From Bolinopsis microptera (lineage: Eukaryota > Ctenophora > Tentaculata > Lobata > Bolinopsidae), in assembly GCF_026151205.1 (NCBI RefSeq), contig NC_087081.1, forward strand, positions 10,231,113-10,295,112: a stretch of 64,000 bases of DNA, read 5' to 3'. Of the stretch, positions 1 through 64,000 are shown piece by piece; position 1 is the first letter of the stretch; every line of letters starts with the position of its first letter. The notes under the pieces are model-generated. The model searched no databases. It saw only the letters and a program-made list of their open reading frames with translations, and had not been told where the DNA came from. A program made the translations under genes and the position numbers.

Positions 1-810
1 AAAAATTTCATATTTGAAAATGAGACAGGATTTAGAAAATACAACTTTTCGTTTTGTTGTAACACTCCTACCGTGGGCTTCCTCCGACCGAAATCAAACT
101 TCCAGCAACTCAAATTGAGTTACTCAATCGTGTCACTCGGCATCTATAGTTGACTTACTAATTGGTTGCAGGTGAATAAATCTGTAAAAACTGTAAAATT
201 TCGGTCCTGGAAATTTCATCTTCAAAATCCGAAAATGGGACAGAGATTGGGACAATATGTTTTTGCAATTTTGTTTGGGATTTTGACTCCCTTCACCGCA
301 ATTTGGTTTCATATCATCATCAATTATTTATTTCTGGGCAAAAATGTCATTCAATCTGTCGAATTTGTGTTCAAAAAATTTCATATTTGAAAATGGGACA
401 GGATTTAGAAAATACAAATTTTTGTTTTGTTAAGCTTTCTACCGCGAAATCAAACTTCCAGCAACTCAATCGTGTCATTTTGCATTTATAAGTAAAACAA
501 AATTTTTAAGTAAAACAAAATTTAAATTTTATTGCCATTACAATGAATAATGATATCATAATAAATATAGGTAGACATCCGATAATAAACTTGTTACATC
601 CAGTACAACCCAAGATGTCAGCCGACGCGACTTACAAAAATAAAGAAAGCTAGCATGTTATGTTCATTGTTCATAGTTGATAGTTTTTCTAACGAGCATG
701 CTTAGCACTTAGGCTGTACGGAAATAGCTTTAATTCTACGTCATATTAAAAACTTTACATCATTTTTGAGATACAAAAATAAATTTTAAAATAAATAACT
801 CTTTTGCTGC

Positions 811-918
811 TTAGGCGCGGCACCGCGCTTGACCCACATGCTATACAGTGTGTAGCAACACATCGCTGAAAACAGAAGCTGAATGAGCTATAACATATAA
901 GCGGTGCGCCGCGCCTAA
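811..918. mobile_element. small hairpin MITE
   Basis: The segment begins TTAGGCGCGGCACCGC and ends with the inverted form GCGGTGCGCCGCGCCTAA, so it has about 16-bp terminal inverted repeats around a 75-bp non-coding centre. It is GC-rich against an AT-rich flank. No clear target duplication was read, so the superfamily is not assigned. Confidence 0.55.
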
Positions 919-1160
919 ACCTAAAACCATAAACTTTAAATATTGTCAAGATATTAAACGAGTTTTGCAAAATAATATAGCATGCTGACTTCGTAGGATA
1001 TTACAATCATACCAGTGCCAGTTCCAAATGTGAGTCGCTTAAACCAAAAGCAGTTGGCAAAAGGAGCCAGTTGCCTGCAAGAGCTTTACTAGCACCCGAT
1101 TTACCACTTTTGGAGCACAAACTCAAACCTAAAATGTAAAACCGGCCAAGCACAAAAATA

Positions 1161-1356
1161 TGTTATCGCCACGATTGGGTGGATTGATTCCCAGAATATT
1201 TGTAGCGCGATGCGTTACTGTGCCGCGCCGCGCACTCAATAAGGCTTCTCACAAATATGTTATCGCCACGATTGGGTGGATTGATTCCCAGAATATTTGT
1301 AGCGAGATGCGCTACTGTGCCGCGCCGAGCTGCCATGAATTGACATCGTCAATTAA
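1161..1356 (+). mobile_element. family C short element with 97-bp tandem duplication
   Basis: A GC-rich element occupies 1298-1356 (TGTAGCG... to ...CGTCAATTAA). It is flanked by a perfect 9-bp duplication CAGAATATT (1289-1297 and 1357-1365). A preceding stretch, from about 1161, repeats the flank plus the start of the element with a 97-bp period, as if flank and element end were duplicated together. The same family occurs at 2825-2937 and 3415-3541. Confidence 0.6.
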
Positions 1357-1861
1357 CAGAATATTTATCAGCACGCGGCACTAATAATATATGAAGTTCA
1401 TTATCGAATTTTAGATATGCCCTGGATCGTTTAACACATATATAAAAGGTTATTAAAGAATAATTAATGTTTGGTTCGTATAAATCGATATTAATCAATT
1501 ATTTAAAATTGACTTACCAATTGGTTGCAGGTGAAAAAAATCTGTAAAAACTGTAAAATTTCGGTCCTTGAAATTTCATCTTCAAAAACTGAAAATAGGA
1601 CAGAGATTGGGACAATATTATATATGATTTTGCCATTTTGTTCGGGATTCTAACTCCAGGTACCTCATGAATTTAACTATAAATCTATAAATAAAAACTA
1701 TAAATCTTTTCGTACTACATGCAAGCGCAAGGGCTTTGGTTTTAGTAACCATGACCAATAATGGATAGCGGTATTTTGAAGTCTAATATTTAAAATATTC
1801 AAAAATATTTACAATTTTATTTTTGTAGGAGCCTCACACAGGAGGGGCAAAGTGCAAAGAA

Positions 1862-1995
1862 ATTGCTGCTAACTGCTGCTAGCTGCTAGCTGCTCACTGC
1901 TGCTCACTGCTACTAACTGCTGCTCACTACTGCTCACTGCTGCTCACTGCTGCTCACTGTTGCTCACTGCTGCTCACTGCTGCTCACTGCTGCTA
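1862..1995 (+). repeat. TGCTCACTGC tandem repeat
   Basis: A roughly 10-bp unit, TGCTCACTGC, repeats with few changes. It follows a segment (acaggaggggcaaagtgc) that also precedes the 10-bp arrays near 2337 and, inverted, near 2935-2965, suggesting a dispersed element with a repetitive tail. Confidence 0.7.
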
Positions 1996-2358
1996 TGGGC
2001 GCGCGCGCTTTCGAGAAGAAAGCGGCGCGCGCTACATCGAAGAAATTTAGACGAGTGTCAAGTTGCAAGTATGGAGTAACATTTGTCAAGCGGCGCGTCA
2101 AGGTACGTAGGAAATTAGCCCGAAGCAAGTAACGTGTTATAAAGTACCGCGCATATTTTGTATTTGCGGGTCAGTCCATTATCAATAAACAAAACAAATC
2201 CAAAAAAATAAATTCACTAATTCAGATTATGAATTATTTTGTAGCGCAATGCGTAACTGTGCCGCGCGCGCCGCGCACTCATCTATGCTTCTTGCAACGA
2301 CAGTATCGAGAATTCCAATTTTCTAATTCTCCCAGCTCACAGGAGGAGCAAAATGCAA

Positions 2359-2450
2359 AAAAACTCCCACAAACTGCTACAAACTGCTACAAACTGGCAC
2401 TAACTGCTACAAACTGGCACTGACTGCTACAGACTGCTACTAACTGCTGC
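2359..2450 (+). repeat. CTACAAACTG-type tandem array
   Basis: About nine copies of a 10-bp unit (CTACAAACTG / CACTAACTG variants). The inverted version (CAGTTTGTAG) continues at 2574-2610 and 2731-2815, so the region is an array folded back on itself and later split by a family A copy (2488-2568), a family D copy (2611-2730) and a family C copy (2825-2937). Confidence 0.65.
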
Positions 2451-2487
2451 AAACGGCGCGCGAATGCGTGGGAGCGATTGCAGCAGT

Positions 2488-2568
2488 TTACCTGGGGACC
2501 CCAGGCTATTATGTTCATAAACATTAATAAAGATTTGGCGGAATGACAGGCTGAGCGCGGCCCAGTAA
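2488..2568 (-). mobile_element. family A short palindromic element, copy 1
   Basis: An 81-bp element from TTACCTGGGG to GGCCCAGTAA, flanked by GCAGCAGT on both sides (2480-2487 and 2569-2576). It contains the self-complementary CCTGGGGACCCCAGG and part of a second palindrome around TATTATGTTCATAA. The ends TTACCTGGG and TTACTGGG are imperfect terminal inverted repeats. Copies occur at 3057, 4919, 6046, 6883 (partial), 44714 and 54583 (split). Confidence 0.75.
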
Positions 2569-2610
2569 GCAGCAGTCAGTGCCAGTTTGTAGCAGTTAGT
2601 GCCAGTTTGT

Positions 2611-2730
2611 TTCACATAGCCATGTGCCTACGCGTACTGCGTGACGCGCTTGTTTCACAAGTAGGATAGCCTCTTTGCCGCCTCCGGCGGTCGCGCGCTA
2701 CTGCAAGCGAGAGGGCTCTGGTTAGAGCAA
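2611..2730 (+). mobile_element. family D short element, copy 1
   Basis: The element runs TTCACATAG ... AGAGCAA and is flanked by a perfect 9-bp duplication CCAGTTTGT (2602-2610 and 2731-2739). It has no coding capacity. Two more copies with different perfect 9-bp duplications lie at 3675-3765 and 4696-4782, which confirms mobility. Confidence 0.8.
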
Positions 2731-2824
2731 CCAGTTTGTAGCAGTTGGTAGCAGTTTGTGGCAGTTAGTGCCAGTTTGTAGCAGTTAGTAGCAGTTTGTA
2801 GCAGTTTGTGGCAGTTTTTTTGCA

Positions 2825-2937
2825 TAATTGACGATTTCAATTCATCTCAGCTCGGCGCGGCACAGTAGCGCATCTCGCCGATCTAAAGAAGCCTCATTGA
2901 GTGCGCGGCGCGGCACAGTAACGCATCGCGCTACAAT
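2825..2937 (-). mobile_element. family C short element
   Basis: A GC-rich element starting TAATTGACG and ending CGCTACAA, flanked by the 9-bp duplication TTTTTTGCA (2816-2824 and 2938-2946). It carries the internal module GGCGCGGCACAGTA twice and is a close relative of the element at 3415-3541. Confidence 0.65.
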
Positions 2938-3056
2938 TTTTTTGCACTTTGCTCCTCCTGTGAGCTGCTGGGAGTTGAAACTCCTGGAGCGCATTTTTAT
3001 TTGAATTTCAATTTGGAGCTAGTTAAGAATTACGTTATACTTTATATATAACTCGT

Positions 3057-3138
3057 TTACTGGGCCGCGCTCAGCCTGTCATTCCGCCTAATCTCTATAT
3101 TATGTTTATGAACATAATAGCCTGAGGTCCCCAGGTAA
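3057..3138 (+). mobile_element. family A short palindromic element, copy 2
   Basis: An 82-bp copy (TTACTGGGCC ... CCCCAGGTAA) with the perfect 9-bp target duplication ATAACTCGT (3048-3056 and 3139-3147). It shows the complete internal palindrome around TATTATGTTTATGAACATAATA, so most of the element can fold into two hairpins. Confidence 0.8.
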
Positions 3139-3297
3139 ATAACTCGTTTGACGTTTCAGGACGAAATTATATTCATTCTTTCAGTTTATCCGTCAATTAC
3201 GTTGCTATTATATTAGGATGATGATTAATCACTCTACACTCGACTGTCACGTGACTTTTTCAACCCGTGCTCTAGCTGGTCCTGAACGACTTTTTGA

Positions 3298-3385
3298 AAT
3301 CCTAACCCTCTAATCTGATCCCAACCCTAACCGTAACCCAATCTTTAACAAAAGCATACACTGAAACCCTAACCCTAACAAGAAA
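3298..3385 (+). repeat. degenerate telomere-like CCCTAA repeats
   Basis: Irregular runs of CCTAAC / CCCTAA units (for example aaccctaaccctaac at 3364-3378). They resemble the canonical metazoan telomere repeat TTAGGG read on the other strand. A similar stretch lies at 52,790-52,870. Confidence 0.45.
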
Positions 3386-3414
3386 TTAGACTAACTTCCT
3401 TATACGGTCATATC

Positions 3415-3541
3415 TTAATTGACGATGTCAATTCATGGCAGCTCGGCGCGGCACGGTAGCGCATCTCGCCGATCTAGCCATCTCGCTGTGAGAAGCCTCA
3501 TTGAGTGCGCGGCGCGGCACAGTAACGCATCGCGCTACAAT
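3415..3541 (-). mobile_element. family C short element
   Basis: A 127-bp GC-rich element from TTAATTGACGATGTCAATT to CGCTACAAT, flanked by GTCATATC (3407-3414 and 3542-3549). Its TTAATTGACGATGTCAA end closely matches one terminus of family B (TTGATTGACG...), so the two families share a transposition end. Confidence 0.7.
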
Positions 3542-3549
3542 GTCATATC

Positions 3550-3665
3550 ACGTGATCTCGTCAGGGGAGCATTTTAACCCTATGTCATGGGGGTTGATTC
3601 GGAATCAGCGTCCGAAAATACAAAGATTGAAGTTGGTTTCAACTGTCGGGGGCCCTTTTAGAATG
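3550..3665. repeat. dispersed repeat shared with 52.9 kb
   Basis: The stretch around 3572-3622 (attttaaccctatgtcatgg, then a GATTCGGAATCAGCG motif) recurs in the same orientation at about 52,948-52,998. Nothing coding is seen. Confidence 0.5.
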
Positions 3666-3674
3666 GCCCGATGG

Positions 3675-3765
3675 TTGCTCTAACCAGAGCCCTCTCGCTT
3701 GCAGAAGCGCGCGACTTGTGAAACAAGCGCGTCACGCAGTACGCGTAGGCACATGGCTATGTGAA
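3675..3765 (-). mobile_element. family D short element, copy 2
   Basis: Reverse-oriented 91-bp copy (TTGCTCTAACC ... CTATGTGAA) with the perfect 9-bp duplication GCCCGATGG at 3666-3674 and 3766-3774. It is inserted in a GC-rich repeat (3766-3830) that recurs inverted near 54,213-54,282. Confidence 0.8.
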
Positions 3766-4459
3766 GCCCGATGGCAAGTGCTACGAAGTATCGCGCGCCG
3801 GGCCAGATCATTAACAATGGTCAAGTCCCTAGGTAAATAAAATTGAAACAGTTGATTTTAGTAACAGCACACTAGTATGCTTTTTTTTGTGTTATTATTC
3901 CTCACAATGAAGAGTTTAAAGTTCAATTATTTATTTCACGGTTGACGGTATCGCAATATTTTAATCAAATATCCCTGCAGTTTCTTTTCGTTTAAATCGT
4001 AAATTTGCGCGCAAAAATTACACCGGCGCGCCTTCCATTTATGATGCATTAGACGCATACATTATTAGCAGCGAGTGTGTCAAACGGACGGTCACTCGCG
4101 CTGCGCGCAATGCAACAACGACTAATTTGTAATTGCAAATTATATTTCATTATCAATTTAAACTTTAGTTATGCAAATTTGGCAATAATTGTCATTCAAA
4201 TATACAAGTGGTCATTACATAAACGATTATATTTTGTTTATTTAATGGAGCCACTGTTTGTAATTAATGATTGACGGTAGTTTATTTTATTTGCTAATGA
4301 CAAATATGCCGTTCAGTGTTGATTATTATATTGACCAATATATGGAACAGATATTTTACGAGTATCACCCGTTAATGCAGATCGGCGAGATGCGAAGGAT
4401 TGACATCGTGAATCAAATCTGCACATTGCATTTGCAACAATCAGAATTATCAGTGTAGC

Positions 4460-4663
4460 TAGGAGGACTTCGCCGCTTCGACGCACCGCGCAAACTAGCT
4501 TTCTTGCTTCGCATCGATCGTTGTCGATCGTTGTCGATCGTTGTCGATCGTTGTCGACCGTCGTCGATCGTTGTCGACCGTCGTCGATCGTCGTCGACCG
4601 TCGTCGATCGTTGCTCAGCTGATCGCAGAGCAACGATCTCGACGGATTGACATCGTCAATCAA
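4460..4663 (+). mobile_element. family B element with internal GTCGATCGTT array
   Basis: A 204-bp element starting TAGGAGGACTTCGCCG and ending CATCGTCAATCAA. It is flanked by a perfect 9-bp duplication CAGTGTAGC (4451-4459 and 4664-4672). Its middle (about 4515-4612) is an expanded array of GTCGATCGTT / GTCGACCGTC units, absent from the two shorter copies at 5857-5970 and 53,938-54,052. The overlapping minus-strand open frame just translates this array and is not considered a gene. Confidence 0.8.
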
Positions 4664-4695
4664 CAGTGTAGCATTATCAACGCACTGTGCATTAT

Positions 4696-4782
4696 TTCAC
4701 ATAGCCATGTGTCTATGCGTACTGCGTGACGCGCTTCGGCGGTCGTGCGCTACTGCAAGCGAGAGGGCTCTGGTTAGAGCAA
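4696..4782 (+). mobile_element. family D short element, copy 3
   Basis: An 87-bp copy (TTCACATAG ... AGAGCAA) with the perfect 9-bp duplication GTGCATTAT at 4687-4695 and 4783-4791. An internal part present in copy 1 is shorter here. Confidence 0.8.
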
Positions 4783-4918
4783 GTGCATTATCACTGTTAA
4801 TTATTTGAGCTTAATTAAAATTAATGCATGTTCGTGATTAATGCTTAAAATATGGTAAGTGTTATAGCTCCTTCCGCACTATATATACTGTATAGTGTAT
4901 ACTATAGTATATAATTAT

Positions 4919-4989
4919 TTACCTGGGGACCCCAGGCTATTATGTTCATAAAGATTTGGCGGAATGACAGGCTGAGCGCGGCCCAGTAA
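4919..4989 (-). mobile_element. family A short palindromic element, copy 3
   Basis: A 71-bp copy (TTACCTGGGG ... CCCAGTAA) flanked by ATAATTAT (4911-4918 and 4990-4997). It is shorter than copy 1 because part of the second internal palindrome is missing. Confidence 0.7.
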
Positions 4990-5003
4990 ATAATTATATG
5001 ATA

Positions 5004-5435
5004 CCTTAATTCCCAAAAATTTGGGCGACAAAAAATTTGAGCGGGCCTCTCGCCCAAATTTTTTGCAGACCAAATTAATTGCATAAATCTTTTCCGTCCG
5101 CTAAATTTTTTGCTAACCAAACTTTTGGCATTTGGCCTGTGGCCCTGAAATCTATAGAAAGATGGCTTTTTCTTCATATCCAAGTAAAATAATATTTGAA
5201 ATTTTAGTTTTCTAATTCTGCTTAAAATTGAAAGCAAAATGACTGGAACAATAAGGAATAATAATGAACTAAGGCAAATATCTAACTGAAATTTTAGTGG
5301 AAAATCGTTAATTTTTCGAAGAATTTGTGCCCAAATTTTCGGTCGCCCAAATGAGTTCAAATTTTCTGCCCAAATTTTTCGGGCTCAAATAAACTGTGCT
5401 CAATATAATGGCACACAAATTTTTGGGAACTAAGG
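5004..5435. mobile_element. Tc1/mariner-like MITE with TA target duplication
   Basis: The ends CCTTAATTCCCAAAAATTTG and, inverted, CAAATTTTTGGGAACTAAGG form about 20-bp terminal inverted repeats. A TA dinucleotide flanks both sides (5002-5003 and 5436-5437). The 432-bp element has no transposase. A 152-codon minus-strand open frame over it has no recognisable domain. The superfamily call rests on the TA duplication only. Confidence 0.65.
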
Positions 5436-5856
5436 TATAATGTTTTCAATTAAGGGTCACTCGGCGGAAAAAGTCAACGAAATTATGGCACTCAACAACA
5501 TAGTTCATGATAGCTAGTCCCCGCCAACATGACAAACTTGTTCCAGCCTCTAGATATTACGGTAAATCGTGTTGCCAAGGACATTGTCCGACGTTGTTAT
5601 AGTTTATATTACTCAGTGGAGGCAACGAAACAGTGCTAGGAAAGCTCAACGTGATTTTAAGGTTAACCTAAAGAATTGTCTAAGATAAAACTGAAAACTA
5701 CGTTACGCCGAGTGGCTTGTAAAAGTTAACACTGAAATGCAGGACCAGGGTAGTTTGATTAAAAAAGTTTCCATACAGCTAGAAATCACTGATGCTTTAA
5801 TGTTTAAGCATGGACTATTTCATGCACGAAAACCCATTTGACGAAGATGATATGTG

Positions 5857-5970
5857 TTGATTGACGATATCAACCCATCGAGATCGTTGCTCTACGAAGC
5901 AAAGCAACGATCAACGATGCGAAGCAAGAATGCTAGTTCGCGCGGCGCGTCGAAGCGGCGAAGTCCTCCA
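5857..5970 (-). mobile_element. family B short element, copy 2
   Basis: A 114-bp reverse copy (TTGATTGACGATATCAAC ... AAGTCCTCCA) with the 10-bp duplication ATGATATGTG at 5847-5856 and 5971-5980. It lacks the expanded internal array of the 4460 copy. Confidence 0.75.
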
Positions 5971-6045
5971 ATGATATGTGACACTAGACACTACTACTAG
6001 TGATCATGTACATATATTTTAACATTTTTACTGCTAGCTTAACGA

Positions 6046-6119
6046 TTACCTGGGGACCCCAGCTAGGCTATTATGTTCATAAAGATTCGGCGGAATGACA
6101 GGCTGAGAGCCGCCCAGAA
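6046..6119 (-). mobile_element. family A short palindromic element, copy 4
   Basis: A 74-bp copy (TTACCTGGGG ... GCCCAGAA) flanked by the perfect 10-bp duplication AGCTTAACGA at 6036-6045 and 6120-6129. Confidence 0.75.
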
Positions 6120-8480
6120 AGCTTAACGACTGCTTTTATTATTTAATATGATATATTTATTACGTAATATTATATGGATCTGGGAAAACTAACAAAAATT
6201 CGGGAGACTGAAGCAAGCCAAATCTCCAGTCGAGTTTTAACTAACTTAATTAAAAAGCTTTTTCACAAATTTAACCCAGAATTAGTAACATCAGCGTACT
6301 AATCTTTTTTGTCTTCAAGTTGTTTGTTCCCATTTCCTCACTATGTCAATATGTGTATAGATATAAGAGTGGACCGCTGCCATGCCAGTGTCTCTCTTTC
6401 CCAAACAAAAGGAAATGATATTAATTTGAATGAGCGTCCGGGCGTCCGCAAATGCAAAATGATGCCGAGAATGAAATCGGTCGCTCGCTAGTTTCCCAGT
6501 CAAATTTAAGAAAGAAAATTTTACTTTGTGGACAGAGTGGTTGCTGCTGCCTGGAAAAATTAATCATACTGCATGCCAGCAACCCTCTGATCTCCTCTGT
6601 CTTTAGATTAATGGAACAATAAAAAAGTTCTGTTTAGCCCAGATCTGCGTTTTTATTCTGTACTACTTTTAGATCGTTCCAAAAAGGTATAACAAATTTG
6701 ATACTGTGAAAATTCTCACAGTCTCTAGAAAACAATGGTACACAAATTTTGAAAATCCGAGCAAGTTTATTTTTATCGTGCACCCCCTAGTACTACTTGC
6801 CACTAAACCCACATCCTTTGCCTTTAGATTAATGGAACAATGAAAAATATCCGTTTAGCCCAAATCTGTATGTTTTTATTTTGCTGGGCGGCGCTCAGCC
6901 TGTCATTCCGCCGAATCTTTATTCATTCCGCCGAATCTTTACTGCTTGCCGCTTAACCTATCCTTTGTCTATAGATTAACAGGACAACGGTGAATGGAAA
7001 AGTTTTGTTTATGGTTTAGCCCCTCCACGTGTTTATTACTCGGTTATTGTAGACATTTGGTCCACAATTTATTTATCGGCTTTATTTATTTTGTTTCATC
7101 GCTGATATTGACGAGAATCCAAATTAGCTTTTCTCAACGACCATATGAAAAGTATTCTGATCTCATGCTTGATATGGTGAGAGACATATGATTATTATAT
7201 TATATTTACATTAGAGGAGTAATAAGTTAAATATGTCTAGATATTTGAATATTTGTGCGGGCTCAAGTCAACAACTTAGTCAGTGTAATAAGGGACAATA
7301 GCGAGCACAGAATTATTTGTCTCCGATTTTGATAAATTTGGTACCAAAAGTTGCCTCAAAGTGTGAATAATGCAAATTAACCGTGTAGCACGATTAGATC
7401 GAGCTGTATGACTAGGTGGGCATACTTTGCATTGCAAAAGTGTAAAAAGGACGAAAAACACAGTGAATTTCAGTGTGATTAGGACATCATAATGCATAAC
7501 CTAGCTCTCAAGCCTGTTTGAACTTGCGTAGGACTAAAACACCTCCCACAAGCTTGGAGACTTATCAAACTAATAATATTGCCGAAGGTCGTTATACTAT
7601 CGTGTATACTTCTAATTATAAATCAACTACACGAACAAGTTCTTTTTGTCTATAATCAAAATTTGCTCTAAGTAAAGAACCGACCAATATTATTCATTGT
7701 CATTCAATAAAAGTTCGTTTTCGGACAATAAAAAACAAAAAACGTTAACCACCCATGCCCCAGCCCCTGCTTGATTCTTGAACACTCCATTCGCAGTTCG
7801 CACCCTCCATTAACTCACTTTAATGCGGATAAACATACCATTGTGAGATATAGTATAATATAGTATATATTCATAGTATAATATTCATTTTACTTCTTCA
7901 AGATTGCTAGCAGTTGATGAGAATTTAGGGCTGAGGCCCACTGTTTACAACGACGATATGAGGTGCTTCATGATCTCATGTTTAATAGGGTAAGAAATGC
8001 TTATATATGTTTTTCAACCAATTGTTCTACTAAAATTTACTCAATAACACTGTAGACTGTAGAGTAAGGGGTATAGAATGATACGTATCATTTGGAGGAG
8101 TGATTTATTATGCGTCCGGATTCTCCATTTGAATCAAATGAGAACTATATTATTCATCTTTCAGCAAGGTTTTAATATAATATTGAAGTCAGGTTTTAAT
8201 ATTGAAGTCACTTCATAATTGTAACACTACAGCAGTTTATAGGACATGAGAATTTTGGAAATTTGACTTTCATTTGAATATTCAAATGTTATTTTGAGCC
8301 TACGTCTGCAATTATTATAAACGCAAATGTAATGAATTAATTAATTTACTTTTCCTATTCGCAGTTTAACGCTGGTGCTTAATCATGGGGTGAGAACCGA
8401 GGGCACAGCAGAAGAGGACAATGCGGGTGAGTACCATAGTGAGTCACAGTTTTAGCTGCTTAAACTTTTTTATTCTTTCT
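6120..8480. other. non-coding stretch, few repeats
   Basis: No gene is supported. It holds a truncated family A copy (6883-6941, with a duplicated ATTCCGCCGAATCTTT segment) and a 120-bp repeat at about 6668-6795 that recurs in the same orientation at 53,607-53,730. Two short exon-like segments (about 7125-7180 and 7930-7990) share a caacga-atatgaa...gatctcatg pattern before a GT, but no wider gene model could be built. Confidence 0.5.
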
Positions 8481-8481
8481 G

Positions 8482-9009
8482 ATGTGGAGTTTCCATTCTT
8501 TCGCATGGAAAGCTTTACAGAGTCTGGATGCTTTTTGGAAATCTAATATGTCTAGGAAGATCAAGACCAAAATTTTTCGAACTGCAGTAGAACCTGTTCT
8601 GCTGTATGGCGCAGAAACCTGGACTCTTAAAAAGGCTGATATTAGAGCACTAGACGGTGTTTATACTAGAATGCTACGAAGGGTCTTTGGTATCTCATGG
8701 AAATCACATACACCTAACTCCGTTCTTTACGGAAAGATTCCATCGGTGACAGATACTATAAAGACACGAAGACTTCGTTTTGCAGGACATGTCTACCGTC
8801 TACAGGACCAACCTGCTCAACAACTCCTTTTTTGGCAACCATCCTATGGCCAGCATTATCGAGGACGACCACATAAGACCTTCCCGGACGTTCTACTTGA
8901 AGACACTGGAATGGAACCTGACCAGTTGCGTTTGTTCATGTGTTATAGAGATAAATGGAGAGAAGCGTTGACACGAAACTCGTTCCAGATTTTATCTGGA
9001 TCGACCTAG
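8482..9009 (+). pseudogene. 3' fragment of an RTE-type non-LTR retrotransposon ORF
   Basis: A 175-codon open frame matches the region downstream of the reverse transcriptase in RTE-like LINEs. Visible hallmarks are the VLLYGAETWTL motif, the RRLRFAGHVYR motif, the RGRPHKTF motif and the C-terminal block with a conserved W in YRDKWREALTRNSF. The endonuclease and catalytic RT domains are absent upstream, so this is a 5'-truncated insertion, which is typical of target-primed retrotransposition. It ends in TAG at 9007-9009. The open frame itself is undamaged, suggesting a fairly recent insertion. Confidence 0.8.
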
Positions 9010-9107
9010 GCAGGATCGGCAGGATGAGGAGTAATCTGCATTGTGTGGTTACCGTTGGCGTTATCTAGCTTACAAAAAGTAGAAAGTTTCAGTATAATGT
9101 GTAAAGA

Positions 9108-9345
9108 TACTGTAAGTGTAGTAGATGAATTCAAGACAGGATACTGTTACTGTAATACTTCTACATATTGTTAGTGGAGTAGATGTATTTAAGACTGGAC
9201 ACTGTTACTGTAATATTTCTAGATACTGTAAGTGTAGTAGATGTATTCAAGACAGGACATTGTTACTGTAATACTTCTAGATACTGTAAGTGTAGTAGAT
9301 GTATTTAATACAGGACGCTGTTACTGTAATGTGTCTAGAATCTAG
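9108..9345 (+). repeat. four tandem copies of a 58-60 bp unit
   Basis: The unit reads approximately agatactgtaagtgtagtag, then atgtattcaagacagga, then cactgttactgtaatacttct, and repeats about four times. It lies just 3' of the RTE fragment and may be part of that element's 3' untranslated region. Confidence 0.7.
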
Positions 9346-9597
9346 ATACAGTTATTTAGACTAAGACAGTATCCCCAATATCTTAATCTATAGCCTCTCA
9401 TATATGCGACAAGAGAAACGCCATCTTAGGACGGGAGGAGAGAGATGCCACTTATTGGACAACATTAAATTAATTCCTGTTGTAACGTCCTCAATGCTTT
9501 CTAGAGTATCTTATTCAAACTTTTAATCATTATCAACAGTTCTCTTATAATAAAATCTAGTGATTTAGCAATATAAAGTCTTGTAATTTAGTATATT

Positions 9598-9804
9598 ACC
9601 TTATCAGATGTTATTTGACCGGACATTGCGTGAAAGGACACAATTTTAAACAGACTTTAAAATGAACGCTAGAAGGCATTTATGATCAGTATTTAGTTTA
9701 ATAAACTTATTGGACTTTATTTGAACGGACACTAAAATGAGTGTTAGGGCATCCAGCGTCCAATTAATTTTCATTCAAATAAAATCCGATAATCTAAGGT
9801 AGAT
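9598..9804. mobile_element. copies of a palindromic MITE (CCTTATCGGAC family)
   Basis: Two degenerate partial copies (about 9598-9660 and 9708-9804) of a hairpin element with ends ACCTTATCGGAC and inner motifs TTTGAACGGACA and AACGCTAG / CCAGCGT. Better copies lie at 50,791-50,880 and 55,620-55,700, and another at 37,366-37,515. Confidence 0.55.
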
Positions 9805-10194
9805 AAAAGTCTTCATAAATCTTCACTTTTAATTTCATTTGTTTTATAACAAACGGGTGATTACAAAAAAATTGAACCTTTTAAAAATCCTTTTATTTGG
9901 TCGATCAATTCATTTTGTGGTAAAATTCAATGAAACAATGTTAAAATTTGGACAATTATGAACACAAATGGTCGATGGCAAACTAAACACTCAGAAGCCC
10001 CTTGCGGTAGGCACAGAGCAATATTTTTCTTACAGCCACTGAAGCGGCGTAGGATATGTATTATACTAATTAATTAAGTGTTATGCTCATTTGTTATGAT
10101 TTTAGATCAACACGTTTCGGTTCTTTTGCGATAGTCAAAACGCGACAACTAGCGCTGGATGGCGACAACTAGCGCTATCCAGCGCTAGTTGGCG
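9805..10194. other. AT-rich non-coding DNA
   Basis: No gene or clear element. A short inverted repeat around agcgctggatggcgacaact and agcgctagttggcgac lies at about 10,150-10,195, at the edge of the reverse-transcriptase relic. Confidence 0.4.
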
Positions 10195-10746
10195 ACTGTG
10201 TGGTCAATGGTATCAAACGCTCCACTCAAGTCGAGAATTACAACTATAACAATATTCCCAGCTTCAATTTCTTTGTTAAGATCATCACACATTTTAAAAG
10301 TAATGTTTCACAGCTGTGATTAGGGAGGTATCCAGATTGGACTTCTGGGTAAAGGCTATGATTCGTGAGATGGACATTGAGCTGGTTTAGTGCAATTCTC
10401 TCTAGGATCTTGGAGAAGGCAGAGATGTTAGAGACTAGTCGATAGTTACTAAGAATATCAACATCAGCATTTTCTTCTTTAACGTCGGCTTGATGACAGC
10501 TTTCTTCATATCTGAGGGAAAGATTCCAGTCTTCAAGGATGAGTTCAAGACGTGGAGTAAAAAAGGTGTCAGTCCAGCAACACATTTTTAAAGAAAAATG
10601 CTGGGATTGGATTCAAGCAGCAGAACTTGTTGGACGTCTTTGAGACCAGGTCTTTGAGTTCATCAGCTGTTATCTCAGAGAAATTATTAAAAATGCAGTC
10701 TTTATTATCTTTGTTAATAGTTAATTGAAAATCGCTGTAAACTTTG
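10195..10746 (-). pseudogene. jockey/CR1-type reverse-transcriptase relic
   Basis: Read on the minus strand, frames joined by frameshifts give typical LINE RT signatures: SEITADELKDLV, NYRLVSNISAFSKILERI, QSGYLPNHSCETLL and, further 3', DLSGAFDTIDHT. The fingers and first palm motif are present, while the catalytic FADD box is not. It is a short, frameshifted fragment. Its right edge abuts a piece of a TSP1 exon at about 10,747-10,768, so it appears to have interrupted or replaced part of an upstream copy of the receptor module described at 20.6 kb. Confidence 0.7.
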
Positions 10747-10768
10747 TTTCTCAGTTGATGGAGGGTAT
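10747..10768 (+). pseudogene. remnant of a TSP1 exon start
   Basis: The stretch TTTCTCAG(T/G)TGATGGAGG followed by GTATAGTGAATTC matches the acceptor and first codons (GDGGYSEF) of the TSP1 exons at 20,646 and 25,363, then diverges abruptly. It indicates that an additional TSP1 module once lay upstream of the first SRCR exon. Confidence 0.55.
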
Positions 10769-11250
10769 AGTGAATTCTTAAATACAACAGATACGAAATA
10801 TGACCGGATTTGATGAGCATATCAAAGGTCATTTTCGTCAAATGGGTTATCCTGTATTTAATATTTCATGCTTAAAGCATCAGAGATACCCGATTTTTAA
10901 AAACCATTTTTTACTAGGCTACCTCGGTCCTGCATTTCAGTGTAAATTTAGTAACCCCGAATTGGATTATAAAATAACCAATGGTTCTGAGCAACAAAAC
11001 TTCTAATAAAGCTGACAATATACCCAACTCAGATGTTGCACCGACTACTGAAACTGGTATCTCATGGTTCCGAATCGTTGATGAAAATGGAAACGATCTT
11101 CCGGAGGATGAAAAAGGTCTGTTGCTTTACAAGGGTGGAACAGTGTGTGACGATTATTTTGATTATAATGCCGCACATACGGTTTGTAAAGAAATAGGAT
11201 TTCCTGGCGCACAAAATTGGGAAAAGGGAGACTATTTTAGCTTACAGGAT

Positions 11251-11675
11251 AGTAGTATACATAATAGCCCCGATACCCCACCTAAAAATGAGCCACCTGA
11301 TTTTGTGTATAATTACGTAATTTAACCCTAATTAGTGGTGATTTTTGCTAATCATAATTGTTAATTGTATACACTAACCCTAATTAGGAGTGTTTATTCC
11401 TCATTAACATTTTGCTAATTTGGGGAGACCATACTATTACACTGAGGCTAACCCTAGATAACAATTATGTAGTGTGTACTGTAACTTGAACACTGTGTAT
11501 GTTGCATGAGAATTGAGAAACTATATACAATAGTTATTGTCAGAAGCTTTTAGCCACACCTGTTCATACTATATAGAGGAGCAAGTACTGGAGCAGCATT
11601 GTGCACATCTAATTACAACCCTTATATGTCTATTAATAGAAAAGTCATTATTTGTAACATGGGAGTATCACGTGA
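11251..11675 (+). repeat. left terminal inverted repeat of the PolB element
   Basis: About 425 bp, starting AGTAGTATACATAATAGCCC. It matches the reverse complement of 19,885-20,309 nearly base for base in the outer 270 bp and more loosely inside (small substitutions and indels). The outer part holds several AACCCTAATTAG-like motifs. Homology fades after gggagtatcacgtgag. Confidence 0.85.
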
Positions 11676-12029
11676 GTTCTATGCTGTTCTTTAGTGCTAT
11701 CTTGTGACAAACATGTGGGCCATTAGACACTCTACAAGGATTTATTGTCATATTTCATGAGAGTTTGAAACAAGGAAAGAGTTATTTTAGAGTATTTAAG
11801 CTTTAGATGTTTTAAATGAGTAAATTCAAACTTTATTTTAAATGCTGCGTCCATTGTGAAATTATCAGTGAGAGCTTAGTGGGACCTGGTTTCTTAGCGA
11901 AGCCAGGTGTCACGCCTTTTGGGTGTAGCAGTTGTTCCCTTCCGAACACTCTGCTGCACATTGTGCACTATGTACATTGTACAACGTACATTTGCACAGC
12001 TCTCCAAAATTTTACACAGCATTTAAATT

Positions 12030-12430
12030 AATGTTCTTCTGTTCAAGTTACAATTGTCTAGTTCTTGAAAGTTTTATGTTGATTAGTAGTTGACTTGCCA
12101 TGCTCATTGATCATTTTGTTGTGTAGTCACTTGCCAACTTTCTTTCCAGTTGTGTTCTTTTGTTCAAATTACAATTGTGTAGTTCATTTTCTAGATTTTT
12201 TTTTTGCTTGTTGTTGATTAGTTGTTGTCTTGCTTTGCTCATTGATCAATTTCTTTTTTTTTTATGTGAGTAGTAACTTGCCAATTTTATTTTCCAGTCG
12301 TGTTCTTTTGTTCAAATTTCAATTATGTAGTTCATTTTCTTGAAAGTTTTTTAGTTTTTGTTGATTAGTAGTTGTTTCGTCTTTATTTTCTGATTTTGTG
12401 TAGTTACTTGCTAACTTTCTTTTCAGTTGT
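12030..12430 (+). repeat. three tandem copies of a ~130-bp T-rich unit
   Basis: Each unit starts GTTCTT(C/T)TGTTCAA, contains GTTGATTAGTAGTTG and ends in a CTTTCTTTCCAGTTGT-like segment. It lies between the left TIR and the PolB gene, where no gene is seen (11,676-13,078). Confidence 0.7.
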
Positions 12431-13078
12431 GTGATGCACATATTTTATCTTTGTCTTGTTTTCACTGTGTGCTAAAGTCTATGTAGTTACGACACTATTT
12501 CTTTATTCTTGTTCGCAATTGTTTTTTTTTCTTCAGTGCTACCGTTTACCAGGTCTTTATTAGCATTGTTATTTATAGCATAATATACTGAATCCTCCTT
12601 CTTGTAAAATTGTAATAGGAATTGATACAAAGTAAACTGCTCACTTGTCATGTTTTCCTATTTATGTTTTGAATAACTTTTAATATCACACGGTAGGGAA
12701 TGACTATGATGGATCGATTGAGATAAATCTTGTCAGTGTTGACGAAATATTAATAACGAATCCTCTGAGAACAATAATCAGAAATTCATCCTATATAATT
12801 GAAACCAGGTTGACATTTAATAACATAGTAACATAATCCGTAGGTCTATCAGGTAAAAGAGTCAATCCCACTACTGGAGACACTTTTGAATCTTCTTTTT
12901 TTTAAAATCACTTTTAAATTTTACTTTACTCAACTGAATTACTTAACCTAAAAAATGTTGCTTAGAAACCAACCACCAGAAAGTTTTTAAAAATAAAAAT
13001 AAAGAGGGGGAAAAGACACGTCGATCCGGTAAAGCAGATTAGCTGTTTTTGATTACCAGGTGAGAATGTCTATGACTC

Positions 13079-13086
13079 TATAAAAG
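13079..13086 (+). promoter_or_regulatory. TATA box upstream of PolB
   Basis: TATAAAAG lies 106 bp upstream of the PolB start codon in the only well-formed TATA context of the region. Confidence 0.5.
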
Positions 13087-13191
13087 CTTTACAGACTTAT
13101 CATTTTGTAAACATTTGTGGTAACTAAACCTTGTCGCTAAAATAATATATTTGTGTACACCCCCAGATTTACCTGTTTGTAAAAAGAAACC

Positions 13192-16100
13192 ATGAAAAGA
13201 CAGGCTGGGACCTCTCATCATAGTGATGACAAGCACAGGATCCTGGAATGTCCAACTTGTTACAAGTGTTTTCGTTCCAATAACCTTGGCAGACATTTAA
13301 AGACCCACAATTCATCTAAAGAATGTAGATTCTGTAAGAAGATGATTCGTACAGATGTCATGCTGAGACATGAGACATTGTGTAAAGATAAAATAGACGA
13401 GACTCTTTGCAATCGTCGGGACTGCTCTTGGCTGGAAACTCACCTAAAGTGTAGCTCAGTTTCTGGTTGTTTTAAAATCTTTGAACTTAATGTACAGCAC
13501 AGCCTTGATTATGATGAAATTATTTCCAACGTCATAAAAGCTGCTGAGCCTTTCTGTAGGGATCTACTAAGTATTCATCCAATCAAGGCTCAGATAGTTC
13601 TTGATCTTGAATTCTTCCACGATTCCTACGAAGGGAGAGAGTACGCCAGCAAGATTTTTAGATCTATTGTGGAACCTCTGCTATTTGGTGACAACCTTGA
13701 AAAGTTCTTGGACAGGGCTCAAACCTATCTGAAAGCACAAATTGAGTTGTATGAGCGACTTGGCTCTGGTTGGCAGTTCAGCAAGCTTAAGAATACCTGG
13801 ATTGAGGTCAGCAAATACCGACCTTTATCTGGAGCTGGAACTGTCGACATTCCAAAGCTTGTCAAGAACATGAAGTCCGTACTCAACATCACTTCCAAAG
13901 ATAATAAGTGCTTCCTATACTGCCTACTGGCTAAACTCCATCCAGTTAAAGTCCACCCTGAAAGACACACTAAATACTTGAAGTATTTAGATGGAATTAA
14001 TTTAGGAGATCTAGCTTTTCCAATCAAGATATCTGATATAGGAAAAGTTGAGACCCTCAACGATCTATCCATCTCAGTCTTTGAATGGACCAAAGATGAT
14101 GATTCTGTAATTCCTTTACACCATGGCTCCGGAGTAGGAAGACATATTGATCTTCTGTACATAAGAGATGAGTTTACTGGTCACTATCTGCTGATAAAGA
14201 AATTCAACGCCTTTATGCGTCACCGTAGCAAATACCATCACTCTATGCACTTTTGTCGACAATGTATGCATGGTTTTACAACCGCTGATGGACTGTCTAA
14301 TCACTCTGAATTATGTCATCAGGGTGTAAATCAAATAACGAAAATTCCTGAGCCAGGAACAGTGACTGAGTTTACAGCCACGTACAAGATGGACAAGAAG
14401 TTATTTGCGGTCTACTTTGATTTTGAATGTCTAACGGTACCAGTAGATGAAGCTGGAGATAAACATGGGAAGACCACAAAATATCAGCAGCATGTTCCTT
14501 GTAGTTTCTGTATTGTCACAAAATCAGAGTTTGCTGATTATGAAGCAGAAACTATCGTGTACAGTGATAGCGACCCGAGTAAGCTGATTGAGAAGTTTCT
14601 GGAGGAACTTGACAGGGTATATGAAGAAATGATAGATTGCTACGAAACCCATCAGTATCCTATACACATGACAGCCAAAGATGAGGATGCTTTTATTTCA
14701 TCTACTCACTGTTTCATGTGTAAGAAAGAGCTAGACTGGGAATCCGAAAAGAATTACCCTGTCAGAGACCACGACCACGGCAAAAAGAAAAATAATTTTC
14801 GAGGAGCTGCCTGTAACTACTGCAATATCAACTTCTTTAACAGGACCAAGAAAATCCCTGCATTCTGTCATAATCTAAAATCATATGACATGAACCTGTT
14901 TCTATTGGATTTAATCAAGTCGTCTGGAAGAATTAATGTCATCCCTGAAAATTTAGAAAAATTCAAGGCTATTTTCACGGAACAGTTTACTTTCTTGGAT
15001 AGCTTTTCATTTTTGTCGTCTTCTCTTGAAAGGTTGGCAGATGATCTTAAGACATCAGACATAAACGCTTTCAAGCGACTTAAAGCTGAGTTTCCTACTG
15101 GTTACAAGTCCTTGACAAACAAGGGTGTCTACTTCTACGATTATGCTTCTTCATTCTCAGTTCTCAGTCAGACTGAATTCCCTCCCAAGGGCGCTTTTTA
15201 CAACAAGCTGAAAGATGAGGGAATCTCAGATAGAGATTACGAAAGAGCAAAATTGGTCTATACCGAGTTTAGCTGTAAGAACTTGCAGGACTACATGGAA
15301 GTGTACGTTAAGACAGATGCAATTTTGCTCTGCGATATCTTTGAACACTTCCGAGAACTTTGTTCTCGTTATTACGAGCTTGATCCATGCCACTACGTGA
15401 GCCTACCTGGATTCACTTGGGATGCTATGCTCAAAATGACTCAAGTCAAGATAGAACTCATCTCAGATATTGACATGTACACGTTTGTTGAGCGAAACAT
15501 TCGTGGTGGAGTGTGTACCATCAATCACCGACACTTTATTGCTAATAATCAGTATCTAGATGACTTCAACCCGAACGAAAAGTCATCATTTATACATTAT
15601 GTGGATGCAAACAATCTATACGGAGCATCAATGTCACATCCTTTGCCGATAGGAAATTTTCGATGGTGTGAAGATATTGAGAACTTGAACATCATGGAAT
15701 TAGATCCTGATGGTGACACATGCTACATATTGGAAGTTGATCTAAATTATCCTGAAAACCTACACGTCAGTCACTCCGACTATCCCTTGGCAGTTGAGAG
15801 AAAGGTGGTCCTAGAAAGTCAGCTGTCGGACTTTAATAGAAGCTTCCTGAAAAAAATGAACAAAAAGTTTCTACCCACCACTAAACTCTGTCCAGACTTG
15901 ACTAACAAGGTTAAGTATGTCCTATCACTGAGGAATTTACAGCTCTGTATTAGTGAAGGACTGGTGTTAGAAAGAATTCACAAAGTTTTGATGGCGAATC
16001 AAACGTGTTTCTTGAAGCTATACATTGAGTTTAATTCAAAGAAGCGCTTGGAATCCAAATCTAAGTTCTCGTCAGATTTCTTCAAACTCTGTAACAACGC

Positions 16101-16920
16101 AATTTATGGAAAGTTCATCGAGGACATAAGGAAAAGAACCAATGTTTCTTTAGTAAAAGGTGAGCGAAAAGCTCAAAAGATCATTGCTAAACCGCAGTAC
16201 CAGGGATTCCGAGTTTTGGACTCGGAAGTCACCATGGTCCAGACATTAAAGAAAGTTGTCCATCTAAACAAACCAATTGCCTGTGGGTTTATTGTCCTGG
16301 AAAACGCCAAGTGTATCATGGGAGAATTCTGGTACAAAGTGCTCAAACCTCGCTATGGTGATAACTTGAAGCTCCTTTTAAGTGATACTGATAGTTTTAT
16401 CTACAGCATCTATACTGTTGATGGCTATCAAGACCTTTACAACATGCGTGAACACATGGACTTGGCCTCTTATAGGAAAGGGACTCCTCTGGAAAAGTTT
16501 CTGGATACAATCAATAAGAAAGTGCCAGGAAAGTTTTCAGACGAAAAACCAACTGAGATCCTTAAGGAGGTGGTGGCCCTAAAACCAAAAATGTATTCTG
16601 TCCTAACTCAAGTTCTCATATGTTCAAAGGTTAATGAAGATAACCACTCATGCTCCAGCTCTTGTAGAATAGGACATACTGCAATTGCTAAAGGAATATC
16701 AAAAGCAGCAAAGAAGAAAATATCGCACGAAGACTATCGCCAAGTATTAAGTTCAGGAACTGTAACAATGTCAGAAAATAAGTCAATCCGCTCATTTAAT
16801 AGAACCCTTTACTCAATTAATGTAAGAAAACAAGCATTATCATCATTTGATGACAAGAAGTTCATACTAGAAAACGGTATTGACACTTTAAGTTATGGAC
16901 ATTTTAAATTGAAAGCATGA
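13192..16920 (+). CDS. protein-primed type B DNA polymerase (Polinton-like PolB)
   Basis: A single uninterrupted 1242-codon frame. The N-terminus has two or three Cys/His zinc-binding motifs (CPTCYKCF at about 20-27, CRFCKKM at about 46). The 3'-5' exonuclease domain shows the D-x-E motif (DFE, residues 410-412) and an ExoII motif ending in D566. An HNH / endonuclease VII-like zinc motif (HCFMC at 506-510, VRDHDHG at 524-530, then CNYCN) lies between them. The polymerase domain has motif A DANNLYG (805-811), motif B KLCNNAIYGK (965-974) and motif C SDTDS (1064-1068), with a KPKMY motif near 1127. All catalytic residues are intact, so the enzyme looks functional. Homologues replicate Polintons and related animal DNA viruses by protein priming. 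No introns are needed, and the intact frame argues for recent insertion or selection. The start ATG follows a TATA box and gives the complete zinc-finger region. Confidence 0.93.
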   Translation: MKRQAGTSHHSDDKHRILECPTCYKCFRSNNLGRHLKTHNSSKECRFCKKMIRTDVMLRHETLCKDKIDETLCNRRDCSWLETHLKCSSVSGCFKIFELNVQHSLDYDEIISNVIKAAEPFCRDLLSIHPIKAQIVLDLEFFHDSYEGREYASKIFRSIVEPLLFGDNLEKFLDRAQTYLKAQIELYERLGSGWQFSKLKNTWIEVSKYRPLSGAGTVDIPKLVKNMKSVLNITSKDNKCFLYCLLAKLHPVKVHPERHTKYLKYLDGINLGDLAFPIKISDIGKVETLNDLSISVFEWTKDDDSVIPLHHGSGVGRHIDLLYIRDEFTGHYLLIKKFNAFMRHRSKYHHSMHFCRQCMHGFTTADGLSNHSELCHQGVNQITKIPEPGTVTEFTATYKMDKKLFAVYFDFECLTVPVDEAGDKHGKTTKYQQHVPCSFCIVTKSEFADYEAETIVYSDSDPSKLIEKFLEELDRVYEEMIDCYETHQYPIHMTAKDEDAFISSTHCFMCKKELDWESEKNYPVRDHDHGKKKNNFRGAACNYCNINFFNRTKKIPAFCHNLKSYDMNLFLLDLIKSSGRINVIPENLEKFKAIFTEQFTFLDSFSFLSSSLERLADDLKTSDINAFKRLKAEFPTGYKSLTNKGVYFYDYASSFSVLSQTEFPPKGAFYNKLKDEGISDRDYERAKLVYTEFSCKNLQDYMEVYVKTDAILLCDIFEHFRELCSRYYELDPCHYVSLPGFTWDAMLKMTQVKIELISDIDMYTFVERNIRGGVCTINHRHFIANNQYLDDFNPNEKSSFIHYVDANNLYGASMSHPLPIGNFRWCEDIENLNIMELDPDGDTCYILEVDLNYPENLHVSHSDYPLAVERKVVLESQLSDFNRSFLKKMNKKFLPTTKLCPDLTNKVKYVLSLRNLQLCISEGLVLERIHKVLMANQTCFLKLYIEFNSKKRLESKSKFSSDFFKLCNNAIYGKFIEDIRKRTNVSLVKGERKAQKIIAKPQYQGFRVLDSEVTMVQTLKKVVHLNKPIACGFIVLENAKCIMGEFWYKVLKPRYGDNLKLLLSDTDSFIYSIYTVDGYQDLYNMREHMDLASYRKGTPLEKFLDTINKKVPGKFSDEKPTEILKEVVALKPKMYSVLTQVLICSKVNEDNHSCSSSCRIGHTAIAKGISKAAKKKISHEDYRQVLSSGTVTMSENKSIRSFNRTLYSINVRKQALSSFDDKKFILENGIDTLSYGHFKLKA

Positions 16921-17780
16921 TTTCATCTTACTCTCAAAAACTGTAAAACTGTAATATATGGAATAGACTTAATCTTATTTTATATTTTCCAAAACTGTAA
17001 AACTTTAGTGAATACTGAAATGAGTTTAAGTTAAATGAACATAACTAATTAATTTGGGTATCATTTTTTTCTTCTGTTAGATGCATCATTTTAATGCTAT
17101 GTAGTAATTTAGAATTTGAGCGAATACCGAAATAACTTTTAATTAAATTTATTAATTTTAATATTTTGATTTATTTAGCGAATACCAAAATATTTGAAGC
17201 CATCATACTGATTGTAGTTTATAGTATATTTTCATCTAAATGCATTTATATTATGTAATATATTTTTTTCCTTCCTTCTCGAAGACAGAGTCATCAATGT
17301 TTTGAAAATAAAGTAAAACAGAATAAATTTGATTGAGGAATTCACAGCACAATCCTTTTTTTTATTTATTTGTATTAATGATCACTTTTATTTTGTGTCT
17401 AACCATTATGTATTTCATTGTGTTCGTGCACCGGGACAACATGCTATGGTGAATAGGCAAAGATTAAAATGAAAATATGATACAGTTGGAGGCATCTTCA
17501 TTTAGAAAGGATTTACCGAACAAATTCTTTTGATAGCTTTTGTAACTTTTGATAGGAAAGGAACAAATGAACTGTGTTTTTTTTTTGAGAGTTTGTAAAG
17601 GGAGTGATACAACCTGTTTGAAAATTTATCCCCGTTTGATGCAAGACTTAGGCTGTATACTATTCAATTGGTTGGGGTCATTGTCAACAAGTGCTTAGCA
17701 ATAGCGAATAAATCTGTTAGTCAATCCAAGTATTCAGTCAAAAATTGTCTTGCATGCTGTAATTCAGATTTTAATTCGTG
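16921..17780. other. non-coding spacer inside the PolB element
   Basis: AT-rich DNA after the PolB stop. AATAAA at about 17,307 is a candidate polyadenylation signal for PolB. Short repeats of aaaactgtaaaact and gcgaataccaaaat type occur, and no open frame is convincing. Confidence 0.45.
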
Positions 17781-18100
17781 ATATGGGTGATATCACCGGG
17801 TGATACGGGTGATATCACCGGGTGATATGAGTGATATCACCGGGTGATATGGGTGATATCACTGGGTTTATGGTTTTTGCATCTATATTGTGAATTATCT
17901 ATATGTTTTAACGGGTGATATCACCGGGTGATACGGGTGATATCACCGGGTGATATGAGTGATATCACCGGGTGATATGGGTGATATCACCGGGTGATAT
18001 GGGTGATATCACTGATATCACCGGGTGATATGGGTGATATCACCGGGTTTATGGTTTTTGCATCTATATTGTGGAATTATCTATATGTTTTACTTATTTG
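17781..18100. repeat. palindromic iteron array (GTGATATCAC) in two blocks
   Basis: The 10-bp palindrome GTGATATCAC recurs ten times, mostly in a 22-bp unit GTGATATCACCGGGTGATAY plus two bases. It is arranged in two direct blocks (about 17,786-17,867 and 17,913-18,048). Each block ends in the same tail (GGGTTTATGGTTTTTGCATC, then a TATATTGTG...TATCTATATGTTTT segment). The array sits between the convergent 3' ends of the two element genes. Dense palindromic iterons suggest a binding array for an element-encoded protein, or a replication or termination site. Confidence 0.8.
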
Positions 18101-18310
18101 CAAATTGAAATTGATTTATGAAGTTTGTTTAGTCTTTTGCGTATTTCATGACAATATTAATAAAAGAAATAGTTTTTTTTTTTTTAAATACTAAAAAGAA
18201 TTGAATATATCGAATAACTTTTAAAAAATCCCTCACTACAATATTTTTAAATTAATACGTAATTCTAAATTTTAAAAAAAAGAAAGAAAAGTCGAATATT
18301 GAGTAATCAA

Positions 18311-19231
18311 TTATCCATAGTCCCTTTCTTCAATGTCTGAATTATCACTAGTATAATATTCTGTCTGAGTCTCATCAGCTGAATTTTCTTCCTCTATTTC
18401 GTCGCTTGAACCTTCTGAATCATCGTTTTCAGTTTGACCTGTAGTCTCATAATTTTGAGATTCTTCGTTTTCGTCCGATTCATCTTCATTTTCAAAATTA
18501 GGTTTTTGCTCAAACGAGACAGAAGTAAAAGCTTTTTGTAGAGCAAAGAAATGTTTGTGCACGATTTCTTGAGCCTCTTCAAATGAAGCATCATATATTC
18601 GTCGCAACAGGTTTTCTATTTCAGGACTATGATCAAAATTGTCAAGAAGTATAAGAACTCCATTCTTTAGAGCTACTATTTGTTTCTGGATTGCTCCCAC
18701 GTCATTGCTTTGGAATAATTGCTGAACGTTGGTTGCATCCTCCACTGTTTTGACAAACGATTGATCCATTTCATCTTCACAAGATTGCTCTAATCTTTTT
18801 ATTTTTCTTTCAAGATCTCCTATTCGTTCAGATTGTCTTTTAGTCTCCCACTTTATCTCATTGGTGTTGTCGTGATTGTAATTCATTGGTGTAGGAAGAT
18901 CATCACGTTTACTATACTCCAGCGAGAATATCTTAGCATCCAATTCCCTCAATTTGTCCTCTTGTTTGTCGTTTCTTTGTTGTACAATTTTCATGAGATC
19001 TTTCAATTCACGTAGAGCTAATGAAACTGATGTCTCACTTGTTACAGAGACTGATTCAATATCACTATTGATAGACAAATTATCAAGATTTCTGCAGTCT
19101 TTATTAACTGAACGTGTGTCAGAATGAAATTTGTATTTGTGTGACGCCAAGCTTCGTGAAGTTTTAAAAGACTTGTAACAATGGTTACATTTGTGGGAGT
19201 ACACCATCTTTGACATAGCGTTACTAGTCAA
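18311..19231 (-). CDS. C2H2 zinc-finger, coiled-coil protein of the PolB element
   Basis: A 306-residue intronless ORF. Residues 15-36 form one classic C2H2 finger (CNHCYKSFKTSRSLASHKYK...H, spacing C-x2-C-x12-H-x4-H). Residues about 80-160 are charged and heptad-like (LRELKDLM, LRELDAKIFSLE, RIGDLERKIKRLEQS) and probably form a coiled coil. The last 60 residues are strongly acidic (Glu/Asp/Ser-rich, ending in a SDIEERDYG tail). No match to Polinton integrase, ATPase, protease or capsid folds is visible. Its gene converges on PolB across the palindromic iteron array, so a sequence-specific DNA-binding, oligomerising role on that array is a reasonable guess, not shown. It has its own TATA box 34 bp before the ATG. 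Confidence 0.8.
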   Translation of the reverse strand: MTSNAMSKMVYSHKCNHCYKSFKTSRSLASHKYKFHSDTRSVNKDCRNLDNLSINSDIESVSVTSETSVSLALRELKDLMKIVQQRNDKQEDKLRELDAKIFSLEYSKRDDLPTPMNYNHDNTNEIKWETKRQSERIGDLERKIKRLEQSCEDEMDQSFVKTVEDATNVQQLFQSNDVGAIQKQIVALKNGVLILLDNFDHSPEIENLLRRIYDASFEEAQEIVHKHFFALQKAFTSVSFEQKPNFENEDESDENEESQNYETTGQTENDDSEGSSDEIEEENSADETQTEYYTSDNSDIEERDYG

Positions 19232-19264
19232 ACGTGAAGTGACTTAAACTGTATAGAGTCTCCC

Positions 19265-19272
19265 TTTATATA
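19265..19272 (-). promoter_or_regulatory. TATA box of the zinc-finger gene
   Basis: TATATAAA on the minus strand lies 34 bp upstream of the ATG at 19,231. With the usual 25-30 bp TATA-to-start distance, the 5' leader would be only a few bases. Confidence 0.55.
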
Positions 19273-19884
19273 GGACGTTTTTTGTTTTGTTTTACGCGAT
19301 GTCACAAAAGTTAATAAGCTCTAAAAAACAATGAAGCGTATCGTAGCGCGTTAATTAGGAAATGATCCTGTTTATGAGTTCCTTATATAGCCGATTTATT
19401 GGGGGTTGAGAAATTTACTGTTTTAGTGATCTTAACACATTATTTAAAATAATGTTCACTCATATTAACACGATTGATTAATTTGCTGCTCTCCTATACT
19501 GCATGCTGTGTACTATGTCATACTGTTGACACACAATAATAATAATTCATTCGGTCAGATGTGTCAAATTGATCGATAAGATATTTCAAGTGTAACTCAT
19601 CAAAACTGGCTGATTCTTTTGTCACATCAACAGGTGTTGTGACTTTGAGTATCCATACAGATGCAATCATGGGTCAGTATTCAACTTAATCCTGATCCAG
19701 AAAATCGAGCTTTAGGTTAAACAATTGCACCTTGTATACTTTCCTCGGATCCAGGTTTGGGTATTAACTTCTCTCTTAGGTCACGGTCTGACAACTTAGA
19801 AATATCCCCAAAGGTCAACATCAGTCCTTATTAGAAAGCTAAAAGGTAATAAGAAAAAACTTTCTGTGTGTCACAAGTTAACAC
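19273..19884. other. non-coding part of the PolB element inside the right TIR
   Basis: No gene. AT-rich DNA between the zinc-finger promoter and the right terminal inverted repeat. Confidence 0.4.
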
Positions 19885-20309
19885 TTACATGATACTCCCG
19901 TATTACAAATAATGACTTTTCCATTAGAAAGTATATAAAGGTTGTGATTAGATGTGCAAAATGCTCCCCCAGCACTTGCTCCTTTATATAATATGAACAG
20001 GTGTGCTTGAAAGCTTCTGACAATAACTATTGTATATAGTTTCTCAATTCTCATGCAACATACGCAGTGTTCAAGTTACAGTACACACTACATAATTGTT
20101 ATCTAGGGTTAGCCTCAGTGTAATAGTATGGTCTCCCCAAATTAGCAAAATGTTAATGAGGAATAAACACTCCTAATTAGGGTTAGTGTATACAATTAAC
20201 AATTAGGATTAGCAAAAATCACCACTAATTAGGGTTAAATTACGTAATTATACACAAAATCAGGTGGCTCATTTTTAGGTGGGGTATCGGGGCTATTATG
20301 TATACTACT
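19885..20309 (-). repeat. right terminal inverted repeat of the PolB element
   Basis: Inverted counterpart of 11,251-11,675. The outermost bases are GTATACTACT, followed by the target duplication CAGGAT (20,310-20,315). Confidence 0.85.
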
Positions 20310-20645
20310 CAGGATAACTTGAACATCAAACTGGATAATGTACAATGCCTTGATGATCATGAGTGGTCATCTTGTAGTTACAGTGAAACTCACAACTGTG
20401 GCCATAGCGAGGATGTCTTCCTAACTTGTGGCGGAGGTAAACTTTTTAAATAGACTGATTATGACTATTTAAATTGTATAAAGGTTTTGTCAAACGTAGT
20501 CGTGGCTACACGGAAGTAATCATTTCCTAATTTTATCACGATTTTGAGGTAGACGTTATGAACCAAATCAAAAATTATGCTCACCATATTCTTACTTTCT
20601 ACGACTACGAAGCTAGTGATACCAACATAATGTTCTATTTCTCAG

Positions 20646-23066
20646 GTGATGGAGGGTATAGTGAATTCGGAGATTGGTACGAATGTTCAGTAACCTATGG
20701 AAGAGGCTACCAATATCGTATAAGAACTTGTACTGAACCTCCTCCGTTACAGAGTGGTGCTGATTGTGTTGGGGAAGCGTACGAGATTCGACCTTGCTAT
20801 GACATGTCAGGTTTAAATCATACATCTTCAATAAAAGTCTTCATGCAGGATGTTTCAAGGAGCCTTCAAATGCTTTTAAATTGTTAATGGTTTATAATCA
20901 ATAATCACTCTAGAATTTTCTCAATCATTTTAATCAAACTGTTAATCTTTATCAACTATAAGTGTCTAACAATGAAACCTAGTGATTTCGCAATATAGAG
21001 TCTTGGTATTATATAATAGAGTCTTCATAAATCTACTTTTCATATCAGCATATTGAATTGTTTTATTCAACCGTTATTTTATATAAAAAAGGAATACGAA
21101 ACACTTCAAATACCGCTCACTACCTCAGACTGGCAGTTTCATGAAGCGGCCCTAATTCAAGAGGTGAACGGTACAGTTATTCGTACAAGAAATGATGGTC
21201 TGCTTATTGTAAATTTTGCCAACAAGCAAAGTGGAGAAATGAGGAATGTGACCGTTTGTCCTGGTAACTTTAACTTGCGCTCAGCAAATACCTTTTGTCG
21301 CTACTTTGGAAACAAACAGGGAATGTGGGACAGCAAACCAAATTTCTTGACACTCATATCCGAGTGAGTCTTTTATTACTCTTTTTTCGTTGAACATAAT
21401 TAGATAATTGATTCAAACACGTTGTGCTGAGAGGAATACTCTGACAATTGTATTCATCAACAATACATTCCAGAACGTTGTTACAAAATAACGGATCTAT
21501 GTTATTAAGTGCTATAACCTGCCAAGACAAGAATGAAGATGAAAAAGCTGGATGTAATATCAATATACTAGCAGACACTTGCAGTAACATTAACAGCGTG
21601 TGGCTAAATTGCAACAACGGAACAGGTGATGGATTTTTACTATACCATTATCGATTCAGGATAAAATTGAATCTATCTTGGTGATTCGTCCGCATTTGAA
21701 ATAATGAATATTACACATTGTTATGAAAATGTTTATAATCCGTTTTGTAGCTCAAAATACATTGATCTTAATCTATCTCAAAGTAACTAACAACTCAGCA
21801 GATATGTGGAATCCTGTTGTACGTGACACATATATCCCTGATGATATAGAGACGTCTTATCTACACGTAAGAACGTACAGTACTGAGGGTAGCGGTAACG
21901 ATATATTCGTAGAGTACTATGATGAAGATGAGTCACCTGCAGGAGGTATTGATATATATTTCTCCTCCCCTGTAAAGTATGTACTGCGGTACTGCCACAG
22001 TTATTACAATACCTTCCCAACAAGTCCACCAGTAGAAGATATCAAACACTGGGTAATACAGAAGCATGGTTATAGAACTGTAATATTCTGTAACGGACAG
22101 CTGGTACTTAACACAACAGTGTCATCTGACACGTGTGATCCTAAATACTCTGATACCTGGGAAACTTATTGGAGACGAGATGTGGAGAGTATCAAGTTCT
22201 CATCACAGTATGACACTGCATCTCACTCGTTTAACATAGGTTGGTTATTAGGCAGTTAATTAGTTATCTGAGACTAGAAAAACGGTTTAAGAGGTGCACT
22301 AATGTTTGGTCTGATACTTGATAAGTGGATACAGCTAATAAGGGTGTAAAATGAATTATCGTATATAGTAGATTGCGTGCTCGTGTTTATTTATTATTTG
22401 ACGGGAGATTCTAGGGATAATCATGAAGGTCATGTATAGTACCTTAGTACAAAGTAGTTTTGATTTGATCTTTTTAATAATACCAATTCTCACTACTTAC
22501 TTTTTCCGTTTCAGAGCGTCTTTGGGAATTCGAAAGAGCAACTTTAATTAACTTGGTAGAGGGAACAAAGAAAATAAATGATAAGGAAGGTCTTCTGATA
22601 GCAACAGTTGTCAACAAGCAGACCGGGAACGAAAATAATGGTATCGTTTGTAAGGACGAGTTTAACTGGTATTCAGCACAACTTTTTTGTCGGTCAATTG
22701 GACATCACGTCTCAGACTGGGGGAGTTACCCGAGAAACTTGAAATACGTTCCTGAGTAAGTTTTTATTTGTATATCAAGTATCAACTATTTTCAATTTTT
22801 ATGTTATTATTATTAATATACCGTTTATGTACGAGCATATTTTAACTCTAATTATTTGAACAATTTGGAATTGCACCTGCACCCATTTCTTAAATCTTTC
22901 AGGGATTGGCGTAATCAAACAAACGTACCAGTAACATTGGGTGAAGTAAGCTGTAAATTTAAAAATAATGACACTGCCATAGGCATATCAGATTGCGATT
23001 CTAGGATTAAGAGACACAACTGTATATACCGGGACAGCATTTGGCTCCGCTGCTTTAGTAATACAG
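20646..23066 (+). CDS. receptor block A: TSP1 - SRCR - X - SRCR exons
   Basis: Six exons with GT-AG borders. TSP1 20,646-20,810 (phases 1/1; GDGGYSEFGDWYECSV, RIRTC). SRCR 21,129-21,363 (1/2) and 21,474-21,625 (2/1; GLLIVNFANKQSGEMRNVTV, SAITCQDK, VWLNC). Domain X 21,799-22,239 (1/1). Second SRCR 22,515-22,755 (1/2) and 22,903-23,066 (2/1; GLLIATVVNKQTGNE, SIWLRCF). Each module is bounded by phase-1 introns, the classic layout for shuffled extracellular domains, and the phases match the SRCR exon upstream and block B downstream. The TSP1 module is degenerate (WYEC, and Tyr for the Cys after CSVT). All exons are open. The product would be the ectodomain of a secreted or membrane protein, and the whole block is repeated as block B about 4.7 kb downstream. 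Confidence 0.8.
21799..22239 (+). CDS. exon encoding unrecognised extracellular domain X
   Basis: One phase 1/1 exon of 146 complete codons encodes a domain I cannot name. It starts ADMWNPVVRDT, has KYVLRYCHSYY or a similar Cys segment, then KHWVIQKHGYRTVIFCNG, an SSDTCD segment with paired Trp residues (DTWETYWRRDVESIKF), and ends DTASHSFNI. Cysteines and N-glycosylation sites (NTT) suggest an extracellular position. A second copy (26,513-26,950) differs by many substitutions but keeps the Trp, CNG, DTCD and DTASHSFNI motifs. The frame runs ten codons past the donor to a stop; the donor ATAG|GTTGG is chosen because it continues phase 1 into the next SRCR exon. Confidence 0.65.
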
Positions 23067-23711
23067 GTTTGATGTTAATTAATATACTAACATTTATATT
23101 TTGATTAATCGGGACAGAAAATTCATATTATCGAACAAACGGGAAAAAAGGTAAGAACAAATATTTGAATAGTTCTCAAAACTTTGTAGTTCCATGCTTT
23201 CAACTACATTTGGAATATCTAATGAACTAATAATTTATTCTTGATTTTTCTTGGAGAAGTTATCTTTAGACTCTTAACTTCTTAAGGTTGCGAACAAAAT
23301 GAAGAAACAGACTTTAGGCTAGAAACTTTATTGAATTGAAATAATCATTCCACGTAACTACGTCTTCTTCAGTTCTGTAATAAAATTGTTAAACATGTGT
23401 AAAATTAACTACGGAAGGAAATTTAAAATAACATTAAAACAAAAACAGAAAATAAAATTTACGAAATATGACCCAAAAATGTAATTGCAAAAAATTCAAA
23501 ACTTCAAAAAATACGAAAAGAAGAAATGTAAGCTAATACAACTAAATCCTGTACTACTCAAGATACTATACTAATTAGTAAACGTAAAACTGGTTGTTCA
23601 GAATTCACAATTCATGTGTAAAAACTATTGATAAAATCAGCACTTAAGCAACGATAACTCGGTTGCCATGGTTACTATCCAAGCTAGTCCTATCAATACA
23701 TTACTTACTAG

Positions 23712-24360
23712 TTAAATATCGACTAAATATTTGTACAAATAACTCAACTCAGAACGATCATTCATTTCAGGACTTAATCTCAATATATACATCGCTTCTA
23801 CAATCTTTCTACGAACAGTTTTACTCTGTAAATCAAGTAACTCAAAAGATAAAACTGGAGTTCGGTTAGGATGTTGAGATGCGTAGTGCTGTCCAACCCC
23901 ATTCTCTGGATGTGCTCTAGGATTCCTAGCAGCCTGTCTGTGCTCCATAAGACGAGCATGGAGGCTTCTCTCAGTTTCCCCACAGTATCTCTTACCACAC
24001 AACTCGCAAGTAACTAAGTAAACAGCTCCTTTTGTTGAGCATGTTGTTCCTGTGAGTCTAGGGCAGATCTCGCAATTGTTAGGGTTACCAAGGTACAAGT
24101 CTTCTTATCCAGTGGACGAGAGCGGCAGAAGATGTCCTGTAACTTCTTACCAGGTGTAAAGATAACTCTGATGGGGAGTTTGTTAGATTTGATGTAGTTG
24201 CGAATCTTATTACAAACTGCTCCAGAGATGAATGGTAAGGTGAGTGGGACAGAGTCAGGTGTGGTTTGACGTCTTCTCCTAGGCCTCCTGTTCCTTGCGT
24301 TATGACTCAGAGGTTGGTGTCCATTTTTCTTTAAGAGATCATCGATGATCTTAACTGAAT
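23712..24360 (-). pseudogene. Penelope-like element 3' part with GIY-YIG endonuclease
   Basis: The 128-codon frame at 23,712-24,098 has the zinc-linker CEICPRLTGTTCSTKGAVYLV, then C-x2-C (CELCGKRYCGETERSL) and EHRQAARNPRAH, followed by QHYASQHPNRTP. This is the GIY-YIG-type endonuclease that follows the RT in Penelope-like retroelements. Upstream on the minus strand (to about 24,360) a frameshifted continuation reads KKLQDIFCRSRPLDKKTC, the usual RT-endonuclease linker. The RT palm is missing, so this is a truncated copy. Confidence 0.8.
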
Positions 24361-24390
24361 GATCGAGTTCCTGGGGTCCTGAGGAAGCAA

Positions 24391-24678
24391 TGGTGTGGTA
24401 AGAGATACTGTGGGGAAACTGAGAGAAGCCTCCATGGTCTTATGGAGCACAGACAGGCTGCTAGGAATCCTAGAGCACATCCAGAGAATGGGGTTGGACA
24501 GCACTACGCATCTCAACATCCTAACCGAACTCCAGTTTTATCTTTTGAGTTACTTGATTTACAGAGTAAAACTGTTCGTAGAAAGATTGTAGAAGCGATG
24601 TATATATTGAGATTAAGTCCTGAAATGAATGATCGTTCTGAGTTGAGTTATTTGTACAAATATTTAGTCGATATTTAA
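24391..24678 (+). pseudogene. Penelope GIY-YIG fragment, inverted duplicate
   Basis: The plus-strand copy starts inside the endonuclease (MEHRQAARNPRAHPENG) and is identical to the minus-strand copy through its C-terminus (SYLYKYLVDI). It lacks the first half of the domain. One short indel separates its upstream frame from that of the left arm. Confidence 0.8.
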
Positions 24679-27524
24679 CTAGTAAGTAATGTATTGATAG
24701 GACTAGCTTGGATAGTAACCATGGCAACCGAGTTATCGTTGCTTAAGTGCTGATTTTATCAATAGTTTTTACACATGAATTGTGAATTCTGAACAACCAG
24801 TTTTACGTTTACTAATTAGTATAGTATCTTGAGTAGTACAGGATTTAGTTGTATTAGCTTACATTTCTTCTTTTCGTATTTTTTGAAGTTTTGAATTTTT
24901 TGCAATTACATTTTTGGGTCATATTTCGTAAATTTTATTTTCTGTTTTTGTTTTAATGTTAGTTTAAATTTCCTTCCGTCGTTAATTTTACACATGTTTA
25001 ACAATTTTATTACAGAACTGAAGAAGACGTAGTTACGTGGAATGATTATTTCAATTCAATAAAGTTTCTAGCCTAAAGTCTGTTTCTTCATTTTGTTTGC
25101 AACCTTAAGAGTCTAAAGATAACTTCTCCAAGAAAAATCAAGTTCAAATGCGACTCATAAATATAGCCCCCTTGAACTATAATTTATTCTGTCATCTAAA
25201 ATTTGTCAATAGTAGTCGTGGCTACATGGATGGTAATCATTTTCTCATTTTTACACGATTTTGATGAAGACTTTATGAACCAAACCAAAAAATAGGTTCA
25301 CCATATTTTTACTTTCTACGACTACGAAGCTGGTGATACCAATATAATCTTCTATTCGTCAGGTGATGGACGGTATAGTGAATTCGGAGATTGGTCAGAA
25401 TGTTCAGTAACCGGTGGGAGAGGCAACCAAACTCGAATGAGAACTTGTACCGAACCTCCTCCGTCACAGGGTGGTGCTGATTGTGTTGGGGAAGCGTTCG
25501 AGACTCGACCTTGCTATGACATGTCAGGTTTAAATCATACATCTTCAATAAAAGTCTTCATACAGGGTTTTTCAAGGAACCCTCAAATGATTTTAAATTG
25601 TTAATGGTTTAATCAATAATCACTCTAGAATTTTCTCAAGCATTTTAATCAAACTGTTAATCTTTATCAACTATAAGTGTCTAACAATAAAACCTAGTGA
25701 TTTCGCAATATATAGTCTTGGTATTATATAATAGAGTCTTCATAAATCTACTTTCCATATTAGCTTATTGAATTGTTTCATGCAACCGTTGTTTTATGTA
25801 AAAAAGGAATACGAAACACTTCAAATATCGCTCACTACCTCAGACTGGCAGTTTCATGAAGCGGCCCTAATTCAAGAGGTGAACGGTACGGTTATTCGTA
25901 CAAGAAATGATGGTCTGCTTATTGTAAACTTTGCCAACAAGCAAAGTGGAGAAATGAGGAATGTGACCGTTTGTCCTGGTAACTTCAACTGGTGCTCAGC
26001 AAATACCTTTTGTCACTACTTTGGAAACAAACAGGGAATGTGGGACAGCAAACCAAATTTCTTGACACTCATATCCGAGTGAGTCTTTTATTACTCTTTT
26101 TTCGTTGAACATAATTAGATAATTCATGATTCAAACACGTTGTGCTGAGATACTCTGACAATTGTATTCATCAACAATACATTCCAGAACGTTGTTAAAA
26201 AATAACGGATCTATGTTATTAAGTGCTATAACCTGCCAAGACAAGAATGAACATGAAAAAGCTGGATGTAATATCAATATACTAGCAGACACTTGCAGTA
26301 ACATTAACAGCGTGTGGCTAAATTGCAACAACGGAACAGGTAATGGATTTTTACTATACCATTATCGATTCAGGATAAAATTGAATTTATCTTGGTGATT
26401 CGTCCGCATTTGAAATAATGAATATTATACATTGTTATGAAAATGTTTATAATCCGTTTTGTAGCTCAAAATACATTGATCTTAATTTATCTCAAAATAA
26501 CTAACAACTCAGCAGATATGTGGAATCCTGTTGTACGTGACACACATATCCTTGCTGAGACGTCTTATCTGCACGTAAGAACGTACAGTACTGTGGGTAG
26601 TGGTAACAAGATAGTGGTATGGTACTATGATGAAGATAAGGCAACTGCAGGAGCTATTTATATTTGGTTCTCCTCCCCTGTACAGTATATACTGACGTTC
26701 TGCCAGCGCTTTTACACTACATTCCCAACAAGTCCACCAGTAGAAGATATTAAACACTGGGTAATACAGAAGCATGGTTATAGAACTGTAATATTCTGTA
26801 ACGGAGAGCTGGTACTAAACAAAACAGCGTCATCTGACACGTGTGATGATCCTAAATACTCTGATACCTGGGACACTATTTGGAGACGAGATGTGGACAG
26901 TATCAAGTTCCCATTAAAGTATGACACTGCGTCACACTCGTTTAACATAGGTTGGTTATTAGGCAGTTAATTAGTTATCTGAGAGAAAAACGGTTTGAGA
27001 GGTGCACTATGAAGTATTTTAAAACCTGGCAATGTTTGGTCTGACACTTGATAAGTGGATACAGCTGAGGGTGTAAAATGAATTATCTTATAGTACATTG
27101 CGTGCTCGTGTTTATTTATTATTTGACGGGAGATTATAGGGATAATCATGAAGGTCATGAAATACAAAGTAATTTTGTAGTTTTGATTTGATCTTTTTAA
27201 GAATACCAATTCTCGCTACTAACATTTTCCGTGATCGTTTCAGAGCGTTTTTGGGAGTTCGAAAGAGCAACTTTAATCTACTCGGTAGAGGGAACAAAGA
27301 GAATAAATGATAAGGAAGGTCTTCTGATAGCAACAGTTGTCAACAAGCAGACTGGGAACGAAAAGAATGGTATCGTTTGTAAGGACGAGTTTAACTGGTA
27401 TTCAGCACAACTTTTTTGCCAGTCAATCGGACATCACTTCTAAGACTGGGGGAGTTACCCGAGAAACTTGAAATACGTTCCTGAGTAAGTTTTAATTTGT
27501 TTATCAACTCTTTGCACTTGTTAT

Positions 27525-30500
27525 ACTACTTTAGGTTACTTTAGGTAGGTTCGGCAGGGATCGCTTCTGGACAACAGTATCAAGTACGTCCTCCAATCAC
27601 TCCTGGCTTAGATCTTTTTGTAGAGTCCATTCCAGAAGAGAATTATTTGTGATGGCGGTATACCCTTTTGTGGGCGGGGTGTCCGGGAAGCCTTTCAGGA
27701 ATTTAGCAAGGGAGGATTTGAAAGTTTCCAAGACTTGGATTGTATTAACTTCCTTGGGGAGCAGGTTCCATAGTTTGGCTGCTTTTACTCCAAAAGAGTT
27801 TTCATAATGGGTCGAGATTGAGCATTGTGCCTTTTTGTTAAATGCAGGCACAGTCGCCTTTACACTGTGTCGGGAGCTTTCCTTGAACTGCATGTTGATG
27901 TCGTTCGGAGCTAATCCATTCATCATCTTCCATGTATGGATTATGATGTATCGTTCTCTGCGTCTCTGTAATGAGAGAAGATTCAGGTTCTGCAGGCGTT
28001 CCCAGTAATCAAGGTTCTGGCAGCCACTGATTCGACGAGTGTAGTGTCGTTGGATGCTTTCAATAGCTTCTATATCGCTGATCTTGTCAGGGTTCCACAC
28101 CGGGCAGCAGTATTCGAGTTTGCTTCTCACCATGGTTTTGTAGAGTGTGAGCATGAGGAAGCGTGACCTATCTCTGAATACGCTAAGGACCCATGACGTC
28201 ATCGTCCTTGCTGTTTTAGCCATCTGCTGTATGTGAGAAGACCAGGAGCAGTCATTTGACAGGAGAACCCCTAGGTCCCTCACAGTTTTGGCTGGGTCAA
28301 TAGTTCTTCCATTTGTTAAATTGTAACAGGAATATTAACTGGTGAAGGGCAATTCTCTTAACAGTAATGAATTGTTCAAGCTGTAATTCAATATTTCGAA
28401 TTTGGCCTCATTTAGTTGCATGTTGTTCTTCAGGGCCCAAGCGATTACATTTAGGAGGTCGTCTTGAAGTAGGCTTTTGGTAGCTAAGTCCATGATTTTT
28501 CCAATGAGCTTGGTGTCGTCAGCAAACACCTTTCCCAGAGCGGTAACCAATGTATCAAGTTGGTCGTCAATGTATAGAATGAAAAGAATGGGTCCCAATA
28601 CTGTTCCTTGGGGTACCCCACTGATTACTAGCTGAAAGGATGATTTTGTTCCTTCCACGACCACAGTTTGCAGGCGATCCTTCAGGAATTCAGTCAGCCA
28701 TTGCAGAGTCTTTCCTTTTATTCCATAGCGTTTTGCCTTTGCAAGTAATATTTGATGATCTACCTTATCGAACGCTTTGGCATAATCAAGGTATATAACA
28801 TCAACCTCGTTGCCGTCGTTGAGAGTTTTCAGGATGTTATCTACGTGGTCTATTGGTTGAGTTAAGCAGCTTCTTTTCTTGCGGAATCCATGCTGATGGG
28901 GGGAGAGAAAGCTGTTTGACTCCATATGTTCCACAAGATGATTTCTGACCACTCTCTCAAATATCTTAATAATGTGAGAGGTTATCGAGACAGGGCGATA
29001 GTTAGCGGCAGATGTTCGGTCTCCTTTCTTGAACACAGGCGTGATGTACTGTGTCTTCATGCCATATGGTATGACTCCGTTATCAAATGAGCGTTTCCAG
29101 AGTAGATAAATTGGTTCAGCGATTGTCCTTCGACATTTAGTTAGGATCTTGGCCGGGATGTCACCATCAGGGGTGGAGGCATACGGGTCCAGTTCCTTTA
29201 TGGCATCTGATATGTCGTCTGCTGTGAAGGTGAATGTGTTGAGATCTTCTTTTGGATGAGGATCTAATCCGGCGAGGCATTCTTCAACATTTGCAGAATT
29301 TGGGTTGCTGAAGACTGTGACATATTGAGTCTGGAGAATTTCTGCTTTTTCCGCTGGGTCCATTTTCAGAGTTCCGTTTTTATCTCTAATTGGGGCGACG
29401 GATGATTTTACCTTTGCAAATCGTTTAGCGTAAGAATAAAAGAATCTTGGGTTCGTCTTTATTGTACTTACAGCTTTAACTTCTTTTTCGTTAAGTTGCT
29501 TGATCACAAGTTCACTTATTTCGAAGGTCAGAAGATTCACTTCGGTTTTCAGCTTTTCGATTTTTCTCGAAGTTGGGTTGTTTTGAGTAAGTGCACTTAT
29601 TTGGGCATTGAGTTTTCTTCTTTTCCTCTTCATTGTGTATTTTTCACGGACTTGGCGACTTCTACGGGGGCGGGAAGGGCCAGATCCAGTAGGGTCTTTA
29701 GAAGGCGAGTTTAGGAGGGTTATCTGGAGGACAGTTAGGCGTATCAGCTCCAGAAAGGCACTTCCATCTTCATCTTCATAACAGAGTTCTCTCAAAGAGA
29801 TCCAGTTAACAGCTTCTAAACGATCGTTCATTGCTTCAAAATCTGCTCTATGAAAATCAGTCGCCCGAAAAGAGTTTCTGTCGAAAGATATAGGAGTATG
29901 TTCTTTTGGGCAGAGCGGGTTATGTCCGAGAACGAGCTCGACTAGCCTGTGGTCAGATAGTTGGCATTCGGAGATATTTGTCTCAACTGTGTCCTGTGGT
30001 TTATTTGTGAGGACGAGATCGATGGTGTTGTTATTTCTCGTGGGCTTACAGATCATTTGTGTCAAGAAATTTCTCTCCATGAAATCAATTAGTTCGGAAC
30101 AAGCTTGCTGGTCACAAAGCGGTTGACCAGGTAAAGCTTGGCAAGAGTCCCAATCTATATTTGGGAGGTTGAAATCCCCCATAATGTAGATGTCAGGTGA
30201 TCTATCGTTCGATGTCAAGTTATTTAGTTTCTCCTGCACCTGGTCCAGGACTGCTTTGAAGGATCCGGGAGGAGCATCTGGTGGGCGGTATATCACGGAG
30301 ACAAGGGCGTTCATAGAGTCTATGAAACAATGCAGCATACTGCAGTGTTTGTCACTAAAATTTACAGTATCTGATACTAGCAGCGAGTTTTCAACGTAAA
30401 GCACACAACCACCACCTTTTCGACTATGACGGTCTGCTCTAAGACTGCTGTACCCATCTATAGCTATTTGAGCATCACTGATATATGGCTTCAACCATGA

Positions 30501-31706
30501 TTCAGTGATAGCGAGAATAGGGACCGGGGGTCTTCCTAGGTCGTCAAGTATGTGGTCTTGGATGAATGGAATCTTCCATTTTACAGTGCTGGTTGCGGCT
30601 GGGGAGATGGACCGAGCATTCAGTAGCAAGATCCTTGATAGTTGGGAATGAAGTTTAGTGGCATCGGCATCCGCATTGGCTGGTTTGGGAGTGGCACTTG
30701 GGCTGAGAACTGTGCTGGTGGTGGGAACTGTGTCGAGATTTGCTGAGAGGATGTTTGGCGTGATCTCGGGTCCAGCTGGCTCCGTTGTGTCTCTTGGACA
30801 AGGGCTGGAATTTGCCCTCGAAGTTCCTCCATTTTGGAGTTCATCTGGGTTATAATTCCGTGTTTCATGTTTTCCATGAGCTTCTCTAAAAAAGCACTAT
30901 CCCTCTCAGATGTACTGTCTTTACGTTGTCTGAGGGGTTTCTGATATTCAACAGTGGGTGGGTAGGGGGTGTTGAGGGAGTTTAGACTACCCATTCTGTC
31001 CACATCATAACCACCAGGAGGCGGCCAGGAACTTCTGTTCGTGTTGAATTCTATTCTTCTCGTATCTTTGGGCTGCTGCTGCTGAGGCAGGCGATTTCTG
31101 TCAGTGAGATTCACGTTTCCAAGATGATGGAAGCCACAATCGCTGTTTAAACATACGTGATTCGCAACTGAATTACGGCACAGTTTAGGGTGGAACAAAG
31201 TGCATTTCTTCCCATTCCTGCATCCTCTGCGTTTGTCGTCTCCGAAATTGGAGTAAAAGCGGCACCTGATGGGGTGCTGGTATGAGCATTTCTTACCACC
31301 AATGAGACGTTTGCCAGTGAGGCCGTGGGGACACTTCCTCATAGTGTATTCCCGGCAAATCTGGGGGTTATTTTCGGTATCATTATGTCTACCTCTTCTA
31401 GGGCTTTCCCTGTCTTCATCCTCATCCTCATCTTCATCGTCGTTTCCCTCGCCCTCTACCTCAGATTCAACCTCTTTAATAGTGGATAGATCTGTTATAC
31501 TATCTGTGTTCCTTTTCTTGGTAGGTTTCTGGGGAGGTTGAAGTGAGCGTGTTTCGTTCTTTTTTGAACATTCGTAGCAGAGCCAAGATCCTCCTAAAGG
31601 AAGCAGTCCTTTCTGAATGAGGTCGTTGAAGGTCTTGGCTTTTTCGGCCATGGCTTCACAATCGTGGGAGCCCTGTAAGCATAGCCGGCATCTTAAATTA
31701 ATTAGC
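27525..31706 (-). mobile_element. CR1/jockey-superfamily LINE with CCCH-finger ORF1
   Basis: A minus-strand retrotransposon with overlapping ORF1 and ORF2 sits in the intron between the two halves of the last block-B SRCR domain. Comparison with the same intron in block A (22,756-22,902) places the insertion between about 27,525 and 31,706. The 3' end carries two copies of a CCTAAAGTA-type motif, as in CR1-like 3' tails. The start of ORF1 lies at the junction, so the 5' end is truncated or minimal. No clear target duplication was read. Confidence 0.85.
27597..30629 (-). pseudogene. LINE ORF2: endonuclease and reverse transcriptase, one stop codon
   Basis: About 1010 codons. The N-terminal AP-type endonuclease has ITESWL, MGDFNLPNIDW and LSDHRLVEL. 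The RT has FKKGDRTSAANYRPVSI, HGFRKKRSC, YLDYAKAFDKVDH, SGVPQGTVLGPILF and the catalytic FADD box (KVFADDTKLIG). The C-terminal part has VRDLGVLLSNDCSW and a LEYCCPVW motif. A single in-frame TAA (28,335-28,337) separates the first 764 codons from the last 246, with no frameshift. The frame has no ATG near its start: it is open upstream into ORF1 in the -1 frame, suggesting that translation depends on frameshifting or reinitiation. Confidence 0.85.
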
Positions 31707-31708
31707 AT
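30620..31708 (-). CDS. LINE ORF1 with zinc-ribbon-like and three CCCH fingers
   Basis: 362 codons. The N-terminus holds a Cys-rich module (CRLCLQGSHDC ... LCYEC). An acidic linker (GNDDEDEDEDEDRES) follows, then three CCCH fingers (CREYTMRKCPHG...CSYQH, CRFYSNFG...CTLFH and CRNSVANHVCLNSDCGFHH). After a Pro/Gln-rich stretch, a short helical segment (FLEKLMENMKHGIITQM) may oligomerise. ORF1 proteins of LINEs bind RNA; CCCH fingers are RNA-binding modules, so the role fits although the domain choice is uncommon. The annotated ATG lies at the insertion junction, so the true N-terminus may be missing. It overlaps ORF2 by about 10 bases (TACTGAATG). Confidence 0.75.
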   Translation of the reverse strand: MLINLRCRLCLQGSHDCEAMAEKAKTFNDLIQKGLLPLGGSWLCYECSKKNETRSLQPPQKPTKKRNTDSITDLSTIKEVESEVEGEGNDDEDEDEDEDRESPRRGRHNDTENNPQICREYTMRKCPHGLTGKRLIGGKKCSYQHPIRCRFYSNFGDDKRRGCRNGKKCTLFHPKLCRNSVANHVCLNSDCGFHHLGNVNLTDRNRLPQQQQPKDTRRIEFNTNRSSWPPPGGYDVDRMGSLNSLNTPYPPTVEYQKPLRQRKDSTSERDSAFLEKLMENMKHGIITQMNSKMEELRGQIPALVQETQRSQLDPRSRQTSSQQISTQFPPPAQFSAQVPLPNQPMRMPMPLNFIPNYQGSCY

Positions 31709-32091
31709 ATTTTAACTCTAAACATTTGAAAATTTTGCACTCAATTCTTAAATCTTTCAGGGATTGGCGTAACCAAACAGACGTACCAGTAACATTGGGT
31801 GAAGTAAGCTGTAAAAATAATGACACTGACATATCAGATTGCGATTCTAGGATTAAGAGACATGACTGTAAATACCGGGACAGCATTTGGCTCCGCTGCT
31901 TTAGTAATACAGGTTTGATGTTAATTAATATGTAATACAACAATATTTATATTTTGATTAATCGGGACAGAAAAGTCATATTCATATTGTCGATCAGTAG
32001 GGAAAAATTTAAGGTGCAACAGATAGTTCTCAAAACTTTGTAGTTCTATTGGAATTTTTTAGATAGCAATTGTTACCTAGCAATTTTCCAG

Positions 32092-35000
32092 GATGTGCAA
32101 AGGAAAATCAGGACGTATCACATAAAAATTGCGCTATAACAAACATTGGTGGATTTTTGAAGAAACTGTGTTTTGATGAGAGTAGAAAAGAGTACTTTCA
32201 CATGTGTGCCTATTCGAATGTTAGCTATGTAATGGGTAGTGAGAATAACACGCTCTCAAGTGTCTCCTCTGTGTGTCAAAATGATCAGTATGTTTATCAG
32301 GCGTGTGGTTTTAATACAAAACCAACAAAACAAAGTTATTTCCTTTGTGGAGGTTATTTCAGTGGGTTAGGAGTAAATAGTTTTGTGGTGTGTAACTTGG
32401 ATTGTGAGAATTATTCTGGTGAGAACACATCATTGACCACTTATACGGACAGCAGCACAAATATTGAGTGCGATGACAAATGTGACATTATAAAGTGTGA
32501 AGATGAAAGTCAGTGTGGTGGTCACACGTACGGAGTTAACTGCGAGTATTATAAACCTGTATCCTATGTTTGTGATGGACATGATGATTGTACTGACGGG
32601 GAGGATGAAAGGGACTGTGATGTTGAGAACACCACACTACACACCTGTATTCATTACTTCAGTAAAGTGACGTATGGACACGACATTCTAGCCCCCATAC
32701 TTAATTACACTAGGTGTGCTGTGTTTGATCTCAGTTCAGGTGATAAATATCCGTACTGTTACAATTATCTAGACCAGACAAACTGCACTGATGTGACCAG
32801 AGTGGGAGGACACTGTTTGATCAGTGGTTATATGTCTAGTGTCTCCAAGTACGTGGTCTGTGGTAATGAATTTAAGCAGGCCAATGAGCCAGTTAATCTT
32901 TGTGATGATAACCTAGAAAATGAATGTAATTCACCACCTGGGTTAAGTGCAGACTGTCTTGTTCACAAACACAAACTCTGCGATGGATTTAGTGACTGTG
33001 TTGATGGTAGTGATGAGACTCTTGATATATGTCACTCCACAACGTTGGGTTATTTGAATTGCAGTCGAAGCTTTAATGCCGATAAAAACATGCCAATACC
33101 TGTCGCATGGTTACTGGATAATCAAAGAGATTGTTTGAATGGAGAAGATGTAAAAGGAAACTTTGAGTTGACAAACTGTGGAGAGATAGATGAAGGTACT
33201 AAGAGAATATATTTAGGAAACAAAACCTGCCAGGATGTTTTACTGTGTCCTGGAGATTCTGAGAACGGCTATGTTGAATTTAACTTTCTTTGTGATGGTA
33301 TAAATTCTTGTGAAGTTGAAAATGAGATCTGTATGATTTCAAGAGATTTCCCGAGCATCAATACATCTGCTATAATCAAGAGCTGTGCTGTACGAGATTT
33401 GTGCGAATCAATGGAGGAATCTGAACATTCTAATTGTCATATTCAGGAATTTGAGAGTTCAGCAGGAAATGCGTTTGGTGTCAAAATGGAAATTAACGTC
33501 CCAACATCAAACGTTAACTGCAGTTATCAGTTTGGTGAATATTATGTCTTCTTGAGTTGCATGGGTTTATGTCTAAATGCTACTTGTCCTCTTCAGAACA
33601 CTTCCCTAGAATATGATTCATGCCCTGGTCAGTATCCTGACCGAGTCTACACTCTCACGAACAACAAAGCTCTCACTTTTGTCACAATGTCCGATGAGGG
33701 TGAGTATGAAAATGCATACTTCCAATGTGAAAACAATAAATGTATTGAATACAGTCAAGTATGTAATCTTGTTGATGACTGTGGTGACATGTCGGATGAA
33801 CGAATTTGTACAAACCATTTAGTTTGTGAGGATACGAAAAACCGGACAGATGTAAAAGACCACCTAATATCTCATTCCCAGAAGTGCGATGGGAGATTTG
33901 ACTGCTTTGATTTATCAGATGAATGTAATCTGTCATGTGGTAAGGAAATCTTAGCCAATTGGGCATTGAAACTTAATTGCTGGCTGCTGGGCCTTTGTGC
34001 AGTCATTTTTAATGTCATCATGGTGACCAAAGTTGCAAGTTCCGTAAGAGAATCCGAAACAGGTAGTATGCTTTGCACTAGAGTGCTTGTCTGTATAATC
34101 GGATTAGGAGATTTCCTTATAGGAGTTTACTTGATCATATTGTCTGTATTCGACAGTATCATTTTAGGAAAGGATTACTGTGCAAAGCAAGCAGAGTGGT
34201 TATCAGGCACTGCTTGTTCTGTTTTGGGAGTGATCAGCACTACGGGATCACAACTATCGCTATTTTCAATGACCGCGTTAAGTTTGATGAGGATGTGGGG
34301 AATCATGAATAGTTCTTTGAGAGCTCCTACCCGCGTCAATAAAAGAGCAGTAACAAAAGCTGCCGTGATTGTGATCGGAGTGGTTACTGCCTCGCTATCA
34401 GTAGCGATTGTACCCTTGATCCCCGCCCTAGAAGACTACTTTGTGCAAGGCATGTTCTATGATCCAGACTACAAGTTATTTATCGGTTTTCCGAACAAAA
34501 TAAAGCACATCAAGATTCTTGACGCATACTACAAAAATGAGAATTTCTCCGCTGATACATCTTGGGCTGAGATCGGTGAAAAGGTTGATGGCATGTTCAC
34601 CCAAAGTTATGGTAGCTTAAATAAAGGTGCCGTCCACTTTTATGGTAATGATGGCGTGTGCCTTTTTAAGTACTTTGTTCGAAGTGACGATCCTAGAAGA
34701 AGCCGAACAACATCGGATGTGGAAGTGGACATGATCGACGTGAAAGGAGATATGATAGTATGGGTCATGCTGGGTGTCAACTTATTCTGCTTTGTGGTGA
34801 TTACTTTGTCTTACTTGTTGATCAACATAAAAACTCAGAAATCATCCAGGAGTTCTGGACGAAACAAAAATCCACAAGCTCTCCGTAAAAGCCGGGAAAT
34901 GCAAAACAGGATTGCTACCATCATTGCAACAGATTTTGCATGTTGGGTACCATTTAAGCATTATGATTATAAGCGGGCTCCACAATCTCGAGTCAATCGA

Positions 35001-35277
35001 TGCTACAGATTGGTACGTAACATTCGCAATGATAGTTTTACCACTGAATTCTGTCATCAACTGTTTACTGTATGACAACACTGTGAGAGAATTTTTTAGT
35101 AAGATTATCCAACGTTTTGCTGTTAGATTTTCAAATGGTGTCAGTTATTTAAGATCGCTTCGAAATGCTCAAGCAGCACAAACGCAAGTTATTATTGAAG
35201 AAATGGGAGACAATATTGGCGAGGGAATGTCGCCTGTGGCACCCTCAGACGAGATTATCACGAAAACGCCAATTTAG
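32092..35277 (+). pseudogene. LDLa-repeat, LGR-like seven-transmembrane receptor exon with frameshift
   Basis: One large exon starting after TTTTCCAG at 32,091, in phase with the preceding SRCR exon. The ectodomain has about five LDL-receptor class A modules, recognised by the C-D-x4-D-x3-DE type calcium motif: CDGHDDCTDGEDERDC (about 32,570), CDGFSDCVDGSDE (about 32,980), a weaker one near 33,290, CNLVDDCGDMSDERIC (about 33,765) and CDGRFDCFDLSDEC (about 33,885). The 7TM domain (about 33,950-35,080) resembles leucine-rich-repeat/relaxin-type receptors: GLGDFLIGVYL in TM2, EWLSGTACSVLG before TM3, FACWVP in TM6 and LPLNSVINCLLYD in TM7 (Cys for the usual Pro). The E/DRY site reads MRM. The second extracellular loop is unusually long, about 105 residues. 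Near 34,950-34,956 the frame shifts by one base between TM6 and the rest, so the uncorrected frame stops at 35,073. The C-terminal tail ends at 35,277. Confidence 0.8.
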
Positions 35278-37365
35278 ATGGAAATGTAGAAAAACTGATA
35301 ACAAGGTGAGACTTTATAAATTTATAAGAGATTTACAACTTTACAAGGTTCTTTGATAAAGAGGATTTAGTTTTCACTGAGCACCATTAAGAGACATTAT
35401 CCTTATATATAGGGTAGTTCGTGATCAGCACTATGCTTTGCGGTAATGTTTTGGAGTTCATATCTTTTTTTAAAGATCAAATCCCAAGTATAATACTAAA
35501 TACAATAAAACCCGATTTACCGCGCCCCGATTTACCGCAAACCCCGATTTACCGCGGGCATTTCCTTTCCCCAAGTACGGCTTAACATTCATAATGTAAA
35601 CAACCAAAACCCTGATTTACCGCAAACCCCGATTAACTGCGGCTTTTTCGTATTACTGTCTTACTGTAGTGTTGTTATAATTAATTAGTTAATTAATTAG
35701 TTAATTAATTAGTTAATAATTAATTAATAATTAATTAGTTTGACATTCACAAGAGGTTAGGGATTAATATTAAGCTGATAGCTATGAACATTAGTTGAAA
35801 GATCACTGATCATCTTTGGTTTTAATGACCATTCAAATTTTCAGGAAATCATTACGTTAGTGGATTCTACCTGCAACTACCAAATGTATGGACAATACAA
35901 GTGGAACTTTCTTCTTTAGAGTGTGGAACTTTCTTCTTTAGAGCCACCACGTGATCTCAGCGATGATATTTGTACCCAGGACTGCTTCAGTTAATTATTT
36001 AGAATATTTGGACAATCGCTTTTTACTAAGACGAAATTTTTGATAACGTATTTAAAGCGTATATTGACATAATGAAAGGGGATAAAAGTGACAACCTCTT
36101 CAGTGTTTCTATTTATACTTGTAACACGACTTTGTTGTGTAGTTTTTTTAATTTCTACTTTTCTTTAAAATGAAAAATTTAAAAAAATTAAAAAAATAAA
36201 ATAAAATTTAATTTTAAAAAATTTAAAAAATTTAAAAAAAAAGAAAAAATATATAAAACAACTTTTCTTTCGAGGTGACTCCATGTTCCAACCATGATCA
36301 ATAAGCATGACCAGTAGCCGTATTTGTACATTTTTCTACCTAGATTTTTCTACCTATAAAAGTGATGTTTAACTTTAATGATTTTGTTGACGTATTTGAT
36401 ACTTGCGTTTAATTATAATTTAACTGTTGCAAATTAATCAAAAGTAACATACAATAAAAAGGTGTTTTGAGTTGTATCAGTTTCCGTTTTCATGGAAACA
36501 GTATTTGACGATTGTTTTGCGATACTTAAAAACTCTCAAATTTGATTGTTTATTTGAGAACTGTGATTATTAACTGATTAGTCTTTTCTTGACGAATTTA
36601 TTATGTAATATGTAGTTATATAAGTTCTCATGTTTGTTGATATTATCTTGAAACTATAGCTTGGTGACATAAACTTAAATGTGTTTGAAGTGAGTTATAT
36701 ACAACTTACTTTGATAAATAGGTACGTTATACATAATAAATAAATAGAGAAGCACAATGAGTGCTCATGGTACTTATTCGTACGTATTTTTCGTCCTTCA
36801 TTTTAAGCATAGCAGGATTTTCTTTGATGTTTTTAAAATACAACTCTGCAATTAAAGTATTAAATAATCTTATTTTTCATCGGGTTTGATTCCTCTGAGA
36901 AATTGTTTAATTATTCTTTTTGACTCAGAATTTTATAGAACTTAGATAAATATAATATAATTGGTAAGGCTTTGAAATGAAAATAAACTGTTATAAAATT
37001 TTGAAAAATCTTGGACTGATCAACAACTTATATTGCAAAACCCCTTCAAATTAATTTGACGGATAGACAGCCCAGTGCTTATATAACAGATATAATACGT
37101 GCAAATTATGATTATTCGTCGATTCTAAAAAGTAAAAATGCATGGAAAAATAATGATAAGCGGCGGAATTGAATTATTGCGAATTTAACAAACTATGCCA
37201 TAGCCATGTCATATCCATGTCACTACCATTTCATTAGTCAATAGTCATAGCCATGCCATAACCATGTGTTATAACTATTTCACAGCGACCCTGTTGTGAC
37301 TCGACTAGTTTCCGCTATTTACGGCCATCCATATTCCACAAGGGAGTATCTCCAGTTCACCTCGA
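35278..37365. other. non-coding DNA downstream of the receptor
   Basis: No gene. At 35,505-35,645 about five copies of CCCCGATTTACCGC lie close together; this resembles the terminal repeats of pogo/Tigger elements and may be a relic. A TTAATTAATTAG array is at 35,680-35,735, and a homopolymer-rich A/T block at 36,140-36,260. Confidence 0.45.
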
Positions 37366-37515
37366 TAAATGTACTTTATTGGACGTTATTTGACCGGACA
37401 TCGCGTGGACGGAAGACTTTATTTAAATGGACAAACTGTATTAGAACGGAATTAAAATGAACGCTAGGGCCTCCAGCGTCCAATTAGTGTTCATTAAAAA
37501 TAAAGTATGATAAGG
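37366..37515. mobile_element. CCTTATCGGAC-family MITE copy
   Basis: Carries the family motifs TTATTTGACCGGACAT, AAAATGAACGCTAGGG and CCAGCGTCCAATTA, and ends near TATGATAAGG. It aligns best with the copy at 9598-9804. Confidence 0.6.
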
Positions 37516-37978
37516 TAATAGATTTGTATTATAGTAAATCATCATTACTGGTTTGCAAATTGATCCATATCAAACCTCAGCTAACACTTATCACAGCATC
37601 TAAAAGCATGCAGAAGCTTTGTTTGCGACATGCTTTGGCCATTGCACCGTTGGGTAACTTAATTATTTAGAACTTCACATTGTGATTGTACGATATTCCG
37701 CCCTCGAGATATCCATCATAGTCAACCGAATCTCACAATTCCCACATCACATATTGATTTGTCTGAGTTTAACTCCAATGATGACGGAGCAATTCTGACG
37801 ACAGTAATTATTTCAATTAACTCTCTGAAACAAAAGAATCGGGTTACTGGAACTAATTATTGATTAATCCAGTACTATATCAGAGGTAACTAAGATGCTT
37901 TATGTGCTAAGCTATCTAAATATATACACCTGAAATTAATACATCGAGGATCCCTGCTTCACGCGGGAATTATGGCCT

Positions 37979-38430
37979 GTGATTGGCTGAAACTCTCTTA
38001 GCTCTCCTGTGATTGGCTGAAACTCTCTTAGCTCTCTTGTGATTGGCTGAAACTCTCTTAGCTCTCCTGTGATTCGCTGAAACTCTCTTAGCTCTCCTGT
38101 GATTGGCTGAAACTCTCTTAGCTCTCTTGTGATCGGATAAAACTCTCTTAGCTCTCCTGTGATTGGCTGAAACTCTCTTAGCTCTCCTGTGATTGGCTGA
38201 AACTCCTTTATCTCTCCTGTGATTGGCTGAAACTCTCTTAGCTCTCCTGTGATTGGCTGAAACTCTCTTAGCTCTCCTGTGATTGGCTGAAACTCTCTTA
38301 GCTCTCCTGTGATTGGTTGAAACTCTCTGAGCTCTCCTGTGATTGGCTGAAACTCTCTTAGCTCTCCTGTGATTGGCTGGAACTCTTGTAGCTCTCCTGT
38401 GATTGGCTGAAACTATCTTAGCTCTGATTA
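37979..38430 (+). repeat. 30-bp minisatellite, 15 units, each with a CCAAT-box core
   Basis: Fifteen units of CTGTGATTGGCTGAAACTCT plus CTTAGCTCTC, with a few substitutions per unit and no indels seen. Nearly every unit contains GATTGGCTG, the reverse complement of a CCAAT box. Confidence 0.9.
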
Positions 38431-38950
38431 GATGATTATGATTGTCTGATTATGTGACCAAGGACGGGCTTGTAGACTATAATATATTATATAGCTATTT
38501 TCCCAGTTGTCTTGATGTATCTGGACTATGATATTTGTTGATTTCTTGTTGTAACTTTCTAGGGTTTCAGGTACCTACTTAGTATGCAGGTGTTCATCAC
38601 AATTAGCTCCAGGGATACTGGGATACAAAAGTGATAATTAATTTATTGAGTATACAATAGTTGTAATTCTGAAATAATTTAAGTTTAAAAACAATTCCAA
38701 TTATTTACAGATGTGTTGGAATAATTTATGAATATTTTATTATGCTAGTTAAAAAAATAAACCGAATATGTACAGTTCAATTTTATTTTGAGGTCCTATA
38801 CTTATAGCATTATGCACTGGCCAGTATTTGATTGGAAATCTGGGCTCTGATAGTAGGCTGTATATTGTTGAATGGATTGATCTTGCTGTGGCAGCAAATT
38901 TGGTAGGGTCTAGAGTTTTATTGGAGAGCAAACCGGCTAGGTCAGTTATA
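38431..38950. other. non-coding, AT-rich
   Basis: No element or gene recognised. Confidence 0.4.
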
Positions 38951-39225
38951 ATATGGACTTAAGCCCCTTGCTGAAAAAGCAGTATAAGTGCACTATCGAT
39001 CTTCTTTAGGTAATAGGGTGTTTCGTATCGGCTCCTCTCAATGTACAGGTTGTGGCAGCTAACACGAAACCTTGTTAAGCTTTTTCGAGCATCAGGGATC
39101 TTGACCACTTCTAAATATGTTTCTGGTTCAAAGTCATGTTTAATTTGATTATAAAATTCTAATTTTGGCGAAGATGCCTGGCAGGGTCCTTCAACAAAAC
39201 GACTGTCCGTTATTCTCAATTTAAC
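38951..39225 (-). pseudogene. C-terminal relic of a retroelement ORF
   Basis: A short minus-strand frame reads SLTRFRVSCHNLYIERSRYETP. The LTRFRVSxHxLxIExxRY pattern is the segment just before a Cys-rich terminal motif in many invertebrate non-LTR elements. The following Cys residues (CTYC-like) appear only in another frame, so it is broken. The identification rests on this one motif. Confidence 0.4.
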
Positions 39226-39570
39226 AACGTTTTAACTTCTAAACGAGCTCTATTATAGTCAGCACCGTTTGGTAGCTACTAGTGCGCTGCAGTTATAGAC
39301 CAAATAATTTTAAACATTATCATTAGAAATCGGCATTTTACGTTTTTGGTTTTTACGCTTCCCCAACACAATCTGCACTGTATCTTAAGTGACGAAGACG
39401 GTTCAGTACAAGTGAAAGTGAAAGTTTTCATTCTCTTTCACAGTTTACTGAACATTCTGACCAATTTCTAAATTCACTATACCCTCAAACAACTGAGAAA
39501 CGAAACATTATATTAGCAAATAACATCAGCTCTTCGTAGAAAGTAAAAATATGGCGAACCTCATTAATTA

Positions 39571-39737
39571 GGGGTCGTTCACATATTACGTAATCAGCTG
39601 AGGGGGGGGGGGGGGGGGTTTCCGAATGATTACGCTATAGTGTAATTTTGACACAATAGCTATGTGTAAAACTGATTACGGAGGGGGGGGGGGTAAAAAT
39701 GTTCCAAAAAATGATTACGTACTATGTGAACGACCCC
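39571..39737. mobile_element. 167-bp MITE with poly-G tracts and TTA target duplication
   Basis: Terminal inverted repeats GGGGTCGTTCACATATTACG ... CGTACTATGTGAACGACCCC, flanked by TTA (39,568-39,570 and 39,738-39,740). Two long G runs (about 17 and 11) lie inside. A related right end is at about 52,492-52,530 (GATTACGTAATATGTGAACG). A 3-bp TTA/TAA duplication fits PIF/Harbinger-type elements. Confidence 0.7.
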
Positions 39738-39740
39738 TTA

Positions 39741-42700
39741 TGTTCTAGTTTACAGTACGCCTTATCAAAATCGTGATAAAATTTAATATGCAAGTAAAAT
39801 TGGGGATATCTTGAAGGGATACGTAACCAAGGGGGTTTCCTTTTTGGAGGATTAGTCATGAACTTCATTAGTTGTTTACGACTCACATGTGTAACATGAG
39901 CAATGTGCAGTGGAAGTGTTTTCCCACGCCACCATTTGTGTATCGCTCTTAACCGGTACTACACTACTGCTACTTGTAATTATCGTTAAACTCAAAGCTT
40001 CATCCTTTTGTTGCAGTATACGAACACCAGCTTTTCAGCTAGCTCAGGTCGCAACCTTAATCTACGCTTGTCCATAATATACTCGTAATCTCTAAAATTG
40101 GTCTCACAAATTGACGAAGAACTTTAACACTGAATACTATTTGGGCCAACTGTTTAAGCAGAAAAAGTTCTCCTCCAAAATATTTCCAGTATATTGACGG
40201 ATTAATAAGCTTTGTACCTTTCAGCCTACTTTATTAAGTACGTACCGTACAGCTAATTTAAAGGTACGTACCGTACGTACTTGCCATCTTAGCCCCTATC
40301 CCCCTGATAAAGCAAGTAAGTTAAATTATCTGATGAATTAATCGGGATTAATCATGTTACTTTGCCAGTTGAAAAATGTCTTCAAAGATTAGAATAATGG
40401 TCGCGTTTTTCAATATGTATGTACGGTACAAATTTTGCTACACCTCATTTCGTCATACTCATTGTAAAAGGTAGTGAGGGGGAGGGGAGGGGGGGGGGGC
40501 AAAAGTAACGTTACGTACGTTCATCGCAGTGAGTGAGCTATAAAGGCCAACGTATGTCCCCCCCCCCCCCCCCCTCCTAGTATATTACCAGTAAAATATA
40601 ATCAGTAACTTCCGGTACATCAGTGTATTTTTTAGCTCTGTGTAACTTAACAGTGGCACTATAGTTATGGTTTCTGTACTTTTCTTTGTGTCTCTGATGG
40701 GGTGCACATAGTAGATACCCACCACGGGTCTTTTTATATCACACATATAAACGCCGGTGTTGTGTTTTACTCTTTAACTGTGCGGTCCAATCGTGGATGA
40801 ATCTGCGGATTTATTTTATATTATAGGTAAACACGATTCAGTACGTGTTTTTATATCTTATCGGACCAAACACCAAGGCTTTTTATTTCTAAACGTTGAC
40901 GGCACAAAGCGCTGAAAATCGTTTTGATAGATGAGATCAGTTTAACAGTTCTTTTAAATTATAAAGCTTATTATCAGTCATATCAAGAATAAATGCACTT
41001 GGCAGCATGCATGCAGCATGATGGTAAAAGCAGCAATGTTTTTGATAATTTTCCAGTTTGTGTATAACCTGATATAATGGAATTCATTATATCTACTCGT
41101 ATTTTGTTACCGTTTTTGGAAATGATGGAATGAAGTCCCCACAGTTCCAATAATGTGTATACTGTATAGTCACCTATAAGGTTATATGTCAAACATATGC
41201 GAATGATGTTTGTACAACAAGAAGCTTGTATAAGCTCACCGAACATGGTTAGATCGTTTCAGAAGTAAAAATAAAATGAAGCACAACAAGTTACATTTCT
41301 TCTCATGCACTTTGAGCGAGCCGTTTGTTCGTTTCGGTTGTCAAGTGTTTCATGAAAATTGCCAGTTCTAATCGTTTATTTGCTTCGTAAGTGTATGATG
41401 ATTACGTTATTAGAATTAACTTCACCAGCAAATGCATGAACTATGATTATAATTATGATATTGTTTATATCTCTCCATCGCTAAATCTGAGCCGATAAGC
41501 GAGTGCACGTAATATCGTGCTGTGAATTTGAAAGTTACATTGCATGAACTGAAAAGCAATACGAATGTCCGATGTCTAACATTAGCAGTGTGATGGCGTC
41601 GTTACTCGTTCTGTACCTTATCAACCTTAACAATATCGGAAGTTTACATTAATCTGTTTTGATACTTACCAAGAGGGATGATGTATGCTGGATATTCTGG
41701 TGAAGTCAAATATGTTTGTGGTTCTAGGAAGTAGAGATTAAAGAAGCACCTACAGGAGGGAGGGATCGAGTGAGTGTTTACAGTGTTTACAGATCATAGC
41801 TCATGCATTTAATTTTCATTTGCTAACTTTTCTTTGCGCTTTCTTGTATACAGTGTATAGCTGGTGTTCTGTTCTCGCAGCAGCTTTTTGACAATTTATT
41901 GAAATATACCATACATTTCTTCTAAGTCTAGGATTTTGGTGATCGGTATATTGGCGTTGTGGCTGGGAGTGTTTCAGCATCTACAAAATAAGATAGATTG
42001 AAATATGCTAAAAACATTTTCCATCCATGTTTTATGAATCAAATAATTTGTTTACGGTTTGAGGGTTACAGTTCGCAAAAAAAAATATGGCGAAAATTGC
42101 TTTAACCTCGAATTTGCACATTTTATAAAATTATTTTTACGTCATCGTCGAATCAATTAAAAACTTCCGCTACTCTTCTATCTTTTGTATAACCTCATAA
42201 TATAAGTGAGCGTGGGTCAGACCGCAGTTAATAATGAACAAAAAAGCTATGGTTTATTCTTGCTGAACGAATGCAATCAGCTAATGCACTTTTCCGAAGA
42301 ATCTCTGTTGAGTCGTGCTCATACCACCTTAAGAACCATGATACGAGACCTTAAGAACCTTAGATCCCTATTACTCTTGCTCCGTCTGAATATTACTCTG
42401 CACCTGCCCCAGCCTGTCCCCTCATTTTCTCACGTCCATTTTCGCCGACCATCCTTGTGATTCAAATATTACATTTTAATTTACCCTATCATTAAATAAA
42501 TTAACGTTCAGACCCTCAGAACAGCGTTGATTAATCCGAACTGTCGTGTTTATTGTTTGTAACCTGATATAATTAGTTTCTTGTTATATATTCGGTATCA
42601 GAATAAAGTCCAGGCCCTGTGTAATTTTCGGTTGAGTGTTAGTTTGGAGGTAACCCTGAATATTAGCACCACTAGCAGGTTACCCGTCCTCCGGACGACA

Positions 42701-42880
42701 AAAATTCTTTACTTTTACATATGTTTACTTTCTTAAGTTATTGGGTCAAATTTAAATTTTAAAGACAGCATATTTTTCAACCAAATGTTGAAATTTCAAA
42801 TAAACAAATTTATTGCAAATAACAATCGGAATCAATCCAATTTCAAATCAAATTCATAAAATCAAAATCGCTGTTAACAT
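39741..42880. other. gene-free stretch with G/C homopolymers
   Basis: No gene. Notable are the palindromic GTACGTACCGTAC run near 40,240-40,280, a G run at about 40,488 and a C run at about 40,558-40,574. An open frame at 42,206-42,460 has no recognisable domain. Confidence 0.45.
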
Positions 42881-42881
42881 A

Positions 42882-43351
42882 TTATTTGTCTCCCAATGCC
42901 CAATGACAAAACTCTGATAGGGCGTCTTTTTCCCCAACCCTGCTTTGCACCACATAGTATTGGCCATGGAAAAGAATGGCCTTGGTTTTGCAATCACGTC
43001 CAACAAGGGCCAAGGACAAACTTTGAAAAAGGTTGTGATCTTCTTGGACGTCCAAGAAGATCACAACCTTTTTCAAAGTTTGTCCTTGGCCCTTGTTGGA
43101 CGTGATTGCAAAACCAAGGGTCTTAGAGAGAATTGTCGGGGAAACGTTCTATCAGTTGGTTTCATAGAGATGCTAGGGATGAATAGTTTGTTACCCTTGT
43201 AAGACCCTCCGACAACAACGGCCTCTATGATGTTGTCATGCAATACAGTAACGATGTATTTGGTGCCGTAACAATGACCTTGTTGCGGCTGCAGGTACCG
43301 TAGAAGCATAACATGGCGGCCGACTTTCACTTTCAACTCGCATATAATCAT
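42882..43351 (-). pseudogene. Helitron/Pif1-like helicase C-terminal relic
   Basis: On the minus strand the segment from 43,351 reads LLRYLQPQQGHCYGTKYIV, HDNIIEAVVVGGSYKGNKLF and IPSISMKPTDRTFPRQFSLR. These match the Pif1/Helitron helicase C-terminal region that precedes motif V. A +1-frame continuation gives FAITSNKGQGQTLKKVV (the SNKGQGQTL helicase motif), and 42,882-42,950 gives FHGQYYVVQSRV, the last helicase motif. Between these two parts the sequence is reversed on itself (a 140-bp palindrome), and there is a frameshift, so the gene is dead. Confidence 0.75.
42980..43119. repeat. 140-bp perfect palindrome
   Basis: The sequence from 42,980 to 43,119 equals its own reverse complement with no spacer; the centre is between 43,049 and 43,050 (TTGGAC|GTCCAA). 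It consists of the helicase motif-V coding segment inverted against itself. Confidence 0.95.
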
Positions 43352-44713
43352 TTTTAGTTCAAATATCCGTAAACAAATTTAAATCATAAAAATTGCGAAA
43401 TTAGAAATTTGAGCAGCAGCTGCCAGTTCTAAATCGTATTTTTGTTTCAATTGGCCCCCGTGTGAAAAAAAACTGCACACTACTTTGGAGTCGAAACAAT
43501 ATTGTACTGAAGTAAGTGCATACCTTAAGAATGACAAATTTAGTCTACCATAAATTGTCAAACTTTTGACTAAAATTGTTATAAACCAAAATTTCAGTAG
43601 AGCATATTATATGACATGAATATTATTTGGCTTACATTGTTTATAATTAATATAATGACATCACCGTTCCTACTGCTGAACTACTTTGTTGAGAGGAAAA
43701 ACCGTTGTGAAACTACGAAGCACAAAACTGTACCAAAGTCCTATTGCACTTAAAGGGTTAGAGGCTAGAGCTCCTCTTGGACATATTACATTTTTAATCG
43801 ATCCATCCCAACATGTTCTGTTGAAACGGCTGAAGGATCATATCGAAATAAACTACGCCGTACCGACGGAAATGGTTAAGTCGAAAAAGGATGAAAAAGA
43901 AATCGAACAGCGTACTGAAGAACTTAGTGATACAGAGTCGCAGACTCTAGATCTTATGTTATTGAAATTCCTGAGTAATGCATTGCAGCTTAATCTGTAA
44001 TGCTCAGACGGGTGCTCATTGCCGAATTCGCGTTTTTGACACCACTTGGGGGTCCATTAAATTTTCGACACTAAAATTTTAATTTCTTTTCATGCTGATT
44101 TGAAAGCCATTATAAGGCAGTTGACCCAGTCAAAAAAGTTTCAGTTTTATATCTTTTACGGTTTTTGTCGTGTTAAAGTTGTTGCCGTGGTGTCAGTAAA
44201 ATGGTAACAGATATATACATAATATGTTACCATATATATATGATATATGTATATAATTCGAACAATTGAAACAAATCAAATTGGCGGGCAAACGATCCGT
44301 TCCATGATATGTATAAAACAATACCAATATATTATTTACATCATCTCGCTTTATATATATATAAGTAAGATTGCACCAACTGATTTGCGATCTCAAGCTT
44401 GTAGTTATAATTAAATTCAGCCACCCTAAAATGAATTACAATGATGATTGGATTACAGCTTCGGTAGGTATTAACATGGTCTATGAAGTCACCATGAACA
44501 GGTCCTAAATTGTGCAATGATTATTTCATACCAAAAAATCGACAAACAACCAATTATTCTTATTTTTGAACTTTAGTTAAACTGATGGTTCGTGGGGCAC
44601 CCCACGAACCAACTATTGGGGTATTAAACAACTATTTGAAACTTGTCATTATTAATTAATCATTTATTTTAAGCATATCACTAAAATGCCGCCGCGATAT
44701 TGTTGTGTACAAT
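43352..44713. other. non-coding stretch with one unassigned ORF
   Basis: A 104-codon plus-strand frame at 43,686-44,000 (MLRGKTVVKLRSTKLYQSPI..., acidic middle with KKDEKEIEQRTEEL) has no family I recognise and no visible splice context. A perfect 11-bp inverted repeat (GGTTCGTGGGG / CCCCACGAACC with a 2-base loop) is at 44,587-44,610. The rest is AT-rich. Confidence 0.4.
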
Positions 44714-44798
44714 TTACTGGGCGGCGCTCAGCCTGTCATTCCGCCGAATCTTTATTCTATTATGTTTATGAACATAATAGCCTGGGGTCCCCAGGTAA
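44714..44798 (+). mobile_element. family A short palindromic element, copy 6 (longest)
   Basis: An 85-bp copy TTACTGGGCGGCGC ... CCCCAGGTAA with target duplication TGTACAAT (44,706-44,713 and 44,799-44,806). Both internal palindromes (CTATTATGTTTATGAACATA and CCTGGGGTCCCCAGG) are complete, making it the best reference copy. Confidence 0.8.
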
Positions 44799-44918
44799 TG
44801 TACAATTTGCCAACGATTCTAACTTCTAAGACCCTGCTTCGCAATTCACAAAACAAATATTTCATCTGCAATTTAAGAGGGAAATTTACAATCCTCTGCT
44901 CCGTAAAAAGCTTAATTA

Positions 44919-45224
44919 ATGATATTGAAAATCTTTCACAAACTAGCGTTACGACTTATCTCTGCGATACGGGCCATGCGAGTTATTTTACCCCTAGAGA
45001 CTAGCCCGGATCAGTTAGAAATTTTCATGATACAGGAAAAGGTTGTAGAACGTTCTCTCTTGGACAGTAATCCTACTCACAGTCATCTTACAGCTAGTCT
45101 TTACAGTATACAGAGTTTTCTCTGTGTGGGGAGGCGTCTAAAAAACCCGCCATGTCTGCCTCTCTCAATACAGAGTCACTTTGATCCTACCCTGAAATGG
45201 TTAGTCACACATTTCCAGTCTTAA
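44919..45224 (+). pseudogene. possible BEL/Pao-type retroelement relic (integrase N-terminal region)
   Basis: The frame contains IFMIQEKVVERSLLDSNPT, then FLCVGRRLKNPPCLPLSIQ and KWLVTHFQS. The GGRLxNxxL...LPxxHxLTxLLIxHxH pattern before the integrase of BEL/Pao elements is similar, with several substitutions. There is no RT or integrase core next to it. Assignment is tentative. Confidence 0.4.
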
Positions 45225-46200
45225 CTCGTACCTTATCTTCAAAGTTGTAAATGACCCTAATCGGCGTTCACACAACTTTCTTATTGAATCAATTAATGTT
45301 TTTCTCGTGCGATTCGAGGCAGCGACCAAATTGTGCTTCACGCTTCTTAATTCCTTCCTTCTAGTGATAATTTGTGTTTTACTTGTAAGGTATAAGGGGC
45401 TGTTTCATATGTTATAATATAACACCCTGGCGTTAGGTTAGTATAAGTGGGGGAGCAGGGGTGTAGGAAGCGGGGGGGGGGGGGGTAGGGGGAGGATTCA
45501 GCATTATCACCCCTAAACTTAAGTTTGGTTGTTTAGAATAGATGAATGTCTGCTAAGTACCAACTCGTCAGTTATTCGCATCCATGTATTTCATGTGCCG
45601 CTCACTGCTTAAATCTAACGTGCGATTAGTACTAAAATTTGTTAAGGAACATCTTCTTATTCTGCAAAATTTGAGGGAAAAAAGGAGGCATTATACCCGC
45701 CTCATATTCATACCCATTAAGTGTCCTTAATTTTCCAGTTAAAATGCTAACCCCCCCCCCCCCCCCCCCCCCCCCCCAATTACAACAAAATGTACGTCAC
45801 AGTTATACATGGAAATCTTCATTCCAAGTCCCGACCACAGCGTACCCTCTGCAGGGAGCATTTGCCCCGTTTATATACACCAACAATTAGTACTAGTACC
45901 CTTTGTTCCCTTTTAAATGTAGTCCTCGCACAGGTTGAGCAGTTCCATGGCTACCGTTGCATGGTTACCGTTGCATAGCTACCGTTGCATGGCTACTGTG
46001 GATGTTGGTTACAAGCAGAATAATGGTTTGCAATGAGTTTACCGGGTAATTTGTATTTTGCAGGATATCGTTACATTAGTCAATTCTCCAGTTAAACGTT
46101 TCTTCCTTTCTTGTTTCTTGCGATCCTTTACTCTGCAAGATCGTGATGGTTATGCGTGTAGACATATTATTGGTTTGTTAAAATGGAAGATGGTTAAGCT
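45225..46200. other. non-coding with homopolymers and a small tandem repeat
   Basis: Contains a G run at about 45,472-45,485, a run of 27 C at 45,751-45,777, and four copies of a 14-bp unit (catggctaccgttg) at about 45,948-46,003. No gene is supported. Confidence 0.5.
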
Positions 46201-46216
46201 TTAATAAACCTTGTAA

Positions 46217-46302
46217 TTTAAATCCCTTTAAATCCCTTTAAATCCCTTTAAATCCCTTTGAATCCCTTTAAATCCCTTTAAATCCCTTTGAATCCCTTTC
46301 TT
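46217..46302 (+). repeat. 10-bp tandem repeat AATCCCTTTA
   Basis: Eight to nine units of AATCCCTTTA/G in direct succession. Confidence 0.9.
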
Positions 46303-46394
46303 GTTCAATTAAACATCCTTTAATATTTAAGAGCTTTTCATTTAGAAGTGAAACTTTCGCGTTATATAACTACTTAACTAGGAATAGGATGTGG

Positions 46395-47336
46395 CATGTA
46401 ATTGTAACTAGGGTGTAACTAGGATGTAACTAGGGTGTGGCATGTAACTAGGGTGTAACTAGGGTGTAACTAGGGTGTGGCATGTAACTAGGGTGTAACT
46501 AGGGTGTGGCATGTAACTAGGGTGTAACTAGGGTGTAACTAGGGTGTGGCATGTAACTAGGGTGTAACTAGGGTGTAACTAGGGTGTAACTAGGGTCTGG
46601 CATGTAACTAGGGTGTAACTAGGGTGTGGCATGTAACTAGGGTGTAACTAGGGTGTAACTAGGGTGTGGCATGTAACTAGGGTGTAACTAGGGTGTAACT
46701 AGGGTGTAACTAGGGTGTAACTAGGGTGTGGCATGTAACTAGGGTGTAACTAGGGTGTGTCATGTAACTAGGGTGTAACTAGGGTGTAACTAGGGTGTAA
46801 CTAGGGTGTGGCATGTAACTAGGGTGTAACTAGGGTGTAACTAGGGTGTGGCATGTAACTAGGGTGTAACTAGGGTGTAACTAGGGTCTGGCATGTAACT
46901 AGGGTGTAACTAGGATGTAACTAGGGTGTAACTAGGGTGTAACTAGGGTGTAACTAGGGTGTAACTAGGGTGTAACTAGGGTGTAACTAGGGTGTAACTA
47001 GGGTGTAACTAGGGTGTAACTAGGGTGTGGCATGTAAATAGGGTGTAACTAGGGTGTAACTAGGGTGTAACTAGGGTGTAACTAGGGTGTAACTAGGGTG
47101 TAGCTAGGGTGTAACTAGGGTCTGGCATGTAACTAGGGTGTAACTAAGGTGTAACTAGGGTGTAACTAGGGTGTAACTAGGGTGTAACTAGGGTGTACCT
47201 AGGGTGTAACTAGGGTGTAACTAGGGTGTAGCTAGGGTGTAGCTAGGGTCTGGCATGTAACTAGGGTGTAACTAGGGTGTAACTAGGGTGTAACTAGGGT
47301 GTAACTAGGGTGTGGCATGTAACTAGGGTGTAACTA
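46395..47336 (+). repeat. 11-bp minisatellite TGTAACTAGGG with TGTGGCA interruptions
   Basis: About 85 units of TGTAACTAGGG. Every one to a dozen units a variant TGTGGCA (or TCTGGCA) is inserted, giving a simple higher-order pattern. Rare substitutions (GTAGCTAGG, GTACCTAGG) cluster at the right end. Confidence 0.92.
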
Positions 47337-48666
<1,330 letters not shown>

Positions 48667-51600
48667 AAGAAGTCAAGTTCGCAGTGGCAAAAGTGGGAGA
48701 GCAACAGTTCTGTGTTGGGTACAGGACCACATCGTGGACTCAACACAGGTACATATTTCGCATTTTCATCTTTTAAAAATATTTTTTAAAACAACAAAAA
48801 GATGTTTTTAGTGACTCACTATAATAATAACAATAATAAGTCGAGACCTCTTATTGAGACCCGATATAATAATAATGATATAATAATAATGATAATGTCA
48901 TTATCTATGCTACTTTATATGCAATTATTTATGTTAAGTTTGATAAGTTCAAATCCCAGGTTTTCTCCTTCGTCACATCAAAGCTACAGAATCCGGGTCT
49001 GTTCGCGCAACATCTCCACCACTGGATACAGTATAATTACAGGAACTGATCGTGTAACTGATAACATCATACCTGCCACTCTGATTGATCAATCATGTGA
49101 TATTTCAGATATTTCAGTGGTAAGACTAAGGAAGATATGTTATAGTTTAATTAAAGTTAGGTCTGAAGTGCTTCTTTATTATTACCTTTTTTCTGAAGAG
49201 CCTTTTATTACCCTATTTATATCATTTATATTTATTATGATAACAAAATAACTAGGTAAATTAATTATTAAGTGTCCAGCATTAAGAAATAATTCGATTT
49301 CCGTGTAAAATTAAAAAGAATAACCTACCTCAGGAGAGTCACGTGTTCGTAAAATCACCATTTTCCATTTCCCTGACGGAGAAACTGAATGCAAGCTATT
49401 TTACTAGCGTTATGCAGGTTAGTGTAGTACAAGTATACACCTACAACTCTACAATAACTTGAAATGTCTTGGTATTCGTTTTATATCTAACTAACTGCAA
49501 GAAACTTTTTATTAAATGACCGTACGCTGATCAAGCTAACTGTGTAGGTACGAGGTGACATAGGCTCGGCCCTACGAGACAACGATACGGTGGTAGTGCG
49601 CCCGGTGCAGTTTGGGAGGCTTTATTGGGGGGCTATAGTCATGTACTTCTTCTCTCTTATTTACGTAAGTTATTTTGTTTTTTTGGAGTGGAGGATTTTA
49701 CACTTTAGTCCACCTGGAAAAAGCACTCGGCTAGTCTTTAGCATACAATCGATAATAAAAAGTCCCTAACATAGAGTGATGCTGATATTAAAGGTGGGTA
49801 TTTTTAGAAGCTCTTTTCCATGGTATTTGTTTATTGTCTTCATCTCTTGTGACGTCACGTGAGTAGTTGTGACGTCACGTGAGTAGTTGTGACGTCACGT
49901 GAGTAGTATGCTTTTCCATGGCATTTGTTTATTGTCTTCATCTCTTACGTATATTTCCACTGCAGGTATCCACCTGTGCCGTGTTGGTTGAGGCCGGGAG
50001 ACAAGTAGTTGAGCGGCATGCAGCTACATCTCCCCTGGAGAGGTTACCTTTCACGCAAACCCGGGCTTTCCTCATTGCTTTCCTTGTCTTCTTTATGGTG
50101 ATACTGACCATTTCTTTTGGAGGTTGGTTTCTGAGTGATAATTTAGGATGCACGAGTATTGATTTAGTTTCATGATTAGTGAACAAAGGAACTATCTTTC
50201 GCTTTAAACTTTGTTTGTGATAAAATAAAGCATTTTATGATCCCATATTATTCATTCCAGGATATTTCATGCGACCTCTCCTTTTTCAACCTTTTTTCGC
50301 GCTCTTCCTCACCATGGTGGCGGTGGTCGGGTTTTACCATGTTGTCTTCCCAATCATCGTGTTCCTGGCAGACAAGTACATCAGAGTAGTGAATAAAACT
50401 TACTGGATGGTCGAGGTGATATTTTCTATGAATGTTAATTTTTGTTTTTGTTAGAATTAGAAACTTACCGGCTTGTTTCAACCCCCTATTTCGGTTTGGA
50501 ATGTAGCATATATGATAACTAACTGACATTAAAAAGTGGGGAGCAAAGATTAAAAAATAAGTCTTTAGCTAAAATAATAAACTAACTGAATTTATAGATA
50601 ACTAACTGCGATATAACTCCAGAGGTTATCAGTGATAACGGGCGGAATGGTAATATTCGGCCTCTGGATGAACTACAGATCAGTGCAAAACATCTGGCCC
50701 CTGCAGTTACTGATGTTTGCTTGTGTTGGTGTGGTACCAGTTAGATACGCTCCAGTTAACTGTATCCTGAAGGTAAACAGAGTCTTCATACCTTATCGGA
50801 CTTAATTTGAACGGACATTAATTTGACGCTGGAGACCCTAGCGTACATTTTAATGTCCGTTCAAATAAAGTCCGACAAGGACGTTAAATTAGATAATTAA
50901 AGGAATGCCTTCGAGCGTTTATTTTAATGTCCGTTCAAGATTATGTCCGTTCAAAATTATGTCCGTTCAAAATTACGTCAGGTCAGATAAGGTCCGATAA
51001 GGTGCATTGTGCTTTGTATAATACACATTGTTGTAATTTGCTTTTAAATTTATTGAAACTAACTAATCAGTAGATTACAACTTGATAAAAACATATCCTT
51101 TACTTTCACTTTCACTTTCAGTGTGTCGTGTTCACGTTTGTAGCAGTGTTTTTCTCAGTTCTACAGCGATACATCCTCCCGACTGTGTCTCCAGGCACGC
51201 CTCCTAACTTTGTTGACATCGTCACTATACAAGCCAGGATACCAGACACTTTATCTGTAAGTTATAATTAATCATTACATTAATTAATAGGATAATTAAT
51301 GTAAGTATTACCATTTTATGTGTTTTGCAAGTATATTTTAAATTTTATTACGAGAATTTAACCCAACTGAGGATATTTCCTGTATTTATAAACTTTATAC
51401 TTCTCAGCCTGGCTCCCTTTTCTTTCCTGACGCCAGAGAACCAAGCCTGTCCTCGTTTCGAGTTCCACTGTTTGGGGACGCTGCTCCCTGCTCTGGTGTC
51501 CTGGACGGCACTTTTGGTAACTTTTTAAAAGTAGAATTGAACTCACTTGAAGAGGAATATTTGTATACGTGTAAATATGTGGTATATACTTTTTTATATT

Positions 51601-52215
51601 ATAATATCAATTCTTCTTTTTCAAGTAGCCAACTGAAAGTTTGACAAAACAACACTAATGAAATAACTTAAAAATAACACAACTTTTCATTTTAATCAGG
51701 GATGACGAACTTCATCATCCCGGCATTGTTTATCAAAGCAGCAATGTTAACAGACACCCGAATAGACAACGAAACGTTTCTGTTAAAAAACTACACGGCG
51801 GGGGTCCTGTGCTACTTAGTTTGTCATATAGCCGTGTTTGTGTGGAGTTTCGCGGCTGAGACACCAGTTAACTCCAACATTGTCTACTTGCCAGGTGGTT
51901 TTACATACCGTGTCTAACTCAGTTTCAAATTTAAATCTCAAGTCTACTTTCATATAAGTCTTATAGTCTTAATAATGCTAATGTCTTTCAATCAATAAAG
52001 GATTGCAATTATAGAGCTAGAAGTAGAACATGATGTCATCCTGTACTAAACTTTTTTTCACTTCAGGAATAACGATTGGTCTACTGTTGAATTCCCTGAG
52101 AATGGGGTACCTGAAAAAGGCGCTCCTCCCTCCCCCGCCTGAGCCTTCTCAACAGGGGGCTGCACCCCCACAACACATTACGGTGTATAAAGTCACTGCA
52201 GATGAGCAGATTTAG
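48667..52215 (+). CDS. SPPL2-like intramembrane-protease homologue, probable pseudoprotease (partial 5')
   Basis: Eleven exons, all GT-AG and phase-consistent: 48,667-48,748, 48,990-49,119, 49,334-49,417, 49,548-49,664, 49,966-50,122, 50,261-50,415, 50,623-50,772, 51,122-51,256, 51,408-51,516, 51,700-51,894 and 52,067-52,215. The order matches SPPL2 proteins: a short luminal part (QQFCVGYRTTSWTQ, like their CMLYNPYWT), then about nine hydrophobic segments. The C-terminal half aligns well: TM7 NFIIPALFI against the family's DI(V/I)xPGLLI, then TPVNSNIVYLPGG against QPALLYLVP. SPP/SPPL enzymes need Asp in YD and GxGD and a PAL motif. Here YD is VA (FVAVFF), GxGD is GMTN (Asp to Asn), and PAL is PVN. 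All three are lost although the reading frame is intact, so the protein is likely a catalytically dead family member. It ends with a Pro-rich tail (LLPPPPEPSQQ). The start exon is not identified. Confidence 0.78.
49848..49907 (+). promoter_or_regulatory. three 20-bp repeats with CRE and E-box cores
   Basis: Three exact copies of TGTGACGTCACGTGAGTAGT in the intron between exons 4 and 5 of the SPPL2-like gene. Each contains TGACGTCA (full CREB/ATF site) overlapping CACGTG (E-box). The cluster is bracketed by two near copies of a 38-bp segment (cttttccatggtatttgttt...), at about 49,812 and 49,912. Confidence 0.6.
50791..50880. mobile_element. near-perfect hairpin MITE (CCTTATCGGAC family)
   Basis: A 90-bp palindromic element: CCTTATCGGACTTAATTTGA ... 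and its inverse ending GTCCGACAAGG, with the inner CGCTGGAG / CCTAGCGT loop. It lies in the intron between exons 7 and 8 of the SPPL2-like gene. Another partial copy with three tandem TTATGTCCGTTCAA units follows at about 50,905-51,004. Confidence 0.75.
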
Positions 52216-53936
52216 CTGTTTGTCTGTTAAATATGCTGCTTGCGTATAATTTGGAGCGGATTTTTGAATATCAGTACAGAAATGGAAATGGAAAGTTCAT
52301 CGCCATAATATTAATAAGGGTATTGATGATTGACATTAGCGAATTTATTTCAAAATTGCCTCTTGATCTTCTCTGTTAGTTTTGTTCGAAGTCTAATCGG
52401 AGGGATTCTTTATTTTACTAGCAAATTGAAATATGTATTTTATTTTATTTATCTTCCACCCAAATTGGGGGGGGGGGTAAAAATTGATAAAATATTGATT
52501 ACGTAATATGTGAACGACCGCGACCCCTTAGCTTAGCTCAGGAAACTGGGTCAAACTTAACCCTAATTGACAAATTATAAATATTGGAAAAGAAGACATG
52601 GCCATAAAATTAAGATTTCAGATCAGGACCAACCGGCCAGTTGGAAAATTGGTATTACTATTGGGGGCGGGCCGGGGCTATTTACAATCTACTTAGCTAG
52701 GGCTTTTACTAATTCGCTCGCCCAAAAATTTCACGTGACTTTGGTTTTTATGGTTTTGCAGCCGTACAAAACGGTTTTACATAAACCCTTATCCCAACCC
52801 TAACCCTAACCATAACCCCGAAGGTAACCATAACCCTTACCACAACCCTAACCCTAACACGAGCCCTAAACAATCGAATTCGTATTTTACTAGCCTGTCA
52901 CGTGACCAAAACGGTTTTTTGCCCATAACTGATAACTCTCCAGGGAAGCATTTTAACCCTACGTCATGGGGGGTGATTCGGAATCAGCGTCCAAAAATAC
53001 ACCGATTCTGATCATTTCCATGCCCAAAGTGCCTTTTCACAAGAATTTTCTTAAAATTTGGGCGAGCGATTTAGTAAAAGCGCTTAGTTAGATGTCCGCA
53101 AAAATATTGGATTTTCAGACCACCCCCTTGTACTAGGTAGTGCGCCATCGACAGTGAGCCGCGCGTGCCGACTGTGGGATGGTTTTTTAGCGCTAATTTC
53201 GGCCAGCACAATTTTCTTCAAACAAATAGATATTAAGTATTCTTCCCGACCTCCGATTGCAACAAAAATTGGTAAGCTTACTCATAGACTTACAGGAAAT
53301 GTGTCCGAAAAGTTTAAAGCATATCCAACCATCAAACATTATGTTACAGCTAAAAGCAGCGTATTTTGCCCCATTTTGATCACTAGATCAACTCCGATAT
53401 CCACCAAATTTTTCGGACAGTTGTAAAAGCCCTATTGGAAGGTCGTCACCAATTTTCAGAATGATCTCATTCAAGGAACTGAAGATATATCCAAATAATA
53501 CGACAAAAATCAACGAATTTGGTCAAATTTGGTCAAATTACGCGACTTTTACAGCTAATTTTGCTCCAAAAGCCGCGCACCATCAAATATGGCACCTAGG
53601 CAAAACTCACTGATCTTTCCAAAAAGGTAAAACAAATTTGGTATTGTGAAAATTCTCACAGTCTCTAGAAAACAATGGTACAAAAATTTTTAAAATCCGA
53701 GCAAGTTTATTTTTATGGTGCACCTCCTACTTGTACGGGGTTCAGGGTTGCCAGAATTTTTCCAAAGAAAAAAGGGCCAAGTGGTTTTCGAAAAATAATT
53801 TGATACATGTTTCGTATCCTTCGGCGGCGCGAAAAGTGGCATGCAACGTATGTCAAAAAATAATATACACGAAGTCTAAATATATATAATTAATTTATAA
53901 TATAAATAAATATAAGTAAAAAATTAGGAAAATAGT
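52216..53936. other. repeat-rich region after the SPPL2-like gene
   Basis: No gene. It holds the end of a poly-G MITE (about 52,466-52,530), a segment at 52,570-52,655 repeated at about 56,022-56,103, degenerate CCCTAA repeats (52,790-52,870), a segment shared with 3572-3622 (52,948-52,998) and one shared with 6668-6795 (53,607-53,730). These link this region with the repeat nest at the left end of the window. Confidence 0.55.
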
Positions 53937-53937
53937 T

Positions 53938-54052
53938 TGGAGGACTTCGCCGCTTCGATGCGCCGCGCAAACTAGCATTCTTGCTTCGCATCGTCGCATT
54001 TTTGCTTTGCATCGTCTATCAACGATCTCGATGGGTTGACATTGTCAATCAA
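53938..54052 (+). mobile_element. family B short element, copy 3
   Basis: Starts GGAGGACTTCGCCGCTTCG and ends CATTGTCAATCAA. The flanks AAAATAGTT and AAAATAATA look like a decayed 9-bp duplication. A short duplication (TTGCTT(C/T)GCATCGTC) lies in its middle, where copy 1 has its array. Confidence 0.65.
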
Positions 54053-54133
54053 GAAAATAATATATTTATTACTTTATGAATTTATAAAATTTATTAGTAT
54101 AGTTAAATTATAGTGTTATTATATATGGATTAT

Positions 54134-54345
54134 GGTTGTAGCGCGATGCGTTACTGTGCCGCGCCGCGCACTCAATGAGGCTTCTCACAGCACTCAATTG
54201 TCAATGAGGCTTAACGGTTGACCATTGTTAATGATCTGGCCCGGCGCACGCTACTTCGTAGCTCTTGCCATCGGGCCAGACGTTTCGAGAAGAAAGCGGC
54301 GCGCGCTACTTCGAAGAAACTTAGACGAGTAACATCCGTCAAGCT
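54134..54345. repeat. GC-rich composite of repeats shared with the 1-4 kb nest
   Basis: 54,134-54,190 carries the family C end (GTAGCGCGATGCGTTACTGT). 54,213-54,282 is the inverse of 3766-3830. 54,285-54,343 matches 2003-2063 (TTTCGAGAAGAAAGCGGCGC). These look like fragments of larger GC-rich elements. Confidence 0.55.
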
Positions 54346-54582
54346 TAACGGGTGATACTCGTAAAATATCTGTTCCATACGAGTCCAACTCGGCGCGCGT
54401 CCTGGCAGGTTGTAAACCTACAACTCCGGGCCGTCGGTTCTCGACTTTTGACTCTCAACTATGGTCTCTAGGATCGACCTTCAAACAGCTTGACTCTTTA
54501 GACTCCATCCAGGTAACTTTTCACTCATTAGATTTAACCTCTGCATTTACTGTTCCTCGGCCATTTCATTACTCATTACTAG

Positions 54583-55437
54583 CTGGGCGCGCGGCGGCGC
54601 TCAGCCAGAGCCTGTCATTGCGCCGAATGTGTATGAATGATGAACATACTCAGGGTTGCCTTGTCATACGTTGTATGACCCGCCGCGCACGAGTGCGCGG
54701 CTCCCCCTGTATCGTAGAAACTCTACTATAGTGAAGCGACAGTGGGGGTCACCACGTGATACAAGGGTTGCTGGCATTTTTGAGAGTCATTTATCAGGTT
54801 TTTTCACGTCTTTTAAGGCCCCTTTTGACCCATTTTTAAGGTCCAAAACCAAAAACAGTTAAATTTAAGGTTTTTTAAGGTTTTCCGCTACAGAAATTGC
54901 AATCATATCTTAAGCCTAAGGGGGAAGGTATAATTTCAGAAAAACGAGCTAGGTATAATTTCAGAAAACCCCAATTAGATCTACAACAAGCTAAGTATAA
55001 TTTCAGAAAAACCCAATTAGATCTACAACAAGCTAGGTATAATTTCAGAAAAACCCAATTAGATCTACACCGAGCTAATTATAATTTCAGAAAAACCCAA
55101 TTAGATCTACACCGAGCTAGGTATAATTTCAGAAAATCTTATCAGGTCTACACAGAGCTAGGTATAATTTCAGAATATCCAATCAGATCTACACCGAGCT
55201 AGGTATGATTTCAGAAAATCTTATCAGATCTACATCAAGCTAGGTATAATTTCAAAAAAATTTTACTAATCCGGAAAATCGATTTAGATCTACATCAAGC
55301 TAGGTATAATTTAGGTATGGAACCTTAAAAAACCGAAAATTTGCCCGTTTTTCACGTCTTTTTTAAGGTTTTTTGCCCAAAATTGCCGTTTTTAAGGTCC
55401 CCCGGCAACCCTGAACATACTAGCCTGGGATCCCGAT
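54583..55437 (+). mobile_element. family A copy split by a hAT-type MITE
   Basis: A degenerate family A copy begins CTGGGCGC at 54,583 and reads GCCTGTCATTGCGCCGAAT up to 54,650. Its remainder (AGCCTGGGATCCC) continues at 55,422. The interruption at 54,651-55,413 is the hAT-like element described separately. Confidence 0.65.
54651..55413. mobile_element. 763-bp hAT-type non-autonomous element with 42-bp internal repeats
   Basis: Ends CAGGGTTGCC ... GGCAACCCTG are exact 10-bp inverted repeats flanked by a perfect 8-bp duplication AACATACT (54,643-54,650 and 55,414-55,421). This fits the hAT superfamily. About nine copies of a 42-bp unit (GGTATAATTTCAGAAAAACC plus CAATTAGATCTACA...GAGCTA) fill 54,935-55,320. 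They translate as a repeated 14-residue unit (YNFRKTQLDLHRA), which I take as incidental because no start or domain context supports a gene. Subterminal AAGGTTTTTTAAGG motifs are present on both sides. Confidence 0.85.
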
Positions 55438-56914
55438 CAAGGATATACTGGTTGAGTGGTTTTATTTAGCAAGGGCTACGGTTTCATGGACCATACCAAT
55501 ACAAGTTCTGTTCATTGTTCATAGCCAGAATACTGCGACCGTATATAATAATATTGTGGGCGAAAGATTCAGTATTACTGTTAGCACAGCATAATTTGAT
55601 TAAGGACGGATTTGTATGTTGTAAGATTTTATTCGGACGTTAGTTGAACGGATATGAAAATGAACGCTTCAATGTCCGTTCAAATGAAGTCCGATAAGGT
55701 AATATTGGTACGGCAGTATTATGTTTACAGAACCACATCTTGATATGTAATAATGCCCATCTGCAATCTACATGACAAAGGTGATTATATAATATACTCA
55801 GTTCTATTGCCCTTAACACTTAGTGTTATTAATAGTATGGAGGATTATTTAAATATTACGATTGTGAATTGGGGAGATTGTGAGTTGGATAATTTCAGAA
55901 TTACGAAAATAAAAGACGAAGCTCCCAAATCAAGACTAGTAAGAATGCAATTACAATTTAATCGAAACTGTACCACATTTTTCTTCTATAGGTGATAATA
56001 ACAATTTGAATAAGGCGTATAACAAACTATAAATATTGCAAAAGAAGACATAAAATTAAGATTTCAGATCGGGACCAACCAGCCAGTTGGAAAATTGGTA
56101 TTTTAATTAAACAAAGTCCCTGACCACATTCAAAATCAATGAAAGTGTTATTCACAGAAAATTACCAATAACCGTCATAGGCATATTATTGGTTTACATT
56201 TAAATTCAAAACAACAAATAAGCGACAAATAGTAAAATAGAGTTTACAGTAGACGATTCATAAAATAAAAATATTAAATTTCAGAACAATATAAAATCCG
56301 TTTAAACCAAATCATTCATCCGAATACTATTATCACTGAAAAGTGTATAATAGATAGCGGATATTAACTATAATTAGATATGTTAAATTTGTGCATATAA
56401 AACATTCTGTATAAATAAATAGTGATTATAGATGCGTTTATACCCCTAAAATAAAAATCACGTTTAACAGTGTCAGTATTAATCAAATACCATTATTAAC
56501 CACAGAAAATCTTATCAAAATGTGCTTACATCCGCACATTATTTTTTTAAACGAGAATATTTTATACGGAACACTAACGACACCCAAGCAATAATTTGTG
56601 TCAGCCGCGCGAATCAAAGCTCCACTATCTGTCCCTAACTATCTGACCACTGACCAGCCAAGTAACCCGGTTCAAAGATATTTCAGGAATTTACGATCGC
56701 GTGGTCTCCTCCTAATTATTCATCGTAGAAGAGATGCACTAGCTGATACCTGATCAAAAAGGCAACCATACTACAGAAAACCTGTGAAATAGTTAACGTT
56801 ACACGCAAGAAAACATCAGTCGGAGAATTTAAGACCATGATATTTGTGAGGCACAACTCCTAACAAACCATTTACATATTTCTAAATTTCCCAATCTGTA
56901 AATACATTGTTTAC
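55438..56914. other. non-coding between repeat cluster and DPAGT1
   Basis: Contains a CCTTATCGGAC-family MITE (about 55,620-55,700), an 80-codon frame at 55,753-55,995 without recognisable features, and a repeat shared with 52.57 kb (56,022-56,103). The part next to 56,914 should hold the DPAGT1 3' untranslated region. Confidence 0.45.
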
Positions 56915-59900
56915 TTAACAACAGTGGTTAAAATGGAATGTGACCTGAAGTAACAGTAGGTAGACAGTAAGGGTCTGCTCGTGAGTGTCCCCCACCACTT
57001 TAAGTATAACGTTCAGTATCGTAAGGTTTGTCATCGTGATGTGCTGGGAAAAGATCTGGTAAAGTTCCCAAAATAACAAAGCTTATGATTTAACAATAAT
57101 CTGAGATTCATACGAAATGCGTGTTAGGCTGATTTTAAAAACTTCCGAAAGCTAAATGATCTTACGCCAATTTTGACAATCTCATGTTATCCAACTTCTT
57201 CAACTGTACTAAATATCTCAACTATTTCAACTATCTCAACTATTTCAACTATGTCAACTATTTCAGTATTATATCCACTGCTTACCTCATCCTCAACCGT
57301 AATCTTGGAGAGACCTAATATTGGCAGCAGATACAAGAAAACCCGGCCCAGTATGCCAAGGTCGGAGTACTTAAACTTTACCGTACTCATTACTAATTTG
57401 TCCTCAGTTGAGTGTAACCTAGGAGTTAAAGTGAACGTGAAATTTAAGTTCAAGTGAAGTTAAAGTAGTGCAGTGCGTACAATTTCTATAGTAAGCCTAA
57501 CCTTTCTGCCACGTTTTCTGTTTGATAGATTCGACTGGGAAGGCGTTTTCCCTCTAAATTTTGCTTGATTATGTTCTATAAAGAGCAAGAAAACTGTTAG
57601 TAGCACGAAAAGTGTTAAACCTCGGCAGGCGATGTCTGGGACATGGTATAAAGTGGAACAACTGCGGAACAGACAGAACAAAGTTGAATATCTGGGGTAT
57701 AAAGAACATCAGCATTGTTTTGCTGAAGTGTCCTAGGATACCAAGAGCAGCAAATGTCATTCCAGCGAAGTAACAGAATGTATCTCCCACAAATACTTTC
57801 GAAGGATACCTGAGGATAGTCGTGTTAAAGTCGTGGCTTTTTTCGATGAAACTTAAATAATATTCGAATATTTCTAGCAGGACAGTTCAAGTATGAAGTG
57901 TAAGTCAAAGTGAGGTGTTCTATGGGAAATTTCCCGCGTTTCTGATGTACTCAAATGATGTACTTGTACTGAAATGCATCTCCCTGCAAACAACCATTAC
58001 GGAAACCAAAACCAAACTCCCAACCACATCAAAAACTTTATTAATTATGAACCCTAAATAGGAGTTACTTCACAGCGGATTCCGAAAATTTATCCGAAAG
58101 CTAGATGTGTTGTAAGCTGCATCGCGTGACTAGAATTGTGAAAGCATGTCGATGAAGGCGCAGCTTGCTAAGCTCAAGTTACGTAAGTTTCTCTAGAATA
58201 TGACTGTGTTCAAATGAAGTCACCGTCCTGTAGCAGTTCAAATACTGGCAAAGAAAGTGACACGCAACAGGTGCCATCGCGCTCAATGGAATGAATCATA
58301 TGTGGCCACCGATGAAACCGCGCGCGCAAATTTTTCCATGTCTTAAATGTCTACGAAGCGGCTTCACTATAAAGATTTGAATTTTGCGCGTGCCGCCAAA
58401 ATTATCAGTAGACCTTTTTGCAGCTTATTTCGGTGGACGTGACTACGATACAAACTTGAACGTTAAGAAATTGAATTAGATTTACTCATCTTACCAATTA
58501 TAATAAAGAACTGCTGAGGAAACACCGATGAAGGGGCACACCAGGTACAGTGAAAACATGTGTTCATTCCAACACTCCGAGTTCAGGTTGAGTAGAGAGT
58601 TCAGTAATACTGAGATAGCTATTACTATACTCTGGCCACATTCCACTCCATTTACACCTGAGATACAAAAATATCATCTCGTTGCAGTGCAAACGGAATT
58701 TAAAAGGCTTGAATGTTGAATAAGGTTTAAAACTGATAATATAACCAATGTATGAAGTATCAAAATAAATGGTAGAATAGTTGCCGCCAAAAATATCAAT
58801 TAAGAGAATAGTTCTTACCGGCAAGAATGTTGATGGCATTTGTACAAAAGACGGCCAACATTCCCATGTAAACATAGTAGAGTATACCTGAGGTGAGAAT
58901 AACGTGTTATCAATTCATTATTGTCACAATAATATGTGCATCAAAACTACTATAAAAATAAATGTAACGGATTATGAAAATGTTGAGAGAAATGAAGCGT
59001 GCTTGGCAGTAGAATATCGAATTCGAACCTAAATCAAAGACATTTACATTGAAGAGTTGTGGTACAGGAAAAGGCATGACGATGTTAGTGTTTCCATATG
59101 TCACGTAGTACACCATTAGGATTGGCAGTGAGGCAATCGTGGGTAGGACTAGTTTGTGCCTAAATGTAAGACGTTATTATCATAAAATAGGCCTGAAACC
59201 CAAGAAGTTATCAAAATTATCTTGTTAATATAAGGTTACAATGCTTGGAAAAGAAACCAACTCTTAATTAAAAAATACGAAAGATTATAAGTTTGAGATA
59301 GTTACCTCCATCGTAAGTTTAGGACATCGTCAGTAAAGCCCAAGAGGATCATACAACAGATAGACAATAACGCACTTAGATATAGTGATAAATTCTGAAG
59401 AAAGATTAAGTCATTACAACGGACAGAGTTACAAGTTTATTTTAAATTTGACGATAATTCACAAGACTTCCTATGAATACTAAAATCAAATAGCTAGAGC
59501 TAACATGAATTAATATTGACATGAATGATTTAAATTAAGCTTACAGTAAGCATGGTCGAAGAGGCATCATCTTTAGAGTGTAAAACGTAAAAAGGGATCA
59601 TACAAAACAAACACACAAGATATATTGCTCCGGCTATGACGCCAACTCCTTCAGGCCTGCGTTATAATTCTTTTAATTATTGTTAAATAAATGAATAAAT
59701 AGATTGTAAATAAAATATTAAATAAATAAATAAAAATATTGTTTGAATGTTATCATGCTTAAAACTGGAAATGAAATGACATGTCGATAGTAGATATAAG
59801 GTATATCTCCAGATGGCAGTCAAACTAATTCTAAAATGCAATAAAATCCCCCAAATATAATCTTATCTTACACTCGATAATCATTAAGCCTCTTATTCAG

Positions 59901-60038
59901 ATCCTTTCCAGCCAAGTTAGCGGATAGAAAAAGATGGGACAGCTCAGGGATAAGGTACCACGTGATGAGAAAAGATATCATTCCAGTCCCCAGTGAGATA
60001 CATAATCCACCAAATCTATCTGATACCAGGAATTCCAT
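56915..60038 (-). CDS. DPAGT1: DPAGT1: UDP-GlcNAc--dolichyl-phosphate GlcNAc-1-phosphotransferase
   Basis: A complete nine-exon gene of 393 codons (human about 408). Exons, 5' to 3': 60,038-59,872, 59,656-59,545, 59,394-59,306, 59,159-59,029, 58,887-58,819, 58,657-58,495, 57,809-57,621, 57,418-57,286 and 57,043-56,915, all GT-AG and phase-consistent. The enzyme adds GlcNAc-1-phosphate from UDP-GlcNAc to dolichyl phosphate, the first step of N-glycan precursor assembly in the ER membrane. Recognised motifs: GKDLNK in the first cytosolic loop, [28 protein letters not shown] (metal-binding DD), FGNT-like [29 protein letters not shown] (catalytic loop), [19 protein letters not shown], and [10 protein letters not shown]. 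The C-terminus ([20 protein letters not shown]) follows the family, but the last ten residues (VTFHFNHCC) diverge. The start ATG gives a normal-length first TM segment. Confidence 0.93.
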
Positions 60039-60250
60039 CTTTACATGGGGAAATGGGTACAGATTGTTAGTGAGTTAATTGCTTTCCTTTTTTGTCAATT
60101 TCAAGTTCATTCATTTTTCAATAGATACTTTGAATATATTTTAGTAGATTGATTGAATGTACAACAATTCTGGAAGTAAAGACTCGAATGATACCAATGG
60201 AAGTGTTGTAAAAAATTAAAAGATTTACATTATTGACGATACATGTGCCA
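60039..60250. other. upstream region of DPAGT1
   Basis: AT-rich; no TATA box or other promoter element stands out. Confidence 0.35.
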
Positions 60251-60254
60251 GTGT

Positions 60255-62170
60255 ATAGGGACGTGTTCAAACCTGGTTGGTGGTTTTGTTTCATTTTTCC
60301 CACTCATTACTTCTGGGCCCCCAGATTGAAATCTGTAACATTTTAAGAAAAACTGAAACTTTTGACAAAAACTAGACCCTTTGACTGAGGGCACCCTTGA
60401 ATCAGAATTTTTGTAACATATTCAGGTCCTGAGATATAGCAGTTTAGTTGGGGGCCCTGGATATTGAATTTTGTAACACATTTCTATGTTACACTTTTTC
60501 AATGGGTTTTTAGAGAAGCTTCTTGATAGTTTTTCGAGTTCAGACCAGTTTTTCTAGGTCACAAAGGGTTCCATCAACCATATTCTTGACCAAATTTTGT
60601 ACTTGGGCCCAAAAAATTGAATTCTGTAACATATTTATGTTTTCACTGCCAAGGTCATATCTGGAATATTTAATATATTTTTGTATTGGTAACATGGTTT
60701 TTAGATTCTCATACAAAATTCTGAAGCAATCTTTATTCATATAATTTGATAAAATGGCTGCGGAACTTGAATTATGTAACATTAGAAAGTAAGTGTATAT
60801 AGTATGTATCCTAGTGTGAGGGGTGTTAGGTAAGCTATATTATAGTTTTTGAAGTTCAGACCAGTTTTTCCAGGTCACAAAGGATTCCATCAACCATATT
60901 CTTGACCAAATTTTGTACTTGGGCCCAAAACATTGAATTTTGTAACATATTTATGTTTTGACTACAAAGCTCATATAATCTGGACTGTTCAATAAATTCT
61001 TGTACTGGTAACATGGTTTTTAGATTCTCATACAGAATTGTAAAGCAATCCTTATTCGTATAATTTGATAAAATGGCTGCGGAACTTGAATAATGTAACA
61101 TTAGAAAGTAAATGTATACAGTATATTATATATAGTATGTATCCTAGTGTGAGGGGTGTTAGGCAAGCTATATTATAGTTTTTGAAGTTCAGAACCAGTT
61201 TGCCTAGGTCATAAGGGTTCCATCAACCATATTATTGACCATATTTTGTACTTGGGCCCAAAACATTGAATTTTGTAAGTCCACAGATGGACATGGAACT
61301 CTGCCATTTCAGTGGATAAACTCGTGACCTAGCATTTTATTGTTACAAATTTCAATATATAGGGCCCAATTTCTATCTTCTATACAATTTGATATACAAA
61401 TTAAAAGTTTTTAAATATCCAACCTTTAATCTAATTAGCCATATTCATTTGATTAAATTTACCACGTTCTGTCGCGGATTGTCAATTTAAATTACATTAC
61501 ATTTAAATTGTTACAAAATTCAATAATTTGGTCCCAATTATCATTTTTTAAATTTGTTAAGTTGTTTCATGTCTTTATTTTAATGCATCAACCAACTTAA
61601 AACCAATACTAGATCAAACAACTCTGTATAACATACTCATTTGTAACCATGTTACGTTATTCAAAGAAATGGGCCTTTATTGATTATGAACCATATACCA
61701 AGATTGTGGTAATGCCTTTATACAAGAATTGCTGCACTAATAACCTGGTTTGAGAGTTAAATACATATCCTACACTAGCTGTGGTTGTAACAAACTATAA
61801 AGATAGATTCATGAAAACAAGATGTTACAAAATGTCCATTTTGGGCCTTTTTATGAAATCAAAAGTGGGCCTTTTTTCATTCCACAGCTAAGCAAATACC
61901 TAAAGTACATTTTTGTGAAGCAAGAATCTTTAAAATTTAATAATTGGCTGAGCCATTGAAAGGTGTAACCAAATGTTACATTTTTCAACATAACTGGGCC
62001 ATTTTACAATATTATTCATAGCCGATGACCTGAGACTATTTGTTATCACAATTATAATCATCTCTGAAAGTTTCAAGACCATGGAGTAATTATTAATGGA
62101 GTTATTGTAAAAATGAGAAAATCGCCCATTTTGGCAGTGAAACAAAACCACCAACCAGGTTTGAACATGT
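60255..62170. repeat. T-rich repeat region bounded by inverted repeats
   Basis: The segment TTCAAACCTGGTTGGTGGTT at about 60,268 (followed by TTGTTTCA) returns inverted at about 62,141-62,170 (TGAAACAAAACCACCAACCA). Between them a unit of about 315 bp repeats 2.4 times (60,534-60,848, 60,849-61,170 and about 61,170-61,290). Motifs such as ACTTGGGCCCAAAA and TGTAACAT recur throughout. No protein is encoded. It may be a large non-autonomous transposon of unknown class. Confidence 0.55.
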
Positions 62171-63109
62171 CCATAGTGTATACTGAGTATACTGTGTGTA
62201 TACTGTATACTGTATACTGTGGAAGAAGAACACATCGCATTTTAACACTGCTTTTAAAATGTTTTACAAGAAACAACCAATTAAAAAACAAAATCGTACG
62301 CCTAACAGTCTTGATGTACACGTTAAGGGAAAAATTTTCTGATTAAAATCATCTGGAAATGAGCAGCTAGTGTCAGCTAGAAATTTGTTGAATTGGTTAT
62401 TATGTTTAATCAAGTCGATGGACTTCACAACTTTGGTATGCTTCACTGATTGAACTTGGAGAAGTTGCAAACTTTAATTAGGCCTCGATTAATATTTATA
62501 GGCAATTCCATACTTACTTACAGTACAAAATTGGCATTTTCAGTTCCAACATGCTTAGAAAAGTGTCCTATTTAGAGTTTAGTTGTGGACACAACAAGAA
62601 AATTGAGAATAATCTTGTGCGAGGGTAGGGACCCAGATGTCGTTTCTAACCCAAATAACTTTAAGGAGGCTTCTCATCAGTAGCCGCACCTCCTTACTCG
62701 GTTTCTGAACTGGAAAGAAAAAAACGCCAATTCTGTTCTGATCATGTTACAGGATACTACCGAATTGCCCATAATTTATGCGATAAGTAATAACCATATC
62801 AAAATGTACATTCTTATAAGTGGCACAAAATCTCAAAGACACTAAATCAGAAATCTCAATTATCCTGTAATTGAAAGCAGAGTTTTGTTATCTCAAAACA
62901 TCAACTCAACAGACATGAACGACCAATCATGATCAAGGTGTCTTAAATTTCCAAACTGTTTTGACTATACTATGAAGACAAAGCTATAATTTACTGCATA
63001 GAAATAACACAACATTAACTTGCTGACTGCCCCAAAACAAGTGAAGCAATCAACTCGTTCATATCACTTAAATATAACATAATACAAATTTGAACGCGCA
63101 TTACATGAG
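62171..63109. other. non-coding, probable 3' untranslated region of the BET gene
   Basis: A TACTGTGTGTATACTGTA run lies at about 62,185-62,220. The stretch next to 63,109 follows the stop codon of the BET gene on the minus strand and may be its 3' UTR. Nothing else is recognised. Confidence 0.4.
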
Positions 63110-64000
63110 TCACAGATGATGGCTGGTTTCAAAGGTACGCATTATTTCTGCTTGCATGTTCATGTCAATGGACGGCATCATGCTTTGCCTCTGTCTGCGC
63201 TGCTCCTCTCTAAGTTTCTCTCTTCTTTCCCTTTCTAGTTCCTGTTTTGTCTTCTCCTGCACTACAGGAGGTGGAGGAGGAAGTGGGGGAGGTGTGGGTG
63301 GTTTAACTGGTTTCCTCTCAACTATTGAGTTTAGAGCTTCCTCTTCCTCTCGCTCCCGCTGTTTTTCTTCCTCCTCAAGCTTTCTGTCAGCTTCCTGACG
63401 CTCTTTCTCCATTTTCATGTTTTCCTCCTGCTGCAGTAGAGCCTTTTGTCGTTCTAGCCTTTCTTGGGCCTGCCTCTTAAACTCCTCAAATCGGGAAGTC
63501 TTCAAAACTGGATTGGATGTGATGTTTTCTTGTGCTAAGCTACCCCAGTTGTTTAAAGATGGTTTCTTTTCTAGCTCCAACGATTTGTTCATGTCGAAGG
63601 AGATTTCATGATCATCTTCTTGCTTCTTAAGATTGTAGATCTCCTGCGCTGTTGGGTCAGCAAAGCACTTAACATCACTTTCTGATATTTCTGATGATAA
63701 TAGTTCTGATGAAATATCAGGCGATTTTAAGGGGGATGATTTCAAGGGGGATGATTTCAAGGGGGATGATTTTAAGGAGGCAGCTTTTTGTTCCTTGGTG
63801 GGAATTTCAATAGGTTTGAGCTCAGCTTGTGGTTTTGGGATGTATGGAACGGGAGGAGACAGAACTGGAGAGGGAGCTGCAGGTGGTACTACAGACGGAA
63901 CAGAGGGTGGAGCTGCTGGAGGTTGAACAGCTTTGACGGAACTCACCTCTTCTCCAGAGCTAGATCCTTCTCCAATGGAATCAGAGCTAGAACTTGAGCT
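63110..64000 (-). CDS. BET bromodomain protein (BRD4/BRDT-like), C-terminal part
   Basis: The frame is open from the window edge to the stop at 63,110, so the bromodomains lie outside. It starts in a Ser-rich acidic tract (SSSSSSDSIGEGSSSGEE), as follows the ET domain in BET proteins, then a Pro/Ala-rich linker, three LKSSP repeats, a charged helix (ARLERQ-like, QAQERLERQKALLQQEE, MEKERQEADRKLEEEEKQ), a poly-Pro run and the C-terminus REEQRRQRQSMMPSIDMNMQ with AEIMRTFETSHHL. This is the C-terminal motif by which long BRD4/BRDT isoforms recruit P-TEFb to release paused RNA polymerase II. GAG|GTGAGT near 63,947 is a strong donor-like site, so alternative splicing there is possible. Confidence 0.85.
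   Translation of the reverse strand, partial: SSSSSSDSIGEGSSSGEEVSSVKAVQPPAAPPSVPSVVPPAAPSPVLSPPVPYIPKPQAELKPIEIPTKEQKAASLKSSPLKSSPLKSSPLKSPDISSELLSSEISESDVKCFADPTAQEIYNLKKQEDDHEISFDMNKSLELEKKPSLNNWGSLAQENITSNPVLKTSRFEEFKRQAQERLERQKALLQQEENMKMEKERQEADRKLEEEEKQREREEEEALNSIVERKPVKPPTPPPLPPPPPVVQEKTKQELERERREKLREEQRRQRQSMMPSIDMNMQAEIMRTFETSHHL

Follow-up and report, generated by a model that had tools for sequence, protein, structure and literature searches.

A 9,059-bp element that encodes a DNA polymerase, and in which no integrase was found, interrupts an exon of Bolinopsis microptera, and the locus raises the question of how such an element was inserted and whether it is a lone broken copy or part of a lineage. 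The element occupies positions 11251-20309 (base-exact) of the window, a 64,000-nucleotide stretch of contig NC_087081.1 (10,231,113 to 10,295,112, forward strand). Polintons (Mavericks) are characterized by a 6-bp target-site duplication, long terminal inverted repeats (TIRs), and AG...CT ends. The TIRs of the window element (11251..11677, +, and 19883..20309, -) are 427 nt long and 95% alike, with AG...CT as outermost letters; the left end reads AGTAGTAT... and the right end ...ATACTACT. A perfect 6-bp duplication, CAGGAT, flanks the element (11245-11250 and 20310-20315), and next to it lie the two parts of a host SRCR exon on the + strand (10981..11250 and 20310..20450, the end of the latter being approximate). 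Excision of the element and one CAGGAT in silico opened the SRCR frame again, and the rejoined exon matched PF00530 with 49.7 bits (profile 19-99), whereas the left flank by itself reached 23.6 bits. A real insertion into an SRCR exon is confirmed, together with the clean 6-bp duplication that a preliminary description of this DNA had claimed. The ends are not due to chance, because the same termini delimit 15 elements, 14 of which have a perfect 6-bp duplication. The two TIRs differ by 5.4% and each resembles different relatives; the element has thus been shaped by recombination as well.

The preliminary description had reported an intact DNA polymerase (PolB) of 1242 aa and only one other open reading frame (ORF), and no integrase, ATPase, or capsid genes. 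The two-gene content was borne out. One ORF (13192-16920, +) encodes a protein-primed-type family B DNA polymerase of 1242 aa; the other (18311-19231, -) has 306 aa from a TTG, or 301 aa if counted from the ATG at 19216 (18311..19216), and encodes a C2H2 zinc-finger protein with a predicted long helix and an acidic tail. Between these convergent genes are a non-coding spacer (16921..17777), 97% identical to that of relative C13a, and a palindromic tandem repeat array (17778..18092) containing GGTGATATCACC six times in 315 bp. In the gaps, the longest stop-to-stop frames are 71 aa (11678-13190), 69 aa (16921-18310), and 51 aa (19232-19882), and with none above 71 aa, an open capsid gene would not fit into the element. 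In line with the claim, no trace of an integrase or ATPase gene was found: the chromo-integrase, the ATPase, and three neighbouring ORFs of a Polinton from the same genome gave no tblastn match at E<=0.1 in the window element, and the same five queries gave nothing at this threshold across the remaining window and the 20 element loci searched. Packaging, protease, and capsid genes were likewise not found, as judged by the ATPase and three neighbour-ORF queries and by the frame lengths in the gaps.

The polymerase combines C2H2 fingers, located in its N-terminal region, with putative terminal protein (TP)-like, weakly supported OTU-like, exonuclease, and palm domains. It matched PF03175 with 50.0 bits (cut-off 25.8); hmmscan of the protein alone missed this profile, which was found in 2 of 22 homologues. 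Invariant exonuclease and palm residues are present, and C240 and H331 are invariant across 28 aligned sequences. No PDB fold match to the N-terminus was better than E 0.001; the best (E 2.8e-3, prob 1.0) were little-finger regions of Y-family polymerases, a fold that Polinton terminal-protein domains are reported to have (PMC11071308). The OTU fold match was weak (4boz, E 0.046, prob 0.35), and in a sequence search of the PDB, zinc fingers were the only matches. The best two viral structural matches to the N-terminal 440 aa were an adintovirus protein (E 2.9e-23) and a MELD-virus protein (E 6.9e-12). A weak Endonuclease_7 match (E 0.0024) recurs at E<=0.01 in 15 of the 22 homologues. The only named homologue above 60% is from Mnemiopsis leidyi (64%), and no PolB relative was found in viral contigs with a single-protein query, which reaches close relatives only.

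Judged by its substitutions, PolB is under purifying selection, with dN/dS of 0.11 at dS 0.09 and 0.20, and 0.25 between two PolB/PolB elements that have only 18 differences; nine of the 11 PolB copies among the 15 elements retain an intact full-length frame. Selection on the zinc-finger gene is not evident, because dN is about equal to dS among its copies (93 synonymous against 388 non-synonymous differences, counted in 66 pairs that are not independent). The AlphaFold model of the zinc-finger protein consists of helices only (mean pLDDT 58), and a PADLOC scan of it gave no match.

One terminus search listed 30 matches against 23 in a backwards control, which is not significant alone, and a second search listed 25 against 0. 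The one element of the 15 with no clean duplication is C5b (CTCACT/GCACTG). No integrase was found in any of the 15, by direct tblastn for 13 and, for the other two, because no listed integrase match fell inside them. The window element belongs to a lineage in which no integrase was found, and is not a lone broken copy. The two-gene layout proposed to be shared by such a lineage was not: it is present in 3 of the 15, and most relatives are one-arm palindromes. These inverted duplications number ten, six zinc-finger/zinc-finger and four PolB/PolB; eight were read in sequence, and C9b and C13c were identified by coordinates and ends only. The 3.6-kb C13b lacks any ORF of 100 aa and any intact gene, and its duplication is still perfect. 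Between its family TIRs lies a PolB fragment that is divergent (38.8% over 49 aa), and its centre had no match among the other DNA compared. By eye only, C13b seems to have introns and to resemble the PolB region of the C1 Polinton.

A relative of 15-20 kb with integrase and capsid genes, which would have made the window element a deletion derivative, was also sought. The 20.6-kb copy was ruled out as a complete parent, as its extra length is an 11.4-kb insert that splits PolB, carries the 5-bp repeat GTATT at its edges, and has reverse-transcriptase and 2OG-Fe(II)-oxygenase/PHD ORFs, neither integrase nor capsid. No full-length parent with family termini was found among the matches listed. 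At locus L029 (C8:1585635), a 149-bp family TIR is fused directly to a 111-bp Polinton ATPase fragment, which shows past exchange with packaging-gene Polintons; in light of this exchange, the lineage may have originated by deletion from a complete Polinton.

Each palindrome is enclosed by a single 6-bp duplication, and all ten duplications are different. Therefore, the palindromes were made before insertion, and all ten have the form of a single terminus doubled in inverted orientation, with neither end lost. Arm identity within a palindrome is 98.6-99.94% in seven of eight measured, the eighth being C12b (97.5 and 99.7), and arms differ by both substitutions and indels. Across elements, zinc-finger arms are 94.1-98.5% identical in 20 of 21 pairs; the C12a-C5a pair (99.4) is as high as within-element values, and the centre module of C9a and C12a is 99.4 identical over 1.2 kb. 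The TIRs of C89 are only 95.4% alike, and the ends of C9a are 97.2% identical over 870 nt, with differences that are mostly gaps. Gene conversion could also explain arm likeness. In C89, C7a, C12b, and C11, the similarity of the zinc-finger arms to the window element starts only near the PolB-proximal edge of the repeat array and runs outward; the position is approximate because the array is repetitive. A divergent zinc-finger family (28-29% aa) is likewise palindromic, and beyond one of its gene pairs the two sides agree at 300 of 300 nt.

Polinton-type integrases are present at about 33 other loci in the genome, 15 of them stop-free over at least 311 aa. These loci were hand-listed from 80 integrase matches listed, keeping decayed fragments and leaving out short matches (C5:5371813, 5510455, 5532714, and 11184797) and long-ORF retrotransposon-like matches; the one locus examined for domains had rve and Chromo. 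A 209-bp module is common to ten integrase loci and PolB elements: in one integrase subfamily (63-69% to the query), each of the ten loci has it at a distance of 6.8-15.3 kb, and it is also located upstream of five of five single PolB loci. None of the approximately 33 integrase loci had a detected family terminus within 10 kb; the nearest terminus-like match, 10.7 kb away, faces the opposite way and may be due to chance. The C1 Polinton end was not found in L042, and L052 showed no terminus. As no integrase-bearing element with family termini was found, the evidence for a donor is circumstantial. PolB was detected within 10 kb of 3 of the 33 loci, none of them among the ten with the module, and further searches raised this number no higher; the PolB searches scored 35-37 candidates each and easily miss intron-containing PolB genes.

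Overall, the element is best explained as belonging to a Polinton-derived lineage without integrase or capsid genes, and the observations suggest that it replicates as free linear DNA and relies on the integrase of another element for insertion. It is reasonably probable that protein-primed linear replication yields palindromes by template switching or fold-back, and that an integrase inserts them in trans. PolB, with a putative TP-like domain of its own, would start protein-primed synthesis at both TIR ends of a linear extrachromosomal copy and proceed by strand displacement. A switch to the displaced strand, or fold-back of a strand, at the repeat array between the convergent genes or alternatively at TIR-derived sequence, would give a hairpin and then a one-arm palindrome with a functional TIR at both ends. 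Palindromes with zinc-finger or PolB arms would be replicated in trans, and an RVE-type chromo-integrase from integrase-bearing Polintons of the same genome, the most likely supplier, would insert both full elements and palindromes, duplicating 6 bp each time. A review reports that phi29 accumulates subgenomic molecules of 1-8 kb and connects polymerase template switching with the region that separates convergent transcription units (PMC4974454); the genes of the window element likewise converge on the palindrome joint. The preliminary description had proposed either a borrowed integrase or a compact lineage that moves by PolB plus the zinc-finger protein. A borrowed integrase fits better, because one-gene palindromes and C13b, with neither gene intact, carry the 6-bp duplication and integrases exist elsewhere in the genome. 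The compact lineage stands as well (15 elements, no integrase found, conserved PolB), without the proposed dependence: one-gene palindromes and C13b keep the 6-bp duplication, and thus PolB and the zinc-finger protein are not needed in cis.

Some of the same observations could have other causes. The L029 junction, the C13b PolB fragment, and the module common to ten integrase loci are all compatible with internal-deletion derivatives of a complete Polinton in which PolB is kept by recency only. This is a rather unlikely alternative, given the low dN/dS at both divergences, the number of intact PolB frames, the failure to find an integrase in two PolB subfamilies 42% apart, and the lack of a listed full-length parent. 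If PolB and the zinc-finger protein integrated the element by themselves, for instance by means of an Endonuclease VII-like insert in PolB, an RVE integrase would not be required; this would accord with the Endonuclease_7 matches and with the retention of these two genes but not of an integrase. However, a 6-bp duplication and AG/CT ends are expected from a Polinton RVE integrase, both are also seen in one-gene palindromes and C13b, and such integrases exist in the genome, making this route improbable.

There is a slim chance that the elements are complementary parts of a split Polinton, with integrase/packaging and PolB or zinc-finger elements sharing modules. The failure to find an integrase in the PolB elements, the scarcity of integrase loci with PolB nearby, and the distribution of the 209-bp module are in its favour, but intron-split PolB genes are easily missed with so few candidates scored, the integrase elements were compared without their termini, and the module may be ordinary regulatory sequence. 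A multipartite system in an animal genome, in which PolB, zinc-finger (mostly palindromic), and separate integrase/packaging elements share termini or modules, reassort their arms, and complement each other in trans, none having to be complete by itself, overlaps with the best explanation and is hence rated above that exclusive version, although it too is unlikely. Finally, long palindromes are known assembly traps, and gene conversion between arms can homogenise them, yet chromosomal rearrangement or misassembly, as opposed to replication of the element, is a very improbable source of the palindromes: ten of ten lie within one matching duplication each, the arms differ, and the design is repeated at ten loci and in the divergent zinc-finger family.

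If the preferred reading of linear replication and a borrowed integrase is correct, palindromic half-elements with clean duplications would record linear protein-primed replication in an animal nucleus, and the same family would also record an integrase acting in trans. The family makes testable both the replication of Polintons as free linear DNA and the terminal sequence that an integrase requires, and it illustrates how a virus-like element can lose its integration and capsid genes and yet persist. The portions of the open-licence literature searched contained no description of Polintons that are palindromic or lack an integrase.

Like Polintons, the window element has long TIRs, a 6-bp duplication, AG/CT ends, and a pPolB with exonuclease and palm and a putative TP-like N-terminal fold; unlike them, it is 9 kb long, has no detected integrase or ATPase and no capsid-length frame, and has one-arm palindromic relatives. 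The fold of its PolB N-terminus, with C2H2 fingers, resembles that of adintoviruses, a structural likeness of the N-terminal 440 aa in which the best viral match is to Drosophila-associated adintovirus 2 (a C2H2-type protein); it differs from adintoviruses in that integrase and virion genes were not found. Foldback and MITE-like non-autonomous transposons have long inverted repeats and are mobilised in trans, as is proposed here, whereas these palindromes encode duplicated, mostly intact genes from the halves of a known element. Subgenomic phi29 molecules are reportedly palindromic, and a deletion derivative of the kalilo plasmid is said to form hairpins. In contrast to such products, the present palindromes sit in a nuclear genome with duplications. 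Further resemblances to phi29 products are short molecules from one genome end and switching near convergent transcription (PMC4974454). Linear cytoplasmic plasmids are described as having a TP-vOTU-Exo-Palm polymerase and no morphogenetic module (PMC11071308); the window element is like them in having a polymerase that may share this layout and no detected module of that kind, but it has been inserted into nuclear DNA and is flanked by a 6-bp duplication.

The element at 11251-20309, described in the preliminary description as having a clean 6-bp target-site duplication, is real and bounded exactly: its terminal inverted repeats (TIRs) are 95% identical across 427 nt, it starts with AGTAGTAT and ends with ATACTACT, and CAGGAT lies on either side as the target-site duplication. 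The insertion is inside a host exon; once the element and one CAGGAT are deleted, the frame is uninterrupted and an SRCR domain scores 49.7 bits, compared with 23.6 for the left flank alone. PolB (13192-16920) converges with a gene on the opposite strand for a C2H2/long-helix/acidic protein (18311-19216; the zinc-finger gene), and between them lies a palindrome array with six copies of GGTGATATCACC in 315 bp (17778-18092). The three remaining gaps contain no open frame longer than 71 aa. Elsewhere in the window are a minus-strand LINE-type ORF (28335-30629; RVT_1 and Exo_endo_phos_2) and a 1001-aa ORF (32070-35075) in which, by eye only, cysteine-rich LDL-receptor-like repeats precede a membrane region.

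Whole-genome TIR, protein and pattern searches, counting an element only when both termini were present, identified at least 15 such elements: the window element (9.1 kb), C13a (20.6 kb), C5b (9.7 kb), C12a (8.5 kb), C5a (10.3 kb), C6 (7.7 kb), C89 (5.2 kb), C7a (5.0 kb), C13b (3.6 kb), C12b (7.9 kb), C11 (7.7 kb), C9a (12.1 kb), C7b (15.3 kb), C9b (14.4 kb) and C13c (8.2 kb). A perfect 6-bp duplication, different each time, flanks 14 of the 15, the exception being C5b. Single-ended or rearranged TIR fragments (L022-L030, L032 and others) are left out of this count. Element and locus counts are lower bounds, since several searches evaluated a subset of their candidates (TIR, 40 of 63; PolB, 37 of 215; a 209-bp module, 40 of 53; integrase, 114 of 278). 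At C7:2680540-2685510 (L047, L048), AGTAGTATATAAAATGGTAC occurs twice in direct orientation with the same flank; the two copies are separated by 4.9 kb and may be a tandem repeat or belong to another element.

Only three of the 15 elements (window, C13a and C5b) combine PolB with a zinc-finger gene. The size of C13a is due to an 11.4-kb insert that splits PolB, carries RVT_1 and 2OG-Fe(II)-oxygenase/PHD ORFs, and has GTATT at both edges. Six elements are zinc-finger/zinc-finger inverted duplications (C12a, C5a, C89, C7a, C12b and C11) and four are PolB/PolB inverted duplications (C9a, C7b, C9b and C13c, the last with one truncated copy); for C9b and C13c, sequence was read at the ends only and contents were taken from the coordinates of genome-search matches. 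In C6, a single zinc-finger gene is accompanied by an inverted fragment and by a 2OG-oxygenase/GDSL ORF resembling one in the C13a insert, and C13b has inverted arms of 978 bp flanking a divergent PolB fragment. Arm identity is 99.5% in C7a, 98.6% in C89, 99.5% in C11, 99.6% over 3.3 kb in C5a (the centre of which is no simple mirror), 99.3-99.9% in C7b and 99.94% over 4.7 kb in C9a, the ends of which are 97.2% identical over 0.87 kb, with mostly gaps. The arms of C12b are less alike (97.5% over 2.8 kb, 99.7% over 0.66 kb). Axis spacers are 14 bp in C7a, 96 bp in C89 (a TIR fragment) and 283 bp in C11. C12a (L012:487-8954) is an 8.5-kb near-perfect palindrome in an animal chromosome assembly, with 4.2-kb arms 99.6% identical around a 28-bp spacer. 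Both ends of the C12b palindrome contain a tRNA-Gly (CCC) gene (L018:419-491 and 7624-7696); the gene is of host type and lies within the element's terminal region. Divergent zinc-finger genes (25-29% aa identity) also form four inverted pairs, one of which was examined and, beyond the genes, was identical at all 300 nt compared, and more distant PolB fragments form another (C8:6278690/6286123).

Between elements, zinc-finger arms are 94.1-98.5% identical in 20 of 21 pairs (C12a and C5a, 99.4%), identity between C9a and C7b is about 98%, and a centre module common to C9a and C12a is 99.4% identical over 1.2 kb. By the Nei-Gojobori method, PolB dN/dS is 0.11 for the window element against both C5b and C13a (dS 0.086 and 0.20), and 0.25, from 18 differences, for C9a against C7b. 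Among the matches listed for the 15 elements, PolB is open over its full length in 9 of 11 copies. The window family's zinc-finger gene is intact (299-301 aa) in 12 of 15 copies, a count omitting the C6 fragment; the altered copies are the left one of C12a and both of C12b, and differences between copies are near-neutral. Between the window element and C13a, dS is 0.20 in PolB and 0.012 in the zinc-finger gene; the two window TIRs have different nearest relatives, and C5b has a PolB at 98% alongside a zinc-finger protein at 25%. Therefore, judging from these sequences, the arms of elements appear to reassort. A PolB relative (P0006, 68%) and a zinc-finger relative (P0047, 92%), probably on one contig of 366,795 bases, also have very different divergence rates.

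No integrase was found in the 13 elements searched directly, nor, among the matches listed for the genome, inside the remaining two. Polinton-type integrases are present at at least 33 other hand-listed loci; in 15 of them a stretch of at least 311 aa contains no stop. The single locus examined encodes rve and Chromo domains, with a C2H2 ORF on one side (like the window protein only in the finger) and an ATPase ORF on the other (weak ATPase_2 and Adeno_IVa2 matches). Among the matches listed, none of these 33 loci has a terminus of the family closer than 10 kb; the closest is 10.7 kb off, faces away, and may be chance. Yet the 209-bp module (L031:5810-6018) matches (79-83%) 6.8-15.3 kb from at least 10 integrase loci of a single subfamily, and each of the five single PolB loci among the matches listed has it upstream. 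It overlaps a 117-aa ORF, and occurs in PolB palindromes and three zinc-finger palindromes. At L029:4776-5035 (C8:1585635), 149 bp of TIR abut, with no gap, a Polinton ATPase fragment of 111 bp (92% identity across 37 aa); a second end of this fusion was not found. The module and the fusion are interpreted as signs that the integrase loci and this family share ancestry or have recombined, and do not prove which element is the integrase donor.

For PolB, 46 relatives were found, the top (on a 4.8-kb contig) at 97% identity and the remainder from 72% down to 29%, including proteins of a ctenophore, Mnemiopsis leidyi (64%), and of a beetle, Onthophagus taurus (33%). Across 22 aligned proteins, exonuclease and palm residues D410, E412, D709, D805, N808, Y810, G811 and K965 are invariant, with conservation of at least 90% at D1065, T1066 and D1067. 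The genome search scored PF03175 at 50.0 bits, against a cut-off of 25.8, although the domain was missed when the protein was run through hmmscan. A structure model of residues 1-440 (mean pLDDT 79.6) gave no PDB fold match below E 0.001; the best matches were Y-family little-finger regions (E down to 2.8e-3 with probability 1.0; TM-score, relative to the query, 0.16), and OTU proteases matched weakly (4boz, E 0.046). According to PMC11071308, Polinton polymerases have a terminal-protein domain derived from a little finger, followed by a viral OTU domain whose catalytic residues are Cys and His. The modelled N-terminus would present a matching fold pair, with the OTU part weak here, and C240 and H331, invariant in 28 sequences, are in our reading its putative catalytic pair. 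Among viral-library matches of residues 1-440, the top one (E 2.9e-23) is a Drosophila-associated adintovirus 2 protein of the C2H2 type.

Because one duplication encloses each whole palindrome, the palindromes existed before insertion. Additionally, C13b inserted with neither gene intact, which shows that neither PolB nor the zinc-finger gene is required in cis. Given the terminal-protein-like domain of PolB, linear protein-primed replication is predicted, in which PolB would copy linear element DNA by protein priming and strand displacement, and one arm would be copied from the other in the same replication cycle. In most cases the two arms of one element resemble each other more closely than they resemble arms of other elements, which fits such copying; chromosomal gene conversion would fit it too. 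Under protein-primed copying, the resulting palindromes would be inserted by an integrase acting in trans.

The combination is a lineage that propagates itself without an integrase of its own and is integrated mainly as half-palindromes that carry genes; no report of it was found in the open-licence literature searched. Its parts are already known: the Polinton polymerase and ends, non-autonomous transposition, and short by-products of protein-primed replication. In phi29, as described in a review (PMC4974454), subgenomic molecules of 1-8 kb are mostly right-end derived and template switching is tied to a zone between convergent transcription units. Similarly, the zinc-finger arms of C89, C7a, C12b and C11 terminate near the margin of the palindromic array that separates the convergent genes, a position that may be analogous to the phi29 switching zone.
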